A DNA stretch of 64,000 nt. It comes from Sphingobacterium hotanense (GTDB lineage Bacteria > Bacteroidota > Bacteroidia > Sphingobacteriales > Sphingobacteriaceae). The first letter of the stretch is position 1; each line of letters begins with the position of its first letter. This document shows positions 1 through 64,000 of the stretch, piece after piece. Location: positions 186,001 to 250,000 of the forward strand of contig NZ_CP030848.1 in assembly GCF_008274825.1 (NCBI RefSeq). Reading direction: 5' to 3'. The position numbers were made by a program, and so were the translations under genes. The notes under the pieces were generated by a model. It did not search any database. It worked only from the letters and a program-made list of their open reading frames with translations, and had not been told where the DNA came from.

Positions 1-1
1 A

Positions 2-175
2 TTGGATGTAAGGATTGTGGGAGATGAGTATATAGATCGGGACTTTACAGGTAGACAGTATTGTGAGGAGAAAGGGATTGAGCTTTATTTCAATAGTAGA
101 GATCATCGGTTTTCTAGCTCAGGATTGAGAAAGATCGTGGCGGATAAGGAAAACGCAAAGAATGGGAGTAAATAA
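2..175 (+). CDS. Cytidylyltransferase-family protein, C-terminal part (partial, cut by window edge)
   Basis: An open frame enters from the left edge and ends at a TAA. The visible 57 residues include VRIVGDEYIDRDFTG and a tail with RDHRFSSSGLRKIV. These resemble the C-terminus of TagD-type glycerol-3-phosphate cytidylyltransferases (RDH...S..LRKR). Such enzymes make CDP-activated glycerol or related groups, which fits a polysaccharide cluster, but the catalytic HxGH region lies outside the window, so the substrate cannot be read. It is the first of a long same-strand series; the next gene starts 36 bp downstream. Confidence 0.7.
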   Translation: MDVRIVGDEYIDRDFTGRQYCEEKGIELYFNSRDHRFSSSGLRKIVADKENAKNGSK

Positions 176-211
176 TCAACATATTTAAAAGAAAAGAAGC
201 AACATATTTAT

Positions 212-1180
212 ATGAGCAAAATATTGATAACCGGTGGAGCTGGATTCATTGGTTCCAACTTAACGGAGTATTTTTTAGGAAAAGGACATCAAGTTGTCGT
301 TCTTGATAACTTTGCTACTGGGCATCGCCATAACATCGCTCAGCACGCTGAGAATCCGAATTTCAAATTGATCGAAGGTGATATCCGTCGGATGGAAGAT
401 TGTCAGAAAGCAGTAGAAGGGGTTGACTATGTTCTACATCAAGCAGCCTTGGGTTCGGTTCCACGTTCTATTAAGGACCCGCAAACGTCTAATGAAGTGA
501 ATGTCACTGGTTTTTTAAATATGTTGGTTGCTGCGAGAGACGCTAATGTGAAGCGCTTTATCTATGCAGCCTCTTCATCAACCTATGGCGATTCTGAAAG
601 TCTGCCGAAAGTGGAAGATAAGATTGGGAAACCGCTTTCTCCATATGCGATTACAAAATATGTAAATGAGCTATATGCGGAGATTTTTTCCAAAACCTAT
701 GGTATGGAGACAATTGGCCTGAGATATTTTAATGTCTTTGGACGTCGTCAAGACCCAAATGGCGCGTATGCGGCAGTAATTCCTCTTTTTGTAAAGAAAT
801 TTATGAATCACGAAAGCCCAGTTATTAATGGCACGGGAGATTATTCTCGTGATTTCACGTATATCGACAATGTCATTCAAATGAACGAGTGTGCAATGCT
901 GACTGAAAATCCAGATGCTGTCAATACCGTTTATAATACGGCTGTTGGTGACCGGACTACTCTAAATGAATTAGTAGGATATCTTAAAGAATTTTTGAGC
1001 GAATACGATTCAGATATAGCTCAGGTTGAAGTGGTTCACGGTCCGAACAGGCAAGGCGACATTCCCCATTCCTTAGCGTCTGTAGATAAAGCCAAACAAC
1101 TTCTAGGTTACGAACCAACCCATGTAATCAAGGATGGATTAAAAGAAGCTACGCAGTGGTATTGGGATAATTTGAAGTAA
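212..1180 (+). CDS. NAD-dependent epimerase, WbpP/TviC-like UDP-N-acetylhexosamine 4-epimerase
   Basis: This is an extended SDR enzyme of 322 residues. The N-terminal Rossmann motif GGAGFIG is at residues 8-14, a Ser/Thr-rich strand (SSST) is near 121-124, and the catalytic YxxxK is Y145/K149. The C-terminal part (SRDFTYIDN, later HGPNRQGDIPHSLASVDKA) resembles the WbpP/TviC group, which interconverts UDP-GlcNAc/GalNAc or the matching uronic acids. A WbpO/TviB-like dehydrogenase follows 32 bp later, so the two probably form the pathway to UDP-GalNAcA. Cytoplasmic. The exact epimer pair is inferred from the pairing and not proven. Confidence 0.87.
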   Translation: MSKILITGGAGFIGSNLTEYFLGKGHQVVVLDNFATGHRHNIAQHAENPNFKLIEGDIRRMEDCQKAVEGVDYVLHQAALGSVPRSIKDPQTSNEVNVTGFLNMLVAARDANVKRFIYAASSSTYGDSESLPKVEDKIGKPLSPYAITKYVNELYAEIFSKTYGMETIGLRYFNVFGRRQDPNGAYAAVIPLFVKKFMNHESPVINGTGDYSRDFTYIDNVIQMNECAMLTENPDAVNTVYNTAVGDRTTLNELVGYLKEFLSEYDSDIAQVEVVHGPNRQGDIPHSLASVDKAKQLLGYEPTHVIKDGLKEATQWYWDNLK

Positions 1181-1212
1181 TTAATAATTTAAAATAAATT
1201 TACAAACGTAAA

Positions 1213-2496
1213 ATGAAAAAGATAGCTGTTATAGGTTTAGGATATGTAGGATTGCCGCTTGCGCGATTGTTTGCAACAAAATATCCTGTATTGGGATTTG
1301 ATATCAATCAAAAGCGCATCGATGAATTACGCTCGGGTAGAGATCTAACTCTTGAAGTTGAGGACGACGTTCTGAAGGCTGTTCTTGTTGATCAAAACCC
1401 TTTTGATGAAGATACCATTGGTTTATTCTGTTCGAACCAGTTGTCTGATATTGAAAACGCTAATTTTTACGTAGTGACAGTTCCTACACCTGTTGATAAA
1501 AATAACAGGCCGGATCTTACACCATTATATAAAGCTTCTGAAACCGTTGGTAAAGTACTGAAAAAGGGGGATATCGTGGTATATGAATCTACTGTATACC
1601 CGGGAGTCACGGAAGAAGAATGTATCCCGGTGTTGGAAAGAGTTTCTGGCTTGAAATTTAACGTTGATTTTTATGCAGGATATTCCCCGGAAAGGATCAA
1701 TCCAGGTGATAAACAGCACACTGTAGAGAAAATCTTAAAAGTTACATCTGGTTCGACTCCAGAAATTGGAGAAGAAGTAGATGAGGTATACAAGTCGGTT
1801 ATTACGGCAGGAACGCATTTGGCTCCGACTATTAAAGTCGCAGAAGCTGCGAAAGTTATAGAAAACTCTCAACGAGATATCAATATTGCCTTTGTTAATG
1901 AACTAGCGAAGATTTTTAATATTTTGAATATCGATACACATGCAGTATTAGAAGCGGCAGGAACTAAATGGAACTTTTTGCCTTTTAAACCGGGATTGGT
2001 CGGTGGTCACTGTATTGGAGTTGATCCTTATTATTTGGCTCAAAAAGCGCAAGAACATGGTTATCACCCTGAGATTATTTTAGCGGGACGTCGTTTAAAC
2101 GATTCCATGGGTGAATATGTTGCCTCGCAGGTGGTTAAAACAATGATAAAAAAGGGTATCAATGTGAATGGTGCGGAGGCGTTGATGCTCGGAATAACGT
2201 TTAAAGAGAATTGCCCTGACGTTAGAAATACCAAAATCGTGGACGTTATTAAAGCTTTAGAGGATTATGGGATTAAAGTCACGACTTTTGATCCTTGGGC
2301 AAATCCTGTAGAGGTTAAACACGAGTATGGGATTGAAAGTGTGTCGGAATTACCATCGGCTAAATTTGAAGCAGTTATTTTGGGTGTATCCCACAGTGAG
2401 TTTTTAGATATTAACTATGATTTCCTAAAACATGATCGAGGTATAATATTCGACGTCAAAGGAGTTTTGGGAATCAAAGCTGATTCTAGCTTGTAA
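1213..2496 (+). CDS. Nucleotide-sugar dehydrogenase, WbpO/TviB-like UDP-HexNAc 6-dehydrogenase
   Basis: A 427-residue UDP-sugar dehydrogenase with the three expected domains. The NAD-binding N-terminus has GLGYVGLPLA at residues 8-17 and VPTPVD at 90-95, followed by a central helical domain. The catalytic cysteine is C267 in GGHCIGVDPYYL. The C-terminal substrate domain contains GITFKENCPDVRNTK. These enzymes oxidise C6 of UDP-GlcNAc or UDP-GalNAc in two NAD-dependent steps to a uronic acid. Pairing with the WbpP/TviC-like epimerase upstream supports an N-acetylhexosaminuronic acid, so the polymer is probably acidic. Confidence 0.92.
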   Translation: MKKIAVIGLGYVGLPLARLFATKYPVLGFDINQKRIDELRSGRDLTLEVEDDVLKAVLVDQNPFDEDTIGLFCSNQLSDIENANFYVVTVPTPVDKNNRPDLTPLYKASETVGKVLKKGDIVVYESTVYPGVTEEECIPVLERVSGLKFNVDFYAGYSPERINPGDKQHTVEKILKVTSGSTPEIGEEVDEVYKSVITAGTHLAPTIKVAEAAKVIENSQRDINIAFVNELAKIFNILNIDTHAVLEAAGTKWNFLPFKPGLVGGHCIGVDPYYLAQKAQEHGYHPEIILAGRRLNDSMGEYVASQVVKTMIKKGINVNGAEALMLGITFKENCPDVRNTKIVDVIKALEDYGIKVTTFDPWANPVEVKHEYGIESVSELPSAKFEAVILGVSHSEFLDINYDFLKHDRGIIFDVKGVLGIKADSSL

Positions 2497-2512
2497 ATTT
2501 AAAACCTTTGCT

Positions 2513-3802
2513 TTGCCGTCGTTATTTAAAAAAGGTGTAGTTACCTCAATTTCGAGCTATGCTACTATGGGCTTTGGCGTCGTTCAAACGATGATTTTAA
2601 GCCGAGGTCTTGGTCCAGAGCAAGTTGGAGAGCTCTCTTTGATTAGACAAATTGCTTTATTTGGCGCTCAGATAGGGAGTTTTGGAGTGCCCATGGCTAT
2701 AGTCTATTTTTTGAACAGGCTGAAAATGGATAAATCCATGGTTTATAACACATCTTTTTGGACTATCCAGTTGCTTTCTATAATAAGTTCTCTTGTTATT
2801 TTTGTTTTTTTAAGATATTCCTCCTTTTTGGGGAATTATGAGTTATGGACATATTTGGCTATTATCTCATTTATTTTCTTTTCAAATAGCAGATCTTTAA
2901 TTCAGAGTTTGAACGTTGCTAGCCAAAATGTAAAGAAAATGTCTATAGTCGAGATATTGCCTATGGCTATATCTGTTTTATTTCTAGGATTATGTTATAG
3001 TTTCGATGTTCTTGATCTAAAATATGCTCTGTTAATCACAGTAGTTCTTTGGCCATTGATAGGGCTTGTCAACGCGTATATGATAAATGTTAACCAAGCA
3101 AGAGTCGGCTTAACATTTAATTTTAAGTACGCAATTCAAAGCTTGAGGTATGGTAGTGTAATAAACCTTTCAGATTTTTTGATAATATTTAATGGCTCGA
3201 TTACTCTTTTCGTCCTACAGTATTATGTGAAAGATTTTGTTTCAGTAGGATACATGTCCCGTGCCATCACCCTTACGACTCTGATAAATACGGCCTTTAT
3301 ATCGTTTCTACGAATATTATATTCTCACTGGTCGGGTTTAACAGGAGATGAACTTAAAAGAAGTGTAGAAAAAATTTTAAACATTTTGATCTACGTTTCC
3401 CTTTTGGCGACGGTGTTAATTCTGGTATGTTCTAAATGGATGATAATCTTCTTATTCGGTCATGAATTTTTACCGGCAAAAGCATTGGTAGATGTTCTTA
3501 TTTTTGGTGCTTCTTTTTACCTTTTGAGCAAAGCAATTCTGAAGTTGTTTATATCGGACGGAAAAGGTACCTACAATCTTATTTGCTTAGCGATTGGAGC
3601 TTCGAGCAACTTCCTTTTGAGTATGGTTCTTATACCTAAATATAACGTACTTGGAGCGGCTTACGCTCAACTTATTTCTGGGATTTTGCTCGCTTTGTCG
3701 ACCACGATTCTCGCACGCAGGAAGTACGGGATTTCTCTAAGCAAGGTTTTTTTACCCCAAAAATTTTTGTTTAAATTTTTAAAGAATCCGAAGAATGAGT
3801 AA
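2513..3802 (+). CDS. wzx: Wzx-type oligosaccharide flippase (MOP/polysaccharide exporter family)
   Basis: A very hydrophobic protein of 429 residues with about 12 predicted membrane segments. The N-terminus (KKGVVTSISSYATMGFGVVQTMILSR, here described rather than aligned) is like polysaccharide flippases that move undecaprenyl-linked repeat units across the inner membrane. The frame begins with TTG at 2513, and no ATG lies near the conserved N-terminus, so the TTG start is kept. It begins 16 bp after the dehydrogenase and overlaps the next glycosyltransferase by 8 bp, which implies translational coupling. Confidence 0.85.
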   Translation: MPSLFKKGVVTSISSYATMGFGVVQTMILSRGLGPEQVGELSLIRQIALFGAQIGSFGVPMAIVYFLNRLKMDKSMVYNTSFWTIQLLSIISSLVIFVFLRYSSFLGNYELWTYLAIISFIFFSNSRSLIQSLNVASQNVKKMSIVEILPMAISVLFLGLCYSFDVLDLKYALLITVVLWPLIGLVNAYMINVNQARVGLTFNFKYAIQSLRYGSVINLSDFLIIFNGSITLFVLQYYVKDFVSVGYMSRAITLTTLINTAFISFLRILYSHWSGLTGDELKRSVEKILNILIYVSLLATVLILVCSKWMIIFLFGHEFLPAKALVDVLIFGASFYLLSKAILKLFISDGKGTYNLICLAIGASSNFLLSMVLIPKYNVLGAAYAQLISGILLALSTTILARRKYGISLSKVFLPQKFLFKFLKNPKNE

Positions 3803-4940
3803 AGTTGTTTTTTTTGATTTCCTTTACAATCTAGGTGGAGCGCAAAAATCGACCGTTGATTTACTTCTGAATTTGTCTAGAAATGGAGATCGCGCAGTCT
3901 TTCTCGATGCTCATGGAGAATGTAAAGACATTTCTAGTGCAGTTAACGAAGCTGGGTTAGAATACAAAATTGTAAAACCGTCGCTAAATTCGCGGATTGG
4001 TAAAGGGAATAAAATTCAAACAATTTTTAAGATTTTGGATTATTTGCCGGTGTATTTGAAACTAATCTTAAAGCTGGGATTAGAGCTAAAGAATACGAAA
4101 CCTGACTTGGTTTTAGCGAATTCGTCAAAAGGCATTATGTCTTTAATAATTTTAAAACACTTTTATAAAATTGAAATAGTTTTCTTTATCCGAGGGGATG
4201 GAGCAATAGAAAATAAAGGAAGTTTGTCGATTTTTTTGATTAATAAATATTGTAAATTTATTGTAACCCAATCAGAATCTATGAAGAAAAAAGCTCACTC
4301 GAAAGGGTTTTTGAGCGACAAACTTCGTGTGATTCCTAACATTATAAATACTAGACATCTTAATGAAGAGAAAAATTTATTTTTCAATAAAGATTCTTGC
4401 TTAAACATTTTGTTGCCAGCCACTGTAATAAAGGAGAAAGGTATCGTAGAGGCGATCAAAGCGATGGCCGTGTTAAAGGAGAAAGGATTAGCGGTTAATT
4501 TGATCGTTGCAGGATCAATTATTCAGCATACGATGTATTCAGAGTTTAATAATTATTTAATTCGCCTGGTTGAAGAATTATCATTAAAAGAGAATGTCCA
4601 GTTTTTAGGCTATCGAAATGATATTGTCGGAATTATGAAAGGAGTCGATATCGTGTTGTTGCCTAGTTATAAAGAAGGTATGCCAAGAGTTATTATGGAA
4701 GCTATGTATTTGTCCAAAGCTGTTGTAGGTTCAGATGTTGGGGCGGTGTCAGATTTGATAATTAGCGGAAAAACAGGAATATTGATTAAGCCCAAAAGTA
4801 TTAACGAAATAGTCGATTCCATTTCTTTATTAAATGATGCGGAATTAAGACGGCAAATGGGAACAAACGCTAAAAGTTTAATAGATTTACATTATACGGA
4901 AGAAGTTCAGTATAGCAAATTTTTAACTTTAATGATATAA
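3795..4940 (+). CDS. GT4-family glycosyltransferase
   Basis: A 381-residue GT-B enzyme with two Rossmann-like domains. The N-terminal FLYNLGGAQKSTVDLL has the acceptor-site GGA motif. The C-terminal half contains the donor-binding segment KEGMPRVIMEAM followed by VVGSDVGAVSDLI, where the E-x7-E pattern of retaining GT4 enzymes can be seen. It overlaps wzx by 8 bp. It probably adds one sugar of the repeat unit on the cytoplasmic face, but donor and acceptor cannot be read from sequence. Confidence 0.87.
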   Translation: MSKVVFFDFLYNLGGAQKSTVDLLLNLSRNGDRAVFLDAHGECKDISSAVNEAGLEYKIVKPSLNSRIGKGNKIQTIFKILDYLPVYLKLILKLGLELKNTKPDLVLANSSKGIMSLIILKHFYKIEIVFFIRGDGAIENKGSLSIFLINKYCKFIVTQSESMKKKAHSKGFLSDKLRVIPNIINTRHLNEEKNLFFNKDSCLNILLPATVIKEKGIVEAIKAMAVLKEKGLAVNLIVAGSIIQHTMYSEFNNYLIRLVEELSLKENVQFLGYRNDIVGIMKGVDIVLLPSYKEGMPRVIMEAMYLSKAVVGSDVGAVSDLIISGKTGILIKPKSINEIVDSISLLNDAELRRQMGTNAKSLIDLHYTEEVQYSKFLTLMI

Positions 4941-4943
4941 TAT

Positions 4944-5474
4944 ATGATTCGGGAATTGTCAGTTGATTTTGAAAAAATGAAAGGTTTTTCTCCATCTTTT
5001 TTAAGAATATTGCATTTAGCTTTCTCCCATTCTGGTTATCGAGCAGTTTTTTTATACAGAATTGGACATTGGCTAAGGCGTAAGAATATGAGGCTTATGG
5101 CTATTTTTTGTGAAAAAATTATGCATCACTTGTGTAATTGCTGGATAAGTACGAATGCCGTGATTGGACAGGGTTTCGTAATAAGGCATGTAGGAACAAT
5201 TGTTATAGGAGGTCGAGTAACCGCTGGAGAAAACTTAGATATACGACAAGGAATTACTTTGGGTGGCAATATGGGGAAAACTTCGCTGGATGGAAGGAGT
5301 CAACCAAAATTGGGCAATAATGTTTTGATTGGCGCGGGTGCCAAGATTCTGGGGCCGGTAGAAATTGGGGACAATTGTTTGATAGGAGCGAATGCTGTGG
5401 TTACAAAAGATTTTGAATGCGATTCGATAATTGGCGGTATTCCGGCTATACTGATTAGGAAGAAATTGAACTAA
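4944..5474 (+). CDS. Hexapeptide-repeat (LbH) O-acetyltransferase, CysE-like
   Basis: A 176-residue protein with a short N-terminal helical part and a left-handed beta-helix from about residue 65 on. Hexapeptide repeats are visible in VIGQGFVIRHVGTIVIGG and in VLIGAGAKILGPVEIGDN. It resembles serine-acetyltransferase-like enzymes common in polysaccharide loci, which acetylate a sugar hydroxyl using acetyl-CoA. A true CysE would be longer and would not sit in a glycan operon, so a polysaccharide role is favoured. Starts 3 bp after the GT4 gene. Confidence 0.82.
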   Translation: MIRELSVDFEKMKGFSPSFLRILHLAFSHSGYRAVFLYRIGHWLRRKNMRLMAIFCEKIMHHLCNCWISTNAVIGQGFVIRHVGTIVIGGRVTAGENLDIRQGITLGGNMGKTSLDGRSQPKLGNNVLIGAGAKILGPVEIGDNCLIGANAVVTKDFECDSIIGGIPAILIRKKLN

Positions 5475-5489
5475 CTTTTTGGATTGATT

Positions 5490-6650
5490 ATGCTAAGCAA
5501 CGAAAGTAAAATATCGGTAATTGATACTATCACGTTTATTTACATGTTTTTTCTGGCCTTTCTTATCGTTAGACCGGAATATTTTCTTATTAATTACCTA
5601 TCTGTTGGGTTTTTAATAGTTTCAGTTCCTTTTTTATTTCAGCTCCCAACGTTCGCCAAAAGTTTGTTTTTATTTTCTTATCTACTACAAGTACTTTGGC
5701 TGTTTTTGGGTTTGTTTTTCATACAGCACGTGAATAATGCTGAAGTTGCCCTAGTTTCCCACGCAAAAAACGTAATTACTGCGATCGCTCCCGCTGTTTT
5801 CATTAATAATCGCAAGAAATTACTTATTGTGCTCAGTTTAGTCGTTATCGCTGGATTTTTTAACATGCTAAACAATATTATGGGAGGCGCTAGTGCCCTA
5901 ACGACGGGGGAACGATTTCTTATGGAAGAGGAACAATTATCGTTGAATAACTTCGCTCATAATTCATTTCTATATATAATTTCTGCGATTAGTCTCCTGT
6001 TTTTTGTGGAAAAGCGTGTCGTAAGAGTTTTGCTACTTCTAGTCATCATGACTGGGTGCATTTCTCTTATGATTACAGGTTCTCGCCAAAGTTTTGTAGC
6101 ATTAATTGGGTTTTTCGTTGCATTTTTCTTTTTTAAATTTAAGGATATAAATCCCAGAATTATTTTTATCCTAATCTCTTCAATTATAATTGGTTTCTTC
6201 CTTTTTAATTGGGTATTAGATACATTTCCGAACAGTCCCATCGTTAGGCGATTCTCCGAAGGAACGAATGAGGGGGATGATCAGAGATTAGATTTTTTCA
6301 AAATGGCTTGGGATCTATTCTTAGATTCTCCAATATTTGGTTATGGGATGGATACCTTTCGATTCTTTTCGTCTTTCGTTTACACTCATTCGACATACTC
6401 CGAAATTTTGTTCAATGGAGGTATCGTTTATGTTTTATTATTTGCAAGTTTTTATTTTATTTCCTTTCATAAAATAAATAATTCTGCACTTCCTATACAG
6501 GATGATCAGTCAAGCGTCATCATAAAATCCTTTATCATTAGCGTTCTAGTTTACGGATTGTTTTTTTTAGTACATACCTCTAGATTAGCATTAACTCTTC
6601 AGTTTATGTTAATTAATTACGCACTAACTCAAAATAAAAAAAATGTATAG
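5490..6650 (+). CDS. wzy: Wzy-like O-antigen/capsule polymerase
   Basis: A polytopic protein of about 386 residues with roughly ten hydrophobic segments and one larger loop. Near the C-terminal side it carries FGYGMDTF followed by THSTYSEILFNGGIV, the pattern of the O-antigen ligase/polymerase family (Wzy_C-like loop with a conserved His and Glu). A TTG lies two codons upstream, but the ATG at 5490 is the simpler start. With Wzx in the same operon this predicts Wzx/Wzy-dependent polymerisation in the periplasm. Its 3' end overlaps the next gene by 8 bp. Confidence 0.8.
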   Translation: MLSNESKISVIDTITFIYMFFLAFLIVRPEYFLINYLSVGFLIVSVPFLFQLPTFAKSLFLFSYLLQVLWLFLGLFFIQHVNNAEVALVSHAKNVITAIAPAVFINNRKKLLIVLSLVVIAGFFNMLNNIMGGASALTTGERFLMEEEQLSLNNFAHNSFLYIISAISLLFFVEKRVVRVLLLLVIMTGCISLMITGSRQSFVALIGFFVAFFFFKFKDINPRIIFILISSIIIGFFLFNWVLDTFPNSPIVRRFSEGTNEGDDQRLDFFKMAWDLFLDSPIFGYGMDTFRFFSSFVYTHSTYSEILFNGGIVYVLLFASFYFISFHKINNSALPIQDDQSSVIIKSFIISVLVYGLFFLVHTSRLALTLQFMLINYALTQNKKNV

Positions 6651-7776
6651 AAATCTAAAAGTGATAGCATTATTAAGCTTTATTCTCATCGGAGCTGTTA
6701 CATCTGGTAGTTGTAGTGTATTAATCGGAAAAGGGCTATATCCCTCAAATTACGATCAGATAAGAAGCAAGGCATTAGACGAAGGATTCGAATTGGAGAA
6801 ATCACTTCCAAAGAACTATTCAAGGAAGGGCGATGTCGATTACACAGACTATATTCAAAATGTACTGAATAAACGTAGGGTGGTTATTTTTCCGGACTTT
6901 CCACTTTTGGTTAATGATAAAGGACTGACCCTTACCAGCAATTCTGTAATTGTATTTAGAAGGAATTCTAAGATTTATTTGAAGCCGTCTCCGAAACCGA
7001 AATACGAGATTTTTAGATTACATAATATTTCTAACGTTTACCTATTTGATTTAACAATTATTGGGGATAAACGATCTCACTTGGGAAAGTCTGGTGAATT
7101 TGGTAATGGTATTTCACTAAGGAATGCGCACAATATAAAAATCTTAAATGCAAATGTAGGATCTTGCTGGGGTGATGGCATTATTGTTGGAAGTTTTAAT
7201 AACAAAGAATGTCGAAACATAGAAATTTACAATACCATATTAGATAATAACAGACGTAATGGTATTTCCATAACATGTGTTAATAATTTGATAATTAGCG
7301 GTTTAATTGCAAGAAACACATCCGGAACCATACCTATGAGCGGAATTTGTATTGAACCAAACAATAATAATGAAATGGTCAATAATATTGTCGTTAAGGA
7401 TTCAAGAACAGAAAATAATATGAGGTGTGGCATTCAAATTGGATTGAGTAAGCTACCAGGGAAGAAGATACAAACAACAAATATTACAATTGAAAATTTT
7501 CATGATTATAATTCAAAGATTGGAATCTATTTGGGGTCTTTCAAAAAGCAGTATTTGAATCGTAATAGATTGAGGGGTAATATTCAGCTTCGCAACGTTA
7601 AATTAGAAAATAATTTGGAATCTGTAAAGACAGGGTATTATTTCAAACACGGCCCCAATGTGAAAATTTCTGGTTTGAATATTTTGAATAAAGATCGGAC
7701 ACAAAAAGTTGAAGGAATCAAAGCACGAATGAAGTTGAAGGAGTATGCAGATTTTGTTAAATTTGAGGGTGAATAA
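6643..7776 (+). CDS. Right-handed beta-helix lipoprotein in the polysaccharide locus
   Basis: A 377-residue protein with a lipoprotein signal (hydrophobic stretch then SGSC, predicted lipidated C24). From about residue 100 it shows repeated short beta rungs rich in Asn, Ile and Gly (for example IKILNANVGSCWGDGIIVG and RNIEIYNTILDNNRRNGI), typical of pectate-lyase-like parallel beta-helices. Such proteins in exopolysaccharide operons include lyases, epimerases and depolymerases that act on the nascent polymer. No catalytic residues could be assigned. Its 5' end overlaps wzy by 8 bp, and the next gene starts 3 bp after it. Confidence 0.72.
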   Translation: MYRNLKVIALLSFILIGAVTSGSCSVLIGKGLYPSNYDQIRSKALDEGFELEKSLPKNYSRKGDVDYTDYIQNVLNKRRVVIFPDFPLLVNDKGLTLTSNSVIVFRRNSKIYLKPSPKPKYEIFRLHNISNVYLFDLTIIGDKRSHLGKSGEFGNGISLRNAHNIKILNANVGSCWGDGIIVGSFNNKECRNIEIYNTILDNNRRNGISITCVNNLIISGLIARNTSGTIPMSGICIEPNNNNEMVNNIVVKDSRTENNMRCGIQIGLSKLPGKKIQTTNITIENFHDYNSKIGIYLGSFKKQYLNRNRLRGNIQLRNVKLENNLESVKTGYYFKHGPNVKISGLNILNKDRTQKVEGIKARMKLKEYADFVKFEGE

Positions 7777-7779
7777 GGG

Positions 7780-8949
7780 ATGAAAGCAGTATTTATTAAT
7801 GATCATCGGTTCGTTCACAGTAACGCTGATTCTAAGGTCTATACAACTGGAACTTTGGACTCAGATTTTTGGATAAGGTATACAGTCTTCTTCGACCATT
7901 TAACTGTTGTAGGTAGGGGTACAGTGGTAGATGGACAATATTCAAATGAGAATTTATCCTCTGCGCCTGATGTATATTTCCATTTGTTGTTTGATATAAA
8001 GGGCGGGAAAGACTACTTTCTTAAAGAAAAGTATATCTTTAATCAGCTTTATTCAATTATTAAGAGTGCTGATTTCGTGGTGATTAGGGTTCCTTCATCA
8101 ATCGGTAATATTGCAGCACAGGTCTGTTTAAAATTGGGTAAAAAGTACTTGGTAGAGGTTGTTGGATGTATATTAGATGTAAGTAATACTTACGGCAATC
8201 CTCTTATGAAGCTCATAGGACGGCTGAGTTATTATAGAATGAGGAAGACAGTAAAGCATTCCGAAGGGGCAATCTATGTAACAGAAAGATTTCTCCAAAA
8301 AAGATATCCAACGCAGAAACCATCAATATCTGCGTCGAATGTTCGCTTGTCGACGGGCAATCCTTTAGTCCTCACTGATAGATGTTCTAGACTGCGCGCT
8401 TGTCATCAGCACATTACTATAGGTACAATTGGGAGTGTTGACCTCAAATATAAAGGACATCATGTTCTCTTCTATGCAGCTTCTCTTCTAAAACGGAATG
8501 GATTTAATTTTACAATCAAAATTGTTGGTGGTGGTAATCCCGACAATTTAAAACAACTTGCAGAAAAATTAGAAATTTTAAATAATATCGAGTTTCTTGG
8601 CAAGGTTGCGAAGGGGGATCAAATCTTTCATTTTCTAGATAAGATTGATCTGTATGTACATCCCTCGTTAACGGAAGGGCTCCCTCGCGCGGTAATCGAG
8701 GCAATGAGTAGGGGGTGTCCTATTCTTGCATCAAATGCCGGAGGTTTACCGGAATTAATTTCTGAAGATTTTGTGCACAATGTCGGAGATTACCATACTT
8801 TAAGTGAACAATTAATGCGGATGGTTGATAGTCCTAATATAATGTATGAGCAAGCTACAATTAACTTTGAAAAATCCAAAGAATTTGATTGTGAGGTTTT
8901 GGATCAAAGGCGAAATATGTACATCAACAAACTTTTAAAAAATATATAA
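7780..8949 (+). CDS. GT4-family glycosyltransferase
   Basis: A 389-residue GT-B glycosyltransferase. The C-terminal domain shows the retaining GT4 signature: TIGTIGSVDLKYKGHHVLF, later HPSLTEGLPRAVIEAMSRG and ASNAGGLPELI, with Glu residues spaced as in the E-x7-E nucleotide-sugar site. The N-terminal domain is less conserved (IKSADFVVIRVPSSIGNIAA). Tightly packed between the beta-helix gene and the pyruvyltransferase-like gene. Cytoplasmic, with linkage and donor unknown. Confidence 0.87.
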   Translation: MKAVFINDHRFVHSNADSKVYTTGTLDSDFWIRYTVFFDHLTVVGRGTVVDGQYSNENLSSAPDVYFHLLFDIKGGKDYFLKEKYIFNQLYSIIKSADFVVIRVPSSIGNIAAQVCLKLGKKYLVEVVGCILDVSNTYGNPLMKLIGRLSYYRMRKTVKHSEGAIYVTERFLQKRYPTQKPSISASNVRLSTGNPLVLTDRCSRLRACHQHITIGTIGSVDLKYKGHHVLFYAASLLKRNGFNFTIKIVGGGNPDNLKQLAEKLEILNNIEFLGKVAKGDQIFHFLDKIDLYVHPSLTEGLPRAVIEAMSRGCPILASNAGGLPELISEDFVHNVGDYHTLSEQLMRMVDSPNIMYEQATINFEKSKEFDCEVLDQRRNMYINKLLKNI

Positions 8950-8953
8950 TTAA

Positions 8954-10285
8954 ATGAGAACAGCGATTATCGTTCCAGGAGTGACTGATCTGAATAAGGG
9001 GGATCAAGCATTGGTCTGGGAAAGTTATAGACTTGTTAAAGACACAGAGCTTTTTGATGATATTTATGTCCTATCCAATGGAGATACACCGGAAGAAGAA
9101 AATGAACTTTGCTCGCAAACGAAGGAAAAAGGGATCAAACTGATCTCCAACATTATTAAACATCCTCGAAGAGGACAACACCTGAAAGATAAAATTATCC
9201 ACGAGGGCAAGCTTGATTTTATTAAACAAGTAAAAAATGCTTCTCTTGATTATATTTCTCGATCGTTTTTGATTAACAATGCAAAAAAGCTCAGTTTATT
9301 GAAGAGATTATATTCAGCAGATGTTGTTAAGACCGTCGAAATTTTCTCAAAATGTCACACTGTTTTCGTAAAAGGTGGAGGGTTCATCCATGCCCATGGT
9401 GAGAGAACTGCACCATACGTTATATGGTATTTATTGTTTTATGTTAACTTGGCCAAGTCGTTAGGAAAGAAAGTCGTTTTTTTGCCGAATTCGTATGGTC
9501 CGTTTGAGGGCTTATTTGTTAAAGAGCAAGTTATAGCTGCCTTCTCGAAGATGGAGCTTAAATTGGCCAGGGAACATATATCTGCGCAAGCATTAGGTGA
9601 TTTGCTAGATGAACCTATCAAAATACTTCCGGATTTGGGGTTTTATCTGCAACCAAAATCTAAAGAATTCGGGGCTAATGTGCTTCGCGAATATTTGCAG
9701 AGAGATAATCAGAAATTGAAAGTTGGAATTACAATTCGGCCTTGGAGATTCCCAGGAAAGAGTAACTCGGATCTATTGTATGAAAAGTATATTCAGTCCA
9801 TTTTCTCCTTGGTTAAACAACTCGTTTCGAGGAACTATCAAGTTTTGTTTTTCAATCAATCTATGGGGCCAAATACTCACGAGGATGATAGGAATGCAAT
9901 TAGATATTTAACACAAAAGCTTGATAAGAACGATTTTATTTGGGTCGACAAGAATTTTACTTGTGAAGAATTGAAGTCGGTTTATTCGAACTTAGATTTT
10001 TTTGTTGGGACACGATTTCATTCAGTGATTTTTTCTATGACTTCTTGTGTTCCATCAATCGCAATAGCTTATGGAGGAAACAAGGGGAGAGGAATAATGC
10101 AAGACTTTAATTTGTCTGAATATGTAATCCACATCGACGACGTGAACAAGGAAGACTTGTTAGAAATGTTTTTGCGTCTCGAGCAGAATAAAGACTTAGT
10201 GATAAAAACATTGCAGGAACGCGTGAAGACTCTGGAAAATAAAAGAATAGAAACAATTGAATTAATCAAAGAAAGGATTCTCTGA
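8954..10285 (+). CDS. Polysaccharide pyruvyl transferase family protein
   Basis: A 443-residue protein matching the polysaccharide pyruvyl transferase (CsaB/WcaK) family. It has the N-terminal NKGDQALVWES (Asn-Lys-Gly-Asp motif), a central FVKGGGFIHAHG, and a C-terminal VGTRFHSVIFS followed by AIAYGGNKGRGIMQDF. These enzymes transfer pyruvate from PEP as a ketal onto a sugar; some members instead act as glycosyltransferases. Either way it would add a decoration, and a pyruvyl group would add negative charge. The following gene starts at its last base (1-bp overlap), so the two are translationally coupled. Confidence 0.83.
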   Translation: MRTAIIVPGVTDLNKGDQALVWESYRLVKDTELFDDIYVLSNGDTPEEENELCSQTKEKGIKLISNIIKHPRRGQHLKDKIIHEGKLDFIKQVKNASLDYISRSFLINNAKKLSLLKRLYSADVVKTVEIFSKCHTVFVKGGGFIHAHGERTAPYVIWYLLFYVNLAKSLGKKVVFLPNSYGPFEGLFVKEQVIAAFSKMELKLAREHISAQALGDLLDEPIKILPDLGFYLQPKSKEFGANVLREYLQRDNQKLKVGITIRPWRFPGKSNSDLLYEKYIQSIFSLVKQLVSRNYQVLFFNQSMGPNTHEDDRNAIRYLTQKLDKNDFIWVDKNFTCEELKSVYSNLDFFVGTRFHSVIFSMTSCVPSIAIAYGGNKGRGIMQDFNLSEYVIHIDDVNKEDLLEMFLRLEQNKDLVIKTLQERVKTLENKRIETIELIKERIL

Positions 10286-11382
10286 TGAAGGTTCTTCAAG
10301 TTGTTTCAATATCGTTTTCATTGAAATATTTTATTGGTAACCAATTTAAATACTTTAAGGATCGAGGTGTGAGATTTTATGTTTCATGCTCACCGTCGGA
10401 TTCTCTCGATTCTTATGCAGACGAAATGGGATTTTCTGTGTTTCCTGTTGAAATATCTAGATCTATTTCACCGCTGCAAGATTTAAAGTCAATATTCAAA
10501 TTATACAAATATATCAAAGAAAATGATTTCGATGTTGTTATTGCACATTCCCCGAAAGGTGGGTTAGTAGGGATGATTAGTTCGTTTTTGGCAAAAACAC
10601 CGAAACGTGTTTTTTTTCGGCATGGATTAGTTTTTGAAACCTCTTCAGGTTTAAAAAGGCAATTGCTTATTTTCATTGAGAAGCTTACAAGCCGATGTGC
10701 GCATACAGTGGTTAATGTAAGCCAGTCGGTTCAGGACGAAGCTATTAAACTTTCTTTAAACAGGCAAGAGAAAAATTTGATATTGGGAAGAGGTACCTGC
10801 AACGGCATTAATATCGATAATTTTAAGCCCAGACAAAAAGTTCGTTATATAAGTGAAACTGTTGTCGGATTTGTTGGAAGGTTAAGTAATGACAAAGGAA
10901 TTACAGAGCTAGTTGGATCGTGGGAACTTCTTCTCAAGAAATACAAAAACATTAGGTTGCTTTTGATAGGACCAATAGATGATCGTGACGGATTAGTGCC
11001 TGAAACATTAGATAAAATTGATAAATTGGAGTCAATTGAATATTTAGGTGCTGTAGACGATACGTCTCGACTCTACAATGATATGGATATTTTTGTTTTG
11101 CCTTCATATAGAGAAGGATTCCCTACTGTAACCCTCGAAGCATCCGCATCTGCACTTCCGATTGTTACAACAAAAAAAACAGGTTGTATTGATTCTATCA
11201 TTGAAAATCACACGGGTATTTTCACAGAGCTTAATCCGGAGGCAATAGCTGGGGCCATTGAATTTTATATTCTTAACAAAGATGTCGCTATTCAACATGG
11301 GGACAATGGGCGTAAGTTCGTCGTAGACAATTTTAGTGAAGAAAAAATCTATAATATTATCGATGAAAAGCTGTTATCATGA
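10285..11382 (+). CDS. GT4-family glycosyltransferase (PglA-like)
   Basis: A 365-residue GT-B enzyme. The N-terminus resembles the Glycos_transf_4-like group of PglA-type enzymes (DVVIAHSPKGGLVGMISS, then FFRHGLVF). The C-terminal catalytic lobe has VVGFVGRLSNDKGITELV, LLLIGPIDDRDGL and SYREGFPTVTLEASASALP with the GT4 glutamates. PglA-type enzymes add the second sugar to an undecaprenyl-linked bacillosamine-type sugar. The nearby QuiNAc-type pathway makes a similar second-step role plausible here, as an inference. It overlaps the next gene by 4 bp. Confidence 0.86.
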   Translation: MKVLQVVSISFSLKYFIGNQFKYFKDRGVRFYVSCSPSDSLDSYADEMGFSVFPVEISRSISPLQDLKSIFKLYKYIKENDFDVVIAHSPKGGLVGMISSFLAKTPKRVFFRHGLVFETSSGLKRQLLIFIEKLTSRCAHTVVNVSQSVQDEAIKLSLNRQEKNLILGRGTCNGINIDNFKPRQKVRYISETVVGFVGRLSNDKGITELVGSWELLLKKYKNIRLLLIGPIDDRDGLVPETLDKIDKLESIEYLGAVDDTSRLYNDMDIFVLPSYREGFPTVTLEASASALPIVTTKKTGCIDSIIENHTGIFTELNPEAIAGAIEFYILNKDVAIQHGDNGRKFVVDNFSEEKIYNIIDEKLLS

Positions 11383-12290
11383 AAGTGTGTATTTTAGGTA
11401 GTACTGGATTTCTCGGCAGACGATTGACAAAGTCATTGATCGGAGCTGAAGGAGTTTCAATTAGACAAGACGATTGGAAAACCAAGTTTTCTGATTATGA
11501 TATTATTATCAACTTGATAGGAAAAGCACATGATCATCAGGGAATTGCTTCAGAGAAAGATTATTATGATTCAAATTATACTATTCCTAAAAGAGTATTT
11601 CATGAGTTTTTGAAGTCTAGCGCGAAAGTCTTTATTCATATTAGCTCAATTGCTGCAGTCGAAGAATATTCAACGGACAAAATGCTGAGTGAAGAAAGTG
11701 AATGCAACCCCCAAAGCTTTTATGGCATGTCGAAACATAAGGCAGAGGTGTGGCTGATGTCGCAAACGTTACCAGACAATAAAAAAGTCTTCATTTTAAG
11801 GCCGCCAATGATTCATGGACCTGAAGACAAGGGGAATTTGGCTATTTTGTTTAAGTTTGTTTCAAGGGGTATCCCATATCCGTTGATGGCTTTTGATAAT
11901 AAGCGGACATTTTTATCAATTGATAATTTTTGTTTTTTTATTGAACGTATTTGCAGTAATTATAGGATTTTAGAATCAGGAATATACCATATCTCCGATG
12001 ATGAAGCAATTTCCACAAAAGAGATAATCAAAATGATTCAAGATGTTACAGGGACAAATTCGAGAAATCTTTGTATTCCGAGAGGTTTAGTAAAGTTTTT
12101 GGCTAAGTGCGGTGATTTATTTGGACTTCCCTTGAACAGCAAACGATTAATGAAATTGACAAATACGCTTTTGGTTTCTAACCGGAAGATAAAGTCAGCT
12201 ATAAATGTCGAATGTCTTCCCGACTCCGGATTGGCGGGGTTGAGGAAAACTATTGATTCATTCTATTTTACTGAAAAATCTCGTTTTTAA
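11379..12290 (+). CDS. NAD-dependent epimerase/dehydratase, WbpV-like 4-ketoreductase
   Basis: A 303-residue extended SDR. The nucleotide-binding motif GSTGFLGRRL is at residues 7-16 and the active-site YGMSK is at Y115/K119. It ends with a helical cap (EIIKMIQDVTG). It resembles WbpV-type reductases that convert UDP-4-keto-6-deoxy-GlcNAc to UDP-QuiNAc (or FucNAc). The matching first enzyme, a FlaA1/WbpM-like 4,6-dehydratase, is at 17180-19120, and the likely sugar-phosphate transferase follows directly. Stereochemistry cannot be decided from sequence. Confidence 0.82.
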   Translation: MKVCILGSTGFLGRRLTKSLIGAEGVSIRQDDWKTKFSDYDIIINLIGKAHDHQGIASEKDYYDSNYTIPKRVFHEFLKSSAKVFIHISSIAAVEEYSTDKMLSEESECNPQSFYGMSKHKAEVWLMSQTLPDNKKVFILRPPMIHGPEDKGNLAILFKFVSRGIPYPLMAFDNKRTFLSIDNFCFFIERICSNYRILESGIYHISDDEAISTKEIIKMIQDVTGTNSRNLCIPRGLVKFLAKCGDLFGLPLNSKRLMKLTNTLLVSNRKIKSAINVECLPDSGLAGLRKTIDSFYFTEKSRF

Positions 12291-12304
12291 AAATGTAATT
12301 ATAT

Positions 12305-13270
12305 ATGGAATATTTAGCACTTTTCCTAACGTTGCTTTTTATAGAATTACTATATTTTAAAGTTGCGAAAAAATTTAACATAATCGATAAACCGAATCTA
12401 AGATCTTCTCATGAACATCTAACTTTGCGGGGGGGGGGTATTATATTCTATATAGCTGCGGCTAGCCAGTTTATTACTTCAGAATTCGAATTCCCATGGT
12501 TTTTTATTGGATTAACTTCCATGGCTGTGATTTCTTTTGTTGACGATGTTGTTAGTTTGTCGAATAAAATTCGGATATTCGTCCATTTCGCAGCAGTCAT
12601 ATTGATAGCAGTCCAATTACACGTCTTTTCGATGCCTTGGTATTATATAGTTATCGGATTTGTCGTCGTAGTAGGTGTTATCAATGCTTATAACTTTATG
12701 GACGGAATAAATGGTATGACTGCCTGTTATAGCCTTTCTGTTGGTGCGCTATTACTGTTGGTCAACTATGAAGTAAATTTTATAGAATCAAATTTTATCA
12801 TTTATCCATTAATCGGAGTAATGGTTTTTGCAATTTTCAATTTCAGAACGATTGCCAAAACGTTTGCAGGTGACGTGGGATCCGTCTCAATAGCCTTCAT
12901 TTTAATGTTTTGTTTTGCGAAATTGATATTAAAGACGGGAGACTATATCTATATTCTGTTTTTAACACTTTATGGACTCGATACAGTTTGGACTATCATT
13001 AGAAGATTCACCTTGGGTGAAAGTATCTTCGAAGCGCATCGCTCCCATTTGTACCAGTACTTAGGTAATGAAGTCGGTTGTAGTAAATTATTGATTTCTT
13101 TTTTGTATGCGGTGCTTCAATTTGGAATTGGGTTGTTAGTAATTTGGATTTCACAATTCGACTTTAGTGTTCAGATTGTTTTTTCAGTTGTTTTGTTGTC
13201 GGTATTAAGCGTTGTTTATTTAATTTTGAAGCGAATGATAATTAGGAAATATATTTTCAAGGTACTGTAA
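12305..13270 (+). CDS. MraY/WecA-family sugar-1-phosphate transferase (WbpL-like), initiates repeat unit
   Basis: A polytopic protein of 321 residues with about ten membrane helices. Family motifs are the early RGGGIIFY (residues 42-49), SFVDDVVSL (Asp pair), NAYNFMDGINGMTA and the cytoplasmic FAGDVGSVSIAF, with the late EAHRSHLYQ holding the conserved His. These enzymes put HexNAc-1-P on undecaprenyl phosphate. WbpL-like members use UDP-FucNAc or QuiNAc, consistent with the WbpV- and WbpM-like neighbours. The codons for RGGG contain a 10-G homopolymer that could switch the gene off by slippage (see findings). It shares its last base with the next gene. Confidence 0.9.
   Translation: MEYLALFLTLLFIELLYFKVAKKFNIIDKPNLRSSHEHLTLRGGGIIFYIAAASQFITSEFEFPWFFIGLTSMAVISFVDDVVSLSNKIRIFVHFAAVILIAVQLHVFSMPWYYIVIGFVVVVGVINAYNFMDGINGMTACYSLSVGALLLLVNYEVNFIESNFIIYPLIGVMVFAIFNFRTIAKTFAGDVGSVSIAFILMFCFAKLILKTGDYIYILFLTLYGLDTVWTIIRRFTLGESIFEAHRSHLYQYLGNEVGCSKLLISFLYAVLQFGIGLLVIWISQFDFSVQIVFSVVLLSVLSVVYLILKRMIIRKYIFKVL
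12429..12438 (+). repeat. 10-G homopolymer inside the initiating transferase gene
   Basis: Ten consecutive G residues encode the end of Arg42 and Gly43-Gly45 in the conserved RGGG motif. In this AT-rich DNA such a tract is exceptional. Gain or loss of one G would shift the frame after residue 45 and abolish the enzyme. This is seen directly; phase variation is inferred. Confidence 0.95.
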
Positions 13271-13695
13271 TGATGTGGAAAATTATTAAAGGCGGAGCTT
13301 CTCGGGACGAACGGGGGCAAATTCGGTTCGTTAACGATTTCGATACGTCTGAAACAAAAAGATTCTATTTGATAAAGAATTCAGATCAAGAAATGACTAG
13401 AGGATGGAGGGGTCATAAAATCGAACAGAGATGGTTTTTCGCTGTAACGGGGGCGTTTCGTGTATGGTTGGTTAAAATTGACAACTGGGTCAGTCCGAAT
13501 AAGAATTTGCCGATGGAACAGGTTCTGTTATCCTCAACTGACGATTGTGTGTTGTATGTTCCACCAGGATACGCAACAGCCTTAGAAGTGATAGAACCTG
13601 AAAGTGAACTTTTAGTTTTTGCAGATCATCACTTGAAACACGCTGTTGTGGATGACTATACTTTTAGCTTAGATTATTTTATTAAGTCGAACTAA
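13270..13695 (+). CDS. WxcM/FdtA-like sugar cupin (possible 3,4-ketoisomerase-like protein)
   Basis: A 141-residue single-domain cupin. Recognisable family features are the N-terminal GGASRDERGQIRFVNDFD, a central RGWRGHKIEQRWFFAVTG and VLYVPPGYATAL. FdtA/QdtA enzymes isomerise dTDP-4-keto-6-deoxyglucose and have a RGxHAHK motif with two catalytic His. Here the first His position reads Arg and only the second His remains. The protein may therefore have a different substrate or only a binding role. Starts at the last base of the transferase gene and ends the first operon block. Confidence 0.75.
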   Translation: MMWKIIKGGASRDERGQIRFVNDFDTSETKRFYLIKNSDQEMTRGWRGHKIEQRWFFAVTGAFRVWLVKIDNWVSPNKNLPMEQVLLSSTDDCVLYVPPGYATALEVIEPESELLVFADHHLKHAVVDDYTFSLDYFIKSN

Positions 13696-13753
13696 CGCTG
13701 AGATCTAAATATTAATTAGTATTTAGCTGCTATTTTAGTGTTCTAAACTCAGG

Positions 13754-13783
13754 TTGGACCAATTTTTGATTACGTTGACCAAT
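13754..13783 (+). promoter_or_regulatory. Repeated TTG(G)ACCAAT motif upstream of the export genes
   Basis: Two copies of a TTGGACCAATTTTT / TTGACCAATATTT motif lie in the 100-bp gap before the Wza-like gene, and a third (TTGACCAATTTG, 14559-14570) precedes the Wzc-like gene. Repeats of this kind could be operator sites or promoter -33 elements. No matched -7 box was fixed, so the function is unassigned. Confidence 0.3.
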
Positions 13784-13795
13784 ATTTAAATTGTA

Positions 13796-14554
13796 ATGAG
13801 GATATATCTTTACTTAATTCTCGCGATAAGTTTATTTACTTCTTGCGCTTCTCGGAAAGATCTGGTTTATTTTCAGCCAGATTCTACTGCTCTGACGACT
13901 TCTTATGAACTTAATGCTCCAAAGCTACAGCCGGGCGACATTTTGGCAATTTCGGTTACAGCCGACGACGTTAGGGCAACACTCCCATTTAATCAAATTT
14001 CGCCATATAATAGTAATGGTACTATTCAAAACACAAACCCCTTTATTCCTACCTATGTTATCGATTTAGAGGGCAACATTGATTTTCCTAAAATTGGGCC
14101 GTTGAAATTGGGAGGGAAGACTCGTGCTGAGGCAATCAATATTATTAAAACGGAAGTTAGTAAGTTTATAGTGAATCCGGGCGTAAGTATCGAGATTAGA
14201 AATTTCCGGATAACGGTTTTAGGCGAGGTAAGAAATCCTGGGACATTTCAAATCACGAATGATCGAATAACAGTTTTAGAAGCATTAGGTCTCGCTGGCG
14301 ATTTAACAATCAACGGAGTTAGGAACAATATATTGGTGATACGTGAGTTAGATGGAGAAAAATCGGAATATAGACTTGATCTAACAAGAAGGGAGTCATT
14401 AAATTCTCCAGCGTATTATTTAATGCAAAATGATGTAATTTATGTTGAACCAAATGGTGCTAGAATCCAATCATCTAAGTATACGCAAAATACCTCGATA
14501 TTTGTTTCTATTGCTAGTGTAGTTATCACTGTAATTTCGGTATTAACTCGATAA
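13796..14554 (+). CDS. Wza-like polysaccharide export outer-membrane lipoprotein
   Basis: A 252-residue lipoprotein (signal peptide with SLFTSC, predicted lipidated C17). It has the Poly_export domain (LQPGDILAISVTADD) and then SLBB-type segments (FPKIGPLKLGGKTRAEAINII and FRITVLGEVRNPGTFQI). The C-terminal hydrophobic stretch (SIFVSIASVVITVISVLT) could be the membrane-spanning helix. Members form the periplasmic/outer-membrane channel that works with the Wzc-type co-polymerase encoded 18 bp downstream. Confidence 0.93.
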   Translation: MRIYLYLILAISLFTSCASRKDLVYFQPDSTALTTSYELNAPKLQPGDILAISVTADDVRATLPFNQISPYNSNGTIQNTNPFIPTYVIDLEGNIDFPKIGPLKLGGKTRAEAINIIKTEVSKFIVNPGVSIEIRNFRITVLGEVRNPGTFQITNDRITVLEALGLAGDLTINGVRNNILVIRELDGEKSEYRLDLTRRESLNSPAYYLMQNDVIYVEPNGARIQSSKYTQNTSIFVSIASVVITVISVLTR

Positions 14555-14572
14555 TTATTTGACCAATTTGAT

Positions 14573-16966
14573 ATGAACGATAAAACAACAAATATCATTA
14601 ACGAGAATCAGGAAACAAATTTAAAACAGCTTATCGAACAATATTTTTTTTATTGGAGGTGGTTTGTTATATCAATTTTTGTTTGTATGGCGCTCACGTT
14701 AATCTACCTAAGGTACGCCAAACCAACATTTTTAGTTGATGCAAAGATTCTTCTTCAGGATGAAAAGCAAGCTTCTGGAGATATGGCGGGATTAACTGAA
14801 TTGGCCAACCTCGGCGGTTTGGGGAGTTCGTCAACTGCGTTCGTCAACGATCAAATGGAGGTGATTCGTTCAAGAAGAATCATGCGTAAGGTAGTTACGG
14901 CGAATAGACTTCAAATTACTTATTATAGCAAAGGCAAAATAAGATCTTCGGAACTGCTCGAAAACAGGTCTCCCATTAGATTAGTTTTATTAGAGCCTAG
15001 TCATCCACGATTGGATTCATTATCATATAAGATCACTGTTAGTAAAAATGGAGCAGATTTTACAATAAAGGATGATCTTGGTGAAGTAATAAAGTACCAA
15101 TTGGGAAAGACAATTAATTCTCCAATTGGCAAAATTATGTTAATCCCTCAAAAAAATAATGCGTTTGAGGGGGATTTATTAATTTCTTACGTTCCAATTG
15201 ATAAGTCGATTGATGCGCTTCGTCGAAATATTGTCGTTCAGCCTAATAAGGAAAAGCAGTCTTTTCTTATTAACTTCTCGTTGATACATGCGTCAAAAGA
15301 AAAGGGAGTTTTAGTATTGAACTCTTTGATTGATCAATATAATAAAGACGCGACTGAAGATAAAGCTTTAGTTACTCGAGCCACATCAGCATTTATAAAT
15401 TCGCGACTCGAATTGATATCTAAAGATTTAGAGTCGGCAGATTCCAAAGTTGCGGATTTCAAGGATCGAAATAACATAGTCGATATGTCTACGGAAGCTC
15501 AATCGTATTTACAGAGTGCAACTACTAACGAACAAAAACTTGTTGAATTTCAGACGCAACTAAGATTAGCTGACATGATGAGAACTGCAGTCACAGAAGA
15601 TAATTCGTCGCTGCTACCTTCAAATATAGGGCTGAATGATCCCTCGATTCAGAGTAATATCAAAAGTTATAACGATTTAGTTTTAGAACGCGAAGATTTG
15701 TTGCGATCTGCTACACCCGATAATCCTATTGTCAAAAACATAAATAACAATATTAGTGAGATTAATAAAAACCTAAAGATTTCACTAGATAATTTTAGGA
15801 ACGTTTTGCAAGGTAATGTCAACGCCTTAGTCGCACAGAAACAGAAATTTGAAGGGAAGCTCAGTCAACTTCCTAACCAAGAGAGAGGTTTTAAGGATAT
15901 TGCCAGACAGCAACAAATTGTAGAGTCACTCTATTTATTCCTTTTACAAAAAAGAGAAGAAACTGAGATAAAAGCTTCGGCAACTCCTGCTAACTTAAAG
16001 ATTGTAGATGAAGCGTATGCTTATTCAGAGCCAGTTTCGCCAAAGCGTACCTTGTATCTTCTTGGAGCGTTAGTATTCGGACTTTTAGTTCCTTTCGCAA
16101 TACTCTATATTAAATTCCTGCTAGATAATAAAGTGCATTCTCGCAAAGATATTGAAGAAAGATTCAATGCTCCAATACTTGGTGAAATTCCTACCTCGGA
16201 AGATCCAGTTGTCAAAGACAACGATCGGTCGTCTCTTGCTGAGGCCTTCCGTATCTTGAGAACGAACATAGCATTTATGCTAGGTTCTAAGAAGGATTCC
16301 GCAGTGATCTTTGTGACATCAACAACATCTGGTGAAGGTAAATCTTTCGTTTCAACGAACCTTTCTCGAATTTTGGCGATGTCGGGTAAAAAGGTTTTAC
16401 TTATCGGTGCGGATATTCGATCGCCAAAAGTTTTGGATTATCTTGGCCTTTCCCATTTGCAGCATACAAATATTGGCATTACACAATATCTGATCAACCC
16501 GGAGATGCCCGTTGAAAACATTATCATTAAGAAGCCCGCCCCATACGATTTCGATATTATCTATTCCGGATATATCGCACCAAATCCAGCAGAACTTTTG
16601 ATGAATGGACACTTCAATGAGGTAATTGAATTCGGACGTACGAACTATGATTTCGTTATTGTGGATACTGCTCCAGTGAGCTTAGTAACTGATACATTGC
16701 TTATTGCTGAAAATGCTGACTTAACCATGTATGTGACACGTGCGAATTACCTCGATAAGCGCTTGCTAAATGTTCCAAAAGAACTTTACGAGGACGGCAA
16801 GTTGAAGAACATGGCAGTCGTATTAAATGATGTGGACTTTGCTCGCGGCTATGGCTATGGTTACGGCTATGGTTATGGTTACGGTTATGTCGATTCTGGC
16901 TCAGTATCCTTAAGGGCAAAATTGAAGAAACAGCTTCGCTCTCTGTTTGGGAGTAAGAAAAAATAA
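14573..16966 (+). CDS. Wzc-like polysaccharide co-polymerase and tyrosine autokinase
   Basis: A 797-residue BY-kinase. An N-terminal Wzz domain with a membrane segment near residues 27-47 is followed by a long periplasmic coiled-coil part and a second membrane segment near 490-515. The cytoplasmic kinase has Walker A (TTSGEGKS near 584-591), Walker A' (LLIGADIRSP) and Walker B (FVIVDTAPV near 693). The C-terminus has seven Gly-Tyr repeats (tyrosines 760-772), the autophosphorylation cluster. It controls chain length and export with the Wza-like protein. Most BY-kinases have a less regular tyrosine cluster than this perfect (GY)7. Confidence 0.94.
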   Translation: MNDKTTNIINENQETNLKQLIEQYFFYWRWFVISIFVCMALTLIYLRYAKPTFLVDAKILLQDEKQASGDMAGLTELANLGGLGSSSTAFVNDQMEVIRSRRIMRKVVTANRLQITYYSKGKIRSSELLENRSPIRLVLLEPSHPRLDSLSYKITVSKNGADFTIKDDLGEVIKYQLGKTINSPIGKIMLIPQKNNAFEGDLLISYVPIDKSIDALRRNIVVQPNKEKQSFLINFSLIHASKEKGVLVLNSLIDQYNKDATEDKALVTRATSAFINSRLELISKDLESADSKVADFKDRNNIVDMSTEAQSYLQSATTNEQKLVEFQTQLRLADMMRTAVTEDNSSLLPSNIGLNDPSIQSNIKSYNDLVLEREDLLRSATPDNPIVKNINNNISEINKNLKISLDNFRNVLQGNVNALVAQKQKFEGKLSQLPNQERGFKDIARQQQIVESLYLFLLQKREETEIKASATPANLKIVDEAYAYSEPVSPKRTLYLLGALVFGLLVPFAILYIKFLLDNKVHSRKDIEERFNAPILGEIPTSEDPVVKDNDRSSLAEAFRILRTNIAFMLGSKKDSAVIFVTSTTSGEGKSFVSTNLSRILAMSGKKVLLIGADIRSPKVLDYLGLSHLQHTNIGITQYLINPEMPVENIIIKKPAPYDFDIIYSGYIAPNPAELLMNGHFNEVIEFGRTNYDFVIVDTAPVSLVTDTLLIAENADLTMYVTRANYLDKRLLNVPKELYEDGKLKNMAVVLNDVDFARGYGYGYGYGYGYGYVDSGSVSLRAKLKKQLRSLFGSKKK
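16847..16888 (+). repeat. Seven-unit hexanucleotide repeat coding (Gly-Tyr)7
   Basis: Seven GGY-TAY units (42 bp) near the 3' end of the BY-kinase gene, with silent variation in third positions (ggc/ggt, tat/tac). The number of units sets the number of phosphorylatable tyrosines. The repeat stays in frame on unit gain or loss. Confidence 0.95.
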
Positions 16967-16975
16967 TGAAAACTT

Positions 16976-17003
16976 GAAGAGGTAGACGAAGTTCTACCTC
17001 TTC
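16976..17003 (+). terminator. Inverted repeat after the Wzc-like gene
   Basis: A perfect 11-bp stem (GAAGAGGTAGA / TCTACCTCTTC) with a 6-nt loop, 10 bp after the stop codon. There is no long T tract, so it is either a weak terminator or an mRNA 3'-end stabiliser. It separates the export genes from the dehydratase gene. Confidence 0.6.
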
Positions 17004-17179
17004 ATTATCAATAGACTACTGATTCCTACGAATTTCCCCGATTCGTTCTCAAAGTCTGAGCAGGCTGATTATTGCAATGTGGCATTAACTTTGTTCGAAC
17101 CTCATCATGTTGTATTCGGTCGGTGTTTTTACTTCAGCAGCTATAATCTTCACCTATCACTATCGTAAAACTCTAGAAA

Positions 17180-19120
17180 ATGGATATTAATTCGCTTAAA
17201 CGTCGCTTCCGTAAGGATAGCCCAAGATGGGTTATCCTATTAATCGATATGGTAATCGTTCTACTTTGTTACTATTTAACAAACTTTACGGTAAATAGTT
17301 TCAAGGGTCGGTTCGATGTTGAAATTATGGCGAAAAAGTCTTTATTTATTATGGGAGTTTACTGCTGTTCGTTTCTCTATTTTCGCACCTACCGCGGCAT
17401 AGTCCGACAAACAGGTTTAAGAGATGCATGGTGTATCCTTAAATCAGTGTCAGTCGCTTTCTTTATATTAATGTTGACTTCTTTCATAGTACGAAGCGGG
17501 TTTGATGACAAACAGGCTATTAGTGTGTTTTTTCGACCATCTTACGCTGTCGTCTTTACGCACGCATTTTTTATAACTGTTTGTCTAGTAGCCGCTCGTG
17601 TGTTTTATAGAACGGTGTACGAGAAATTTTTCTTTAGTGGAAGAGTGGTTGAAAGGGTAATGATATTTGGCGCAGGTAACATGGGGACACTTACCTTAAA
17701 CTTATTCAGAAATGAGATAAGAAGAAAAGTAAAAGTTGTAGCTTTTGCGGATGATAATCCGAATAGAATCGGAAAGATGATCAATGGATATAAGATTATT
17801 GATATGGAGAAATTAACTCCCGTCTTTGTTAAGAAAATACAAATCGACAGTATCATTATCGCGTTGGATGATAACAATAAAGAACGCCTATCCAAGATAT
17901 CTGCCAGGATAGAGCCTTTACCTGTTAAGCTTAAGATTATGCCTACTTCGGCAAAGCTATTGAGTGGCAAAGCGGCAACCAGACAATTGAGGACGTTGAA
18001 AATAGAGGACTTATTAGGTAGGGAAGCGATAAAATTGGAGAACCCTGTGGTTCATGAAATGATGCGTGATAAGGTAATTCTTGTTACGGGGGGCGCTGGG
18101 TCTATCGGATCTGAATTAGTACGTCAGATTGCTTTCACAGACTTCAAGCATCTGATCGTTGTGGATCAAGCGGAATCTGCGCTCTATGATATTCAACAAG
18201 AGTTAAGAAGCAGCTGTCAAAAGGATAATGTATTGTTCATGGTTGGAAACGTCAGGGATCGGCAGTTTATGGACTCTATATTTGAACAGTACAGACCACA
18301 AATTGTATTCCATGCTGCAGCATATAAGCATGTTCCATTGATGGAGCAGAACCCATACGAGTCAATTCTGACGAATGTTTGGGGGTCGAAAAATGTTGCA
18401 GACATGGCTGACAAATATGGCGTTGAGAAATTTGTGATGGTTTCGACTGACAAAGCGGTCAACCCAACAAATGTGATGGGAGCAACTAAGCGAATCGCTG
18501 AAATCTACGTCTCAGGACTAAATAGTAAGAGCCGCACTAACTATATTGTTACTCGTTTTGGGAATGTTCTAGGGTCTAACGGATCCGTAATTCCTTTGTT
18601 TGAGAAGCAGCTAAAGAAAGGTGGACCTTTGACCGTAACCCATCAAGATATTACAAGGTACTTTATGACGATTCCTGAAGCTTGTCAACTCGTCCAAGAG
18701 GCAGCGGTAATGGGAAAGGGGGGAGAGATCTATGTGTTTGATATGGGCAAGCCGGTAAAAATTATTGATCTGGCAATTCGCATGATTCGACTTAAGGGCT
18801 ACAAATATCCGGAAGACATCAATATTGAAATTACAGGTCTTCGTCCTGGGGAAAAGATTTTTGAAGAATTGCTTGCAGATAATGAAAATACCAGCAAAAC
18901 TCACCATAATAAGATTATGATCGCACGCGTGAATACCGATGATGTCGATTCGAAAATACAAAAGATTGAGAATTTGTGTACACAGGTAGTCACACCTGCT
19001 GGGGATCATAACCCAATGTTGCTCGTCGAGCTTGTTAAAGAGATTGTTCCGGAATACATTTCCAAAAACTCCATCTTCTCCAAGTTGGATAATGTGGCTG
19101 AAGATATTGTCGCGAAATAG
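17180..19120 (+). CDS. Membrane-bound nucleotide-sugar 4,6-dehydratase (FlaA1/WbpM/PglF/CapD-like)
   Basis: A 646-residue protein of the long dehydratase type. Four N-terminal membrane helices (within residues 15-150) precede a first Rossmann-like domain (VMIFGAGNMGTL) and the catalytic SDR domain with VTGGAGSIGSELV near 300, VSTDKAVNPTNVMGATKR and TGLRPGEKIFEELL. These enzymes convert UDP-GlcNAc to UDP-4-keto-6-deoxy-GlcNAc. The product fits the WbpV-like reductase (11379) and the MraY/WecA-type transferase (12305). It stands apart from the main operon by 213 bp and probably has its own promoter. Confidence 0.92.
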   Translation: MDINSLKRRFRKDSPRWVILLIDMVIVLLCYYLTNFTVNSFKGRFDVEIMAKKSLFIMGVYCCSFLYFRTYRGIVRQTGLRDAWCILKSVSVAFFILMLTSFIVRSGFDDKQAISVFFRPSYAVVFTHAFFITVCLVAARVFYRTVYEKFFFSGRVVERVMIFGAGNMGTLTLNLFRNEIRRKVKVVAFADDNPNRIGKMINGYKIIDMEKLTPVFVKKIQIDSIIIALDDNNKERLSKISARIEPLPVKLKIMPTSAKLLSGKAATRQLRTLKIEDLLGREAIKLENPVVHEMMRDKVILVTGGAGSIGSELVRQIAFTDFKHLIVVDQAESALYDIQQELRSSCQKDNVLFMVGNVRDRQFMDSIFEQYRPQIVFHAAAYKHVPLMEQNPYESILTNVWGSKNVADMADKYGVEKFVMVSTDKAVNPTNVMGATKRIAEIYVSGLNSKSRTNYIVTRFGNVLGSNGSVIPLFEKQLKKGGPLTVTHQDITRYFMTIPEACQLVQEAAVMGKGGEIYVFDMGKPVKIIDLAIRMIRLKGYKYPEDINIEITGLRPGEKIFEELLADNENTSKTHHNKIMIARVNTDDVDSKIQKIENLCTQVVTPAGDHNPMLLVELVKEIVPEYISKNSIFSKLDNVAEDIVAK

Positions 19121-19185
19121 ACTGAAAAATTAGCGTCTTTTAACCTTTCATTTCCCTTCAGGAGCGTTATCTTTGTCTAACAACG

Positions 19186-21177
19186 ATGATCAAGAAAGAG
19201 ACAATAGAAAAGGTTTTAGACGCTGCTCGTATTGAGGAGGTAGTAGGGGATTTTGTCGATTTAAAGAAAAGAGGAACTTCCTTAATTGGGAATTGTCCAT
19301 TTCATAATGAAAAGACACCATCGTTCCATGTATCGGTAAATAAAGGGATCTATAAATGCTTCGGATGTGGGGCGGGTGGAGATTCGTTAAAATTTGTGAT
19401 GGAGCATGAAAAGTATGCCTATCCTGAAGCAATCCGCTACCTTGCTAATAAGTATAATATCCCTATTGAAGAGGTCGAACGCTCGCCAGCTCAAATGGCA
19501 GCGCAAGATAAACGAGAAAGTCTCTATGTCATCAATCAATGGGCATCAAAATTCTTCAAGCACTCCTTATGGGAAACAGAGATTGGTCAGTCAATTGGAC
19601 TGAGCTATTTCCGTGAAAGGGGCTATCGAGAGGACATCATCAAGAAGTTCGATCTTGGGTATTCTCCCGAAGCATGGACTTCTTTAGTCGATGAGGCTGC
19701 AAAGGACGGCTTTGCCAAAGAATATCTGACAGAGTTAGGCTTAGCTGTTCAGCGAGACGATAAGTCTTTATATGACCGCTTTCGGGGTCGGGTTATCTTT
19801 CCTATTCATAATCTTACTGGCCGGGTTATCGGATTTGGCGGTAGAACTCTAAAGAAGGATAAGACTGTTCCTAAATATGTCAATTCTCCGGAAAGTGAAA
19901 TTTATCATAAGTCCAATGTCCTCTATGGCCTTCATCTAGCGAAGAAGGCAATTCTAGAAAACGATGTATGTTTTTTGGTAGAGGGTTACGCCGATGTGCT
20001 CTCCTGTCATCAGGCAGGGGTCGAACATGTTGTTTCATCTTCAGGAACTTCGTTGACCACTGGCCAGATAAAACTGATTTCTCGTTATACAAAGCAGGTC
20101 GTTATCCTTTATGATGGCGATGAAGCCGGCATTAAAGCCTCATTGAGAGGAACAGACATGCTTCTAGAGGAAGGCTTGAATGTAAAAGTGTTGCTTTTCC
20201 CTGATGGAAATGATCCGGACTCCTATATTCAGAAGTATGGTGCTAGCGAATTCCGCTCTTACGTAGAGAAAAATCAGGAAGACTTTGTTTTCTACAAGAC
20301 CAATATTCTTCTTCGTGATGCCAAAGAGGATCCCATTAAGCGTGCGGAGGTTATTCGTGAGGTCGTTGAAAGCATCGCTCTCATCCCTGATGAAATTAAA
20401 GTTTCCGTCTACATCCGTCAGTGTAGCTCGTTGTTAGATATCGAGGAACGCGTGCTGCTTTCCGAACTCAATAAAATTCGATTAGCTAAGGCCCGTTCCA
20501 AGGAGAAAAAAGAAGCTCAGACACAGCAGAATCAAGCTGCTGCGGCCATAAATATGCCGCCCGGTGGCGAGGAATGGTATCCGGCGGAGATGCTTGCAGC
20601 AATGGGGGCGGAGTCGCCTTCAACAGAGGCAGTACAAGTAGAGTCAGCAGAGCTTCGTTTAGAAAAAGAGTTAGTTCGAATTTTACTGAACTACGGTAGA
20701 GAACTCGTGCATTGGGAAGGAGATGGTGATGTTCCGGTTGCTCCTTATTTGTTGGCTAGTCTGGATGATATCGAAATTGTGGATAAAACCTGCAAGTTGA
20801 TTGTAGATGAGTTCGCCAAGCAAGCTGAAAACTTTCAAGTGCCTGAAGCAAAGATTTTTTTCTCTCATGAAAACCCTGAGGTTTCAACTTTAGCGGTAGA
20901 TTCGGTAGTCAATAAATACGAATTAAGTCCTAGTTGGAACGACGACAAACGTAAGATTTTTGTTCCCGAAGAGCTCGATCAGTTGAAGACGCTGGTCGTC
21001 CAAGTCATTTACCGGATCAAGAAGAATAAGATCGAGGTGCAGATGCAGTCGATTCGCGAAGAACTAAAACAGACAACTGATGATGCAGACCTTCAATTTC
21101 TCTTGGCAAAATATCAAAAGCTCAAAGAGGGTGAACAGATGCTGGGATCGCTGCTTGGTAATATCGTCGTAAAGTAA
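19186..21177 (+). CDS. dnaG: DNA primase DnaG
   Basis: A 663-residue primase that makes RNA primers at the replication fork. The N-terminal CHC2 zinc finger is complete (C37, H40, C58, C61 in CPFHNEKTPSFH and KCFGCGAGGD). The RNA-polymerase domain has RFRGRVIFPIHNLTGRVIGFGGR, and the Toprim part begins near residue 262 (LVEGYADVLSCHQAG) with YDGDEAGIKA. A C-terminal helicase-binding region follows a low-complexity linker. It is a housekeeping gene and probably marks the end of the variable polysaccharide locus. Confidence 0.97.
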   Translation: MIKKETIEKVLDAARIEEVVGDFVDLKKRGTSLIGNCPFHNEKTPSFHVSVNKGIYKCFGCGAGGDSLKFVMEHEKYAYPEAIRYLANKYNIPIEEVERSPAQMAAQDKRESLYVINQWASKFFKHSLWETEIGQSIGLSYFRERGYREDIIKKFDLGYSPEAWTSLVDEAAKDGFAKEYLTELGLAVQRDDKSLYDRFRGRVIFPIHNLTGRVIGFGGRTLKKDKTVPKYVNSPESEIYHKSNVLYGLHLAKKAILENDVCFLVEGYADVLSCHQAGVEHVVSSSGTSLTTGQIKLISRYTKQVVILYDGDEAGIKASLRGTDMLLEEGLNVKVLLFPDGNDPDSYIQKYGASEFRSYVEKNQEDFVFYKTNILLRDAKEDPIKRAEVIREVVESIALIPDEIKVSVYIRQCSSLLDIEERVLLSELNKIRLAKARSKEKKEAQTQQNQAAAAINMPPGGEEWYPAEMLAAMGAESPSTEAVQVESAELRLEKELVRILLNYGRELVHWEGDGDVPVAPYLLASLDDIEIVDKTCKLIVDEFAKQAENFQVPEAKIFFSHENPEVSTLAVDSVVNKYELSPSWNDDKRKIFVPEELDQLKTLVVQVIYRIKKNKIEVQMQSIREELKQTTDDADLQFLLAKYQKLKEGEQMLGSLLGNIVVK

Positions 21178-21506
21178 TCAGTCGCTATACGTGGATAGGC
21201 GAACAGGTGTAGACCTGTGCGGCGGCATACTGGAACATCGACCGATTTGAAATTCGCGAACTGCGTCGAAAGTTTGCGGTTGGATGTACCCATGAATAGA
21301 CAGGATGCTCATGCTTGATACGCGTTAAAGTTAATATCCGAAAAAAAACCCATATACGGATACGTAAATCTTTAAGCGAAAGGCGAAGCATTATGGTGGA
21401 GCTCGAGAACCAATATCCTAGTAGAATGAACTCGGATGGATTTATTTGACTGCCTTCATTGTTAAGAAATTAACGTATATTATAGACGCATTTTGGAATT
21501 ATTAAT
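21178..21506. other. Intergenic stretch, no gene recognised
   Basis: About 330 bp between dnaG and the cyclotransferase gene. A short dyad (ATCCG...CGGAT near 21336-21361) is visible but no convincing coding frame, RNA gene or terminator. The AT-rich 3' part (21450-21500) probably holds the promoter of the next gene. Confidence 0.4.
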
Positions 21507-22556
21507 ATGAAACAAAAACTGAAATACTTAGGAGTTGTACTTGCGCTGCCCTTTCTATTCTTTTACAGCTGTAAAACGCAAAAAGGTAAATTTGAGTTTG
21601 TGAATCCCATATCGGGGACAAAGGTCTTGAAGGGTGAAAAATTGCAACTCAAGCTAAACTTCAATGATGCGGCGATAGACTCGGTCGTTTATTCTGTTGA
21701 CGGAGATGTTTTTGATCGAAAAACTGATACGACAACCGTCGCATTCGATACAGATAAGCATGGTTATGGAAATAAGCGTTTAAGCGCTAAAATCTATTCG
21801 CAAGGGAAAGAGGATGTCGCCTACAGTGATCTGTTAGTGGTTCCTCCTGCCCCTAAAGCATACGCATTTGAAGTCGTTAATACCTACCCCCATGATTCTA
21901 CGGCATTTACCCAAGGATTGTATTATGACAACGGGATTCTCTATGAATCTACCGGGAAAGAGGATAGAACTTCGCTGCGTAAGGTGGAGCTAAAAACCGG
22001 TAAGATTCTCCAAAAGATGGAAGGGGATGGAACTTTCTTTGGTGAAGGTATGACCGTTGTGGGCGATAAAATCTACTTTTTGACTTGGTTAAACAAAAAA
22101 GGATTTATTTACGACAAAGCAAGTTTGAAATTGTTGAAATCATTTGAGTATGGTAAAAGCCAAGAAGGTTGGGGATTGACTTACGACGGAAAACAGTTTA
22201 TTAAATCGGATGGTTCAGCTAACGTTTATTTCCTTGATCCGGTTAGCTTACAAGAAACAGGGTCCCTTCAAATATTCGACGATAACGGTCCGGTCGATCG
22301 CATTAATGAACTGGAGTATGTTGATGGAAAGATTTATGCAAACATTTACGACCAGTCAAAAGATGAGGTGGTTATTATCGACCCGGTGACGGGCGTTGTT
22401 GAAGGGAGAATCAATTTTGTTGGGTTATACGATGGGGTAAGAAAGTCTGCTGATAATGAGATGAATGGTATAGCTTATAAACGAGACACGAATACGCTCC
22501 TGGTGACCGGTAAGGACTGGACAAAATTGTTTGAGGTGCGCTTAAGTGAGCGTTAA
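21507..22556 (+). CDS. Glutaminyl-peptide cyclotransferase (plant/bacterial beta-propeller type), lipoprotein
   Basis: A 349-residue protein with a lipoprotein signal (FLFFYSC, C22). A short N-terminal beta domain (VNPISGTKVLKGEKLQLK) precedes a five-bladed propeller typical of the QC family (YPHDSTAFTQGLYYDNGILYESTG, EGWGLTYDG, INELEYVDGKIYANIYD). These enzymes convert N-terminal Gln of peptides or proteins to pyroglutamate, in the periplasm. The N-terminal extra domain is usual in Bacteroidota members. It stands alone between dnaG and the convergent acyltransferase. Confidence 0.9.
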   Translation: MKQKLKYLGVVLALPFLFFYSCKTQKGKFEFVNPISGTKVLKGEKLQLKLNFNDAAIDSVVYSVDGDVFDRKTDTTTVAFDTDKHGYGNKRLSAKIYSQGKEDVAYSDLLVVPPAPKAYAFEVVNTYPHDSTAFTQGLYYDNGILYESTGKEDRTSLRKVELKTGKILQKMEGDGTFFGEGMTVVGDKIYFLTWLNKKGFIYDKASLKLLKSFEYGKSQEGWGLTYDGKQFIKSDGSANVYFLDPVSLQETGSLQIFDDNGPVDRINELEYVDGKIYANIYDQSKDEVVIIDPVTGVVEGRINFVGLYDGVRKSADNEMNGIAYKRDTNTLLVTGKDWTKLFEVRLSER

Positions 22557-22823
22557 CGCCCGAATGAGGTTTTTCATATTTATTTGGTCTAGGCCGGGTG
22601 TATCAGACAGCGAGAGTTTCGGTTCATTTTACTTTATAATTTGTCGTCTGGTGAAATCCAGATTACATTCTTTATTTTTTTAACAAACTTTAACACCGTT
22701 TTATTACGCTCGTTTCGAGTGTAAAGCGCTAATCCTTTGTGTTTTATCATTTTTTATCAGTGATAGTGTCAGGTTTTCGCTACAATTGTGATCTCTATTA
22801 TTTTTTTATCATAAGTATCTGTT
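22557..22823. other. AT-rich intergenic region before the small-RNA candidate
   Basis: No coding frame is convincing here. The stretch is T-rich and leads to a promoter-like box at 22824. A GATAGTG/CACTATC-type dyad was looked for and not found. Confidence 0.35.
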
Positions 22824-22831
22824 TATACTTG
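22824..22831 (+). promoter_or_regulatory. Promoter -7-like box TATACTTG
   Basis: TATACTTGCAGTTCA here is nearly identical to TATATTTGCAGTTCA at 47360-47374, and differs from the Bacteroidota -7 consensus TAnnTTTG at one base. A clear TTG -33 box was not found at the expected spacing. It would start a transcript near 22836. Confidence 0.4.
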
Positions 22832-22834
22832 CAG

Positions 22835-22908
22835 TTCAACTTTTTAAGTTGAATAATACACTTTTGGTTAAGTGGCCCTTCTTGCTAGGTCAAGGAGGGT
22901 TTTTTTTG
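22835..22908 (+). ncRNA. Candidate small RNA ending in a strong terminator
   Basis: Downstream of the TATACTTG box lies an 8-bp hairpin (TTCAACTT / AAGTTGAA, 22835-22853), then a short single-stranded part, then a terminator hairpin with eight Ts (22876-22907). The unit of about 70 nt has no coding frame and lies 280 bp from the upstream gene, so it is unlikely to be only that gene's 3' end. No known RNA family is recognised. Confidence 0.35.
22876..22908 (+). terminator. Rho-independent terminator, + strand
   Basis: Stem CCCTTCTTG / CAAGGAGGG (one G-U pair) with a 6-nt loop followed by T8. It ends 3 bp before the stop codon side of the convergent acyltransferase gene and protects that gene from read-through. 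Confidence 0.85.
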
Positions 22909-22910
22909 CT

Positions 22911-24776
22911 CTATGGCTCTGCTTCGAACAGCCTTTTTGCTAAAATAGAGGAAAGCATCTCGGTGCCATAAAGGGAATAATGGTTTGCATCGTACATAAA
23001 ATCTCCTCCTTCCGCAAATTCAAAATTTATGATTTCTATATAGTCGATGACCTTCAGGTCTTTGATGAATCGGTTAACATGGTGTGGGCCCGAAAGCTCA
23101 TACGTTTTCAATGGGCTATTCAAACGAGCGGCTTGCGCTGAAGCTATTGGGTATTCTACACTGTATTTCTTTGTCTGACCTAGATAGCTGACTGGAAGTT
23201 TCAAGGAATTAAAATAATCATGATTCGTTTTAAAAAACGTTTTCAGCTCCTGTGCGGTGTAATTGGTGTAATCTGCCATCAAGATGATTTTTTCGAATTG
23301 ATACTGATTTCTGGGTATAAACTCATCGAATAGATATCGCATTTTATCTCTGGGACCTACATAGTTTCCTGGAGCATTTTTTACAGGAAAGGTTTCGTCC
23401 ATGCTGATAATGACCAGATTGACGCCATGTTGCTGTGCTGCGCGCTTGAGTGAGTAGGAAAACATTCCCGCGTGGCAATCACCAATCAGAAGGTAGTTGC
23501 AGATCGAGTCCGACAAGCTTATCTGGGAGACTGTGCCAAGCGACTCGAAGGGTTCATGGTACTGTAAATGCGTCTTTGAGAAGCCATATTGGACGGGAGC
23601 TATTTGAGTTTTGTAATCGCGTAACGTTCGATAGGTATCCAACTGGCTTTCACTAAATATCAGATTTGGAATGCGTGGATGGGTGAACGTGAGCGTTCCC
23701 AAGGACATGATGATGGCAGGAATTAACAGCTTTTTTTCGCGGGTGATCGTTCTACGTTCAATAAGCTGATAACTAAAAATTGCCACACTCGAGCTAATAA
23801 AAATAATCATGAAAGACGTGGTCCAAGTCCGATCCATTCCTAAGTAGGTGGCGAGTACGATCAGCGGCCAATGCCATAAATAAAGACCATAGGAGTATTT
23901 TGCCAGATTAGCTATGAGCGGAAACCGATAGACCTGAAGATCGAATTCCATGAGGATGATAACGGATACACAGAGCAAGGGAAGGATTGTCGCTATGGAA
24001 GGCCAACCTTGAAGGTCCCGCGCTTCCAGCAGAAGGACTAAGGCAAAAAGCGAAATCCAACTCAGGATTGCTATCCACATCCGCTGAAATGATGACAGCT
24101 TTTGAAGCAGGGGTTGGCGAATAAAGAGTATGAGGGCGCCGCATAGAAATTCCCATAGGCGAGATGGAAATAGGTAAAACGTCGCCTTTTCATTTTTCGG
24201 GCCAAGCAAGATCATCCATAGGATGGAAATACACAGCAGTATGACTAAGCTCCATACAATAGACCGGGGATAGTTTTTACTTTTTTTAGCTAACAAAAAT
24301 AGCAACAAAGGATACAGGAGGTAGAATTGAACTTCGATGGAGAGTGACCAAGTGTGCAATAGAAAGTTCAGCTGTGCACTTGTCGAGAAATATCCGGAGG
24401 TGAAGTAATAATACATGTTCGAGAGGTAGCCAAGGCTCCAGAAAGCATTTTTTGCAAAGTCGACGATTTTGAGCGGAACGAGTAGCCATACGAGTATAGC
24501 AACAATACCGAGCATGAAAAGGAAGGCCGGCAGCAACCGGTGTGCTCTTCGCCAGTAGAATGCGATTATGTCAGATCGATCCTCGAGTCCGTTTCGCAGA
24601 AGTAGTTCGGTAATTAAATAACCTGAAAGCACAAAAAATATATCGACTCCGATAAATCCATTATTGAACCATGGAATCTGCAAGTGATAACCCAACACAA
24701 TGAAGATTGCAAATGCTCTTATCCCGTCAAGATCGGAACGTCGTTTCTTATCTGATGGGGAAAAAGAATATAACAT
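22911..24776 (-). CDS. OafA/YrhL-type acyltransferase with C-terminal SGNH-like domain
   Basis: A 621-residue protein. The N-terminal acyltransferase-3 domain has about ten membrane helices (DGIRAFAIFIVLGYH with the catalytic-type His, GFIGVDIFFVLSGYLI). The C-terminal periplasmic part is an SGNH-hydrolase-like domain. Its block I reads GDCHAG with Cys at residue 434 where GDSH is usual, and the last block is DANHYS (D596, H599). Such fusions O-acetylate surface glycans, which fits the nearby polysaccharide locus. It converges on the cyclotransferase gene. The Ser-to-Cys change may alter or keep nucleophilic activity. Confidence 0.9.
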   Translation of the reverse strand: MLYSFSPSDKKRRSDLDGIRAFAIFIVLGYHLQIPWFNNGFIGVDIFFVLSGYLITELLLRNGLEDRSDIIAFYWRRAHRLLPAFLFMLGIVAILVWLLVPLKIVDFAKNAFWSLGYLSNMYYYFTSGYFSTSAQLNFLLHTWSLSIEVQFYLLYPLLLFLLAKKSKNYPRSIVWSLVILLCISILWMILLGPKNEKATFYLFPSRLWEFLCGALILFIRQPLLQKLSSFQRMWIAILSWISLFALVLLLEARDLQGWPSIATILPLLCVSVIILMEFDLQVYRFPLIANLAKYSYGLYLWHWPLIVLATYLGMDRTWTTSFMIIFISSSVAIFSYQLIERRTITREKKLLIPAIIMSLGTLTFTHPRIPNLIFSESQLDTYRTLRDYKTQIAPVQYGFSKTHLQYHEPFESLGTVSQISLSDSICNYLLIGDCHAGMFSYSLKRAAQQHGVNLVIISMDETFPVKNAPGNYVGPRDKMRYLFDEFIPRNQYQFEKIILMADYTNYTAQELKTFFKTNHDYFNSLKLPVSYLGQTKKYSVEYPIASAQAARLNSPLKTYELSGPHHVNRFIKDLKVIDYIEIINFEFAEGGDFMYDANHYSLYGTEMLSSILAKRLFEAEP

Positions 24777-25238
24777 AGGTTCAATTTAGCCTGTGATTAA
24801 ATCATATAATGTATAAGTAATGCATGTGCGATTGTTTTCCGTTATTTTGCAGATTTTAAATGTGCAAGGTTGTTTCTCAAAATGATTAATCGCCCAAAAA
24901 AAGGTTCTCACGACTGTTTAAATATTGGTTGCATGGTAAACTATTCTAATATGATTAAATATTAATTAGTATAGGGTAAACACACGTGGTTATCCAACTA
25001 CAAATTAAAAAAAAACTTGTCTTTTTGGAAAATTTTCCCTAAGATTGTTGTTTAAAGTTATAAAAGCGAAAAAATAGCTGAACCTTATTAACAATTTGCC
25101 TGTATTCATCAGCGGATTTTCATCTGAAGACTGGTGAGCACGATGTTAGGGCAGAAATTAACTACGTTAACCAACTCAGAAAAAAATCAATTTCAATGTA
25201 AAAGGCAATAAAAAATTTTTAACCAAAAGTGTATTATA
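24777..25238. other. Intergenic region between divergent acyltransferase and peptide genes
   Basis: About 460 bp, AT-rich, without a convincing coding frame. It must hold promoters for both flanking genes. No consensus TAnnTTTG box could be placed with confidence. Confidence 0.4.
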
Positions 25239-25394
25239 ATGAAAAACAACGTAAAAAAAGTGTACGAGGCACCTGCCATGCAGGTGTATATCGTAGAACT
25301 TGAGCAGGGCATTGCTGCGGCATCTGGCAATGCGTCAGAAACGCTTAGTGACTGGACAGATGGTACTGGTGGAAATTCAAATGGAGACTTTTAA
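25239..25394 (+). CDS. 51-residue leader-type peptide, candidate RiPP precursor
   Basis: A short frame of 51 residues, ATG to TAA. The basic N-terminus (MKNNVKKVYEAPAMQVYIVE) is followed by LEQGIAAASGN and a Ser/Gly/Asp/Asn-rich tail ending SNGDF. Y9-x-x-P12-x-M14 resembles the YxxPxL leader motif that PqqD-like RRE proteins bind in lasso-peptide precursors, and a PqqD-like gene lies 1.9 kb downstream. Ser47, four from the end, could be a kinase target. However, short KxYxxP peptides are common in Bacteroidota near other surface genes, so the role is inferred. It ends 20 bp before the fimbrillin-like gene. Confidence 0.6.
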   Translation: MKNNVKKVYEAPAMQVYIVELEQGIAAASGNASETLSDWTDGTGGNSNGDF

Positions 25395-25414
25395 CAAGGA
25401 ACAATCTTTGACTT

Positions 25415-27226
25415 ATGAAATCAGTATTAATGAAAAATCTTGCTAATAAAGTAGCTAGTGCGCTTATATTAGCCATGTTGACCCAGTTCGCTGCCAGTTG
25501 CAACAAATCTCAAGACATCGAAAAAGTGGAAACAAGCGACAAGCTGCAGTTAAGCGTAAGCATCGCCGGAATTCAAGAAAACTCGGATAAATCGGGCGAG
25601 AATAAAGCTGCCGTTAGAAATAACGTTAAGCCATTGGTTCGTTCCTACAACGAATTTGATGCGCTTGTTTCGGTTGATAACCATGTCGAGCAGAGCAGCT
25701 CCATCCGTATTCACAGTTCAGCGGCGAAGGCAAATAGCGGCGCGGCGCGTGCAGAAGCCATCGGACCAGGTGTGAAATACCGCTTGTTCCTATACAAGAA
25801 TGATGGGACCTTCGTAAGCTCTACGGCGTTGACAGCGAATTCAACGGGAAAGGTAGCAATTGAAGCTGGAGAGGATTATAAATGGTATGCGTTAAGCTAC
25901 AACAACACTGAGGATGTACCCGATGTAACAACGGGAAGTAGCGCAATTACTTTAGCAGGCGGCAAAGACGTATTGCATGCTGCGGGAACACTTTCTGTAC
26001 CTTCGGATGCTTCGGGTGCTCTTCCATTAGGTATTATCTTTAATCATAAAACTTCTCGTTTGGCTATTGAGTTGAACTCCATGGGAATGTTTGGTGACAT
26101 GAACAGCGCGACGGTAGCCGTGAGTGGTCTGAGCATGAAATCGGGAACCATCGATATCTTTACTGGAAAATACTCAGATCTTGAAGATTATACCCAAACG
26201 ATCAATTGGTCTAGCTTTGAAAATGTTGAAGCAGGCTTTAACGATCGTAAAGTTGCTTATGCCTATACGGTGGACTCTACCAATGCGAACAACGTTTCGG
26301 TAAGTATTGCTTCACTTCAGTTAACACATGCCTCAGATTTAGTAGAGGGTGAGGGTGCGACCGTGAGAAGTTTCTCAGCTACTCCAGTAAACTTCAGCCC
26401 TGTGTCGGTTACTCCGGCAATCGGGAGAACGCACCGAATCTTGTATAATCTGGTGGAATCTGCATTGACTACTGTTGGGGTGTCCAATACAGGAGACTCG
26501 GTAAGATGGTCGCGATCGAATCTATACTATGCTGCTGGCACGCATAATCCATACCGATTCTATGCAACAAATGCGCAACGTTCAGACGCAAAAAGCTATT
26601 TCGCTTATGGCGCTTTGACACCAGGTCAATTTGTTAATGCAGCGAGCAGACAAGATCCATGTGCACAGGTTTATCCGCAAGGCGTTTGGAGAACACCAAC
26701 AAACAATGATTTGTACAGTATTTCTGATGGACAGGGCCTTCTGAGCAGTCTTCTAGGAACAGTAGGATCGTTGTTAGGAGCTAGAGACGAGATGGAGAAT
26801 AGTGAACCTGGCGATGGCACGGCTACTGGACGTTATGCGCAGTTTGAGGTAACGACCCCTCCAAATACAGCTTTTGATGCTCGTTCGAACAACCTACGCT
26901 TATACTATAACGGGCAACTGCCTCGACTAGGGGTTCTTCCTAACGGTTTCTTAGACCTTGATTTATCAGGACTTGCGGCTTTATTAGGTTCAAGTTATGG
27001 AACTCAATCCCATATCTGGACATCAAATGCTCCTGCAAGCATCTTAACACTGGTAAATCTGGGCGTTTGGGGACATATTGCTTCTACGGAAAGACAAGCT
27101 GTTGCCGGGATTCCGTTTGGAACACCGTTTGTCAGAGCTAAACGTACTGGTGAACTCTTAGTTAGTGCTGTTGGTGTCGATGTATTGACCTCTACATTGA
27201 AAAACGTTCGTTGCGTACGTAACTAA
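25415..27226 (+). CDS. Fimbrillin-family-like lipoprotein
   Basis: A 603-residue lipoprotein (signal with TQFAASC, lipidated C29). The middle has the fimbrillin/FimB-like pattern (GVKYRLFLYKNDGTFVSS, EDYKWYALSYN, KTSRLAIELN). The C-terminal third begins VRWSRSNLYYA and ends in FVRAKRTGELLVSAVGVD. It is probably surface-exposed and structural or adhesive. It is preceded by the 51-residue peptide and followed by a strong terminator. No catalytic features were seen. Fimbrillins in Bacteroidota are lipidated and then processed by an Arg-type protease, but no such site was checked here. Confidence 0.75.
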   Translation: MKSVLMKNLANKVASALILAMLTQFAASCNKSQDIEKVETSDKLQLSVSIAGIQENSDKSGENKAAVRNNVKPLVRSYNEFDALVSVDNHVEQSSSIRIHSSAAKANSGAARAEAIGPGVKYRLFLYKNDGTFVSSTALTANSTGKVAIEAGEDYKWYALSYNNTEDVPDVTTGSSAITLAGGKDVLHAAGTLSVPSDASGALPLGIIFNHKTSRLAIELNSMGMFGDMNSATVAVSGLSMKSGTIDIFTGKYSDLEDYTQTINWSSFENVEAGFNDRKVAYAYTVDSTNANNVSVSIASLQLTHASDLVEGEGATVRSFSATPVNFSPVSVTPAIGRTHRILYNLVESALTTVGVSNTGDSVRWSRSNLYYAAGTHNPYRFYATNAQRSDAKSYFAYGALTPGQFVNAASRQDPCAQVYPQGVWRTPTNNDLYSISDGQGLLSSLLGTVGSLLGARDEMENSEPGDGTATGRYAQFEVTTPPNTAFDARSNNLRLYYNGQLPRLGVLPNGFLDLDLSGLAALLGSSYGTQSHIWTSNAPASILTLVNLGVWGHIASTERQAVAGIPFGTPFVRAKRTGELLVSAVGVDVLTSTLKNVRCVRN

Positions 27227-27250
27227 TTTTAGTCATTTATACTATTTTTT

Positions 27251-27284
27251 ACAGAGCAATCCATTAAAACGATTGCTCTGTTTT
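27251..27284 (+). terminator. Strong rho-independent terminator after the fimbrillin-like gene
   Basis: A perfect 11-bp stem (ACAGAGCAATC / GATTGCTCTGT) with a 9-nt loop, followed by TTTAATTTA. It lies 25 bp after the stop codon and separates the peptide-plus-fimbrillin unit from the pqqD-like operon. Confidence 0.85.
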
Positions 27285-27301
27285 AATTTATTTTTGAACA
27301 T

Positions 27302-27321
27302 AGATCAGTGGTGTCTGATCT
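27302..27321 (+). promoter_or_regulatory. Palindrome in the leader of the PqqD-like operon
   Basis: A perfect dyad AGATCAG-N6-CTGATCT, 14 bp before the pqqD-like ATG and just after the terminator. It could be an operator or an RNA hairpin covering the ribosome-binding region. Symmetry is seen directly, the role is inferred. Confidence 0.5.
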
Positions 27322-27335
27322 TAAAAGTGTACATA

Positions 27336-27605
27336 ATGAAAATAAAAGACAATTTAGTGCTGAGAAAAATAGGTAAAGATTATGTTATTGTTGACCCGAA
27401 TCAAGGTCAAGTAGATTTAAGTCGAGTTTTCAGCTTTAATGAATCTGCAGCCTTTTTAATAGAATCACTTGGTGAAAAGGAATTTGACTTAGAGACGGCT
27501 TCCACAATCTTACAAAATGAATATGGTATTGAACCAGAGAGAGCGATAAATGACTGCCGGGCGATTCTTGTTCAATTGAAGGAGCAACATCTTTTATCAG
27601 ACTAA
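27336..27605 (+). CDS. PqqD-like RRE protein (RiPP recognition element)
   Basis: A protein of 89 residues if the ATG at 27336 is used. An upstream in-frame codon at 27273 would add 21 residues overlapping the terminator loop, so it is less likely. It matches the PqqD family: LRKIGKDYVIVDPNQGQVDLSRVFSFNESAAFLIESL, then FDLETASTILQNEYGIEPERAINDCRAILVQL. PqqD-like domains bind the leader of a precursor peptide and present it to modifying enzymes. Ends 7 bp before the nucleotidyltransferase gene. It is the best clue that the neighbourhood makes a modified peptide. Confidence 0.88.
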   Translation: MKIKDNLVLRKIGKDYVIVDPNQGQVDLSRVFSFNESAAFLIESLGEKEFDLETASTILQNEYGIEPERAINDCRAILVQLKEQHLLSD

Positions 27606-27612
27606 CTTCTGT

Positions 27613-28704
27613 ATGATCGAGCAAAACTCCACGCAAGCACTGTTGGCCGCTGTACGCTCGTCGCTTTGGCAGAGCGAGGTCGACACACGCTATTTTGAAA
27701 ATTTGACCGCTAGAGACTGGAAGGAGATATATTTAATGTCTTTTCAGCAAACCGTGGAAGGCTTGGTAGCCACTGCAGTTCAGCAACTCCCTGAGAGATT
27801 GCTGCCCCCCATGGAACTGCGACTGAAATGGTTGGTCGCAACATCGCGTATCCAAAAGGCAAATCTCGCAATGGAACAAGCTATTGCAAAGCAGTATCAG
27901 CTGTTTAAAAAAGCAGGGATCCGATGTATATTACAAAAGGGGCATGGTGTCTCTAGTTACTATCCTGACCCGACCCTAAGGAAGACGGGCGATATTGATT
28001 GGTTTTTTCCCACAACGGATGATTATCAAGCTGCAAAAAAGTTAATCGTTCAGGCTGGTGCGGAGCTGAAAAGCTCTGATAGCTTTAGCAGCGGATTTCA
28101 GTGGGGAAGGTTTTATATTGAGCATCATCGGCGAATCATCCAGCTCCGGAATCCTTTTGTTCAAGGTAAGGCATCGCGTTTTGTTAACCGTGAGCTCGCT
28201 GAAAAATCACAGCATATTATCAATGGAGTTTCTGTGGAAATTCCGACTGGATTCTTGAATCTTATCCAAGTAAACGCCCATATTCTTAAGCACCAAATAA
28301 CCTATGGAATTGGTTTACGCCAGCTCTGTGATGCTTGTCTTCTATACTATGCTTACGGAAAACACATTGATCCTCAGGAATTGAAAAATATTTATCAAGA
28401 GCTGGGCATGCTAAAATGGTCGCATTACCTGCATCAAATGCTGGTAGATTTGTTTCATCTCCCGTTAGAGAATATTCCCTACCCGATCGAGTATTTTTCA
28501 GACGTCCAGTGGATGGAGAATTATATATTGCGCACTGGAAATTTTGGATTTTTCGATCCCGAACATCCCGATAGTGAAAAGCCTGGAGGACGTGTGGATC
28601 GTCCCCAACGTCTCTTTCGGAATTTTTACCGTTTTCTCGGTATAGCACCGATGGAAGCGTTGAGCTTTCCCTTTTACCAAGTTTACATTAAATCTTTTCG
28701 GTAA
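27613..28704 (+). CDS. Nucleotidyltransferase-family protein (NTP_transf_5-like)
   Basis: A 363-residue protein. The catalytic-type motif LRKTGDIDWFF gives D127 and D129, preceded by ILQKGHGVSSYYPDP, as in the uncharacterised nucleotidyltransferase family NTP_transf_5. The C-terminal part is helical (LNLIQVNAHILKHQITYGIG). These proteins recur with PqqD-like and HPrK-like proteins in lasso-type gene clusters, where some are thought to modify the peptide or a kinase product; activity here is inferred. Operon member between pqqD-like and ABC genes. Confidence 0.83.
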   Translation: MIEQNSTQALLAAVRSSLWQSEVDTRYFENLTARDWKEIYLMSFQQTVEGLVATAVQQLPERLLPPMELRLKWLVATSRIQKANLAMEQAIAKQYQLFKKAGIRCILQKGHGVSSYYPDPTLRKTGDIDWFFPTTDDYQAAKKLIVQAGAELKSSDSFSSGFQWGRFYIEHHRRIIQLRNPFVQGKASRFVNRELAEKSQHIINGVSVEIPTGFLNLIQVNAHILKHQITYGIGLRQLCDACLLYYAYGKHIDPQELKNIYQELGMLKWSHYLHQMLVDLFHLPLENIPYPIEYFSDVQWMENYILRTGNFGFFDPEHPDSEKPGGRVDRPQRLFRNFYRFLGIAPMEALSFPFYQVYIKSFR

Positions 28705-28715
28705 ACACACGCTTT

Positions 28716-30356
28716 ATGATGAACCGTCAACAGCTATCTTGGATCCTTAATTTCTCAAACGAATATAAGTACAAACTTCTCTCTTATTTCCTATTTGAAA
28801 TTTTTTCCCTGATTTTTAGCTTTTCCTTTATTTGGTATTCTAAGCTATCGATCGACGCAGCTGTGGGAGGCCAAACGGAAAGTCTTAGCGGATTGTTAGT
28901 CATTACAGCCTTGAGCATGTTGCTCTCCTTTGCATGTTCACAACTAGCATCTTACCTCAACGAGCGCAACAAAGCGCTCATGCTTGTGGATTTGCAAAAG
29001 CAAATTCTTCAAAAGCAAGTCGACGTTCGTTGGGAGGCACAGAAAAAACATACGGGGGATTTGATGGTTCGTTTACTCAATGATACCCAGGAAATCGTTA
29101 CAGCAGTCGCCCAGACCATTATAGCCTGTATGGTTAGCTTGATTAAGATCATCGCTGCGACTTGGTTTCTTTGCTGGATGGACCCCTGGTTAGCCGCTGT
29201 GCTGCTCCTTATTACTCCCTTTCTTTTGTTTTCTAAATTTTTCTTTCGGAAACTTCGGACCCTTCAAAAATCATTGAAAAATGCGGAAAGTCAGTTAGGA
29301 AAGACCATTCAAGATAATCTGCGATTGCGTTTGTTGATTCGCTCGATGAATCAAGACAAACAACGATGGCAGCACGTTGAACACGACCAAAATGAAATCT
29401 ACCAAATAAAGCGAAGTTTAATCAATTTCTCTACTTTCTCCAAAGGAATATGGGGAGGAGTTTTTAGTTTAAGTTACATTGTTGCCTTTGTTTGGGGAAT
29501 TCAGAGTTTAAATGCCGGGCTGATCACTGTGGGTACCATGAGCGCTTTCTTGCAATTGGTAATTCGTATTCAGTCTCCTGCTGCGGCACTTATTGGAAAC
29601 TTACCTTCTCTAATCCGCTTTAGCAGTGCGGTGGACCGTGTAGAGGAGATCTTGAAAGAAACGGTAGAGGAAAGGGTAGAGCCTTGTTTTCTGAAAGACC
29701 TGGTGGAAGTAAAGCTTTCCAATTTAGCCTTGCGCGTGGATGGAAACCTATTGGTCACTAATCTTGATTTTACATTTAAAATCGGTGTACCCTCCGTGGT
29801 TTTTGGTGCCAGTGGACTCGGCAAGTCGACAATCTTGCGAGCGATCCTAGGACTGCTTAATCCCGTGGCAGGGGCAATCGTCCTGAAAAATCAATCGTTA
29901 TTCCTGAGCATGAGTCCAGCATACCGTTGCAACTTCGCGTTCGTCCCGCAAGGGGAGAAGATCTTCAACGGAACAATCCGCAATAACTTGCTTTTTGGCA
30001 CGGATGGGTGTAGCGATGAACGCTTATATGAAGCGCTTGAAATCGCCTGTGCAAATTTTGTGTTTGATTTGCCGTTAGCGTTAGAGACGATGATCGGTGA
30101 GTCCGGATTCGGTCTGTCAGAGGGACAGATACAACGATTGGCAGTAGCCCGCGCTATTCTTCAGCCAGCTCGAGCCTGGGTATTTGATGAGGTTACCTCT
30201 GCGCTGGACCAAGAGACAGCGCATGCGCTAGTTCGAAACTTAATCCAAGCGGGACGCGATAAAATCATTATATTCGTCACCCATGATATAAGTTTGAGCG
30301 GATATTTTGAGAACACCTTGAATCTGACCAAGCGCGCCTTGTTAACGAAGAAATAA
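28716..30356 (+). CDS. ABC transporter, fused permease and ATPase (peptide exporter-like)
   Basis: A 546-residue half-transporter. The N-terminal type-1 membrane domain has about six helices within residues 1-300. The ATPase domain has Walker A GASGLGKST at 364-372, a signature segment LSEGQIQRLAVARAI and Walker B WVFDEVTSALD. The canonical LSGGQ reads LSEGQ. No N-terminal C39 peptidase domain is present, so it would not cut the leader itself. It probably exports the modified peptide, as in lasso clusters. Starts 11 bp after the nucleotidyltransferase gene. Confidence 0.9.
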   Translation: MMNRQQLSWILNFSNEYKYKLLSYFLFEIFSLIFSFSFIWYSKLSIDAAVGGQTESLSGLLVITALSMLLSFACSQLASYLNERNKALMLVDLQKQILQKQVDVRWEAQKKHTGDLMVRLLNDTQEIVTAVAQTIIACMVSLIKIIAATWFLCWMDPWLAAVLLLITPFLLFSKFFFRKLRTLQKSLKNAESQLGKTIQDNLRLRLLIRSMNQDKQRWQHVEHDQNEIYQIKRSLINFSTFSKGIWGGVFSLSYIVAFVWGIQSLNAGLITVGTMSAFLQLVIRIQSPAAALIGNLPSLIRFSSAVDRVEEILKETVEERVEPCFLKDLVEVKLSNLALRVDGNLLVTNLDFTFKIGVPSVVFGASGLGKSTILRAILGLLNPVAGAIVLKNQSLFLSMSPAYRCNFAFVPQGEKIFNGTIRNNLLFGTDGCSDERLYEALEIACANFVFDLPLALETMIGESGFGLSEGQIQRLAVARAILQPARAWVFDEVTSALDQETAHALVRNLIQAGRDKIIIFVTHDISLSGYFENTLNLTKRALLTKK

Positions 30357-30361
30357 GACAA

Positions 30362-31264
30362 ATGCTAGAATCGACGACAACATACTATACAATTGCAGAC
30401 CATGTCGTAAAAATCGTGGATCATATCGGTCTTGATTTAGACAGAGCCTTACCCAGCTTTCGGCCCTTTGGGGATTTGATTTCTGACACTGCGCCCATGT
30501 TAACGTTCGACATTCGTGAACGACAGGATATGGAACCCCTGCCGGCGCGTGAAACATTGAGTGACGTTTCCGTGATTTGGCTAGAAAGTTTTCGATTTGA
30601 AGAAAGTGAGAACTGTTATTTTACATCCATTTTGGCGCAAGAGCATAGCGGTGATTGGCTCATGAGTAGTGAAAAAGATTTTAGCCACTCGGTCATCTAT
30701 CCCATTGCCAATGAAATATACAATACTACAAAATTAAGCTGGTTAATTATGGTTGCCTTCGGACAAGCCTGTTTGGCCCATCGAACGTTACTCATACACG
30801 CTTCTGTCGTTGAAAATGGCGAAGCAGCTGTTGCCTTTCTAGGTAAAAGCGGAACGGGAAAAAGCACCCATTCTAGGCTCTGGATGGCGCATAACCCGAA
30901 TATTCGCCTTTTGAATGATGATAACCCGGCGATCCGGATTCTTGAAGGAAATAAGGTGATGGTTTATGGTACTCCATGGAGCGGGAAAACACATTGTTAT
31001 CGAAATGCTCGTCTCCCATTGGTTTCCATTATCCGACTTGAGCAGTCAGCCAAGAACGAGATTTTTCTTAGGACTGGAATGTTTGCCCTCACAGCGCTTT
31101 TGCCGAGCGGATCGGCTATTCGTTGGAGTTCGAAACTCTACGGCCAGATGTTAAATAATTTAGAAGAGATTCTAGCATCCGTTAAGGTTGGTCACCTCAA
31201 GTGTCTGCCAAATGCCGAAGCGGCCGAACTATCTCATTCCTTCGCTTTCGAAAGAAGGATGTGA
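30362..31264 (+). CDS. HPr-kinase-like serine kinase homolog (lasso-cluster type)
   Basis: A 300-residue protein with the HPrK/P-type P-loop FLGKSGTGKST (161-169), the upstream LIHASVV with H146 and the NDDNPAI acid pair D186/D187. It lacks the HPrK N-terminal domain. Related kinases in lasso clusters phosphorylate a C-terminal Ser of the precursor peptide. Here the candidate precursor has Ser47 near its end, which is compatible but not proof. It is the last clear gene of the operon, starting 5 bp after the ABC gene. Confidence 0.87.
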   Translation: MLESTTTYYTIADHVVKIVDHIGLDLDRALPSFRPFGDLISDTAPMLTFDIRERQDMEPLPARETLSDVSVIWLESFRFEESENCYFTSILAQEHSGDWLMSSEKDFSHSVIYPIANEIYNTTKLSWLIMVAFGQACLAHRTLLIHASVVENGEAAVAFLGKSGTGKSTHSRLWMAHNPNIRLLNDDNPAIRILEGNKVMVYGTPWSGKTHCYRNARLPLVSIIRLEQSAKNEIFLRTGMFALTALLPSGSAIRWSSKLYGQMLNNLEEILASVKVGHLKCLPNAEAAELSHSFAFERRM

Positions 31265-31975
31265 GTCAATACTGAACGGAAAGCCACTAGGTAAATTGCT
31301 GGATTACAGTGTTCTATTCAATCACTTTAAAGGTGAATTCTCGGTTGTCGAAATAGTTTATGAAGCTAGAAACTGCCTTTGAACCCTTGTTAACGAACCT
31401 GTTTGTCGGAGGGTCGGGTAGCCCTTATGACCTTGGAATCGATGTTGGGGCCTCACGAAAGCTTCTATAAGCTATTCGATCTTTCCTTAATCGACCGAAA
31501 TGTGAGTCCCGAGAAGTATCGGATGGTCACGTCTACCTCTAACGGTGTGGATATCAGGTTGAATGACAACGGTTTGATCCAGTCCACGGTCAGGTCGTTC
31601 ATGGAAACGGTTGCTTTACGTTTCATCGGGATGGATAGTATTGACTGGTATTCATGCAGGTAGTCTAATGCAATGATTCGTAGATTCTTTCGTCTTGTGT
31701 CCAGAATAGGTGGATAGTATGGGTAGGGCACAATAGCTAACTAGAGGATTAGATTATTTTTACAAGGCTATTGAGAGCCTTTTGTGTTAATATGCGATGA
31801 TTATCAGTTATTTCAAACAAGTAATGACCTAAAAAAGAAAATCTTTTCTCTTTTAATTTTCATTATGCAGATAAAATTTTAATTTTAATCCAGGAATCAC
31901 AAATGGGGGTTCCATGACCAAATAATCCGGATAAAATCAAATTTAATATATTGTTAATATTAGTTAAGTAAATTA
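31265..31975. other. Gene-poor stretch after the HPrK-like gene, possible relic
   Basis: About 700 bp without a convincing complete gene. A + frame overlapping the end of the kinase gene (to 31382) reads GCESILNGKPLGKLLDYSVL, and another from TTG at 31403 runs to 31663. Neither has a family resemblance, and both could be decayed genes. A weak hairpin (AAGGCT/AGCCTT, 31764-31779) is present. The 3' end leads to the sigma factor gene. Confidence 0.4.
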
Positions 31976-32002
31976 GTGTTTACTAAAAAGCATTCAATCA
32001 AG

Positions 32003-32569
32003 ATGACCATAGAAAATCAGATATATATGGATTTGAAGAAAGGCGATGTTCATGCCTTTCAGGTTGTATTTGATGCTTATTCAGCCAACATCTTTAACCT
32101 ATCCCTCCAAATTCTGAAAAGCAAAGTACAAGCGGAGGAAGTCGTCCAGGAAACATTTTTTAAACTCTGGTTTCATCGTGAGGAATTGGATGATGCCAAA
32201 GAATTATGGCCATATATTTATGTGATCGCCAAAAGAATCTGTTTTAATCAATTGAGATCCTTAAAGTATAATCAGCTAGCTCAGCAGGAATTGATCAAGA
32301 ATATGACGCTATCGGTAGAGGATTCTGTTCATCAGCTTACTGAAATCAGTAATATCCTGCAGGAGTCTGTCAATTTATTACCCGCGAGACAGAAACAGGT
32401 TTGGATCATGAGCAGAGAGGAAGGCAAATCGCATAAAGAAATTGCGGATGAATTAGGGATTTCTCCAAATACCGTAAAAAATACTATAGTACAATCCTTA
32501 AAAACTTTACGCCATACCTTTAAAGAAGCAGATTATCTGTACTTTATATTATTTTTGTTTTTCATATAG
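32003..32569 (+). CDS. ECF-type RNA polymerase sigma factor
   Basis: A protein of about 188 residues from ATG 32003; a GTG 27 bp upstream is also open. Region 2 has AFQVVFDAYSANIFNLSLQIL and QAEEVVQETFFKLW, and region 4 has LPARQKQVWIMSREEGKSHKEIADELGISPNTVKNTI. It would direct transcription of the downstream locus. A FecR anti-sigma gene follows and then an STN-domain SusC, the standard trans-envelope signalling order. C-terminal residues are unusually hydrophobic (LYFILFLFFI). Confidence 0.92.
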   Translation: MTIENQIYMDLKKGDVHAFQVVFDAYSANIFNLSLQILKSKVQAEEVVQETFFKLWFHREELDDAKELWPYIYVIAKRICFNQLRSLKYNQLAQQELIKNMTLSVEDSVHQLTEISNILQESVNLLPARQKQVWIMSREEGKSHKEIADELGISPNTVKNTIVQSLKTLRHTFKEADYLYFILFLFFI

Positions 32570-32616
32570 TCCCTCCCACTTCTTCGTGTGTACTTAGTAT
32601 AGTAAATACTTAAATT

Positions 32617-33777
32617 GTGCATAAGAATCGTTTCGAAGAATTAAACAGAAAATTTTTAAATAACCATATTTCAGAAGAGGAACTTCAGGAATACCTTCAG
32701 TTATTGGAGGAGAATGAAGAATTATTCTATGATACGTTAGATACAGTTTACCCGCTACCGAATCAAGGAGAATTTGATCAGCAGCAGGTGTTTCAAGATT
32801 TGTTGAATCAGATCAACCTAACAAGTTCACCTAAAACCAAAGGATTAAATTATACCTGGATTTCCATTGCGGCCACCTTGCTTTTAGTGACGGGCATAGC
32901 CTTTTATATCTGGAGAAATCCAGACAAATCCTTAGAAAACATTAATCTAACTGTTATCCCTGCGTTTGAAAATAAAGAACAACCTTCAATTGATCCTGCG
33001 GCTATCGTATTAGCAGATGGTACACAATTGTCATTGGAAGATGTTGCCCAAGAGGGAATGGAACATGACGGTGTTACGCTTTCAAAAACAGGAAATGACA
33101 TGATCAAGGTGGCCTTTAGCAAGAGTTTAGCACATACACAGAATGCCTTTCATGAATTCAGAACCACAAAGGGAACCAGATACAATCTTCAACTTCCCGA
33201 TGGCACCAAAGTTTTCCTTAATTCCGGCTCCGTCTTTAAGATCAGCGCTGATTTTAACCATCAAAGCAGAAAAAGTGAACTCTCTGGAGAGGCATTCTTT
33301 GAGGTTGCCCACAATCCTCAGAAACCTTTTCTGGTATCAACAAAAGATTATCAGGTAAAAGTGCTGGGAACCCAATTCAACGTGAAAAGCTATCCAACTT
33401 CCAGGGAATCAAGAACCAGTTTGTTAAAAGGCAGCGTACAGGTGAATTCTGCTGGGTCCAACATGATGCTTAAGCCTGGTCAGCAGGCAATAGGACAGTC
33501 CGGGAATGAACTGAAGATGGCTAAAGCCAACTTCCGGGAGGTGCTCGCCTGGCGAGACGGTTATTTTAGATTTCAGAATGCAAGTGTACGAGATATTATG
33601 AATGATATCCTAAACTGGTATGATATAAAAGATGTCATATACGAATTCAATAGTGATGAACATTTTACCGGTTCTATTAAGCGCTCTCGAAGCTTAAAAG
33701 ATGTACTTCAGAGCATGGAAAAGATATCGAACCTAAAATTTGAAATTAGAGAAGGGAGGGTGTTCGTAAGAAAGTAG
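32617..33777 (+). CDS. FecR-family anti-sigma factor
   Basis: A 386-residue inner-membrane regulator starting with GTG at 32617. The N-terminal cytoplasmic part (FEELNRKFLNNHISEEELQEYLQLLEE) would hold the sigma factor. One membrane helix (WISIAATLLLVTGIAFYIW) near residues 80-98 leads to a periplasmic FecR domain (TKGTRYNLQLPDGTKVFLNSGS, SGEAFFEVAHNPQKPF, VKVLGTQFNVKSY) and a DUF4974-like C-terminus (FRFQNASVRDIMNDI). It receives the signal from the SusC STN domain. Confidence 0.94.
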   Translation: MHKNRFEELNRKFLNNHISEEELQEYLQLLEENEELFYDTLDTVYPLPNQGEFDQQQVFQDLLNQINLTSSPKTKGLNYTWISIAATLLLVTGIAFYIWRNPDKSLENINLTVIPAFENKEQPSIDPAAIVLADGTQLSLEDVAQEGMEHDGVTLSKTGNDMIKVAFSKSLAHTQNAFHEFRTTKGTRYNLQLPDGTKVFLNSGSVFKISADFNHQSRKSELSGEAFFEVAHNPQKPFLVSTKDYQVKVLGTQFNVKSYPTSRESRTSLLKGSVQVNSAGSNMMLKPGQQAIGQSGNELKMAKANFREVLAWRDGYFRFQNASVRDIMNDILNWYDIKDVIYEFNSDEHFTGSIKRSRSLKDVLQSMEKISNLKFEIREGRVFVRK

Positions 33778-33794
33778 TTGTGAAAGAGAAAGAT

Positions 33795-33818
33795 ACGGAA
33801 GGGCGGCCACCCTCCCGT
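33795..33818 (+). terminator. Hairpin between fecR-like and susC-like genes
   Basis: Stem ACGGAAGGG / CCCTCCCGT (one mismatch) with a 6-nt loop, followed by GTTTCG. It has no T tract, so it may be a partial terminator or processing site giving a higher SusC transcript level. Confidence 0.35.
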
Positions 33819-33874
33819 GTTTCGAATGGATAAAATCCTTATTAACAGTAAATTATTTACCCAATACTAATCAA

Positions 33875-36800
33875 ATGTATTATTTTTTTACTAGAAATCC
33901 CTATTCGAAAAAAATAGGACTAAACAAACTTTTGTTAATTATGAAACTGGTTTCGTTGTTGTTACTTGGAACCATGCTCCATGTGAGCGCTTCGACCATG
34001 GGTCAGAAGATCAACATCCGCGCCAAGCAAGCGACTTTACAGGACATTTTACAGGATATTCAAAATCAAACGAATTACGACTTTCTTTATAGCAATAACC
34101 AAGTCAACAGCCTGAAAAGGATGGACGTCTTTGTGGAAAATAAAGACTTAAAGGACGTTTTAAAAAAGGTGTTGACACCTAATGGATTGGTGTTTTTCGT
34201 GGAGAACAACATGGTTCTGATTAAAACCCGTACCGAGTTGAACAGTGATCCAGCGTTGATTCAGCGTGTGATCGAAGGATATGTTAGGGATGAAAAGAAC
34301 CAACCGATTACCGGTGCTTCCGTTTCTCTTGTGAACAGCAACCTAGCGACCTCAACCGATGATAGGGGTTATTTTCGGCTAAATAGTCCGACAGAATCTG
34401 CTTCTGTTGTGATCACGGCGATCGGTTATGTCAGCCAGACTATTGCGATTTCGGGAACCTCAGCGACGAATATCGTGCTGAAGGAGTCCGTTAGTGGATT
34501 AGACGAGGTCGTTGTAGTTGGTTATGGTATCCAGAAGAAAGCAAATTTGACTGGCGCGGTATCGCAGATCAATGCCGAGGATATTGCCCTACGACCGGAA
34601 GCTAATATCGCCACCACCTTACAGGGGTTGATGCCCGGTCTGAACATTCAAATGAATAATGGTGACCCATCTACCACGCCCGATATCAACGTTCGTGGGT
34701 TTAATTCGATCAACGGAGGAAACCCGCTGGTGTTAATCGATGGAATTGAAGGGAATATTACCCGAGTAAATCCCAATGATATTGAAAGTGTAACAGTACT
34801 TAAGGATGCATCATCAGCATCCATTTATGGCGCACGTGGAGCCTTTGGGGTGATCTTAATTACGACCAAAACAGGGAAGGCGGGAACAACCTCGGTTACT
34901 TATACCAATAATTTTGGCTGGACTTCTCCGACTGCAAGGACGGATTATATCTCCGATCCCTATGTGTATGGAAAAACGGTAGATGCTGCCCTCTTTGGTT
35001 ACAACGGATCTTCATATACCAATTACAACGAGATGGATTGGGAAACGATCAAGATGGTGGCCAATGGAGAAATTGAACCGTTCCACGAATTACAAGCTGA
35101 TGGATCCTATAAATTCTTCCATAAATCCAATTGGTGGGATCACATGTTTAAAAAGCATCAGGCGTCGAATTTTCATAATATTGCCATATCCGGTGGAACA
35201 GAAAAGTTGAAGGGCTACCTTTCTGGTCGAATCTTCGAGCGTGAAAGCATCAATAATATAAATGACGATGCCAATATGGATCGCCAGAACCTGAAGGCTA
35301 ATTTGGTATTCACACCTAACTCCTGGTTGGAATTATCGAACAACATCCAATTTATCAACGAGAAGGACAAGGATTATGGTGGCTATACCAATGGTTTCGG
35401 TGGCTTGTGGAGTACAACCACCTGGTATAATCTGATGGCCTTTTACCCTATTATGGTAGATGGTGTACCGACCGATATCGGAACAGGTACTGGTGGCCAA
35501 GGTGGTAACGCAGGTCTGCATTCTGGTAAAACCTGGCGCTTGTTCAATAATGAGGAGTTTACCAATACGTTTCGTGTAGTGGCAAAACCATTGGAAGGTC
35601 TACAGATCAATTTCGATTATAGTAATCGTATTGAGAATACGGCACGCAGCTTTCGTTTGAATCCCTTTGACTATTTAGCAGGAAATCGATTGGATTTCCG
35701 TACGGTTGGTTTGAATCGATTGACCGAATACAGATGGAAAGATAAGTATAATGCGCTAAACCTGTTTGCGACCTACAATAAGACCCTCGCAAATAAACAT
35801 AACCTGAAATTGTTGGCAGGTTTTAACCAAGAGCAGTTTGACCGCGATCGTGTTGCCACCACTGCCGATAACCTGTTGATCGAAGATCTTTCTAACCTAT
35901 CATTAGCAACGGTGATGAATAGTATTTCGGGCTCAGCAACCAACTGGTCTATCCAGGGATATTTTGGACGATTGAACTATGATTTCGATAATAAATATCT
36001 ATTAGAAGTGAATGCTCGCTATGATGGTTCTTCCCGTTTCCCAGTTGACAGTCGTTGGGGACTGTTCCCGTCGGTTTCCCTGGGGTGGCAGGTGGATAGA
36101 GAATCTTTCTGGGAGGCTGCTCGTCCCTATGTTTCTTCTTTAAAGTTCAGAAGTTCCTACGGTGTGTTAGGGAACCAAACTGTGGATGTAAATACTTTCA
36201 AGGAATTGATGAACGTAGGAACTTCTGAATGGTTGAATGGTGGTCAACGATTGATATTTGCGTCTGTACCAGGGCCTTTACCCAATGTGGTGACTTGGGA
36301 GACCACAAAAAGCTTGAATATAGGTGCCGACCTTGGATTTCTGGATAATAAACTCTTGTTGAACCTGGATTGGTACAGGAAAAATGTGGAAGGTATGTAT
36401 CTTCCGGGAGAACCTCTACCAGCTGTGTTTGGTGCCAATGAGCCTAAGGAGAACTATGCAGCGCTGCGAAATGATGGTTATGAGATCGCAGTTACTTACC
36501 AGGATAAATTTGATCTTGCCGGAAGTCCATTGCAGTTTAATGTGACAGCCAACGTAAGCAATTTCAAAGGTGTCATCACCCGATACAATAACCCTAATGG
36601 CTTATTGAGCTCATACAACGAGGGGGAGCGTCTGGGCGATATCTGGGGCTACCGAATTGCTGGTCAGTTCCAGTCCGATGAGGAAGCATTGGCTTACCAA
36701 AACTCGTTTACCAATCCCGGAAACAGTCTTTCGCAAGTGTACAATGATATTCTGAACGTGATGCAGAACAGCGAATGGAATCACCTACGCGCTGGCGACA

Positions 36801-37444
36801 TCAAATATCTGGATCTCAACGGAGATGGAAGAATTGATAAAGGCCAAAATACACTTGCTGATCACGGAGACTTAGAGCGTATCGGAAATTCCATGCCTAA
36901 GTTTCCATTTGGTTTGAACCTGAGCATGCGCTGGAAAAATATCGATATGGGCGTAGCCTTGGCAGGGGTTGCCAGTCAGGATTGGTACCCTACAGGAGAT
37001 CTTTACTGGGGACCATACCAACGCCCATATTTATCGTTCATCCGAAAAGATTTAGTTGATAATGCTTGGAGACCGGATAAGACCCAGAACACCTATCCAC
37101 AGATCTATCGCGGGTATTCATCGCTACAATCCGGGAGATCATTATATGAATTGAACGATTATTATTTAACCAATGTTGGTTTCCTGCGTGTTAAAAACCT
37201 GAGTTTGGGTTATACTTTCCCGCAATCCTGGACGCAACGAGCAAAAGTGCACAAGCTAAGGGTATTCTTTAGTGGAGAGAATCTATTTACTTGGAGCTTC
37301 GGGGGCTTGACTAAATATATAGACCCCGAACAAGCGGGCTCTTCCGTGGATTATTCCTCTCCGGCAACAGCGGATGATCGTGGTGACCTGCGGTCCTACC
37401 CGATGGGAAAAACGATTTCTTTTGGTGTCATGTTAACCCTATAA
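33875..37444 (+). CDS. SusC/RagA-family TonB-dependent transporter with STN domain
   Basis: A 1189-residue outer-membrane transporter. After the signal peptide come an STN signalling domain (residues about 45-110: QKINIRAKQATLQDILQDI), a carboxypeptidase-regulatory-like domain (about 130-205), a TonB box EVVVVGYG near 208-217, a plug (TGAVSQINAEDI, VNVRGFNS-type) and a C-terminal 22-strand barrel with a terminal Phe/Leu-rich strand. The STN domain plus the neighbouring sigma/FecR pair means substrate binding can induce the locus. It imports the glycan captured by SusD. Confidence 0.96.
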   Translation: MYYFFTRNPYSKKIGLNKLLLIMKLVSLLLLGTMLHVSASTMGQKINIRAKQATLQDILQDIQNQTNYDFLYSNNQVNSLKRMDVFVENKDLKDVLKKVLTPNGLVFFVENNMVLIKTRTELNSDPALIQRVIEGYVRDEKNQPITGASVSLVNSNLATSTDDRGYFRLNSPTESASVVITAIGYVSQTIAISGTSATNIVLKESVSGLDEVVVVGYGIQKKANLTGAVSQINAEDIALRPEANIATTLQGLMPGLNIQMNNGDPSTTPDINVRGFNSINGGNPLVLIDGIEGNITRVNPNDIESVTVLKDASSASIYGARGAFGVILITTKTGKAGTTSVTYTNNFGWTSPTARTDYISDPYVYGKTVDAALFGYNGSSYTNYNEMDWETIKMVANGEIEPFHELQADGSYKFFHKSNWWDHMFKKHQASNFHNIAISGGTEKLKGYLSGRIFERESINNINDDANMDRQNLKANLVFTPNSWLELSNNIQFINEKDKDYGGYTNGFGGLWSTTTWYNLMAFYPIMVDGVPTDIGTGTGGQGGNAGLHSGKTWRLFNNEEFTNTFRVVAKPLEGLQINFDYSNRIENTARSFRLNPFDYLAGNRLDFRTVGLNRLTEYRWKDKYNALNLFATYNKTLANKHNLKLLAGFNQEQFDRDRVATTADNLLIEDLSNLSLATVMNSISGSATNWSIQGYFGRLNYDFDNKYLLEVNARYDGSSRFPVDSRWGLFPSVSLGWQVDRESFWEAARPYVSSLKFRSSYGVLGNQTVDVNTFKELMNVGTSEWLNGGQRLIFASVPGPLPNVVTWETTKSLNIGADLGFLDNKLLLNLDWYRKNVEGMYLPGEPLPAVFGANEPKENYAALRNDGYEIAVTYQDKFDLAGSPLQFNVTANVSNFKGVITRYNNPNGLLSSYNEGERLGDIWGYRIAGQFQSDEEALAYQNSFTNPGNSLSQVYNDILNVMQNSEWNHLRAGDIKYLDLNGDGRIDKGQNTLADHGDLERIGNSMPKFPFGLNLSMRWKNIDMGVALAGVASQDWYPTGDLYWGPYQRPYLSFIRKDLVDNAWRPDKTQNTYPQIYRGYSSLQSGRSLYELNDYYLTNVGFLRVKNLSLGYTFPQSWTQRAKVHKLRVFFSGENLFTWSFGGLTKYIDPEQAGSSVDYSSPATADDRGDLRSYPMGKTISFGVMLTL

Positions 37445-37456
37445 GTTGAAAACATC

Positions 37457-39226
37457 ATGAAAAAAATGACGATAAAATATTATATATACGCTGTGGCAAG
37501 TGTTTTCTTGCTAGGTTCCTGTAATAAGGATTTCTTAGAGCGGCCATCAGAGGATCAGGTAGAAGCGCCGTATTTCTTTAATACCGCAAAGGATCTGGAA
37601 GTGGCAACCAATGATTTTTATACCATGTTGGTAACGACATCCGTTTATTCGGAAGATGCCAACTCGGATAATTTAATGCCCTTGAATCCTGCCGATAAGA
37701 TTAAAGGAAATAGGATTGTTCCGGTTGCCAGCGGTAGCGGCGGTTGGTCTTGGGGAAATCTTCGGAAAATAAATTATTTTCTAGCGAACTTTCATAAAGT
37801 AGCCGATGAAGATGCCAAAGCCAAGTATGCTGGAATTGCCCGTTTTTTTAGAGCGTATTTTTATTACGATAAGGTGAAGACTTTTGGTGATGTGCCCTGG
37901 TACGGAAAGGTCTTATCGGCAAACGATCCCGATCTTTTTAAAGCGAGAGATTCCCGGTTTTTGGTAATGGATTCAATTATGGCCGACTTGGATTATGCCA
38001 TCGAACATATTCCCGCGGAGAAGCAAGTGAATTTAGTGACAAAGTATACCGCCATGTTGCTGAAGTCACGCGTAGCATTATTCGAAGGGACTTTCCGAAA
38101 ATATCATAAGCTGGAAGGGGCTGATAAATTCCTGAATGAAGCGGTTGAAGCTTCCCAGATGCTGATCAATTCATCTGCTTATACCTTATTTACTGACGGA
38201 GGAGCAGCTGCCGCTTATCGAAATCTTTTTGCCCGTGATAAGCAGGATGCCATAGAAACAATATTGGCTGTTGACTACGAATTGGGACTAAAGGTCCATA
38301 GTACGGCTTATAATTTTACTTCTGCTACTTCCGGGTCTTATGGACTGATGAAAGATGTAGTGAATAGTTACCTGATGAATGATGGCTCCCGATTTACAGA
38401 CAAGTCCGGTTATCAGACCTATTCTTTTTTCCAGGAGATGCAGAACAGAGACCCTCGGTTGACGCAGACCACAGCTGGGCCAGATTTCAGAGTGAACGGT
38501 GAATCAAAGAATGAACCAGTGACCTTGAACATCACAACGACAGGTTACCGCTTGATCAAAGCCCTGCCAAACAGAGCCCAGTGGGGTACCGGAGCTTCTG
38601 TATTCGATATCGTTATTTTCCGTTTTGCCGAAGCATTATTGGTCAACGCGGAAGCAAAAGCAGAACTAGGAACATTAACCCAAGGGGATCTGGATAATAC
38701 CATCAATAGATTGAGAGCGAGAGCGGGCATGCCTAATTTGAATTTGGTACACGCAAACGCCAATCCGGATCCTTATTTGGAAGAAATGTATCCGAATGTG
38801 GAAAATACAGCTAATAAAGGGGTGATCCTTGAAATACGGAGAGAAAGAAGGATAGAGTTGTTCAATGAAGGATTGCGCTGGGATGACCTGATGCGTTGGA
38901 AAGAGGGCAAAAAAGTGACCAAGCCAATGGTCGGAGTATATTTCTCCGGTTTAGGAAGCCATGATTTTACTGGCGATGCCGTTCCCGATGTGTTTTTGCA
39001 TACAGGAAGCACAGCAGGTGCACCTGCCTCCATCACTTCCTTTATCAACATCAATCAAAGAACCCTTAGAAATCCATTAACTGGACAACAGAATGCGACT
39101 TCCGGAAATCTAGATCCATTTCCGCAGGGAGGAGTTTTCGATGAGCAAAGGGATTATTTTGCGCCATTGCCTTCCGAGGATTTGATCTTGAATAAAAATT
39201 TAGTCCAGAACCCAGGTTGGAAATAA
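37457..39226 (+). CDS. SusD/RagB-family nutrient-binding lipoprotein
   Basis: A 589-residue lipoprotein (signal ending SVFLLGSC, C22). Family features are the N-terminal NKDFLERPSEDQVEAPYFF, the RFFRAYFYYDKVKTFGDVPWY TPR motif and the C-terminal EIRRERRIELFNEGLRWDDLMRW. It forms the lid of the SusC pore and binds the substrate at the cell surface. Starts 13 bp after the SusC gene. Confidence 0.95.
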   Translation: MKKMTIKYYIYAVASVFLLGSCNKDFLERPSEDQVEAPYFFNTAKDLEVATNDFYTMLVTTSVYSEDANSDNLMPLNPADKIKGNRIVPVASGSGGWSWGNLRKINYFLANFHKVADEDAKAKYAGIARFFRAYFYYDKVKTFGDVPWYGKVLSANDPDLFKARDSRFLVMDSIMADLDYAIEHIPAEKQVNLVTKYTAMLLKSRVALFEGTFRKYHKLEGADKFLNEAVEASQMLINSSAYTLFTDGGAAAAYRNLFARDKQDAIETILAVDYELGLKVHSTAYNFTSATSGSYGLMKDVVNSYLMNDGSRFTDKSGYQTYSFFQEMQNRDPRLTQTTAGPDFRVNGESKNEPVTLNITTTGYRLIKALPNRAQWGTGASVFDIVIFRFAEALLVNAEAKAELGTLTQGDLDNTINRLRARAGMPNLNLVHANANPDPYLEEMYPNVENTANKGVILEIRRERRIELFNEGLRWDDLMRWKEGKKVTKPMVGVYFSGLGSHDFTGDAVPDVFLHTGSTAGAPASITSFININQRTLRNPLTGQQNATSGNLDPFPQGGVFDEQRDYFAPLPSEDLILNKNLVQNPGWK

Positions 39227-39227
39227 G

Positions 39228-40160
39228 ATGAAAAAGATATGCTGTTTATTCGTTGTATGCTTCGGCTTCTTTGTCCTTCTTGGACAGACAGACGCTAAGA
39301 CGCCAAAGTTTCCGATTGGCTATGCCTTGGATTTCCAAAAAATTACGGACGAAAAGATGCAGTACATCAAGAGTTTGGGAATCAATTATATTGAACTCTC
39401 CGGCATTGGTGCCTTGCTTGACAAAAATCTCCAATCGACTCAGGTCGACACTTTATGGACATCCAAAATCAAGGAAGTTGCTGCTATCCTCAAAAGGAAC
39501 AAAGTGACAGTTTGGTCGATCCACATGCCTTTTAGTGTACACCTGGACATCTCCCGGGTCGACGAAGAAGGGAGATTGCGCGTAATGGAAGCACAATGGA
39601 ATGTACTACAGATGTTAAAGCCGGTGAAAGCGGAGATTATCCTGTTCCACCCTTCGTTTTATCTGCGGCTTAATGAACGTAGCGAGCGAAAAGCTCAGTT
39701 GCAAAAGTCCGTGGCGTACCTGAATAAAGAAGTGAAAGCCATCGGTTCGATTATGGTGGTGGAAAACATGTTGGGTCCGTCCTTAACGGTAAATGGCCGC
39801 GAACGACCTTTGATGCGGTCCGTACAGGAGTGTTTAGAGCTTTTTCAGGGCTTTCCTAAAGATGTTGGCTTGGCAGTTGATTTTTGTCATATTGCTGAAC
39901 CTCAACATTTATTGGCGGCATTTGGATCCAGAGTGAAAACCTTGCATGTTTCCAACGGCGACGGTACGGCCGAATACCATTATCTACCTTGTGATACCCG
40001 AGGGAAAAATGACTGGAACAGCATCTTTGCCACATTGGAAAAGATCAAGTATAAGGGGGTGTATATGCATGAGTGCAAATACAATGATGAAAAGGAAATT
40101 GTCGACTGCTACCAACATCTTTGGAATGCTTATCAAAAGAGTTTAACAATTAAAAAATGA
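39228..40160 (+). CDS. Secreted sugar-phosphate isomerase/epimerase-like TIM barrel (xylose isomerase-like)
   Basis: A 310-residue protein with a secretion signal (FVVCFGFFVLLGQTDA). The rest resembles the AP-endonuclease-2/xylose-isomerase-like barrel: SIHMPFSVHLDISRV, IILFHPSFYL, VVENMLGPSLT, LAVDFCHIAEP and MHECKY, with His, Glu and Asp residues suited to a divalent metal. The chemistry is probably isomerisation, epimerisation or lyase action on a sugar. It starts directly after susD, and the PUL context implies a periplasmic role in sugar breakdown. Confidence 0.8.
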   Translation: MKKICCLFVVCFGFFVLLGQTDAKTPKFPIGYALDFQKITDEKMQYIKSLGINYIELSGIGALLDKNLQSTQVDTLWTSKIKEVAAILKRNKVTVWSIHMPFSVHLDISRVDEEGRLRVMEAQWNVLQMLKPVKAEIILFHPSFYLRLNERSERKAQLQKSVAYLNKEVKAIGSIMVVENMLGPSLTVNGRERPLMRSVQECLELFQGFPKDVGLAVDFCHIAEPQHLLAAFGSRVKTLHVSNGDGTAEYHYLPCDTRGKNDWNSIFATLEKIKYKGVYMHECKYNDEKEIVDCYQHLWNAYQKSLTIKK

Positions 40161-40164
40161 AATA

Positions 40165-41859
40165 ATGAAGAGTTTATATAGCCTTTTGCTAATGATCACG
40201 ATTCTTTTTGGATTTTCTTCCTGTAAAAAGGATAAAGAAACATTTGAAGAGAAATTAATGGCGGGCACAGAATTGATGGAGGTTGGAAGTAAAACAGGGA
40301 AATACCAATTTGATGTCCTTTCCAACAAAAATATGCTGCTGGAGTCGGATGTAGACTGGATCGTATTGGATACCTCCGAACTTGAAAAGGGAAAACGTAA
40401 AGTTATTTTTGAAGTTCACGCCAATCAGGATGACGAGCGGTCCGGACTTATTACCGTTCGCATCAACGATGAGATTTCCAAGCAGGTTCTGGTGAGTCAG
40501 GAATCAGGGAAAGTGCCGGTATTCTTTGTCAGCCCGAACGGGACCGGAGACGGATCTTCTTGGGAAAGTCCTTCAACCTTCCATGCGGCTATGGAAAAAG
40601 CCACCACAGGAAGTACGATCTATCTGATGGAAGGGACATATACACCGTTTAAAACCATCCGTAATGGAGACTCCGCTGAGGAATCCGATAAAACTTTTGA
40701 AATCAATAAGAATATCAGCCTGATTGGTGGTTTCTCATCAGATGCAAGTATTGGGGCAAAACCTAATGCAGCGCTGTACAAAACGATTCTTGATGGACGG
40801 TTCTCTAGTGGAAAACAAGCATTCCATACTGTGACGGTAACGGCTGCTAAAGAAGCGGAGTCTCAGGTTTATATCGAAGGATTGGTGATTACCGGAGGTA
40901 ATGCAACCGATCGAAGTACCAATATATCCATTAATGGACTTAATTTTAGCCGTGGACAGGGTGGTGGAATAGCTATCGGTGGTTCACAGGTACATTTAAA
41001 AGCTGTGGAAATTATCGATAACAAAGCAACAGCAGATAAAGGAACTGTTGGATTTGCTGCTGGTATGTACGCCTTTGGTTCGGCCGATGTCATTATGGAG
41101 AATTCTAAAGTCAACAATAACACAAATACAGGAAATAACGGTGGTGGCGTATGGATGCACACTTCCAATCTAACGGCTTATAATTCCCAGTTCAATGGGA
41201 ACACCGCACGTGGCACGGCGGGCGGTGTGCATGGTTACCCAAATGCTAAGATTATTCTCTATAACTCTGAAGTGAACCAAAATAGCAACACCTCGTATGG
41301 TGCCGGGTTATACCTTCGAGAAAAATCTACCGGGATTCTGGTGAACTGCTTATTGGTTGGAAATAAAAGTACCTCTAAGAACGGTGGTGGAGCAGTGATG
41401 CTGTATGATGATTGTAAAATAGATATTATCAGTTCTACCATTACAGGAAATGAGATTCCAGGGCCTGGCGCAGGTGTATACCGCCGTTCAAAAGTGAATA
41501 ACCTGACCATCGTCAATTCCATTATCTCTGGAAACAAACAGGATGCGACCTCTACCGATGTGGATGCCTATACGGATAATGCAGGAATTGCACCAACTAT
41601 CAAGAGCTCTGCAATTGCCGGCCAAGTTTATTCGGAAGCAGGATCCGTAGTGTCGGACCTTTCCTTCAACCCGGCAACCATGTTAAGCGCTCAATATGTA
41701 CCGATGGGCGTTAATAACCCGGCGTTAATGCATGGATTAAATGGCAGCTCCCTAACGACCCTGGGACAGACCTATAATCCGGTCTTGGAAAGCCAAATCA
41801 ATGCCGATAAAAATGGCAACGAACGTATGGATACAATCATGGGCGCTTTAATAAAATAA
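40165..41859 (+). CDS. BACON-like plus right-handed beta-helix lipoprotein
   Basis: A 564-residue lipoprotein (signal FGFSSC, C20). Residues about 35-110 resemble a BACON-type domain (KYQFDVLSNKNMLLESDVDWIVLDTS). Then FFVSPNGTGDGSSWESPSTF begins a DUF1565/polymorphic-outer-membrane-type helix with many rungs (GGGIAIGGSQ, NNGGGVWMHTSN, GNGGG-like). Glycan-binding or lyase roles are typical. No catalytic motif was found. It sits within the operon 4 bp after the TIM-barrel gene. Confidence 0.8.
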   Translation: MKSLYSLLLMITILFGFSSCKKDKETFEEKLMAGTELMEVGSKTGKYQFDVLSNKNMLLESDVDWIVLDTSELEKGKRKVIFEVHANQDDERSGLITVRINDEISKQVLVSQESGKVPVFFVSPNGTGDGSSWESPSTFHAAMEKATTGSTIYLMEGTYTPFKTIRNGDSAEESDKTFEINKNISLIGGFSSDASIGAKPNAALYKTILDGRFSSGKQAFHTVTVTAAKEAESQVYIEGLVITGGNATDRSTNISINGLNFSRGQGGGIAIGGSQVHLKAVEIIDNKATADKGTVGFAAGMYAFGSADVIMENSKVNNNTNTGNNGGGVWMHTSNLTAYNSQFNGNTARGTAGGVHGYPNAKIILYNSEVNQNSNTSYGAGLYLREKSTGILVNCLLVGNKSTSKNGGGAVMLYDDCKIDIISSTITGNEIPGPGAGVYRRSKVNNLTIVNSIISGNKQDATSTDVDAYTDNAGIAPTIKSSAIAGQVYSEAGSVVSDLSFNPATMLSAQYVPMGVNNPALMHGLNGSSLTTLGQTYNPVLESQINADKNGNERMDTIMGALIK

Positions 41860-41860
41860 C

Positions 41861-43000
41861 ATGAAAAAGATTGCTTTGAGCATACTTCTAAGTGGTATCA
41901 GCCTATTTTCGGTTTTCTGTCATTCCAAGACCATCATGCTGGTCTTGGGATCGGCAGATCCAAAAGTATTGGATGAACGCATACAGATCGCTTTGCGTCT
42001 ATATAAGATTCAAACCTTTGACGACATTATTGTTTCAGGAGGATGTGCTGCGCATGGCTCGACTATATGTGAGGCCAGTAGAATGTTCGACCAGATGAAA
42101 GCAAGCGGAATCCCCCCAGAAATAATTCATAAAGAAGAGAATGCAAAGACCACCGTTCAGAATTATATATTCAGTAGGGTATTGGAGAACGAATCAGGAG
42201 AAAGAATCATGCAGCCTGGAGATACCGTTTTTGTGGTTTCCAACCATTGGCATGCTGTATCGGTTGCCGCACGATTACAAAAATACGATGGCGTGGTGGC
42301 CCGATTTTTTATTGAAGGTTCCCAACAGCCTAAGGAGACCGATAAGCTGGACTATGTCAATATTTTAAATGGGGAGATCGATAATGAGAAGTTTATCGCC
42401 AAAGGTACCTGGTTAACTCCCGACGCTGTATGGTCAAAAAACGATTCTATTTATTATCTAATTGGTACGCTTCTGTATGTCAGCAATCCAGATAATACAT
42501 CCTATTCTGTAAAGAAGTTAAGTTTAGAAATGGATGTTCTGAAAAGTCTCGAGCTTGAAAAAGACTTACATTTCATAGATGACGGAAAGCAGTGGGTGAT
42601 TTGGGATGGTGCTAAGTTGCAGACTTTGGATAAGTCTTCTGGCAGAAAGGGCGCTCCGTTTGATTGGCATGAGCTGTTGAGAAATGCACCCGAATCATGG
42701 AAGCATTCCATGAATACCGGATTTATACAGGAAGGGTCATTGTACCTCTTCTCAGATTCCAAATTACTTATCGCAAAGAAGAAGGGAAAATACTATGATT
42801 TTGTAACAGAGAGCTCCGCTGATCAATATTTTAAGAGTTGGCCGTTTGGATGGGGGAAAAGTAATGTGAATGCCGCCTCAATAGACCAACAGACCAAAGA
42901 AATACAGCTCTACAGGAATATGGAGGTACTATCCCTTGACCTTAAAAAAAGAACAGTAAAGCAAGTTAAACCATTACGCTTAAAATGGGTGAATTACTAA
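41861..43000 (+). CDS. YdcF/DUF218-family protein with extra C-terminal domain
   Basis: A 379-residue protein with an N-terminal secretion signal (SILLSGISLFSVFCHSK). Residues about 24-150 resemble the YdcF/DUF218 fold: MLVLGSADPKVLDER, IIVSGGCAAHGST, IIHKEENAKTTVQN and FVVSNHWHAVSVAARL. The C-terminal 200 residues form an unknown beta-rich domain, absent from usual YdcF. DUF218 proteins bind nucleotide-like or envelope-glycan substrates, with poorly known activity. Operon member, 1 bp after the beta-helix gene. Confidence 0.75.
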   Translation: MKKIALSILLSGISLFSVFCHSKTIMLVLGSADPKVLDERIQIALRLYKIQTFDDIIVSGGCAAHGSTICEASRMFDQMKASGIPPEIIHKEENAKTTVQNYIFSRVLENESGERIMQPGDTVFVVSNHWHAVSVAARLQKYDGVVARFFIEGSQQPKETDKLDYVNILNGEIDNEKFIAKGTWLTPDAVWSKNDSIYYLIGTLLYVSNPDNTSYSVKKLSLEMDVLKSLELEKDLHFIDDGKQWVIWDGAKLQTLDKSSGRKGAPFDWHELLRNAPESWKHSMNTGFIQEGSLYLFSDSKLLIAKKKGKYYDFVTESSADQYFKSWPFGWGKSNVNAASIDQQTKEIQLYRNMEVLSLDLKKRTVKQVKPLRLKWVNY

Positions 43001-43015
43001 TAAAACAACCAATTC

Positions 43016-43891
43016 ATGAAAAAATTTAATTTTATATACTACCTAGTTTTCCTTTTGCTTTTCACCTCTTGTGAAAAGAACGATGGGACCCAATTGCCCT
43101 ACGATTACTCCCAGGATCAAACTTTAAGTATCCAGGAGACTTTAGAGAAAGCCGATTGGAAAATCAAGCAGGTGACGGACGGGATAACCTGGAAGCACGT
43201 TCAGTTTTCGCAGATTTTTGAATCAAAGCAATATATCAACATGTTCGAAATAGATTTGACCAAGGGCTTTGATATCGAAATCCCCTATGTGAAAACAGGA
43301 TTCTTGAAAACGAGCGATGCGGCCACAAGAGCCAATGCATTGGTTGCATTTAATGGTTCTTATTTCAATACCAGTGTTGGTGGCTCAACCGTGTTCTTCA
43401 AATACGATAATGTAATTCAAAATCCGACGGTGAACGGCTTTAATCCTTATCGGGAAAACGGAGCCATGGTAATCGACGCGTCCGGAAAACCAAAGATTTT
43501 GTCAAAACCTTCTTCGGGATGGACCTCGGTCGCAGAACCTGTTGCACTGGCTGGTGGACCGCTATTGATTCAAAATGGCGAAGAGTTGTCACAATTGAAT
43601 GTGGATTTCAATACGGCTAGACACCCACGGACGGCTGTGGGAATAACAGCAGATCAGAAAATGATTGTGGTTGTTGTCGATGGACGTTCATCCCAATCGC
43701 AGGGATTGAGCATTCCACAATTGTCTTCACTAATGAAGGCATTAGGCTGCGTTTCTGCATTAAATTATGATGGCGGTGGTTCAAGCACCGCATGGGTAAA
43801 AGGGGATGGAGTCGTCAATTTCCCTTCAGATAATGGGAAGTTTGATCATGAAGGCGAACGGGCCGTAGCGACCGTATTTACCGTGAAATAA
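43016..43891 (+). CDS. Phosphodiester glycosidase (NAGPA family) lipoprotein
   Basis: A 291-residue lipoprotein (signal ending LLLFTSC, C19). The NAGPA domain is clear: NALVAFNGSYFNTSVGG, RENGAMVIDASGKP, HPRTAVGITADQKMIVVVVDGRS and LNYDGGGSSTAWV. Members cleave GlcNAc-1-phosphodiester and related sugar-phosphodiester links. It is the only clear glycan-cleaving enzyme of this locus, so the substrate is probably a phosphate-linked glycan, for example a teichoic-type or phosphoglycan polymer. This is inference from family and context. Confidence 0.9.
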   Translation: MKKFNFIYYLVFLLLFTSCEKNDGTQLPYDYSQDQTLSIQETLEKADWKIKQVTDGITWKHVQFSQIFESKQYINMFEIDLTKGFDIEIPYVKTGFLKTSDAATRANALVAFNGSYFNTSVGGSTVFFKYDNVIQNPTVNGFNPYRENGAMVIDASGKPKILSKPSSGWTSVAEPVALAGGPLLIQNGEELSQLNVDFNTARHPRTAVGITADQKMIVVVVDGRSSQSQGLSIPQLSSLMKALGCVSALNYDGGGSSTAWVKGDGVVNFPSDNGKFDHEGERAVATVFTVK

Positions 43892-43940
43892 GCAATTAAA
43901 TGTCCAATGGGACGAGCGTTTTATAATTACGCTTCCCTCA

Positions 43941-43973
43941 AAGGCACAGAACTTCAGTTTTGTGCCTTTTTTT
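43941..43973 (+). terminator. Rho-independent terminator ending the SusC/D locus
   Basis: Stem AAGGCACAGAAC / GTTTTGTGCCTT with a short TTCA loop, then T tract (T7). It lies about 50 bp after the NAGPA-type gene. Confidence 0.85.
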
Positions 43974-44104
43974 GAAATGTATGTAGTTTATTTTTAAAGT
44001 GTTAAATCATTTGTGCGCTGAAAAATCACAACGCATTATATCGAGGAGCCTGTTAGGCCTATATAATTCACGACAGCTGAGCATAGCGCTTTACCAATTG
44101 ATTT

Positions 44105-44535
44105 TTATACTTCATCGGTTAGAAACTTTTCGATTATTTGATTTTTAATGGTCGAATCGCTACCGACATAGTGTTTAATGAATGATTCTACAAGTACCTT
44201 ATTGGTATAGTCAACCAATTCCTTTCGTTCAGTTTCAGAAATGTCCTCTCGTTTAAATGGCAAATCCTGCAGGGTGAAAATATTTGCTAATGCTTCATCA
44301 TTTATAATCTTCAATTCATTCTACCATTAAACTTATGCCTTAATGTTGATTGGTTGACTTCTTTTTGGAAGTTAACATCTATATCAAATAGATTTCTTAC
44401 AAATAAATAAATCTCACTTTCAAAAGCAAAGGAGGTATCGGATTCGGTATTAGTAGATTTCGTTGCATATTCCGATGATATGCCCCCAGGGATTCCGGCG
44501 ATATGCACTGGCACAAATCGATCCGAAATATCCAT
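44105..44535 (-). pseudogene. Possible small - strand gene split by a frame change
   Basis: Two - strand frames abut: one from ATG at 44535 (74 residues) ending in a TGA at 44311, and one from a TTG overlapping it, running to 44105 (69 residues, EDISETERKELVDYTNKVLV). Together they would give about 143 residues, so they may be one frameshifted gene or a coupled pair. No family is recognised. The first ATG lies head to head with the truncated regulator. Low confidence. Confidence 0.3.
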
Positions 44536-44643
44536 GATTTACCGGCCATTGGAATATATTGCTGGAAAGATTAAAGCTTATAGATATTTAAACGGGCTCA
44601 CTCAAAAGCAATTTGCAAAGTTGATGAACGTAGACCCTGCTAC
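44534..44643 (+). pseudogene. XRE-family regulator truncated by the IS element
   Basis: From ATG 44534 the frame reads PLEYIAGKIKAYRYLNG, then LTQKQFAKLMNVDPATV, a classic helix-turn-helix that binds DNA. After DPATV it runs into the left end of the IS element, so the C-terminal half is lost. The + strand bases just after the element (45889 on) read VARDRFKCGNKF, possibly the severed remainder. Confidence 0.5.
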
Positions 44644-44705
44644 TGTAACCCTCCCGAAAATTCGGACTGTCTGAAACGCGAAAATTCGTAACTTAGAACA
44701 GTACA

Positions 44706-44972
44706 ATGAAAAAAACAAGAATCAGCGAGAGCCAAATCGTTTCTGCGATCAAGCAACATGAATCGGGTAAAAGCACTTCGGACATCTGCAGGGAGTTGGG
44801 TGTCCACCAAGCCACCTTTTACACTTGGAAGAAGAAGTATTCCGGGATGGACAGCCAAGAGCTGCGCCGCATGAAGGAACTGGAGGAAGAGAACCGCCGT
44901 CTCAAGCAGATGTATGCGGACCTCGCCCTGGACCACAAGATCCTCAAGGACGTACTCTCAAAAAAGTTCTGA
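44706..44972 (+). CDS. IS3-family transposase OrfA
   Basis: An 88-residue protein with a helix-turn-helix (ISESQIVSAIKQHESGKST, DICRELGVHQATFYTWKKKY) followed by a leucine-zipper-like coiled coil (LEEENRRLKQMYADLALDHKIL). It binds the element's inverted repeats. Its last codons tca aaa aag ttc tga contain the heptamer A AAA AAG (44960-44966), the site of programmed -1 frameshifting to OrfB. Confidence 0.9.
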   Translation: MKKTRISESQIVSAIKQHESGKSTSDICRELGVHQATFYTWKKKYSGMDSQELRRMKELEEENRRLKQMYADLALDHKILKDVLSKKF

Positions 44973-45796
44973 GGCCCTGCCAGCGCAAGGATATGGCTGC
45001 TTATGTTATTTCTATGCACCAGATCAGCATCAGCAGGGCCTGCAAGGTTGTCAACCTGCCCAAGTCGATGTATTATTACAGGAACAGGAAGGACGACAGC
45101 GAAACGATAGCGAAGCTCCGAGAGCTGGCCGATCGGTATCCAACCGAAGGACAGGACCTTTACTATTCACGTATCCGACACGAGGGACTGAAGTGGAACT
45201 ACAAACGAATCCGCAGGGTGTATCAACTCTTGGGGATGAACCGTCGCAGAAAGGTCAGGAGACGACTTCCAGCCCGGGTAAAGCAACCGTTATCGATTCC
45301 AGAAAGGCCGCTTAAAACATGGTCTCTGGACTTCATGAGCGATGTACTGACCAATAAGCGCAAGTTCAGGACCCTGAATATCATTGATGATTTTAATAGA
45401 CAGGCCATCGCTATTGAGGTTGCGCACGGTATGCCAGCAAACAAAGTAACCTATCTATTGGAACGCATCATAAAAGAGCAGGGAAAACCTTCACGTTTCC
45501 GTACGGATAACGGCCCTGAATTTATCAGTAGGGAATTTCGAGATTGGTGTGCTGGCAAAGAAATAGATATACAGTACATTCAACCAGGCAGGCCGATGCA
45601 AAACGGTTACATTGAACGTTTCAACCGCACGTTTCGGGAAAGTATCCTTGATGCCTACCTCTTTGAAGATACACAGCAAGTACAGATACTTGCAGAAGAA
45701 TGGATTCAGGATTACAACTACAGAAGACCACATGAGTCATTGGGAGGAAAGACACCAATGGAATACGATGCCCTGCCGGCGGCATGTTATCAATAG
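44960..45796 (+). CDS. IS3-family transposase OrfB (read by -1 frameshift)
   Basis: The catalytic part. The DDE integrase core shows TWSLDFMSD (first Asp), FRTDNGPEF (second Asp) and NGYIERFNRTFRE (Glu), then the usual YNYRRPHESLGGKTPMEY tail. In the -1 frame the sequence joins OrfA just after the A6G site (44960). An independent ATG at 44993 is also possible. The sequence upstream of 44960 in this frame is the shadow of OrfA and not real protein. Confidence 0.88.
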   Translation, partial: KKVLRPCQRKDMAAYVISMHQISISRACKVVNLPKSMYYYRNRKDDSETIAKLRELADRYPTEGQDLYYSRIRHEGLKWNYKRIRRVYQLLGMNRRRKVRRRLPARVKQPLSIPERPLKTWSLDFMSDVLTNKRKFRTLNIIDDFNRQAIAIEVAHGMPANKVTYLLERIIKEQGKPSRFRTDNGPEFISREFRDWCAGKEIDIQYIQPGRPMQNGYIERFNRTFRESILDAYLFEDTQQVQILAEEWIQDYNYRRPHESLGGKTPMEYDALPAACYQ

Positions 45797-45888
45797 GTCA
45801 ACTTTAAAAAAGATTGACCTATTGATAACAACTATTTTTAAATTTGAAAACTCGCCTGGATGCCAGTCCGAAAATAGGGAGGGTTACA

Positions 45889-46170
45889 TGGTAGCGCGTG
45901 ACCGTTTTAAATGCGGCAATAAGTTCGTACTTCTTTTTAAGTATACGGGTTAGCAATAGAACATCAGTTAGAGGATGTTAAAGAAAAGACCCAAAGGTGA
46001 ATTCTGATTTCTTTTGCTCGGCACAGACAGATAAAGTTAGATCTATCTCTATATTCCGTTTTGAGATAAAAATTAGAATTCTCAATAATGGTGGTAAAGT
46101 TGGCTAGATGACTCGTCATATTTATTGTATCGGAATTTTATCTAGCTCTTATTTTTATTATCTTTAATGT
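45889..46170. other. Flank of the IS element and leader of the MNT-HEPN gene
   Basis: Possible remnant of the truncated regulator (45889-45953). The rest is an AT-rich leader with no clear promoter or hairpin. Confidence 0.35.
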
Positions 46171-47040
46171 ATGGAAGAGTTAAGCCACTTACCGATTGAT
46201 AAGCAAAACGATATTCTTAAAATTTTAGAAATAATTAAAGAAGTCGCAGTGCCTGAGAAGGTCATTTTGTTCGGGAGCTTTGCGAGGGGAGATTGGGTGG
46301 ACGATGAGTATGTTGAAAACGGTGCTACATATACATATCGTAGCGATTTTGATTTTCTGGTTGTAACACGTGACTCAAAACTTTTAGAATTAGAAATAAA
46401 GAACAGAATCGAAAATCGAACTAGAAGTTCTCGACATCCAGTTAATCCATTGGTGCATGACTTAAAACATATAAACTACGGTTTAGAAAGAGGCCAATAT
46501 TTCTTTAAATCTATAATTGAAAGTGGTATCTTATTGTTCGATACAAAATCGTTTGATTTTGTAAAATCCCGTGCTTTGTCTATTGAAGAACAGAGAGAAC
46601 AGGCATTATGTTATTATAATAACTGGATTGAAAGTGGCGTTAGGCTGCTGCGTATTGCAGAGGTCGCGTTTGATATATCATTGGAAGAGGATTTAGCGAT
46701 GAACGAGGTACTGTTCTTATTACATCAAACCGCTGAAAAATTCTATGCAGGATTGGGCTTAATATACAATGGCTATAAACCAAAAACTCATAGTATCAAG
46801 GAATACCGAAATTATACTAAAGAAATCTCCGAAGAGATAAATAAGATTTTTCTGTATCCAGAAAGTTCTTCTAAAGAAGAGGAATTGTTCGAAATTTTAC
46901 AGAAAAGCTATATTGATGCTCGTTATAAGCAAGATTTTTATGTGAATAAAGCTGATGTTAAATCTATTCTAGAAAAAATTCAGATACTAAAAGTCCTAAC
47001 TATTAAATATTCGCTTAAAAAACTAAACAGCATTAACTAA
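46171..47040 (+). CDS. Fused MNT-type nucleotidyltransferase and HEPN domain protein
   Basis: A 289-residue fusion. The N-terminal minimal nucleotidyltransferase motif is G35-S36-FARG with S58-D59-x-D61 (GSFARGDW, SDFDFLVV). The C-terminal HEPN-type helical part contains GYKPKTHSIKEYRN. MNT and HEPN often form toxin-antitoxin pairs, where the MNT enzyme adds nucleotides to inactivate the HEPN RNase. Here both are on one chain, so the protein may be self-regulated or an antitoxin-like regulator. It faces an XRE regulator with a 4-bp 3' overlap. Confidence 0.85.
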   Translation: MEELSHLPIDKQNDILKILEIIKEVAVPEKVILFGSFARGDWVDDEYVENGATYTYRSDFDFLVVTRDSKLLELEIKNRIENRTRSSRHPVNPLVHDLKHINYGLERGQYFFKSIIESGILLFDTKSFDFVKSRALSIEEQREQALCYYNNWIESGVRLLRIAEVAFDISLEEDLAMNEVLFLLHQTAEKFYAGLGLIYNGYKPKTHSIKEYRNYTKEISEEINKIFLYPESSSKEEELFEILQKSYIDARYKQDFYVNKADVKSILEKIQILKVLTIKYSLKKLNSIN

Positions 47041-47288
47041 TTCCATGCCTTCAAAAAGGCAAAATCGTTGTCTAGAAGCTCTTTCGGATGCTTATTTAAT
47101 CCTTTAGCATACTCAAGAAACGTAGAAAAATTAAAATCCTTATTGCCATTCTCGATATTGCTGATGTTGCTCTTAGTTAAATCGCACCGCGAAGCTAATT
47201 GATCTTGACTCAATCCGCACCCCTGACGTGTACGTCTGAGGAACTTCCCAATTTCTTTTAACCGTTCAAAATCTCTCTCTATATTCAT
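47037..47288 (-). CDS. XRE-family helix-turn-helix regulator
   Basis: A protein of about 83 residues from ATG 47288 (a longer frame to 47375 would add a 29-residue AT-rich, unlikely N-terminus). The HTH is GKFLRRTRQGCGLSQDQLASRCDLTKSNISNIENG. It is convergent with the MNT-HEPN gene, sharing 4 bp at the ends. As a pair they look like a small toxin-antitoxin-type or defence-type module. The regulator probably controls its own promoter. Confidence 0.8.
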   Translation of the reverse strand: MNIERDFERLKEIGKFLRRTRQGCGLSQDQLASRCDLTKSNISNIENGNKDFNFSTFLEYAKGLNKHPKELLDNDFAFLKAWN

Positions 47289-47336
47289 TTTAAAACGGAA
47301 TAAAGCAAATAATAACAAATTATGTGTTATAAGATC

Positions 47337-47367
47337 TTGCAACTTTAGCGTATTTTTTTTATATTTG
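47337..47367 (+). promoter_or_regulatory. Bacteroidota-type promoter (TTG -33, TATATTTG -7)
   Basis: A TTG at 47337-47339 and a perfect TAnnTTTG box (TATATTTG, 47360-47367) are 20 nt apart, the spacing expected for the Bacteroidota primary sigma factor. Transcription would start near 47373, just before the interleaved inverted repeats. Confidence 0.6.
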
Positions 47368-47372
47368 CAGTT

Positions 47373-47540
47373 CATTCATTTGGTAGGCGTGAGAAACCTA
47401 AAACCAATGTGAATGCGAATTATAAACTTATACATTCCTAATAGATATTCTGGAAAGGCCTCCCTTGATTCTAGGTCGCGTAGTTTCTCACGCCCAACCA
47501 TGGCGCAAGGGAGTGGCCTTTCTTGTTTAATTATCTATGG
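47373..47540 (+). ncRNA. Candidate structured RNA with interleaved inverted repeats
   Basis: Downstream of the promoter, four segments alternate. A1 (47386-47397, GGCGTGAGAAAC) is a perfect 12-nt complement of A2 (47483-47494), with extra TGG/CCA pairs at the outside. B1 (47453-47467) is complementary to B2 (47506-47522) over 15 bp with a 2-nt bulge. Because B1 lies inside the A loop and B2 outside it, the two stems form a pseudoknot or switch between each other. It could be a small RNA or the leader of the TlpA/SusC operon. Confidence 0.45.
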
Positions 47541-47707
47541 TAGGGTATGTTTTATGCATACCTATAATCTCCTGATCTCTCCTCCCGAGTAGGACATGTG
47601 ACCATTATGTCACATCCCGTTAAATGTTTTCCTGCTTAGAATAATATGACCCTTATTCAATAAGTTGGATTTCTATTTTCCATAATCCTTATCTCAACAC
47701 CTTTTCT

Positions 47708-49099
47708 ATGAAAAACTTAATCAAGACATATTTATCTATGACCCATATTTTCTTGCTGCGGGGTTATTATATCGGTCTCAAAAAGCGTTCAAATCTTTGC
47801 ATGGCAATGCTTACTCTTTGTTTCAGTTTGTTTAGTTACGTCGAAGCCTGGTCCCAAGACGGGACCAGTGCTTTGCGTCCAGGTGTGCTTGAACTGAAAG
47901 TCGGAGATGCCCTTCCTGAAGACCTGTGGAATCTTTCATTGACCGTAATAAACCACCCCGAAGGCAAACAAACAATCAGATTAGCTGACTATAAAAATAA
48001 ACCCATTATCCTTGATTTCTGGGCTACGTGGTGTCCAGGATGTATCACTTCTTTACAGAATTTAGATACTATTCAAAGAGAATTACCTAATGAAGTCGTT
48101 ATTATACCTATCACCAATGACAACGTGCAAAAGGCTGAGGCATTTATTAAGGAAAGACGATGGCAACTGCCCACGGTAGTAAACAGCTCGATATTACAAG
48201 AGTACTTTCCTCATAAATATATTCCCCATTATATATGGGTGAATCAAGAGGGAATAATCGAGGCCATCACAGGGGCCGAGCCCGTTAACAAAGCGAATAT
48301 TAAGACAGTAATCGGGGGTAGGAACTTGGACGTTCCAAATAAAATAGAACTATTAGATTTTGATCATAAGAAGCCTTTGTTTATAGATGGGAATGGCGGA
48401 GAGGGTAATTCTATTAAATATCGATCGTTATTTTCAGAACCGATTCCAGGCTTATTCCAATCTATTTCTGCAGTAATATCCGATACAATTAACCACACTT
48501 CCCGGATTTATGGTATCAACTGCCGCGCCTTGACATTATACTCGATTGCGTATCAAAAGCTTCAAAGCTTCCCTAAAGAACGTATTGAGTATGAAATAAA
48601 AGATTCTGCGAAACGAGCGCTTTTTGTTACCACGAAAGACGGTCAGACTTCCAAAAACCATTTGTTCACTTACGAATTAATTACACCTTTAAACGCGCCC
48701 GACAAAGTAAGGGAACGAGTGGGGGTCGATCTTCAACATTTCTTTGGCTTGAGTGCACGTTTCGAGAGGCGTTTAATTGATTGCTACGTACTGACGGCTC
48801 TTCCCACGCTCAAACATGCTTTCTCTAAAGGCGGAGAAAGAAAAGATAACCTGTTCGGTGAGCAAAATGAAGAAAAATATATTCAAAACCAGACAATTGA
48901 CTTCTTATCCGGCTACCTTAATGAAATTCTGCCTCTAGCGGTAGTTGACGAAATGAGTTACCGAGGAACACTTGATTTAAAGTTTCCACAACCGGACATC
49001 CAAAACTTAAAACCGCTTCAGGAAGCGCTTCGCAATCAGGGTATTTCTTTGGAAAAAGGGAATCGAGAGATTGAGTTTTTCATTATCAGTGATAACTAA
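47708..49099 (+). CDS. TlpA-like thioredoxin-fold protein at head of SusC/D operon
   Basis: A 463-residue protein with a membrane or signal segment near residues 29-47. The redoxin domain (VGDALPEDLWNLSLTV) carries the CXXC motif WATWCPGC (C109, C112), and QEYFPHKYIPHYIWVN matches a TlpA-type strand. The C-terminal half (residues about 210-460) has no recognised domain. It may reduce or assemble disulfides in the periplasm for the two partner proteins. Other starts are possible within the first 45 codons. It starts about 330 bp after the candidate structured RNA promoter. Confidence 0.75.
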   Translation: MKNLIKTYLSMTHIFLLRGYYIGLKKRSNLCMAMLTLCFSLFSYVEAWSQDGTSALRPGVLELKVGDALPEDLWNLSLTVINHPEGKQTIRLADYKNKPIILDFWATWCPGCITSLQNLDTIQRELPNEVVIIPITNDNVQKAEAFIKERRWQLPTVVNSSILQEYFPHKYIPHYIWVNQEGIIEAITGAEPVNKANIKTVIGGRNLDVPNKIELLDFDHKKPLFIDGNGGEGNSIKYRSLFSEPIPGLFQSISAVISDTINHTSRIYGINCRALTLYSIAYQKLQSFPKERIEYEIKDSAKRALFVTTKDGQTSKNHLFTYELITPLNAPDKVRERVGVDLQHFFGLSARFERRLIDCYVLTALPTLKHAFSKGGERKDNLFGEQNEEKYIQNQTIDFLSGYLNEILPLAVVDEMSYRGTLDLKFPQPDIQNLKPLQEALRNQGISLEKGNREIEFFIISDN

Positions 49100-49114
49100 G
49101 AATTTAACGAAACG

Positions 49115-52100
49115 ATGTGTATGAAATACATTATTTTTACCATTTTATCCTTTTACGTAACACTCGGTGTTGCACAAACCACCCCGCGGCGCACAATTTC
49201 GTTAGCAGTCGTGGATGAAGACAATCGTCCATTAACGAGTAGCAGTGTTCGGTTGATGGGAAAACAAGGCTCCGTAATTTCTAAAGGTGACGCTAACTTT
49301 ACGATTGATCTCATCTCAAATGTGGATACCCTTCTGGTCAGCCACCTAGGTTACCACGAACAAAGAGTGAGTATAAAAAATACGAGTCCGCTATTTATTG
49401 TGGTAACACTAAAAAAAGCGGGGGCAACAAAGATTGAAGAAGTCGTCGTTAATACAGGATACCAAAGCCTACCTAAGGAGAGAGCAACTGGCTCATTTGA
49501 AACCCTAAACCAGGAGTTAATCAACCGCAGTGTTAGTACGGACATTCTCAGTCGCTTAGAAGGAGTCAGCAGCCTTAATTTCAACAATAGGTCAAGCGGT
49601 AAAAGCTTATCGATAAGAGGGCGCAGCACCATTATGGGAAATGCATCCCCACTGATTATATTGGATAATTTCCCCTACGAGGGGGACATTGATAATATCA
49701 ATCCCAATGATGTTGACAATATTACGTTTCTTAAAGATGCGGCGGCAGCTTCCATTTGGGGCGTACGAGCCGCCAACGGCGTAATTGTAATAACCACCAA
49801 AAAAGGGAAATACAATAGGCCCTCTTCCGTCGATTTCTCTGCTAATCTAACCTATGGAGCTAAGCCCAATCTTTTCTATGCTCCGATGTTGAGCGCAGCT
49901 GATTTTATTGATTTGGAGTTGTATCTTTTTCATAAGGGCTACTACAATGCAACCTTAAACAACGTAAGAAAACCCGTGGTTTCCCCGGTCGTTGAACTTC
50001 TTTCGCAGCTAAGAAACGGGAGCTTGTCTTCCAAAGAAGTGAATGAACAAATTGAATCGTTTAAGAAGGTTGATGTTCGCAATGACCTGAGTAAATATTA
50101 TTATCAGTCAAATCTCAATCAGCAGTATGCATTGAGCTATAGCGGCGGTTCAAATAAGTACAATTACATGCTATCGGCTGGATGGGATAAGAACCAGGAG
50201 AACCTAAAGCGTAATGGCTTGGATAGGTTAACGCTCCGATCGGAAAATAACTTCAATCCCTTGGAAGGATTATACCTCCAAGCTGGCATCGTTTTCACCC
50301 AAATCAATAGCCAAAATAATAATATGGGCCTTCAAATGATTAATTCCGCTCCGAAGGGATTTTACCCATATGCTTCCCTAGCTGACGCAAATGGAAACCC
50401 ATTAGCGATACCTTATGAATATCGTCTGGCTTATGTTGATACGGTCGGCTCTGATAAACTTCTTGATTGGCAATACAGACCTTTGGAAGAACTGAATCTC
50501 GCAGATAATACGTCACAACAAAACGATATCCGTTTGAATGCGGGGATCCAATATAAACTCTCCAATGGATTTGGGGTGGAAGCACGATATCAGTATCAAC
50601 AGCAATCGGGGAACGACCGAAACTATGCCGTTCCTAATAGTTTCCCTGCGCGCAATTGGGTTAATCTTTTCAGTTATCAGGATGGATCGGTAATAAACTA
50701 CCGTGTTCCCACAGGTGGGTTTCTCGATTTAGGGCAATCAAACTTGAAATCCCATGTTGGAAGAGGGCAGCTAAACTATAACAAAACCTGGCATGCAATA
50801 CATGAACTTTCGGCAATCGTGGGTATGGAGATTCGACAAACCCATACCACTTCCAATAGAAACCGTACTTATGGTTACAATGGCGAGCTTCTAACATTCG
50901 GAAGTGTAAACTATGCGGACCTCCTTCCAACTTACAACAATCTGCGTGGAATGTTGCGCATACCGAATAATACTAATTTTGAAGATGTTCTATTTAGGTT
51001 TACTTCCTATTATGGAAATGCCGCTTATACGTTAAAAGATAGGTACACGTTATCGGCAAGTCTGCGCAAAGATGCCTCTAACTTATTTGGTGTTGCGACC
51101 AACCAGAAAGGGGTACCGCTGTGGTCGTCAGGTTTAAGCTGGCAAGTGCATAAAGAGGACTTCTACAGGCTTGACATGTTGCCAGTGCTCAAATTCCGAG
51201 CGACGTATGGTTACAATGGTAATGTCGACAATACGCTGTCGGCGCTTACAACCTTGCGGTCTGCCAGCAATACCTATCTTACCGGGCTTGATTATGCCTA
51301 CGTTTTCAGCCCCGGAAATCCCGAATTACGCTGGGAAAAATCAGGAATGTTAAACCTAGGAATTGACTTCGGCTTTAAAAACAATCGATTTTCAGGTAGT
51401 ATAGACTATTATGCGAGAAAGGGAATAGATCTGATCGGACAAGCCCCGATTGATCCTACCACAGGTGTTATATCTCCAACTGCTGAGTTTCTATATAAGG
51501 GTAACGTAGCGCAAATGAAAGGGAATGGGTTAGATTTGGTGCTGCATGGACGTATTATAGAGCGCCAGTTTAAATGGCGAACAGATGCGATCTTGAATTA
51601 TACCACCAACCAGGTCACTAATTACGAAATGTCAAGTTCATCTCTGGCGGCTAATTATGTAGGATATGGACTTCTGGTTTCTCCCTTTAAGGGTAAGCCG
51701 GTTTACGGCATCTATAGTTATCCTTGGGCGGGACTGGATCCCCAGAATGGCGATCCCCAAGGTTATCTTGATGGTGAAATAAGCAAGGATTATTACGCTA
51801 TAACATCTGGATCGCCGTCCTCACTAGTTTTTCACGGTTCGGCTGTGCCTACCGTGTTTGGTTCCTTACGCAATACATTCTTCTACAAGGATTTCTCCCT
51901 TTCGTTTACGATGACGTTAAAAGGAGGATATTATTTCCGAAGAAGTAGCATTGATTATCTGGCGCTATACGCAAACTGGAGGGGCGGCCATGCTGACTAC
52001 CTAAAACGTTGGCAGAATCCTGGCGATGAGAAAAGTACAAATGTCCCGTCTTTACCTTATCCGGCAAACTCCGCGAGGGACGCTTTTTACAACAATTCGA

Positions 52101-52330
52101 CTGTACTTGTAGAGAAAGGCGATCATTTGAGGCTGCAAGATATCAACATGTCATATCGTTTGGGCGATAACAAAACCGGGAAATATATTAAACAGTTACA
52201 GATCTACGCTTATCTGAACAACCTTGGAATGATATGGCGAGCTAACAAGGCGGACTTAGATCCAGATTATTATTCAGGAGGCTATCCACTGCCGGTAACT
52301 ATATCCTTAGGCTGTAGAGCGACATTTTAA
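49115..52330 (+). CDS. SusC/RagA-family outer-membrane transporter, short N-terminal type
   Basis: A 1071-residue transporter without an STN domain. A signal peptide (FTILSFYVTLGVAQ), a carboxypeptidase-like N-terminal domain (SLAVVDEDNRPLTSSSVR) and TonB box EEVVVNTGYQSL near residue 108 precede the plug (NRSSGKSLSIRGRSTI, LKDAAAASIWGVRAANGVIVITTKKGK) and barrel. No sigma/FecR genes are adjacent, so induction must differ from the first locus. It starts 16 bp after the TlpA-like gene. Confidence 0.94.
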   Translation: MCMKYIIFTILSFYVTLGVAQTTPRRTISLAVVDEDNRPLTSSSVRLMGKQGSVISKGDANFTIDLISNVDTLLVSHLGYHEQRVSIKNTSPLFIVVTLKKAGATKIEEVVVNTGYQSLPKERATGSFETLNQELINRSVSTDILSRLEGVSSLNFNNRSSGKSLSIRGRSTIMGNASPLIILDNFPYEGDIDNINPNDVDNITFLKDAAAASIWGVRAANGVIVITTKKGKYNRPSSVDFSANLTYGAKPNLFYAPMLSAADFIDLELYLFHKGYYNATLNNVRKPVVSPVVELLSQLRNGSLSSKEVNEQIESFKKVDVRNDLSKYYYQSNLNQQYALSYSGGSNKYNYMLSAGWDKNQENLKRNGLDRLTLRSENNFNPLEGLYLQAGIVFTQINSQNNNMGLQMINSAPKGFYPYASLADANGNPLAIPYEYRLAYVDTVGSDKLLDWQYRPLEELNLADNTSQQNDIRLNAGIQYKLSNGFGVEARYQYQQQSGNDRNYAVPNSFPARNWVNLFSYQDGSVINYRVPTGGFLDLGQSNLKSHVGRGQLNYNKTWHAIHELSAIVGMEIRQTHTTSNRNRTYGYNGELLTFGSVNYADLLPTYNNLRGMLRIPNNTNFEDVLFRFTSYYGNAAYTLKDRYTLSASLRKDASNLFGVATNQKGVPLWSSGLSWQVHKEDFYRLDMLPVLKFRATYGYNGNVDNTLSALTTLRSASNTYLTGLDYAYVFSPGNPELRWEKSGMLNLGIDFGFKNNRFSGSIDYYARKGIDLIGQAPIDPTTGVISPTAEFLYKGNVAQMKGNGLDLVLHGRIIERQFKWRTDAILNYTTNQVTNYEMSSSSLAANYVGYGLLVSPFKGKPVYGIYSYPWAGLDPQNGDPQGYLDGEISKDYYAITSGSPSSLVFHGSAVPTVFGSLRNTFFYKDFSLSFTMTLKGGYYFRRSSIDYLALYANWRGGHADYLKRWQNPGDEKSTNVPSLPYPANSARDAFYNNSTVLVEKGDHLRLQDINMSYRLGDNKTGKYIKQLQIYAYLNNLGMIWRANKADLDPDYYSGGYPLPVTISLGCRATF

Positions 52331-52349
52331 ATCAAAATTACTACAAGAT

Positions 52350-53708
52350 ATGAAAAGAAGAATCTTATACATAGTGGCCGTAATATGCTGTGTTTTTTTC
52401 GTGAGTTGTGAAAAATTTTTGGATGAAAAGCCAAATAAGAAATTGGTTGTCCTGTCATCGGTAAAAGACGCTCAGGCTTTATTGAACAATACGAGTGTAT
52501 TTATAACGGCCCATCCTACATCGGGTGAGTTCGCCGCTGGTGATTTTTATTTGCTTACCGAAGACTGGCAATCACTTAGCTGGCAATCGCATCGGCAGAG
52601 TTATATTTGGGGAGATCATGTATTTAATGACATGGAACGAAACGACTGGTCTTTGCCGTATGTAGCCGTTTACAACGCTAACGTTATTCTAGACGCGATT
52701 GCCAATGGGGAAATCAAGCAGGGGACACAACGGGAGATCGCCGATGTGCAAGGACAGGCTTTATTTTACCGATCTTACGCCTTATATAGTTTGCTGCAAA
52801 TTTTTGCAAAAGCATGGGATAACACAACATCAAAATCTGATCTTGGTATCCCTTTAAGGCTATCCTCGGATTTTAATATCCCGGTCAAACGCGCTACGGT
52901 TGCGGAATGTTACGAGCAAATCATAAAGGATATGCAAGAGGCAGTAGTTCTGTTGAATGAAACAACTACATTAAAAACTAGGCCCACAAAAACTGCTGCA
53001 CACGCTTTTTTAGCCAGGATTTATCTAAACATAGGTCGGTATGAACTAGCGCGAGCTTCTGCAAGTGAGGCGCTGGCTTCACATAGCCAGCTCATAAATT
53101 ATAATACGTTAGACACGACAGCCGAAAATCCATTTGCCATATTTAATGAAGAGGTAATCTATCATGTGCGGCTTTGGAACTTTTTGCCTTATCCACCGGT
53201 GCCTAAAATCGATCCTGAGTTGTTTGCGTCTTACCACCACGATGATCTTCGAAGGACGTTGTTTTTTATTAGTAATGGCGACGGGACTTTCAGTTACAAA
53301 TCAGGTTACAATGGTGATGATGGACTGTTTAACGGATTGGCGACTGACGAACTGTTTCTGATAAGGGCGGAATGTTATGCCCGCCTAGGTCAAACCGAGA
53401 AAGGACTACAAGATTTGGATGCTCTACTATCAAAACGATGGAAAGCAGAATCTTACATTCCCTATTCCACAATGACAGAGGTTGATGCCTTAAAAATAAT
53501 TTTGGATGAGCGAAGAAAAGAATTAGTATTTAGGGGACTGAGATGGTCTGATTTAAAGCGCTTGAATAAAGAGCCTAGATTCGCTGTGACTCTGAAGAAG
53601 AAGATAGAAGATAAGGAGTATGTATTATCGCCTAACGATAATAGGTATGTATTTCCCATTCCATCTGCCGTCATTGAAATGACCGGGATTCAGCAGAATC
53701 CACGTTAG
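52350..53708 (+). CDS. SusD/RagB-family lipoprotein
   Basis: A 452-residue lipoprotein (signal ending CCVFFVSC, C20) of the SusD family, shorter than the first one. Visible features are EKFLDEKPNKKLVVLSS, a QALFYRSYALYSLLQIFAKAW helix and the C-terminal LDERRKELVFRGLRWSDLKRL. It forms the surface lid of the SusC pore. The TlpA-like/SusC/SusD order is a recurrent set in Sphingobacteriaceae, with unknown substrate. Confidence 0.93.
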   Translation: MKRRILYIVAVICCVFFVSCEKFLDEKPNKKLVVLSSVKDAQALLNNTSVFITAHPTSGEFAAGDFYLLTEDWQSLSWQSHRQSYIWGDHVFNDMERNDWSLPYVAVYNANVILDAIANGEIKQGTQREIADVQGQALFYRSYALYSLLQIFAKAWDNTTSKSDLGIPLRLSSDFNIPVKRATVAECYEQIIKDMQEAVVLLNETTTLKTRPTKTAAHAFLARIYLNIGRYELARASASEALASHSQLINYNTLDTTAENPFAIFNEEVIYHVRLWNFLPYPPVPKIDPELFASYHHDDLRRTLFFISNGDGTFSYKSGYNGDDGLFNGLATDELFLIRAECYARLGQTEKGLQDLDALLSKRWKAESYIPYSTMTEVDALKIILDERRKELVFRGLRWSDLKRLNKEPRFAVTLKKKIEDKEYVLSPNDNRYVFPIPSAVIEMTGIQQNPR

Positions 53709-53715
53709 TTGTAAG

Positions 53716-53744
53716 AAAAAGCGGAACGCGAAGTTCCGCTTTTT
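53716..53744. terminator. Bidirectional terminator between convergent operons
   Basis: A perfect stem AAAAGCGGAAC / GTTCCGCTTTT with a GCGAA loop, flanked by As and Ts on both sides. It serves the SusD gene on the + strand and the DUF6520-like gene on the - strand. Confidence 0.85.
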
Positions 53745-53753
53745 AATGGCTAA

Positions 53754-54041
53754 CTACCTCGCTTTAAATGTAATGTTGGTAGCTTGTGAAAGATCTGGTT
53801 GTCCGCTTCCATTATCAGGCGCTTCCAACGTACAGCGAACATCCGACTCATTGGGACAGTTTTCGCTTCCATTGGCGGGGACATAATTTGCTGGGTTGTT
53901 ATGCCCGGCTGGCGTCGAAGGGGTATAACGCCATACCATTTCCTCATCATGAGTGATTTTTTCAACCATCTTAAAAGACATCGTTAATACTCCGATCGCT
54001 AATGCCGCAATCGATAATACATTTACTTTTAATTTTTTCAT
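53754..54041 (-). CDS. DUF6520-like small exported protein
   Basis: A 95-residue protein with a signal-like N-terminus (VLSIAALAIGVLTMSFK) and a polar C-terminus with two Cys (SENCPNESDVRC). It resembles the DUF6520 family of short Bacteroidota proteins that occur with MauE- and TlpA-like genes and SusC/D pairs. The two Cys and redox-type neighbours suggest a disulfide. Function unknown. It lies 29 bp after the MauE-like gene and converges on the SusD gene. Confidence 0.65.
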   Translation of the reverse strand: MKKLKVNVLSIAALAIGVLTMSFKMVEKITHDEEMVWRYTPSTPAGHNNPANYVPANGSENCPNESDVRCTLEAPDNGSGQPDLSQATNITFKAR

Positions 54042-54070
54042 CTTTTTAAATTTTGAATGAACAAATATTT

Positions 54071-54589
54071 TTATAACCGTCTTTTGGCCGACCCGCCCGC
54101 GACTGTATCGTCTCCGACTTTACTGCCACGCTGTTTTTTCCATAAGTATAGTCCCCATACACTGAGTATCAAAAAGGTAAGGTTGAGAATCAGGTGCTGC
54201 ATCCAGTTCATGCCGTTTATAACGGATCCGCATCCACAGGGTAATTGCTCCCAGGTACCCAGTAAAGCTATAGCTATGTACGTGCTGAACGCTGTTAGTA
54301 ATGAGATCGACATGGTCAATCCAAGCTTTTGGAATCTCGATACGACCAGAGTGGCTACCGTTGCTATTTCCAGAACAGGAAGGAGATAGATAAGGATATA
54401 TCCGAGAAGATCAGGAAATGGTTGGTTAAGGATTCCAGATTTGAATGCCGAAAAATCTAATATCTTATCAATGGTGACGGGTAACCAAAGAGCCAATAGA
54501 AGTATGATAATCATTCTGTAGATGTGAGATATGTTTAACATGCGTTTCATATGCTTTCGATTGCTAAGCTCAAATTGGAGATCAGTCAT
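54071..54589 (-). CDS. MauE/DoxX-like redox-associated membrane protein
   Basis: A 172-residue polytopic protein with four membrane segments (IIILLLALWLPVTIDKIL, LLGYILIYLLPVLEIATVATLVV, ISLLTAFSTYIAIALLGTW, HLILNLTFLILSVWGLYLW). The central LPCGCGSVINGMNW matches the MauE pattern (CGCG), a Cys pair used in electron transfer for disulfide or amine-dehydrogenase maturation. The real start may be M14 or M17. It should work with the TlpA-like protein in a small redox system. Confidence 0.8.
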   Translation of the reverse strand: MTDLQFELSNRKHMKRMLNISHIYRMIIILLLALWLPVTIDKILDFSAFKSGILNQPFPDLLGYILIYLLPVLEIATVATLVVSRFQKLGLTMSISLLTAFSTYIAIALLGTWEQLPCGCGSVINGMNWMQHLILNLTFLILSVWGLYLWKKQRGSKVGDDTVAGGSAKRRL

Positions 54590-54924
54590 GCTGATCCTTT
54601 TCTAGGCACTGCCCAACAGTTCAAATCTCGTCACTCTTTGAGGGAAAAAGAGCGTATCATTGTGGAGCTTTTTTAGCTACTTAGGATTCTGTATAACATT
54701 CGATTTTAAGCATTATGTCATTCAGAAGGGGACTGTTCCAGATCCATTCGTATTAGGCTACTAAAAGATTTTTTTCCTTAGCCTGAAAACGGCGCGCATA
54801 AGGAGAGCTATTATAAGATGGACGCGACGGTATATTTGTTTTGAGAGTCGAAAGAACCGTTAGGATAGGGTTAGATCATTGTATTTCGAATGTTCTCTTG
54901 GTCGAATCGAATGCTTTTAGGGGC
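54590..54924. other. Intergenic stretch, no gene recognised
   Basis: About 335 bp between the Crp/Fnr gene and the MauE-like gene. A TATATTTG box on the + strand at 54831-54838 lacks a TTG partner and points away from the flanking - strand genes, so it is not called as a promoter. Confidence 0.35.
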
Positions 54925-55533
54925 TTACTTTTGAAACAGAAGTTTCCTTTTTTGTTGCTGAATGCAGGATCGGGAAATGCCTAACAGATCGGCTTGTTCG
55001 AACTGACTGATTCGAATATCGACTTCGGATAGCAGTTTAATAAATAGCTGATATCGTTCTGATGGGCGTAAGCTCCAGCATACGATCCGAAGCCTATGCA
55101 GAAACTGTAATTGTTGTTGAATCAGTCTCGACATCAACTCGTTTATAGCCGCATCTTCAGAACTACAGGCTAAAATGGAGGAGTAGGGAATGGCGATAAC
55201 TGCTCCAGAACGAAGTGATACCAGGTCGCCGGAAATACGTTTCTGGCTGTAAAGATTTACCGTAGTGGAAAGAGCCATTCCAGCATAAGCCAGGTTGAAG
55301 ATTTTGCGCTTGCCGGAAGGGAGATATTCGATATGCGCTAAAAGGCCGCGCGAAACGAAATAAAAATAATGGGACTTATTTACTGTATTGGATAGGATTT
55401 GATGCCTTTTGGTTAGCAACACCTTGCATTGTGATTTTATCCATGACACCTGGTAGCCCGATAATACGCAGGACTCGTTCCAAAATTCAACGAAGAACTT
55501 CAGGTCTTTATTCAGGGGAGTGATCTGGTTCAT
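54925..55533 (-). CDS. Crp/Fnr-family transcriptional regulator
   Basis: A 202-residue regulator with a cyclic-nucleotide-binding-like N-terminal half (KSHYFYFVSRGLLAHIEYLPSGKRKIFN, SGAVIAIPYSSI) and a C-terminal HTH (RISQFEQADLLGISRSCIQQQKRKLLF). Both parts are diverged from classical Crp, so the ligand is unknown. It is a plausible regulator of the adjoining MauE/DUF6520 and TlpA/SusC/D genes, though it could act elsewhere. Confidence 0.82.
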   Translation of the reverse strand: MNQITPLNKDLKFFVEFWNESCVLSGYQVSWIKSQCKVLLTKRHQILSNTVNKSHYFYFVSRGLLAHIEYLPSGKRKIFNLAYAGMALSTTVNLYSQKRISGDLVSLRSGAVIAIPYSSILACSSEDAAINELMSRLIQQQLQFLHRLRIVCWSLRPSERYQLFIKLLSEVDIRISQFEQADLLGISRSCIQQQKRKLLFQK

Positions 55534-55633
55534 AATCCTATTGGTTTTTTGTTTGCCTAATTTGCTATTTATCTGGCGATGATTTTTACAAACCTTCCTG
55601 AAGCACCATTATGTATACGCGAAGCCGCTTTAT

Positions 55634-55945
55634 GTGTCTAAAAACGTGACAAACCTCCTTTCGCTTGAACAATATGGCCTCTTAGTAAAAGAGATTTTGA
55701 ATTTTGGTTCTTATGGAACAAATTTGAATCAATCGATTGTAAGTCTTCATGGCCAGAAGCCGCTATTCCGATGCGAGATCGGAGTATTTATTAACTTTTC
55801 GATACGTATTATGACATCTACAGAAATGGAATCGGTCTTTGGAATGCTTTCGAATTTGCCGCTTTCAGGCGAAGAGAGAGTGAAGTTTATCGAAGATGAA
55901 CCAGATCCGGAAGATCGGAAATGCAATATCGTATTTCCCTTTTAA
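55634..55945 (+). CDS. Small uncharacterised protein
   Basis: A 103-residue frame from a GTG start. Sequence includes LSLEQYGLLVKEILNFGSYG and a C-terminal acidic tail (EDEPDPEDRKC). No family is recognised. Amino-acid composition looks protein-like and it precedes the LpxL-like gene by 97 bp on the same strand. Confidence 0.5.
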   Translation: MSKNVTNLLSLEQYGLLVKEILNFGSYGTNLNQSIVSLHGQKPLFRCEIGVFINFSIRIMTSTEMESVFGMLSNLPLSGEERVKFIEDEPDPEDRKCNIVFPF

Positions 55946-56042
55946 TCAGCTCGCAGCGTGTAGTTTCGCGCACGCTGTGAGATTTTTGGCTGTTTTCTGT
56001 TGATTCCAAGTAAAATTACGTTCGCGCTTACAAAGTAGTAAA

Positions 56043-56993
56043 ATGGGGTTACACGATTTATGGTCCTTAAGGAGTGATGCTGAGAAATGGAAAACATTTG
56101 CCTTTATGTCCGCTAGTTTTCAACATATCTTAGGGATTTTCGATTTTAGGGAACAATTCCAACTGTTTTCAAATTATCACCAATATAGCTACCGAAGAAG
56201 AGCCGCGCCTTTGCAAAAATGGGCGAATCAAGATAGAGAGGAAATAAAGGTTCTGAACTTGCTGCAACCCGCTCCCAGAATGTGGGTCTCCTTTCATCTA
56301 GGAGTTTATCAATGGATACCACTTCGCTTAATGATCGCGGGGATATCGGTATGTCTCATTGTATCCCGAAGTGTCCTACAGGAATACAGAACTATATATG
56401 CGAAGTTAGTAGAGCGGATACCGCTAGAAGGAAAATTGTGCTTTCAGGAAGCGGAAGATCCAAAGATTTTTTTTGCTCTAAGACGATTTGTGAAAATGGG
56501 ATTTCATATTTTTGTCTTCGCTGATGGTGCTTTCGGAAGTATTGATCATCCCAATAAAAATCTTGCCGAGGTAAAATTGTTGGAAGGGTCAATAAGAGTC
56601 CGCTCGGGCTATATCAATATTGCTTCCCTATTCAACCTTCCAATTACGAAGATTATAGAGCATTCTTTGGACCCCCACAAGTGGCAACCACTTAAGCTAT
56701 ATGAAATTCCTAACGAAACCATTAAAAATCGCAAAGTTTTTCATGATCAATGCCTCGGTAATCTGTACCGATCGTTTGAAAAAGATCTGGTAAAATTTCC
56801 TCACCTATGGGAGACTTGGAGGTATCTTCATCGTTATTATCACCCGCGGTCTGAATTATTGAATTGGAATTCTGACTACAGAATAATTCCCTTGCAAGCT
56901 AAAAATGAATATATGTTGTTGGACAAATTTACCTACCGATCGCATCAAATTGATAAGACACAATATGAAAGTTTGTCGAAAATAATTTTTTAG
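56043..56993 (+). CDS. Possible LpxL/HtrB-like acyltransferase-fold protein (divergent)
   Basis: A 316-residue protein. WVSFHLGVYQWIPLRLMIAG (H85) followed later by FVFADGAFGSIDHP and GYINIASLFNLPI resembles the LpxL/HtrB lysophospholipid acyltransferase fold. However, the usual HxxxxE/D catalytic pair is not evident (no acid five residues after H85). It is thus either an inactive or a changed member. It precedes a LytS/LytTR system on the same strand. Confidence 0.35.
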   Translation: MGLHDLWSLRSDAEKWKTFAFMSASFQHILGIFDFREQFQLFSNYHQYSYRRRAAPLQKWANQDREEIKVLNLLQPAPRMWVSFHLGVYQWIPLRLMIAGISVCLIVSRSVLQEYRTIYAKLVERIPLEGKLCFQEAEDPKIFFALRRFVKMGFHIFVFADGAFGSIDHPNKNLAEVKLLEGSIRVRSGYINIASLFNLPITKIIEHSLDPHKWQPLKLYEIPNETIKNRKVFHDQCLGNLYRSFEKDLVKFPHLWETWRYLHRYYHPRSELLNWNSDYRIIPLQAKNEYMLLDKFTYRSHQIDKTQYESLSKIIF

Positions 56994-57071
56994 CACAAAT
57001 TTTTGTTAGTAGATTAGTTAAAATCGGCTATTTCTTCAGCCTCTGGAGCTTTTTATAAACTTAAGTGTGAC

Positions 57072-58121
57072 ATGATGATTAAACAGCATATCTGGTTTTG
57101 GGTAAGTTATACTTTTTACTTCTTTCTGATTAACAAGATGGGTAATCCAAATCTCAGCTTCTTGACCGTTTTGCTTTCCATCCCGATTTTTGCGTTAATC
57201 TTTTACTCTCTTTCTTACATCCTTGACAATTTTTTTGCTAGGAAACTATACATTAAAACAGTGACTTGGATACTAATTATATACAGCCTTGTCGCGTATC
57301 TTTTGTTTGCTATTAATCACGATTACCATGGTCTGGGAGTTGTCTATGGAAAATATCTGGTGAAAAACAAAGATTTCAATCCCATACTTTTTCTGCAAAG
57401 CTATCTTATACTCATCGGACATTTTACTTTTCTTGCGATCCTAGGCTTCCAATACAACAGCCGCCTCAGAACCGTTATTGAAATGAACAAAGAGATGCAA
57501 CTGCGCCTCGATGAACAGAAGCTAAGGCAGGAATATGAATATGCAAGTTTAGCGCAACAGGTCCCTCCACATCTGCTGGTGAATGTATTCCAGTCTTGGG
57601 CATATCAAATCAAGGCCTCACATCCCGTACTGGCCGATCAAATGGATCAGATGTATAGCTTGATTCATTATTTTATGGAATCTAGTCACCCTGATGCTCC
57701 GAGGACGGTCCTTCTGGTTGAAGAAATCGAAATGGTCCGGCAGTATGTACAGATCGAAAACTTTGTCAGCCATGTCCCCCTAAATATTTCATGGCAGGTT
57801 TCCGACGCGGTTCACGCACTGATGCTTCCTCCTACGACGCTTATGACTTTGGTTATGAATGCATTGAAGCATGGTGACGCACACTGCTCCGATAAGCCCG
57901 TCGAGATCGTTATTCAGCCAGCCCCAGATAGCGTTGAAATACATGTCCGAAACCCCATACCCGCCGTACGCAAGGGGCTTGCCAGCCACGGCCTTGGCCT
58001 GAGTAATCTTTCGAGACGATTAGAAATGACATTCGGAAGCGGGCACAAGTTCGTGCATGGCTTTACTTCGCAAGGTTACTCTGCTGAGATTAGTATATAC
58101 AAATGTGGATCATTAAATTAA
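57072..58121 (+). CDS. LytS-type sensor histidine kinase
   Basis: A 349-residue kinase with four membrane helices (residues about 8-130), a coiled-coil linker (NKEMQLRLDEQKLRQEYEY), the His_kinase domain (QVPPHLLVNVFQ, H167) and an ATP-binding part (LVMNALKHGDAH, SHGLGLSNLSRRL). The His box VPPHLL replaces the usual NPHFLFN. It partners the response regulator 7 bp downstream, and the input is unknown. Confidence 0.9.
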   Translation: MMIKQHIWFWVSYTFYFFLINKMGNPNLSFLTVLLSIPIFALIFYSLSYILDNFFARKLYIKTVTWILIIYSLVAYLLFAINHDYHGLGVVYGKYLVKNKDFNPILFLQSYLILIGHFTFLAILGFQYNSRLRTVIEMNKEMQLRLDEQKLRQEYEYASLAQQVPPHLLVNVFQSWAYQIKASHPVLADQMDQMYSLIHYFMESSHPDAPRTVLLVEEIEMVRQYVQIENFVSHVPLNISWQVSDAVHALMLPPTTLMTLVMNALKHGDAHCSDKPVEIVIQPAPDSVEIHVRNPIPAVRKGLASHGLGLSNLSRRLEMTFGSGHKFVHGFTSQGYSAEISIYKCGSLN

Positions 58122-58128
58122 GCAAAAC

Positions 58129-58875
58129 ATGAAACAATGGACAGCAATTATCCTCGATGACCAGCAAGCGAGCATAGAGCGATTACTTGAGATGATGAAA
58201 GATGTAGAATATGTCAACGTCACCAAGTCTTTTACCGACCCAAAAAGAGCACTAACATATATGCGCGTTAATCCGATAGACTTGTTAATACTGGACGTTC
58301 AGCTGGGGGGCATGTCTGGCTTTGAATTCCTAGAATCGCTTCCGAAATTGAACTTTAAGACGATTTTGTACACTGCCTACCCGCAGTATGAAGATCAAGG
58401 ATATCAAAGGAATGTGGTGGATGTTTTGCTAAAACCAGTCTCACCCATCCGCTTGAAAATAGCACTCTCGCGTTTGGATGCAGAAATGAAAAGTGATTTG
58501 CCAGAGCTGAGCGACCGAGATTCACTCCAGCATTATGATGATTACTTCAATGTAAAAGGCCCATATCGATATGTACGGACCATCGTGCGCTTTATCAATA
58601 TTACTCACGTGGAGAAGGCAGGGAACAGCGTGTGCATCTATTTGAACAATGGGAAAGACCCTTTAATATCCAACAGCACGTTTGAACATATTATGGACAA
58701 ATTGCCCAGCCGCTGGTTCATCAAATGCGGTAAAGGTAGGCTGTTCAATGTGTATTACTTCCATTCATACAGCCACAACCAAATTCGATTGAATTATGTG
58801 GAAAAGCTAATCCCTGTAGGGGAGCTGGCCAAACATCCCGAACTCAAGACGTTCCTGAACAGCAATAATATTTAG
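58129..58875 (+). CDS. LytTR-family response regulator
   Basis: A 248-residue regulator. The receiver has DD at 10-11, the phosphorylated Asp56 (LLILDVQLGG) and K102 (LLKPVSPIRL). The LytTR DNA-binding domain covers the C-terminal 100 residues (YFNVKGPYRYVRTIVRFINITHVEKAGNSVC, FIKCGKGRLFNVYYF). It is coupled with the LytS kinase upstream and probably controls the nearby unknown genes or targets elsewhere. Confidence 0.93.
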   Translation: MKQWTAIILDDQQASIERLLEMMKDVEYVNVTKSFTDPKRALTYMRVNPIDLLILDVQLGGMSGFEFLESLPKLNFKTILYTAYPQYEDQGYQRNVVDVLLKPVSPIRLKIALSRLDAEMKSDLPELSDRDSLQHYDDYFNVKGPYRYVRTIVRFINITHVEKAGNSVCIYLNNGKDPLISNSTFEHIMDKLPSRWFIKCGKGRLFNVYYFHSYSHNQIRLNYVEKLIPVGELAKHPELKTFLNSNNI

Positions 58876-58899
58876 CGCGGCTGCAATTGCTGGCCGCGT
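58875..58899 (+). terminator. GC-rich hairpin after the LytTR gene
   Basis: Stem GCGCGGC / GCCGCGT (one G-U pair) with an 11-nt loop starting at the stop codon. There is no T tract, so it is a weak terminator or a stabilising structure. Confidence 0.35.
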
Positions 58900-58957
58900 G
58901 ATCACGCTTCCCTACTCTCTATAATATCTCTATTGAAGAACATAAAGACGATTGATT

Positions 58958-60124
58958 ATGAACCTCAAACGATTCAGCACGCTAATCTGTATAGAAGTAA
59001 TTATGCAAGAGTTTATGCATCAGAAATATCCCATAGAGGACTTCATAGGATGGGTGCAAAGCCGAGTGCCGGTCCTAGAAGATTCCATTGCTTTAGTAAA
59101 AAAAGAATTGGAAAACAAGAAATCTGTAACCGATACTGACCTCCCCTTGAATGAAGGTTATTTCATTTTTTATCAGCAAGCACGTCACCCCGCTGAGCGC
59201 CTGGGCGTGATGAGATCTAGTTGTCCCATTGAGATCTCATCCTTTAATAAAGAATATGCTTTTATGATAGACATGTTCGTTGATTTTATCGAATTTTTTG
59301 AGAAGCATTTTTCAATGAACGAATCGCTATTTAGATATTCGGCTGTCCAGCAGATGCTATTATCTATCTTCGATGATATTTCTCAAACCGTTAAGCAGCT
59401 TCCCCATCACGCTTTAACTGAAAAAATTTTGGATGGATGTGTAAATATCCTATCAATACCTGGAGATAACCTCTTAAGCCGCAACTATAATCACGCTTAT
59501 TGCTTTTTCGTTTTCAAGTTAGGGGCAACTTGGGATTGGCAAAGGAGAGTCGGAACATTTGCGGCAGTCGAGCGATTTGTAATTTACCTGAATTTCAATG
59601 CCGACGGTATCGTGAATTATTTTTTGGAAAAAGTAAGCAAAGAGGTCAGTCAAATGAGCCAGTGTAATCAGCGTATAACTGTATTCCTCGATTACAAAAG
59701 GTTGTTGGCACGTCTGCCTGCTCGCCGCAAGACCACATACGACATGTACGGTATGGTTGTAAAGAAGCATCTTGTGAATTGGATAGAAGCGGAACTCAAA
59801 TATCTCTATGAAGCACCTTCGGTCGGCTTGATTCAAAAACGCGACGTTCCCAAATCACCTGTGCCGCTGTTCAAGAAAATCATATGCAGATTGTCGGGCG
59901 ATCAATTAGCAATTGTATTACGCGCAGCTGATGAAGTAAAAATGGTGGAATCTCGTTCATTGAATATGGTTTATAACACGATGATCCCCTATATCGCAAC
60001 AGAAAATAGGACAACGCTCTCCCCCTCATCCATTCGCGTAAAGTCGTACTATCCTGAACAAAAGGATAAAAATCTAGTAATTGATAAATTAAACCAAATG
60101 ATCGAAAAAATCAAAGATTACTGA
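58958..60124 (+). CDS. Uncharacterised 388-residue protein
   Basis: ATG 58958 is preferred over an upstream TTG. Helix-rich soluble protein; segments such as QQARHPAERLGVMRSSCP and KLGATWDWQRRVGTFAAVERFV are well formed, and ends in KNLVIDKLNQMIEKIKDY. No family is recognised; RteC was considered and not supported. It lies between the LytTR system and the decayed conjugative region, so it may belong to either. Confidence 0.6.
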   Translation: MNLKRFSTLICIEVIMQEFMHQKYPIEDFIGWVQSRVPVLEDSIALVKKELENKKSVTDTDLPLNEGYFIFYQQARHPAERLGVMRSSCPIEISSFNKEYAFMIDMFVDFIEFFEKHFSMNESLFRYSAVQQMLLSIFDDISQTVKQLPHHALTEKILDGCVNILSIPGDNLLSRNYNHAYCFFVFKLGATWDWQRRVGTFAAVERFVIYLNFNADGIVNYFLEKVSKEVSQMSQCNQRITVFLDYKRLLARLPARRKTTYDMYGMVVKKHLVNWIEAELKYLYEAPSVGLIQKRDVPKSPVPLFKKIICRLSGDQLAIVLRAADEVKMVESRSLNMVYNTMIPYIATENRTTLSPSSIRVKSYYPEQKDKNLVIDKLNQMIEKIKDY

Positions 60125-60535
60125 AATATGTTGGTTTCCGAGGTGATGAGTCGGTTAGTAGACCCCGCAGCTGTTCCATGATGGATTCAATATAATTTGA
60201 AAATAAGACACAAGAAATAGGAGCATATCAGTGATAGATGGTCGTTCATGGGAATAACGCTCTTTGATATTCCGAGCATTTACCGGCGCTCCGACTCTAT
60301 AGTGCTCAGCATACCCTCAATTTCCGGAATATAATTTGATGCTACTTTAATATGCGCCTGTTCGGCGAGGCCCTAACTTGAGCTATACGTCCCAACCATT
60401 GTCTTGTTGCATCACCATGTCGGTGATAAGAGCATGTAGAGAAGTATTGTCTGTGAAAGCTAAAGCCGCGTTGACCTCCTTGAAGAAATAAACGTTTTTA
60501 TCTCAAGTGAAAAGATTTTTTCCTGAAATGTTGAT
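60125..60535. other. Gene-poor stretch with relics on the - strand
   Basis: This stretch contains a broken - strand coding relic, annotated separately at 60280-60502. The rest holds no convincing gene. Confidence 0.4.
60280..60502 (-). pseudogene. Decayed gene fragment with frameshift
   Basis: Two short pieces in different - strand frames read like coding sequence: VYFFKEVNAALAFTDNTSLH...DNGWDV (60383-60502, stop TAG at 60383) and, out of frame by one, AEQAHIKVASNYIPEIEGML...ESERR (60280-60375, stop TAA at 60280). A TGA lies just upstream of the first piece. This pattern fits a frameshifted relic. Family unknown. Confidence 0.35.
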
Positions 60536-60739
60536 TTAGCGCCAATCAACCTCGAACTTTATTCGTAGCAAAACCTGGTTCCTAAAATTTTCGTCAGAAT
60601 AGCCTTTGTATGTAAATTCCTTGACTTCTTCAATCTTACGCAAAATGTCTTCGATTTCTAAAATATAGTTGGCAGTTAACTGGATATCAGTCGCTTGTTC
60701 TAGGGTAACATAACGCTTGAATGTCAAAGTTTTTTTCAT
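60536..60739 (-). CDS. Small hypothetical protein
   Basis: A 67-residue - strand frame with ATG start (MKKTLTFKRYVTLEQATDIQ) and a helical, charged composition (ILRKIEEVKEFTYKGYSDENF). It looks protein-like, but no family is recognised. It lies in a decayed region at the end of the presumed conjugative element. Confidence 0.5.
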   Translation of the reverse strand: MKKTLTFKRYVTLEQATDIQLTANYILEIEDILRKIEEVKEFTYKGYSDENFRNQVLLRIKFEVDWR

Positions 60740-61521
60740 AGGTTTTTTATATCTGTAAACAAACTTATGAACAATTGGTGTGATTCAACTTAAATTTTCA
60801 GTTGAAATTCGGCAGAAATCAATAATAGCCAAAAAAGGATTAAATGAAGGATCTTATAGCCGGCGGTTCATCAAAATGAATACTTGCCTAATTCTAATTT
60901 AGGATTTGTACATCCTGTCGCTAGACGCTGTAAGTATCTATCTGTGCGTTTACCGCTTTTAGTATGTTCTGAAAAGTGTCACGGCGTTTGTTGATTTCTT
61001 CAATTCTGTATAAAGCATTTAGGTTCTGCAGTCGGGGCCAACAACGTTGTTCATATACCTACATGTAGGCGTTTTTTGGTGAAAATATAAAATTTAGCTC
61101 AACGTGTAATACGATCACGTATATTTACTACAGCACTATATAGAATGGATGTGTTTGCGATGTTTTCATAAACAATGTTGGGAATATCTTAACCATTACC
61201 TTTAAGGGCGTGGTTGTTTTTTTCTTGTATAACATAGTCCACTTGGTAACGTCAAGCAGATTGTGAATATTAATGGTTCTAAGCCCTTTCGCGTCTCAAT
61301 AGAAATCCGGTAAATCAATTGGAAACATACCGATTTACCTTTCCTTGTATCGCAGCTAAACGTTACAGTTGTACCATTTCAATTACATTTATTTTATTGT
61401 GCTGGAGAATAAGCAAATTTTATGCGTTTTACACAACAAAAAATAAAGGGCTCTACGTGTTGCTTGTTATGTTGGCAATAAATAGAACCCATGGATAGTT
61501 AGGCGAGCGTAGATCTGTAGG
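60740..61521. other. Gene-poor stretch with decayed - strand coding remnants
   Basis: Besides the fragment at 60921-61058, the - strand between about 61085 and 61450 reads as short coding-like pieces in changing frames, for example VDYVIQEKNNHALKGNG followed after a stop by DIPNIVYENIANTSILYSAV. This indicates one or more eroded genes. No full gene is supported. Confidence 0.4.
60921..61058 (-). pseudogene. C-terminal gene fragment without a start
   Basis: A 45-codon - strand frame (EQRCWPRLQNLNALYRIEEI, then NKRRDTFQNILKAVNAQID) ends at a stop at 60921. A TAG lies directly upstream and no start codon is in frame, so it looks like the tail of a broken gene. Coding-like composition, family unknown. 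Confidence 0.35.
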
Positions 61522-61635
61522 CTACGCCGCATCTTTACTTTTTTCATCTTCATCCATTTCCAGAATGGCCATAAGGAGTAAATAGTAGCCTCTCTCTAAT
61601 CCTAAATTTGCTGCTTTTTCTTCTATGCTTTTCAT
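61522..61635 (-). CDS. Small hypothetical protein, 37 residues
   Basis: A short - strand frame (MKSIEEKAANLGLERGYYLL, MAILEMDEDEKSKDAA) with an ATG start and an acidic helical tail. It could be a real small protein in the conjugative region. Support is only the composition and start. Confidence 0.35.
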   Translation of the reverse strand: MKSIEEKAANLGLERGYYLLLMAILEMDEDEKSKDAA

Positions 61636-62080
61636 GATATTAGTTGTTATGGTGAATGTTTAATAGTTATTTTGAAATATTCTTGCAACTTCAATGCAAA
61701 ATTTACAATCGACCTATTTTCCGGTTACAATTAATATTTGGTTATCTAGCTTAAAGAAAATGGAAAAAAAATTAGTCCGAAGGGAAAAATCAGACAATTA
61801 CAATATGGCGACAATCGATAAATTCTGTCCTAAAAAGAAGACGGTTTGTTGATCCCTAAAGATTACTCAAATGACAGAGGAGCCGTAGCTATTATAACCT
61901 AAGGTTTGTGACGTTCTCCGCAGGGAGGGCGCAACTTATCCGGCCTGTTGTAATTTGTAACCCTGAGGATCGGTAGTTTATGGATTTAGATTCAGATGAA
62001 ATATCTCATAAGGGCTGGATCAACAGAGCTCGATTGCCTTACTCTGCGTGCGCCAGCTAGTGGTCTATTCCATCAGATAA
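61636..62080. other. Intergenic stretch before the coupling protein gene, no gene recognised
   Basis: About 445 bp. No convincing coding frame or RNA. It may hold the promoter of the small - strand gene and other elements of the decayed mobile element. Confidence 0.35.
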
Positions 62081-63997
62081 TCATTTCGTCTTACTAAGTA
62101 CTAAATGCTGCAATTCGGGGTCGGAGAGTAATCGTTCGATTTCAGAGAATGCTATTTCAGAAACGTCCTTTTTTATCTGTAAATAGTTTTCTTTTACGAA
62201 AGAATCATCGATAGGGTTGATCAATTGAATCGGCTCATATGCTGACTCTTCAGCTTTCAAGGCACTGTGGTCGTTCAGAATTTGCGCATGGAAGCTTTTC
62301 AATTCTATAGGGGTTTGCGGCTCGTCGGCGACCACACCTACAAATTCTCCTGAGGAAAGAGATGATATTGTAGATGCAGGAACTGCCAGGTCGAGCTGTT
62401 GAGAATGACTGATAGAAGTTCCCGAATCATTGATCGATATGCTTTCCCTATTCTGCATAATCTTTCCCACTCTTTCGGATAATTGACGAGCAGTCTCGCC
62501 TGAAACCTGGCCACTAATAACGTTTCCCACGATGTTCATGATGACGTCGGCAAGGTCTCGGCCATAATCTTTTCGCAGCTGGCTAATGTCTTGAACGCCT
62601 AGACAAGTGGCTACTCGATTACTTCGCGCTGTAGCAATTAAACTGTCGATATTATTGAGGTAGATCGTCGGAAATTCATCGAAAATCAAGCTGCACTTCT
62701 GCATCCCCTTTCGATTGACCTGCTTGATAAGACGATTGACGTATAACGATAGCACTGCGCCATAGATTTGAATCTTCTGAGGATTGTTGCCCATACACAC
62801 GATCTTGGGGTCCATTGGGTTGTTGATATCCAAGTTAAAGTCATTGCCCGATAGCACGAAGTAGAGCTGGGGCGAGGAAAGCCTGGCAAGGGCAATCTTT
62901 GCCGATGCGACTTGTCCCTCCAGCTGTTCCATTACATTGTTAATATACGCATTCACAAAGGGGTTGATCAACACTTCAATTTCTTTATTTGTGCGTAGCA
63001 GAGAGAAAAGCCTATCGTAGTCCAATTGCATAAGCTCTATGACGTGAGGCAAGGTGCAAAATTCACCGTCCTGGTATCGGCGTAAATACCATATGACGGC
63101 GGTTAAAAGGTTGATCGATGATTCGATAAAGAAATCTCCTTGGCGCTTTATCCAGTCTCGGTTCAATCCCAACAAAATGGTTCGCGCCGATTCAGCGGCG
63201 TCTGAAATATCGGTCATCGCAGAAGGCTCCAAAGGGTTGCACCGATGTGAGCGTCGCAGATCATCGAAATTGATGCAGAAAAAACGACTTTTAACAGATT
63301 TGTTTTGTTGGGAGAGCTTCCAGTGGTGGTAGGCGATCTGCGTCAGGTCATCGTATTTGAAATCATATACGAACATGGCAAAACCCTTTTTTATATGTTG
63401 GGAGATGACATGGCGGATAACGAAGTAGGACTTGCCTGCGCCTGGGTTACCTAACACTAAGAGCGCCCTGAAAGGATTAATGATGTTGATCCAGCTCCGG
63501 CGGACTTTGTTCTTCAAACGGTAGCGGCAGGGCAAATTGATAGAATATTCATTCTCGATGAGCTCCTCTTGTTGTGGAAAAGTTTGATTGTCGCGATTAA
63601 AGATGTCTTTAGCTAACAAGCGCTGTCGAATCACTCTAGTGATCTGCGTAAATCCTCTGATGAGTAGCAGAAATCCAGCAATCGAAGTGAAGGTATAAAA
63701 CAGGGACTGCATCTGACGCGTTAAGGGAGTAAACCAAACGACCGAGTTCAAAAGGTAGAGGATGAATCCACTTAAGATACAGACCAGTGCGGGGCCAACT
63801 TTGAATTTTTTCTCTTTTCTCCCTTTGGTGCCTATCAATGATAACAGCAAAAATGCAAGAGCTAGTATTTTCGCAAAATGGTAAGTTCTGAATAGGGAAG
63901 TCTGTAGCAAGATATTCTTCAGACGTCCTACCCATGGCGAGTCGAGAAGAGATATAGCAAAGCTGCCTTCCACCACCAAAAGGATATGCAGAATCAA
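62081..63997 (-). CDS. Conjugative coupling protein, TraG/VirD4/MobC-like (partial at N-terminus)
   Basis: A 638-residue - strand frame that reaches the window edge, so the true start probably lies to the right. Three or four membrane segments occupy residues 1-115. The ATPase has Walker A GNPGAGKS at 183-190 and Walker B SLIFDEFPTIYL, then the RecA-like C-terminus (ATARSNRVATCLGVQDISQL). It is the type IV coupling protein that brings DNA to the conjugative channel. It is typical for Bacteroidota conjugative transposons (MobC/TraG type), so an ICE is probably present to the right. Confidence 0.9.
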   Translation of the reverse strand: MILHILLVVEGSFAISLLDSPWVGRLKNILLQTSLFRTYHFAKILALAFLLLSLIGTKGRKEKKFKVGPALVCILSGFILYLLNSVVWFTPLTRQMQSLFYTFTSIAGFLLLIRGFTQITRVIRQRLLAKDIFNRDNQTFPQQEELIENEYSINLPCRYRLKNKVRRSWINIINPFRALLVLGNPGAGKSYFVIRHVISQHIKKGFAMFVYDFKYDDLTQIAYHHWKLSQQNKSVKSRFFCINFDDLRRSHRCNPLEPSAMTDISDAAESARTILLGLNRDWIKRQGDFFIESSINLLTAVIWYLRRYQDGEFCTLPHVIELMQLDYDRLFSLLRTNKEIEVLINPFVNAYINNVMEQLEGQVASAKIALARLSSPQLYFVLSGNDFNLDINNPMDPKIVCMGNNPQKIQIYGAVLSLYVNRLIKQVNRKGMQKCSLIFDEFPTIYLNNIDSLIATARSNRVATCLGVQDISQLRKDYGRDLADVIMNIVGNVISGQVSGETARQLSERVGKIMQNRESISINDSGTSISHSQQLDLAVPASTISSLSSGEFVGVVADEPQTPIELKSFHAQILNDHSALKAEESAYEPIQLINPIDDSFVKENYLQIKKDVSEIAFSEIERLLSDPELQHLVLSKTK

Positions 63998-64000
63998 AAG

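Follow-up and report, generated by a model that had tools for sequence, protein, structure and literature searches.

The window, a stretch of 64,000 nucleotides of the Sphingobacterium hotanense genome (contig NZ_CP030848.1, positions 186,001 to 250,000), contains a small peptide gene and a lipoprotein gene followed by a cassette of four genes. Numerous bacteria of gut and soil are relatives of the host. All genes and positions of the set proposed in an earlier note on this DNA were recovered, and the following features were assigned:

25239..25394, + strand: precursor-like peptide of 51 aa, with a Y9xxP12xM14 leader, E20, E22, I25-A26, S29, and DW in the core
25263..25274, + strand: Y9-E-A-P12, predicted lasso-type RRE-binding motif; Y and P invariant in 36/36 aligned sequences
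25311..25325, + strand: I25-A-A-A-S29, with a proposed cut after A26 and Ser29 as candidate phospho-acceptor (putative function, from the Ile(-2)...Ser3 spacing of BsfA)
25415..27226, + strand: fimbrillin-like lipoprotein, partner of the peptide; low-confidence fold matches
27251..27281, + strand: terminator-like hairpin with a T-rich run downstream, in the gap that separates the lipoprotein and PqqD genes; -15.5 kcal/mol, z -4.97
27336..27605, + strand: PqqD-like RRE; PF05402, structure model best matched by leader-bound TbiB1 and TfuB1
27613..28704, + strand: NTP_transf_5 protein; PF14907, G126-D-I-D129 (GDID) invariant in 17/17 aligned sequences
28716..30356, + strand: C39-less ABC exporter; ABC_membrane and ABC_tran domains
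30362..31264, + strand: HPrK-like kinase; H146, K167, D186, and D187 (His-Lys-Asp-Asp) invariant in 21/21 aligned sequences

The hairpin was also found in genome G092. It is absent from the sites of the pattern scan, which had a loop limit of 8, the hairpin loop being 9; site numbers in the promoter and terminator pattern scans of the window were no higher than in shuffles. The flank contains a glutamine cyclotransferase (21507-22556), which is a different enzyme from the lasso cyclase, and an acyltransferase (22911-24776). Neither an asparagine-synthetase-type cyclase nor a transglutaminase-type protease was found in seven scanned flanking proteins (17180-39226) or in the acyltransferase, and no lasso cyclase (PF00733) was detected among the window proteins scanned, in agreement with the earlier note, in which no cyclase was visible. 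A defence-system reading was tried and rejected; PADLOC matched the ABC protein only.

In the Pfam profile search, the PqqD-like protein matched PF05402 with E = 4.6e-12. With a profile of its family TfuB1 was the best match (E = 9.2e-7), and the best fold matches of its structure model were TbiB1 and TfuB1, both solved with leader peptides, at an identity of only 21-23% in the fold alignments. As a single query, the window protein matched TfuB1 only at E = 0.15, so that a clear match requires the family profile, and a first contig scan with a single PqqD sequence gave no match. Pfam, family profile, and fold model all indicate a lasso-type RRE (B1), with a weak single-sequence match. The NTP_transf_5 protein matched PF14907 with E = 9.4e-37, and no peptidase C39 match was obtained for the ABC protein in the profile search. 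For the HPrK-like protein, no Pfam or NCBIfam match over cut-off was found. Its similarity to HprK-related kinase A/B and ScmC (TIGR04352, TIGR04355, and TIGR04249) was weak and far under the curated cut-offs (22.7 bits versus 200 for TIGR04352). The name HPr-rel-A, presumably applicable to such proteins, was absent from the open-access papers searched. The PqqD-like RRE, the NTP_transf_5-type enzyme, and the exporter without C39 domain were thus identified as previously proposed; the HPrK-like kinase stood with regard to its catalytic residues and fell below cut-off with regard to its HprK_rel matches.

Compared with its copy in genome G092, the window peptide showed 82% identity, with a dS of about 1.0 and a dN of 0.14. 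Judged from these values, it behaves like a real gene. Purifying selection acts on the peptide and on the lipoprotein alike. A single-sequence search with the peptide gave a match at E<=1 in 77/93 genus genomes, many of them far lower, which as a sequence-level recurrence is above chance. In this genome, 11 members of the peptide family were found at dispersed sites, in most cases with a fimbrillin-like lipoprotein gene immediately downstream. The lipoprotein 25415..27226 had no Pfam match. Its model (pLDDT 58, low confidence) matched Bacteroides fimbrillin-type adhesins and Mfa2, but the model itself is too poor for finer detail.

The 51-residue peptide with Y9-x-x-P12-x-M14 was confirmed, its leader reading Y9-E-A-P12-A-M14. 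Among peptides collected by profile, whose conservation is therefore partly built in, YxxP was present in 77/79 distinct sequences, consistent with a YxxPxL leader. In the 77 distinct sequences, Y+5 was I, V, L, M, or F in 69 (Met in the window peptide), Y+13 was Glu and Y+16 was I/F/V/L in all 77, and Y+20 was Ser in 76. A C-terminal Ser was found in only 5/77, and no hydrophobic signal sequence was recognized by eye. Counting core positions from after A26, itself a putative start point, an acid at positions 7-9 was present in 16/77 peptides versus about 33 expected from composition, which argues against a ring Asp/Glu. The lasso protease PF13471 was found in 0/93 genus genomes, compared with a match in 2/14 control genomes, in one of them over cut-off. 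A lasso cluster, whether genuine or in decay, that relies on a distant cyclase would explain why RRE, kinase, nucleotidyltransferase, ABC protein, and YxxP leader, all of them lasso-cluster parts, occur here. However, the absence of protease matches in the genus genomes, the scarcity of ring acids, and the purifying selection on peptide and lipoprotein make it highly improbable.

Co-occurrence of peptide and cassette was investigated in 301 family-level genomes from 25 genera. Peptide and strong PqqD were both present in 54 genomes, the peptide only in 3 (G001, G031, and G069), PqqD only in 1 (G003), and neither in 243. For PqqD and an S24/S26 peptidase-like gene, which in this genome sits elsewhere (C1:365607-366032), away from the window cassette, the corresponding numbers were 54 with both, 1 with PqqD only (G086), 0 with S24/S26 only, and 246 with neither. 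Strong matches were defined by E<1e-29, and weak matches with E 3e-6 to 9e-4 in 11 (PqqD) and 9 (S24/S26) genomes of other genera were scored absent. Only one genome outside the genus (G129) carried the peptide, and strong matches to PqqD and S24/S26 outside the genus were likewise confined to it. Within the genus (n=68), 53 genomes had both peptide and PqqD, 3 the peptide only, 1 PqqD only, and 11 neither (Fisher p=2.7e-9). Part of this correlation within the genus may reflect shared descent.

Outside the genus, the peptide was detected (E<=0.01) in 33/46 genomes picked by kinase similarity, compared with 3/392 background genomes. The former count used 47 of 80 kinase loci, omitting 31 Sphingobacterium-titled records, L191 (short contig), and L225; the background comprised 395 genomes minus three own-genus genomes with a match and was not selected for cassette absence. 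L225, titled Rickettsiales, is probably contamination. Titles of the kinase-similarity records include Prevotella, Phocaeicola, Muribaculaceae, and Alistipes.

Gene proximity was evaluated at 41 of 91 PqqD places (L003 and 40 stretches, taking in at most about 10 kb on each side). Priority was given to the best-matching places, to second copies, and to places in complete genomes, and the choice was made no later than the peptide search. The peptide lay within about 20 kb at 13/41 loci, where about 0.03 would be expected per locus for an assumed genome of 4.9 Mb; L122 was excluded from this count because it had been fetched for its peptide. When 1513 small ORFs in the vicinity of PqqD were compared, the largest conserved family was that of the peptide (16 loci including L122, 15 distinct sequences), followed by a family with 8 loci and 5 sequences. 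Because the named and unnamed collections share genomes (L148/L090), mixed locus counts such as that of the 16-locus family contain duplicates. At the 80 kinase loci, the peptide was seen in only 16 and NTP5 in only 45. In five genomes (G064, G014, G043, G025, and G027), PqqD and HPrK were paired without the remaining cassette genes, and NTP5, lipoprotein, a thioredoxin-like gene, S24/S26, and ABC were located at a peptide locus elsewhere. The PqqD-HPrK pair was the smallest unit seen (L072, L079, and L081).

A lipoprotein-cluster protein followed the peptide in 38/44 cases having room downstream, and many peptide-lipoprotein pairs sit at loci without PqqD. Wza/Wzc and glycosyltransferase genes were often found beside the cassettes, a Wzc cluster in 28/41 PqqD loci, with the Wzc/exopolysaccharide family assignments checked on examples. 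These observations would fit a peptide whose sole partner is the fimbrillin-like lipoprotein, with a role in regulation or assembly for instance, and a cassette that serves exopolysaccharide or another substrate. This exclusive assignment seems unlikely, however, since peptide presence tracks PqqD and S24/S26 among genomes, kinase-bearing genomes outside the genus carry the peptide, and NTP5, S24/S26, and ABC go along with it in the split genomes; the lasso-type leader motif and the lack of a visible hydrophobic signal also argue against it. The earlier alternative of a peptide belonging only to the fimbrillin gene was therefore upheld in the pairing and probably fails in the word "only". Because peptide and lipoprotein usually pair, an assignment to the fimbrillin gene holds simultaneously with one to the cassette.

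What was observed here, namely a gene set that co-occurs across genomes, a shared peptide motif, and a lasso-type RRE fold, is probably best explained by a cyclase-less, lasso-like system for peptide tailoring and export that serves many substrates in trans, with no lasso protease found in the genus and no lasso cyclase found in the flanks scanned. The chemical steps and the surface role that we infer are as follows. The PqqD-like RRE would bind the YxxP leaders of small peptides encoded genome-wide, mostly before fimbrillin-like lipoprotein genes. The HPrK-like kinase would phosphorylate the conserved Ser (Ser29 in the window peptide), and NTP_transf_5 may put a nucleotide or sugar onto the Ser phosphate. 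The S24/S26 (Sec11-like) peptidase would cleave near A26, the ABC protein would export the core, and the exported core might act with the adjoining lipoprotein at the surface, often in an exopolysaccharide-locus setting. The system seems to be genome-wide and to act in trans, and its product would be phosphorylated and may bear a nucleotide or sugar. The original proposal of a lasso-type leader served by RRE, exporter, nucleotidyltransferase, and kinase, perhaps yielding a phosphorylated or nucleotidylated peptide that lacks a macrolactam, was supported in part, by the peptide-cassette pairing, the lasso-like RRE, and the protease result. Alternatively, the cassette could only escort, cut, and export an unmodified peptide, the kinase and NTP_transf_5 being regulators or having another target. 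The presence of ABC and S24/S26 in the set and the incomplete occurrence of NTP5 at kinase loci speak for such a product, but the invariant kinase residues and GDID motif in the alignments made, and a smallest unit that matches an RRE-kinase pair, render it quite improbable.

An enzyme set that would tag and export dispersed peptides points to an undescribed route to modified surface peptides. If the tailoring and export reading is true, a lasso tailoring module (RRE, kinase, and nucleotidyltransferase) exists without lasso formation, serves dispersed peptides in trans, and spans the gut Bacteroidales named by the record titles plus Sphingobacterium. It would offer testable biochemistry for a peptide family without an NCBIfam model and for the adjoining fimbrillin-like genes, and a possible reason for kinase, NTP_transf_5, and PqqD genes inside exopolysaccharide loci. 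More speculatively, and in our estimate rather doubtful, there could be a Bacteroidia-wide phosphoglycopeptide class, in which one trans-acting RRE-kinase-nucleotidyltransferase-peptidase-exporter set would produce many peptides bearing a phosphate-linked sugar, through which each peptide and its partner lipoprotein would be coupled to the exopolysaccharide of the neighbouring locus. A description of the present system was not found in the open-access papers searched, a scope that mostly leaves aside subscription papers and preprints. The available text of PMC10352776 (Bacteroidales RiPPs) contains no HPr, S24, or YxxP, and lasso in a reference and glossary only; that of PMC8939145 (graspetides) contains no HPr or S26.

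Among known systems, the lasso RREs TbiB1 and TfuB1 are closest in fold to the present PqqD model; they differ in sequence, and the search of the present genus gave no match to the protease that partners them in lasso clusters. The paeninodin/pseudomycoidin systems (PadeK, PsmK, and PsmN) share an HPrK-like kinase and a nucleotidyltransferase for peptide Ser, and phosphoserine of this type can take hexoses, according to the accessible portions of PMC9266682 and PMC8498205. PsmN is linked there to hexose addition on phosphoserine, and it is also considered possible that nucleotidylation comes first and a glycosyltransferase of the host then acts (PMC9266682). In contrast to the site proposed for the present peptides, the modified residue in these systems is the C-terminal Ser of the lasso peptide, as for the lasso kinases before BsfK in the excerpts available. 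The Bradymonas bsf cluster (BsfA, BsfB1, BsfK, and BsfN) contains protease B2, cyclase C, and one precursor, whereas the searches made here gave neither enzyme, and numerous peptides are scattered around the genome. In the accessible part of PMC10368454, BsfK phosphorylates Ser3 of the lasso precursor BsfA, boosted by the RRE BsfB1, and Ala changes at the motif Tyr, Pro, and Leu, even all three, leave phosphorylation standing. These alanine results speak against the tailoring reading proposed here, as does the Tyr-to-hydrophobic distance, which is 16 in the present peptides and 15 in BsfA. According to the same portion of PMC10368454, bsf shares with the present set an RRE, an HPrK-like kinase, a predicted nucleotidyltransferase, an ABC protein, a YxxPxL leader, and a hydrophobic residue four before Ser, so that the Y+16/Y+20 spacing matches Ile(-2)/Ser3 of BsfA.

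The six genes described in the earlier note were present as stated. The window (C1:186001-250000, in a single-contig genome of 4.49 Mb) has the following order around them.

21507-22556, glutamine cyclotransferase gene (PF05096), upstream of the locus
22911-24776 (-), acyltransferase-SGNH fusion gene, beside the peptide
25239-25394 (+), 51-residue precursor-like YxxP peptide
25415-27226 (+), fimbrillin-like lipoprotein
27336-31264, cassette of PqqD (RRE), NTP_transf_5 protein (NTP5), ABC exporter and HPrK-like kinase
31976-39226, directly downstream, ECF sigma factor, FecR, TonB-dependent receptor and SusD-like genes, an ordinary nutrient-uptake locus

Look-alikes of the acyltransferase-SGNH gene (cluster c21) were seen near the peptide locus in the fetched loci L068, L070, and L090. 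Compared with G092, a genome with an 82%-identical peptide, the peptide showed selection as on a gene (dN 0.14, dS about 1.0). In both genomes a strong hairpin that ends in a T-rich tail lies between the peptide-lipoprotein pair and PqqD, so that peptide and lipoprotein may form their own transcription unit.

Peptide profile A1 was built from 36 peptides, and the family is covered by no NCBIfam model (best E of the 36, 0.057, to an unrelated family). Eleven members were found in the genome of the window, and lipoprotein profile matches lay beside nine of them; where the fetched stretch left room after the peptide, a fimbrillin-like lipoprotein came directly next in 38 of 44 cases. The YxxP motif was present in 77 of 79 distinct peptides from the fetched loci. 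All 77 had Glu at Y+13 and Ile, Phe, Val, or Leu at Y+16, 76 had Ser at Y+20, and 73 had Trp in the core, counts that are partly built in because the peptides were gathered by profile. The Bacteroidales peptides are distant from the profile seeds, yet the spacing is kept. When 1513 small ORFs from around PqqD were compared without guidance, the largest conserved family was that of the peptide, with 15 distinct sequences from 16 loci, and a Bacteroidales group of it was present at 5 further loci; among the remaining large groups are frames from these loci that overlap or run antisense.

Co-occurrence was assessed across the family (301 genomes from 25 genera, 68 of the genomes in the genus), counting strong matches for PqqD (E<1e-29) and likewise for S24/S26, a Sec11-like peptidase-like gene located elsewhere in the genome of the window. 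Peptides were found in 57 genomes (up to 18 per genome), strong PqqD in 55, and strong S24/S26 in 54, of which 56, 54, and 53, respectively, were in the genus and the remaining one was G129 of another genus. The earlier note had named homologous sets never co-occurring with this peptide as a refutation; peptide and PqqD were found together in 54 genomes, the peptide only in 3 (G001, G031, and G069), PqqD only in 1 (G003), and neither in 243. Within the genus the same counts were 53, 3, 1, and 11 (p=2.7e-9; some of the correlation may reflect shared descent). G086 had PqqD without S24/S26, and in G031 the single peptide inspected was followed by a short lipoprotein of 174 residues. Outside the genus, profile A1 detected the peptide at E<=0.01 in 33 of 46 genomes found via kinase similarity (in 42 of them when the cut-off was E<=1), versus 3 of 392 at E<=0.01 in a class-wide draw that was not selected to lack the cassette and may differ in its mix of orders. 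The largest number in one genome, 26 at E<=1, was seen in G706 (the genome of locus L149), titled Elizabethkingia sp. YR214 and maybe a misnamed Sphingobacterium.

The search for similar sets beyond the window suggested in the earlier note yielded a second PqqD-NTP5-ABC-HPrK set in the genome of the window (C1:2475055-2478979), next to Wza-like (Poly_export, SLBB), Wzc-like (GNVR), and glycosyltransferase genes, and relatives across the genus. A third kinase, broken into several frames, beside an ABC gene that belongs to the same family (near C1:4159424-4161598; about 9425-11599 of locus L274) is the remains of another cassette. Single-sequence searches found PqqD relatives in 71 and kinase relatives, a few as fragments, in 73 of 93 genus genomes.

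Within about 20 kb of 41 PqqD loci, the kinase was found at 36, NTP5 at 31, ABC at 30, S24/S26 at 26, a thioredoxin-like gene (DUF5106 plus thioredoxin) at 11, and the Wzc and Wza clusters at 28 and 24. The peptide was present at 13, less than 3.5 kb away in 6. Among 80 kinase loci, some on short contigs, PqqD was present at 69, S24/S26 at 54, ABC at 47, NTP5 at 45, and the peptide at 16. The order PqqD-NTP5-(ABC)-HPrK-Wza-Wzc-peptide-lipoprotein occurred in Sphingobacterium (L069, L102) and Bacteroidales (L218, L211); a family check confirmed Wza and Wzc in the latter two, and the L218 lipoprotein is Mfa_like_1. Six genomes examined had a PqqD-HPrK pair lacking the rest. In five (G064, G014, G043, G025, and G027, the pair of the last known by coordinates only) NTP5, S24/S26, thioredoxin-like, and ABC genes were at a peptide-lipoprotein locus; in G006 neither NTP5 nor ABC was at the single peptide locus fetched. 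Bacteroidales loci such as L185, L187, L193, and L212, with HPrK, S24/S26, PqqD, and in some cases ABC, lacked NTP5; no precursor was found close to them, and they are a smaller version of the system. L225 is a Bacteroidales-type PqqD-NTP5-HPrK locus on a contig titled Rickettsiales MAG, probably a binning error.

The PqqD profile was nearest to lasso RREs (TfuB1, E=9.2e-7; a single PqqD sequence alone, E=0.15), and the PqqD model (pLDDT 82.5) was nearest to TbiB1 and TfuB1, both solved with leader peptides. Kinase residues His146, Lys167, Asp186, and Asp187 were kept in all 21 family sequences and are of the types named for lasso kinases in PMC9266682 and PMC10368454. For the lasso precursor BsfA of Bradymonas, PMC10368454 describes phosphorylation of Ser3 by the HPrK-like kinase BsfK, with activity greatly raised by the RRE and the YxxPxL residues dispensable in those assays. 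Both S24/S26 proteins tested passed Peptidase_S24; of the solved chains, Sec11 signal peptidase subunits matched the profile best (E=1.6e-4), and Ser34 and His72, kept in 8 of 8 proteins, may be read from the sequences as a Ser-His pair. By analogy, a cut behind Ala26 would make Ser29 core residue 3, like Ser3 of BsfA, and NTP5 may add a hexose to a predicted phosphoserine, as is thought for the pseudomycoidin nucleotidyltransferase PsmN (PMC9266682, PMC8498205).

The lasso protease PF13471 was found in none of the 93 genus genomes, and no ring acid was conserved in the peptides with the core taken as starting after Ala26; for these two reasons the locus was not filed as a lasso cluster. The system, whose chemical steps we infer, appears to work like the tailoring part of one. 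Tyr(-17), Pro(-14), Leu(-12), Ile(-2), and Ser3 of BsfA (PMC10368454) correspond to offsets 0, 3, 5, 15, and 19, compared with 0, 3, 5, 16, and 20 in the peptide family. In both, Ser comes four positions after the hydrophobic residue. We filed it as a lasso-like tailoring system that is cyclase-less (flanking proteins scanned), appears to act in trans, and is paired with fimbrillin-like lipoproteins.
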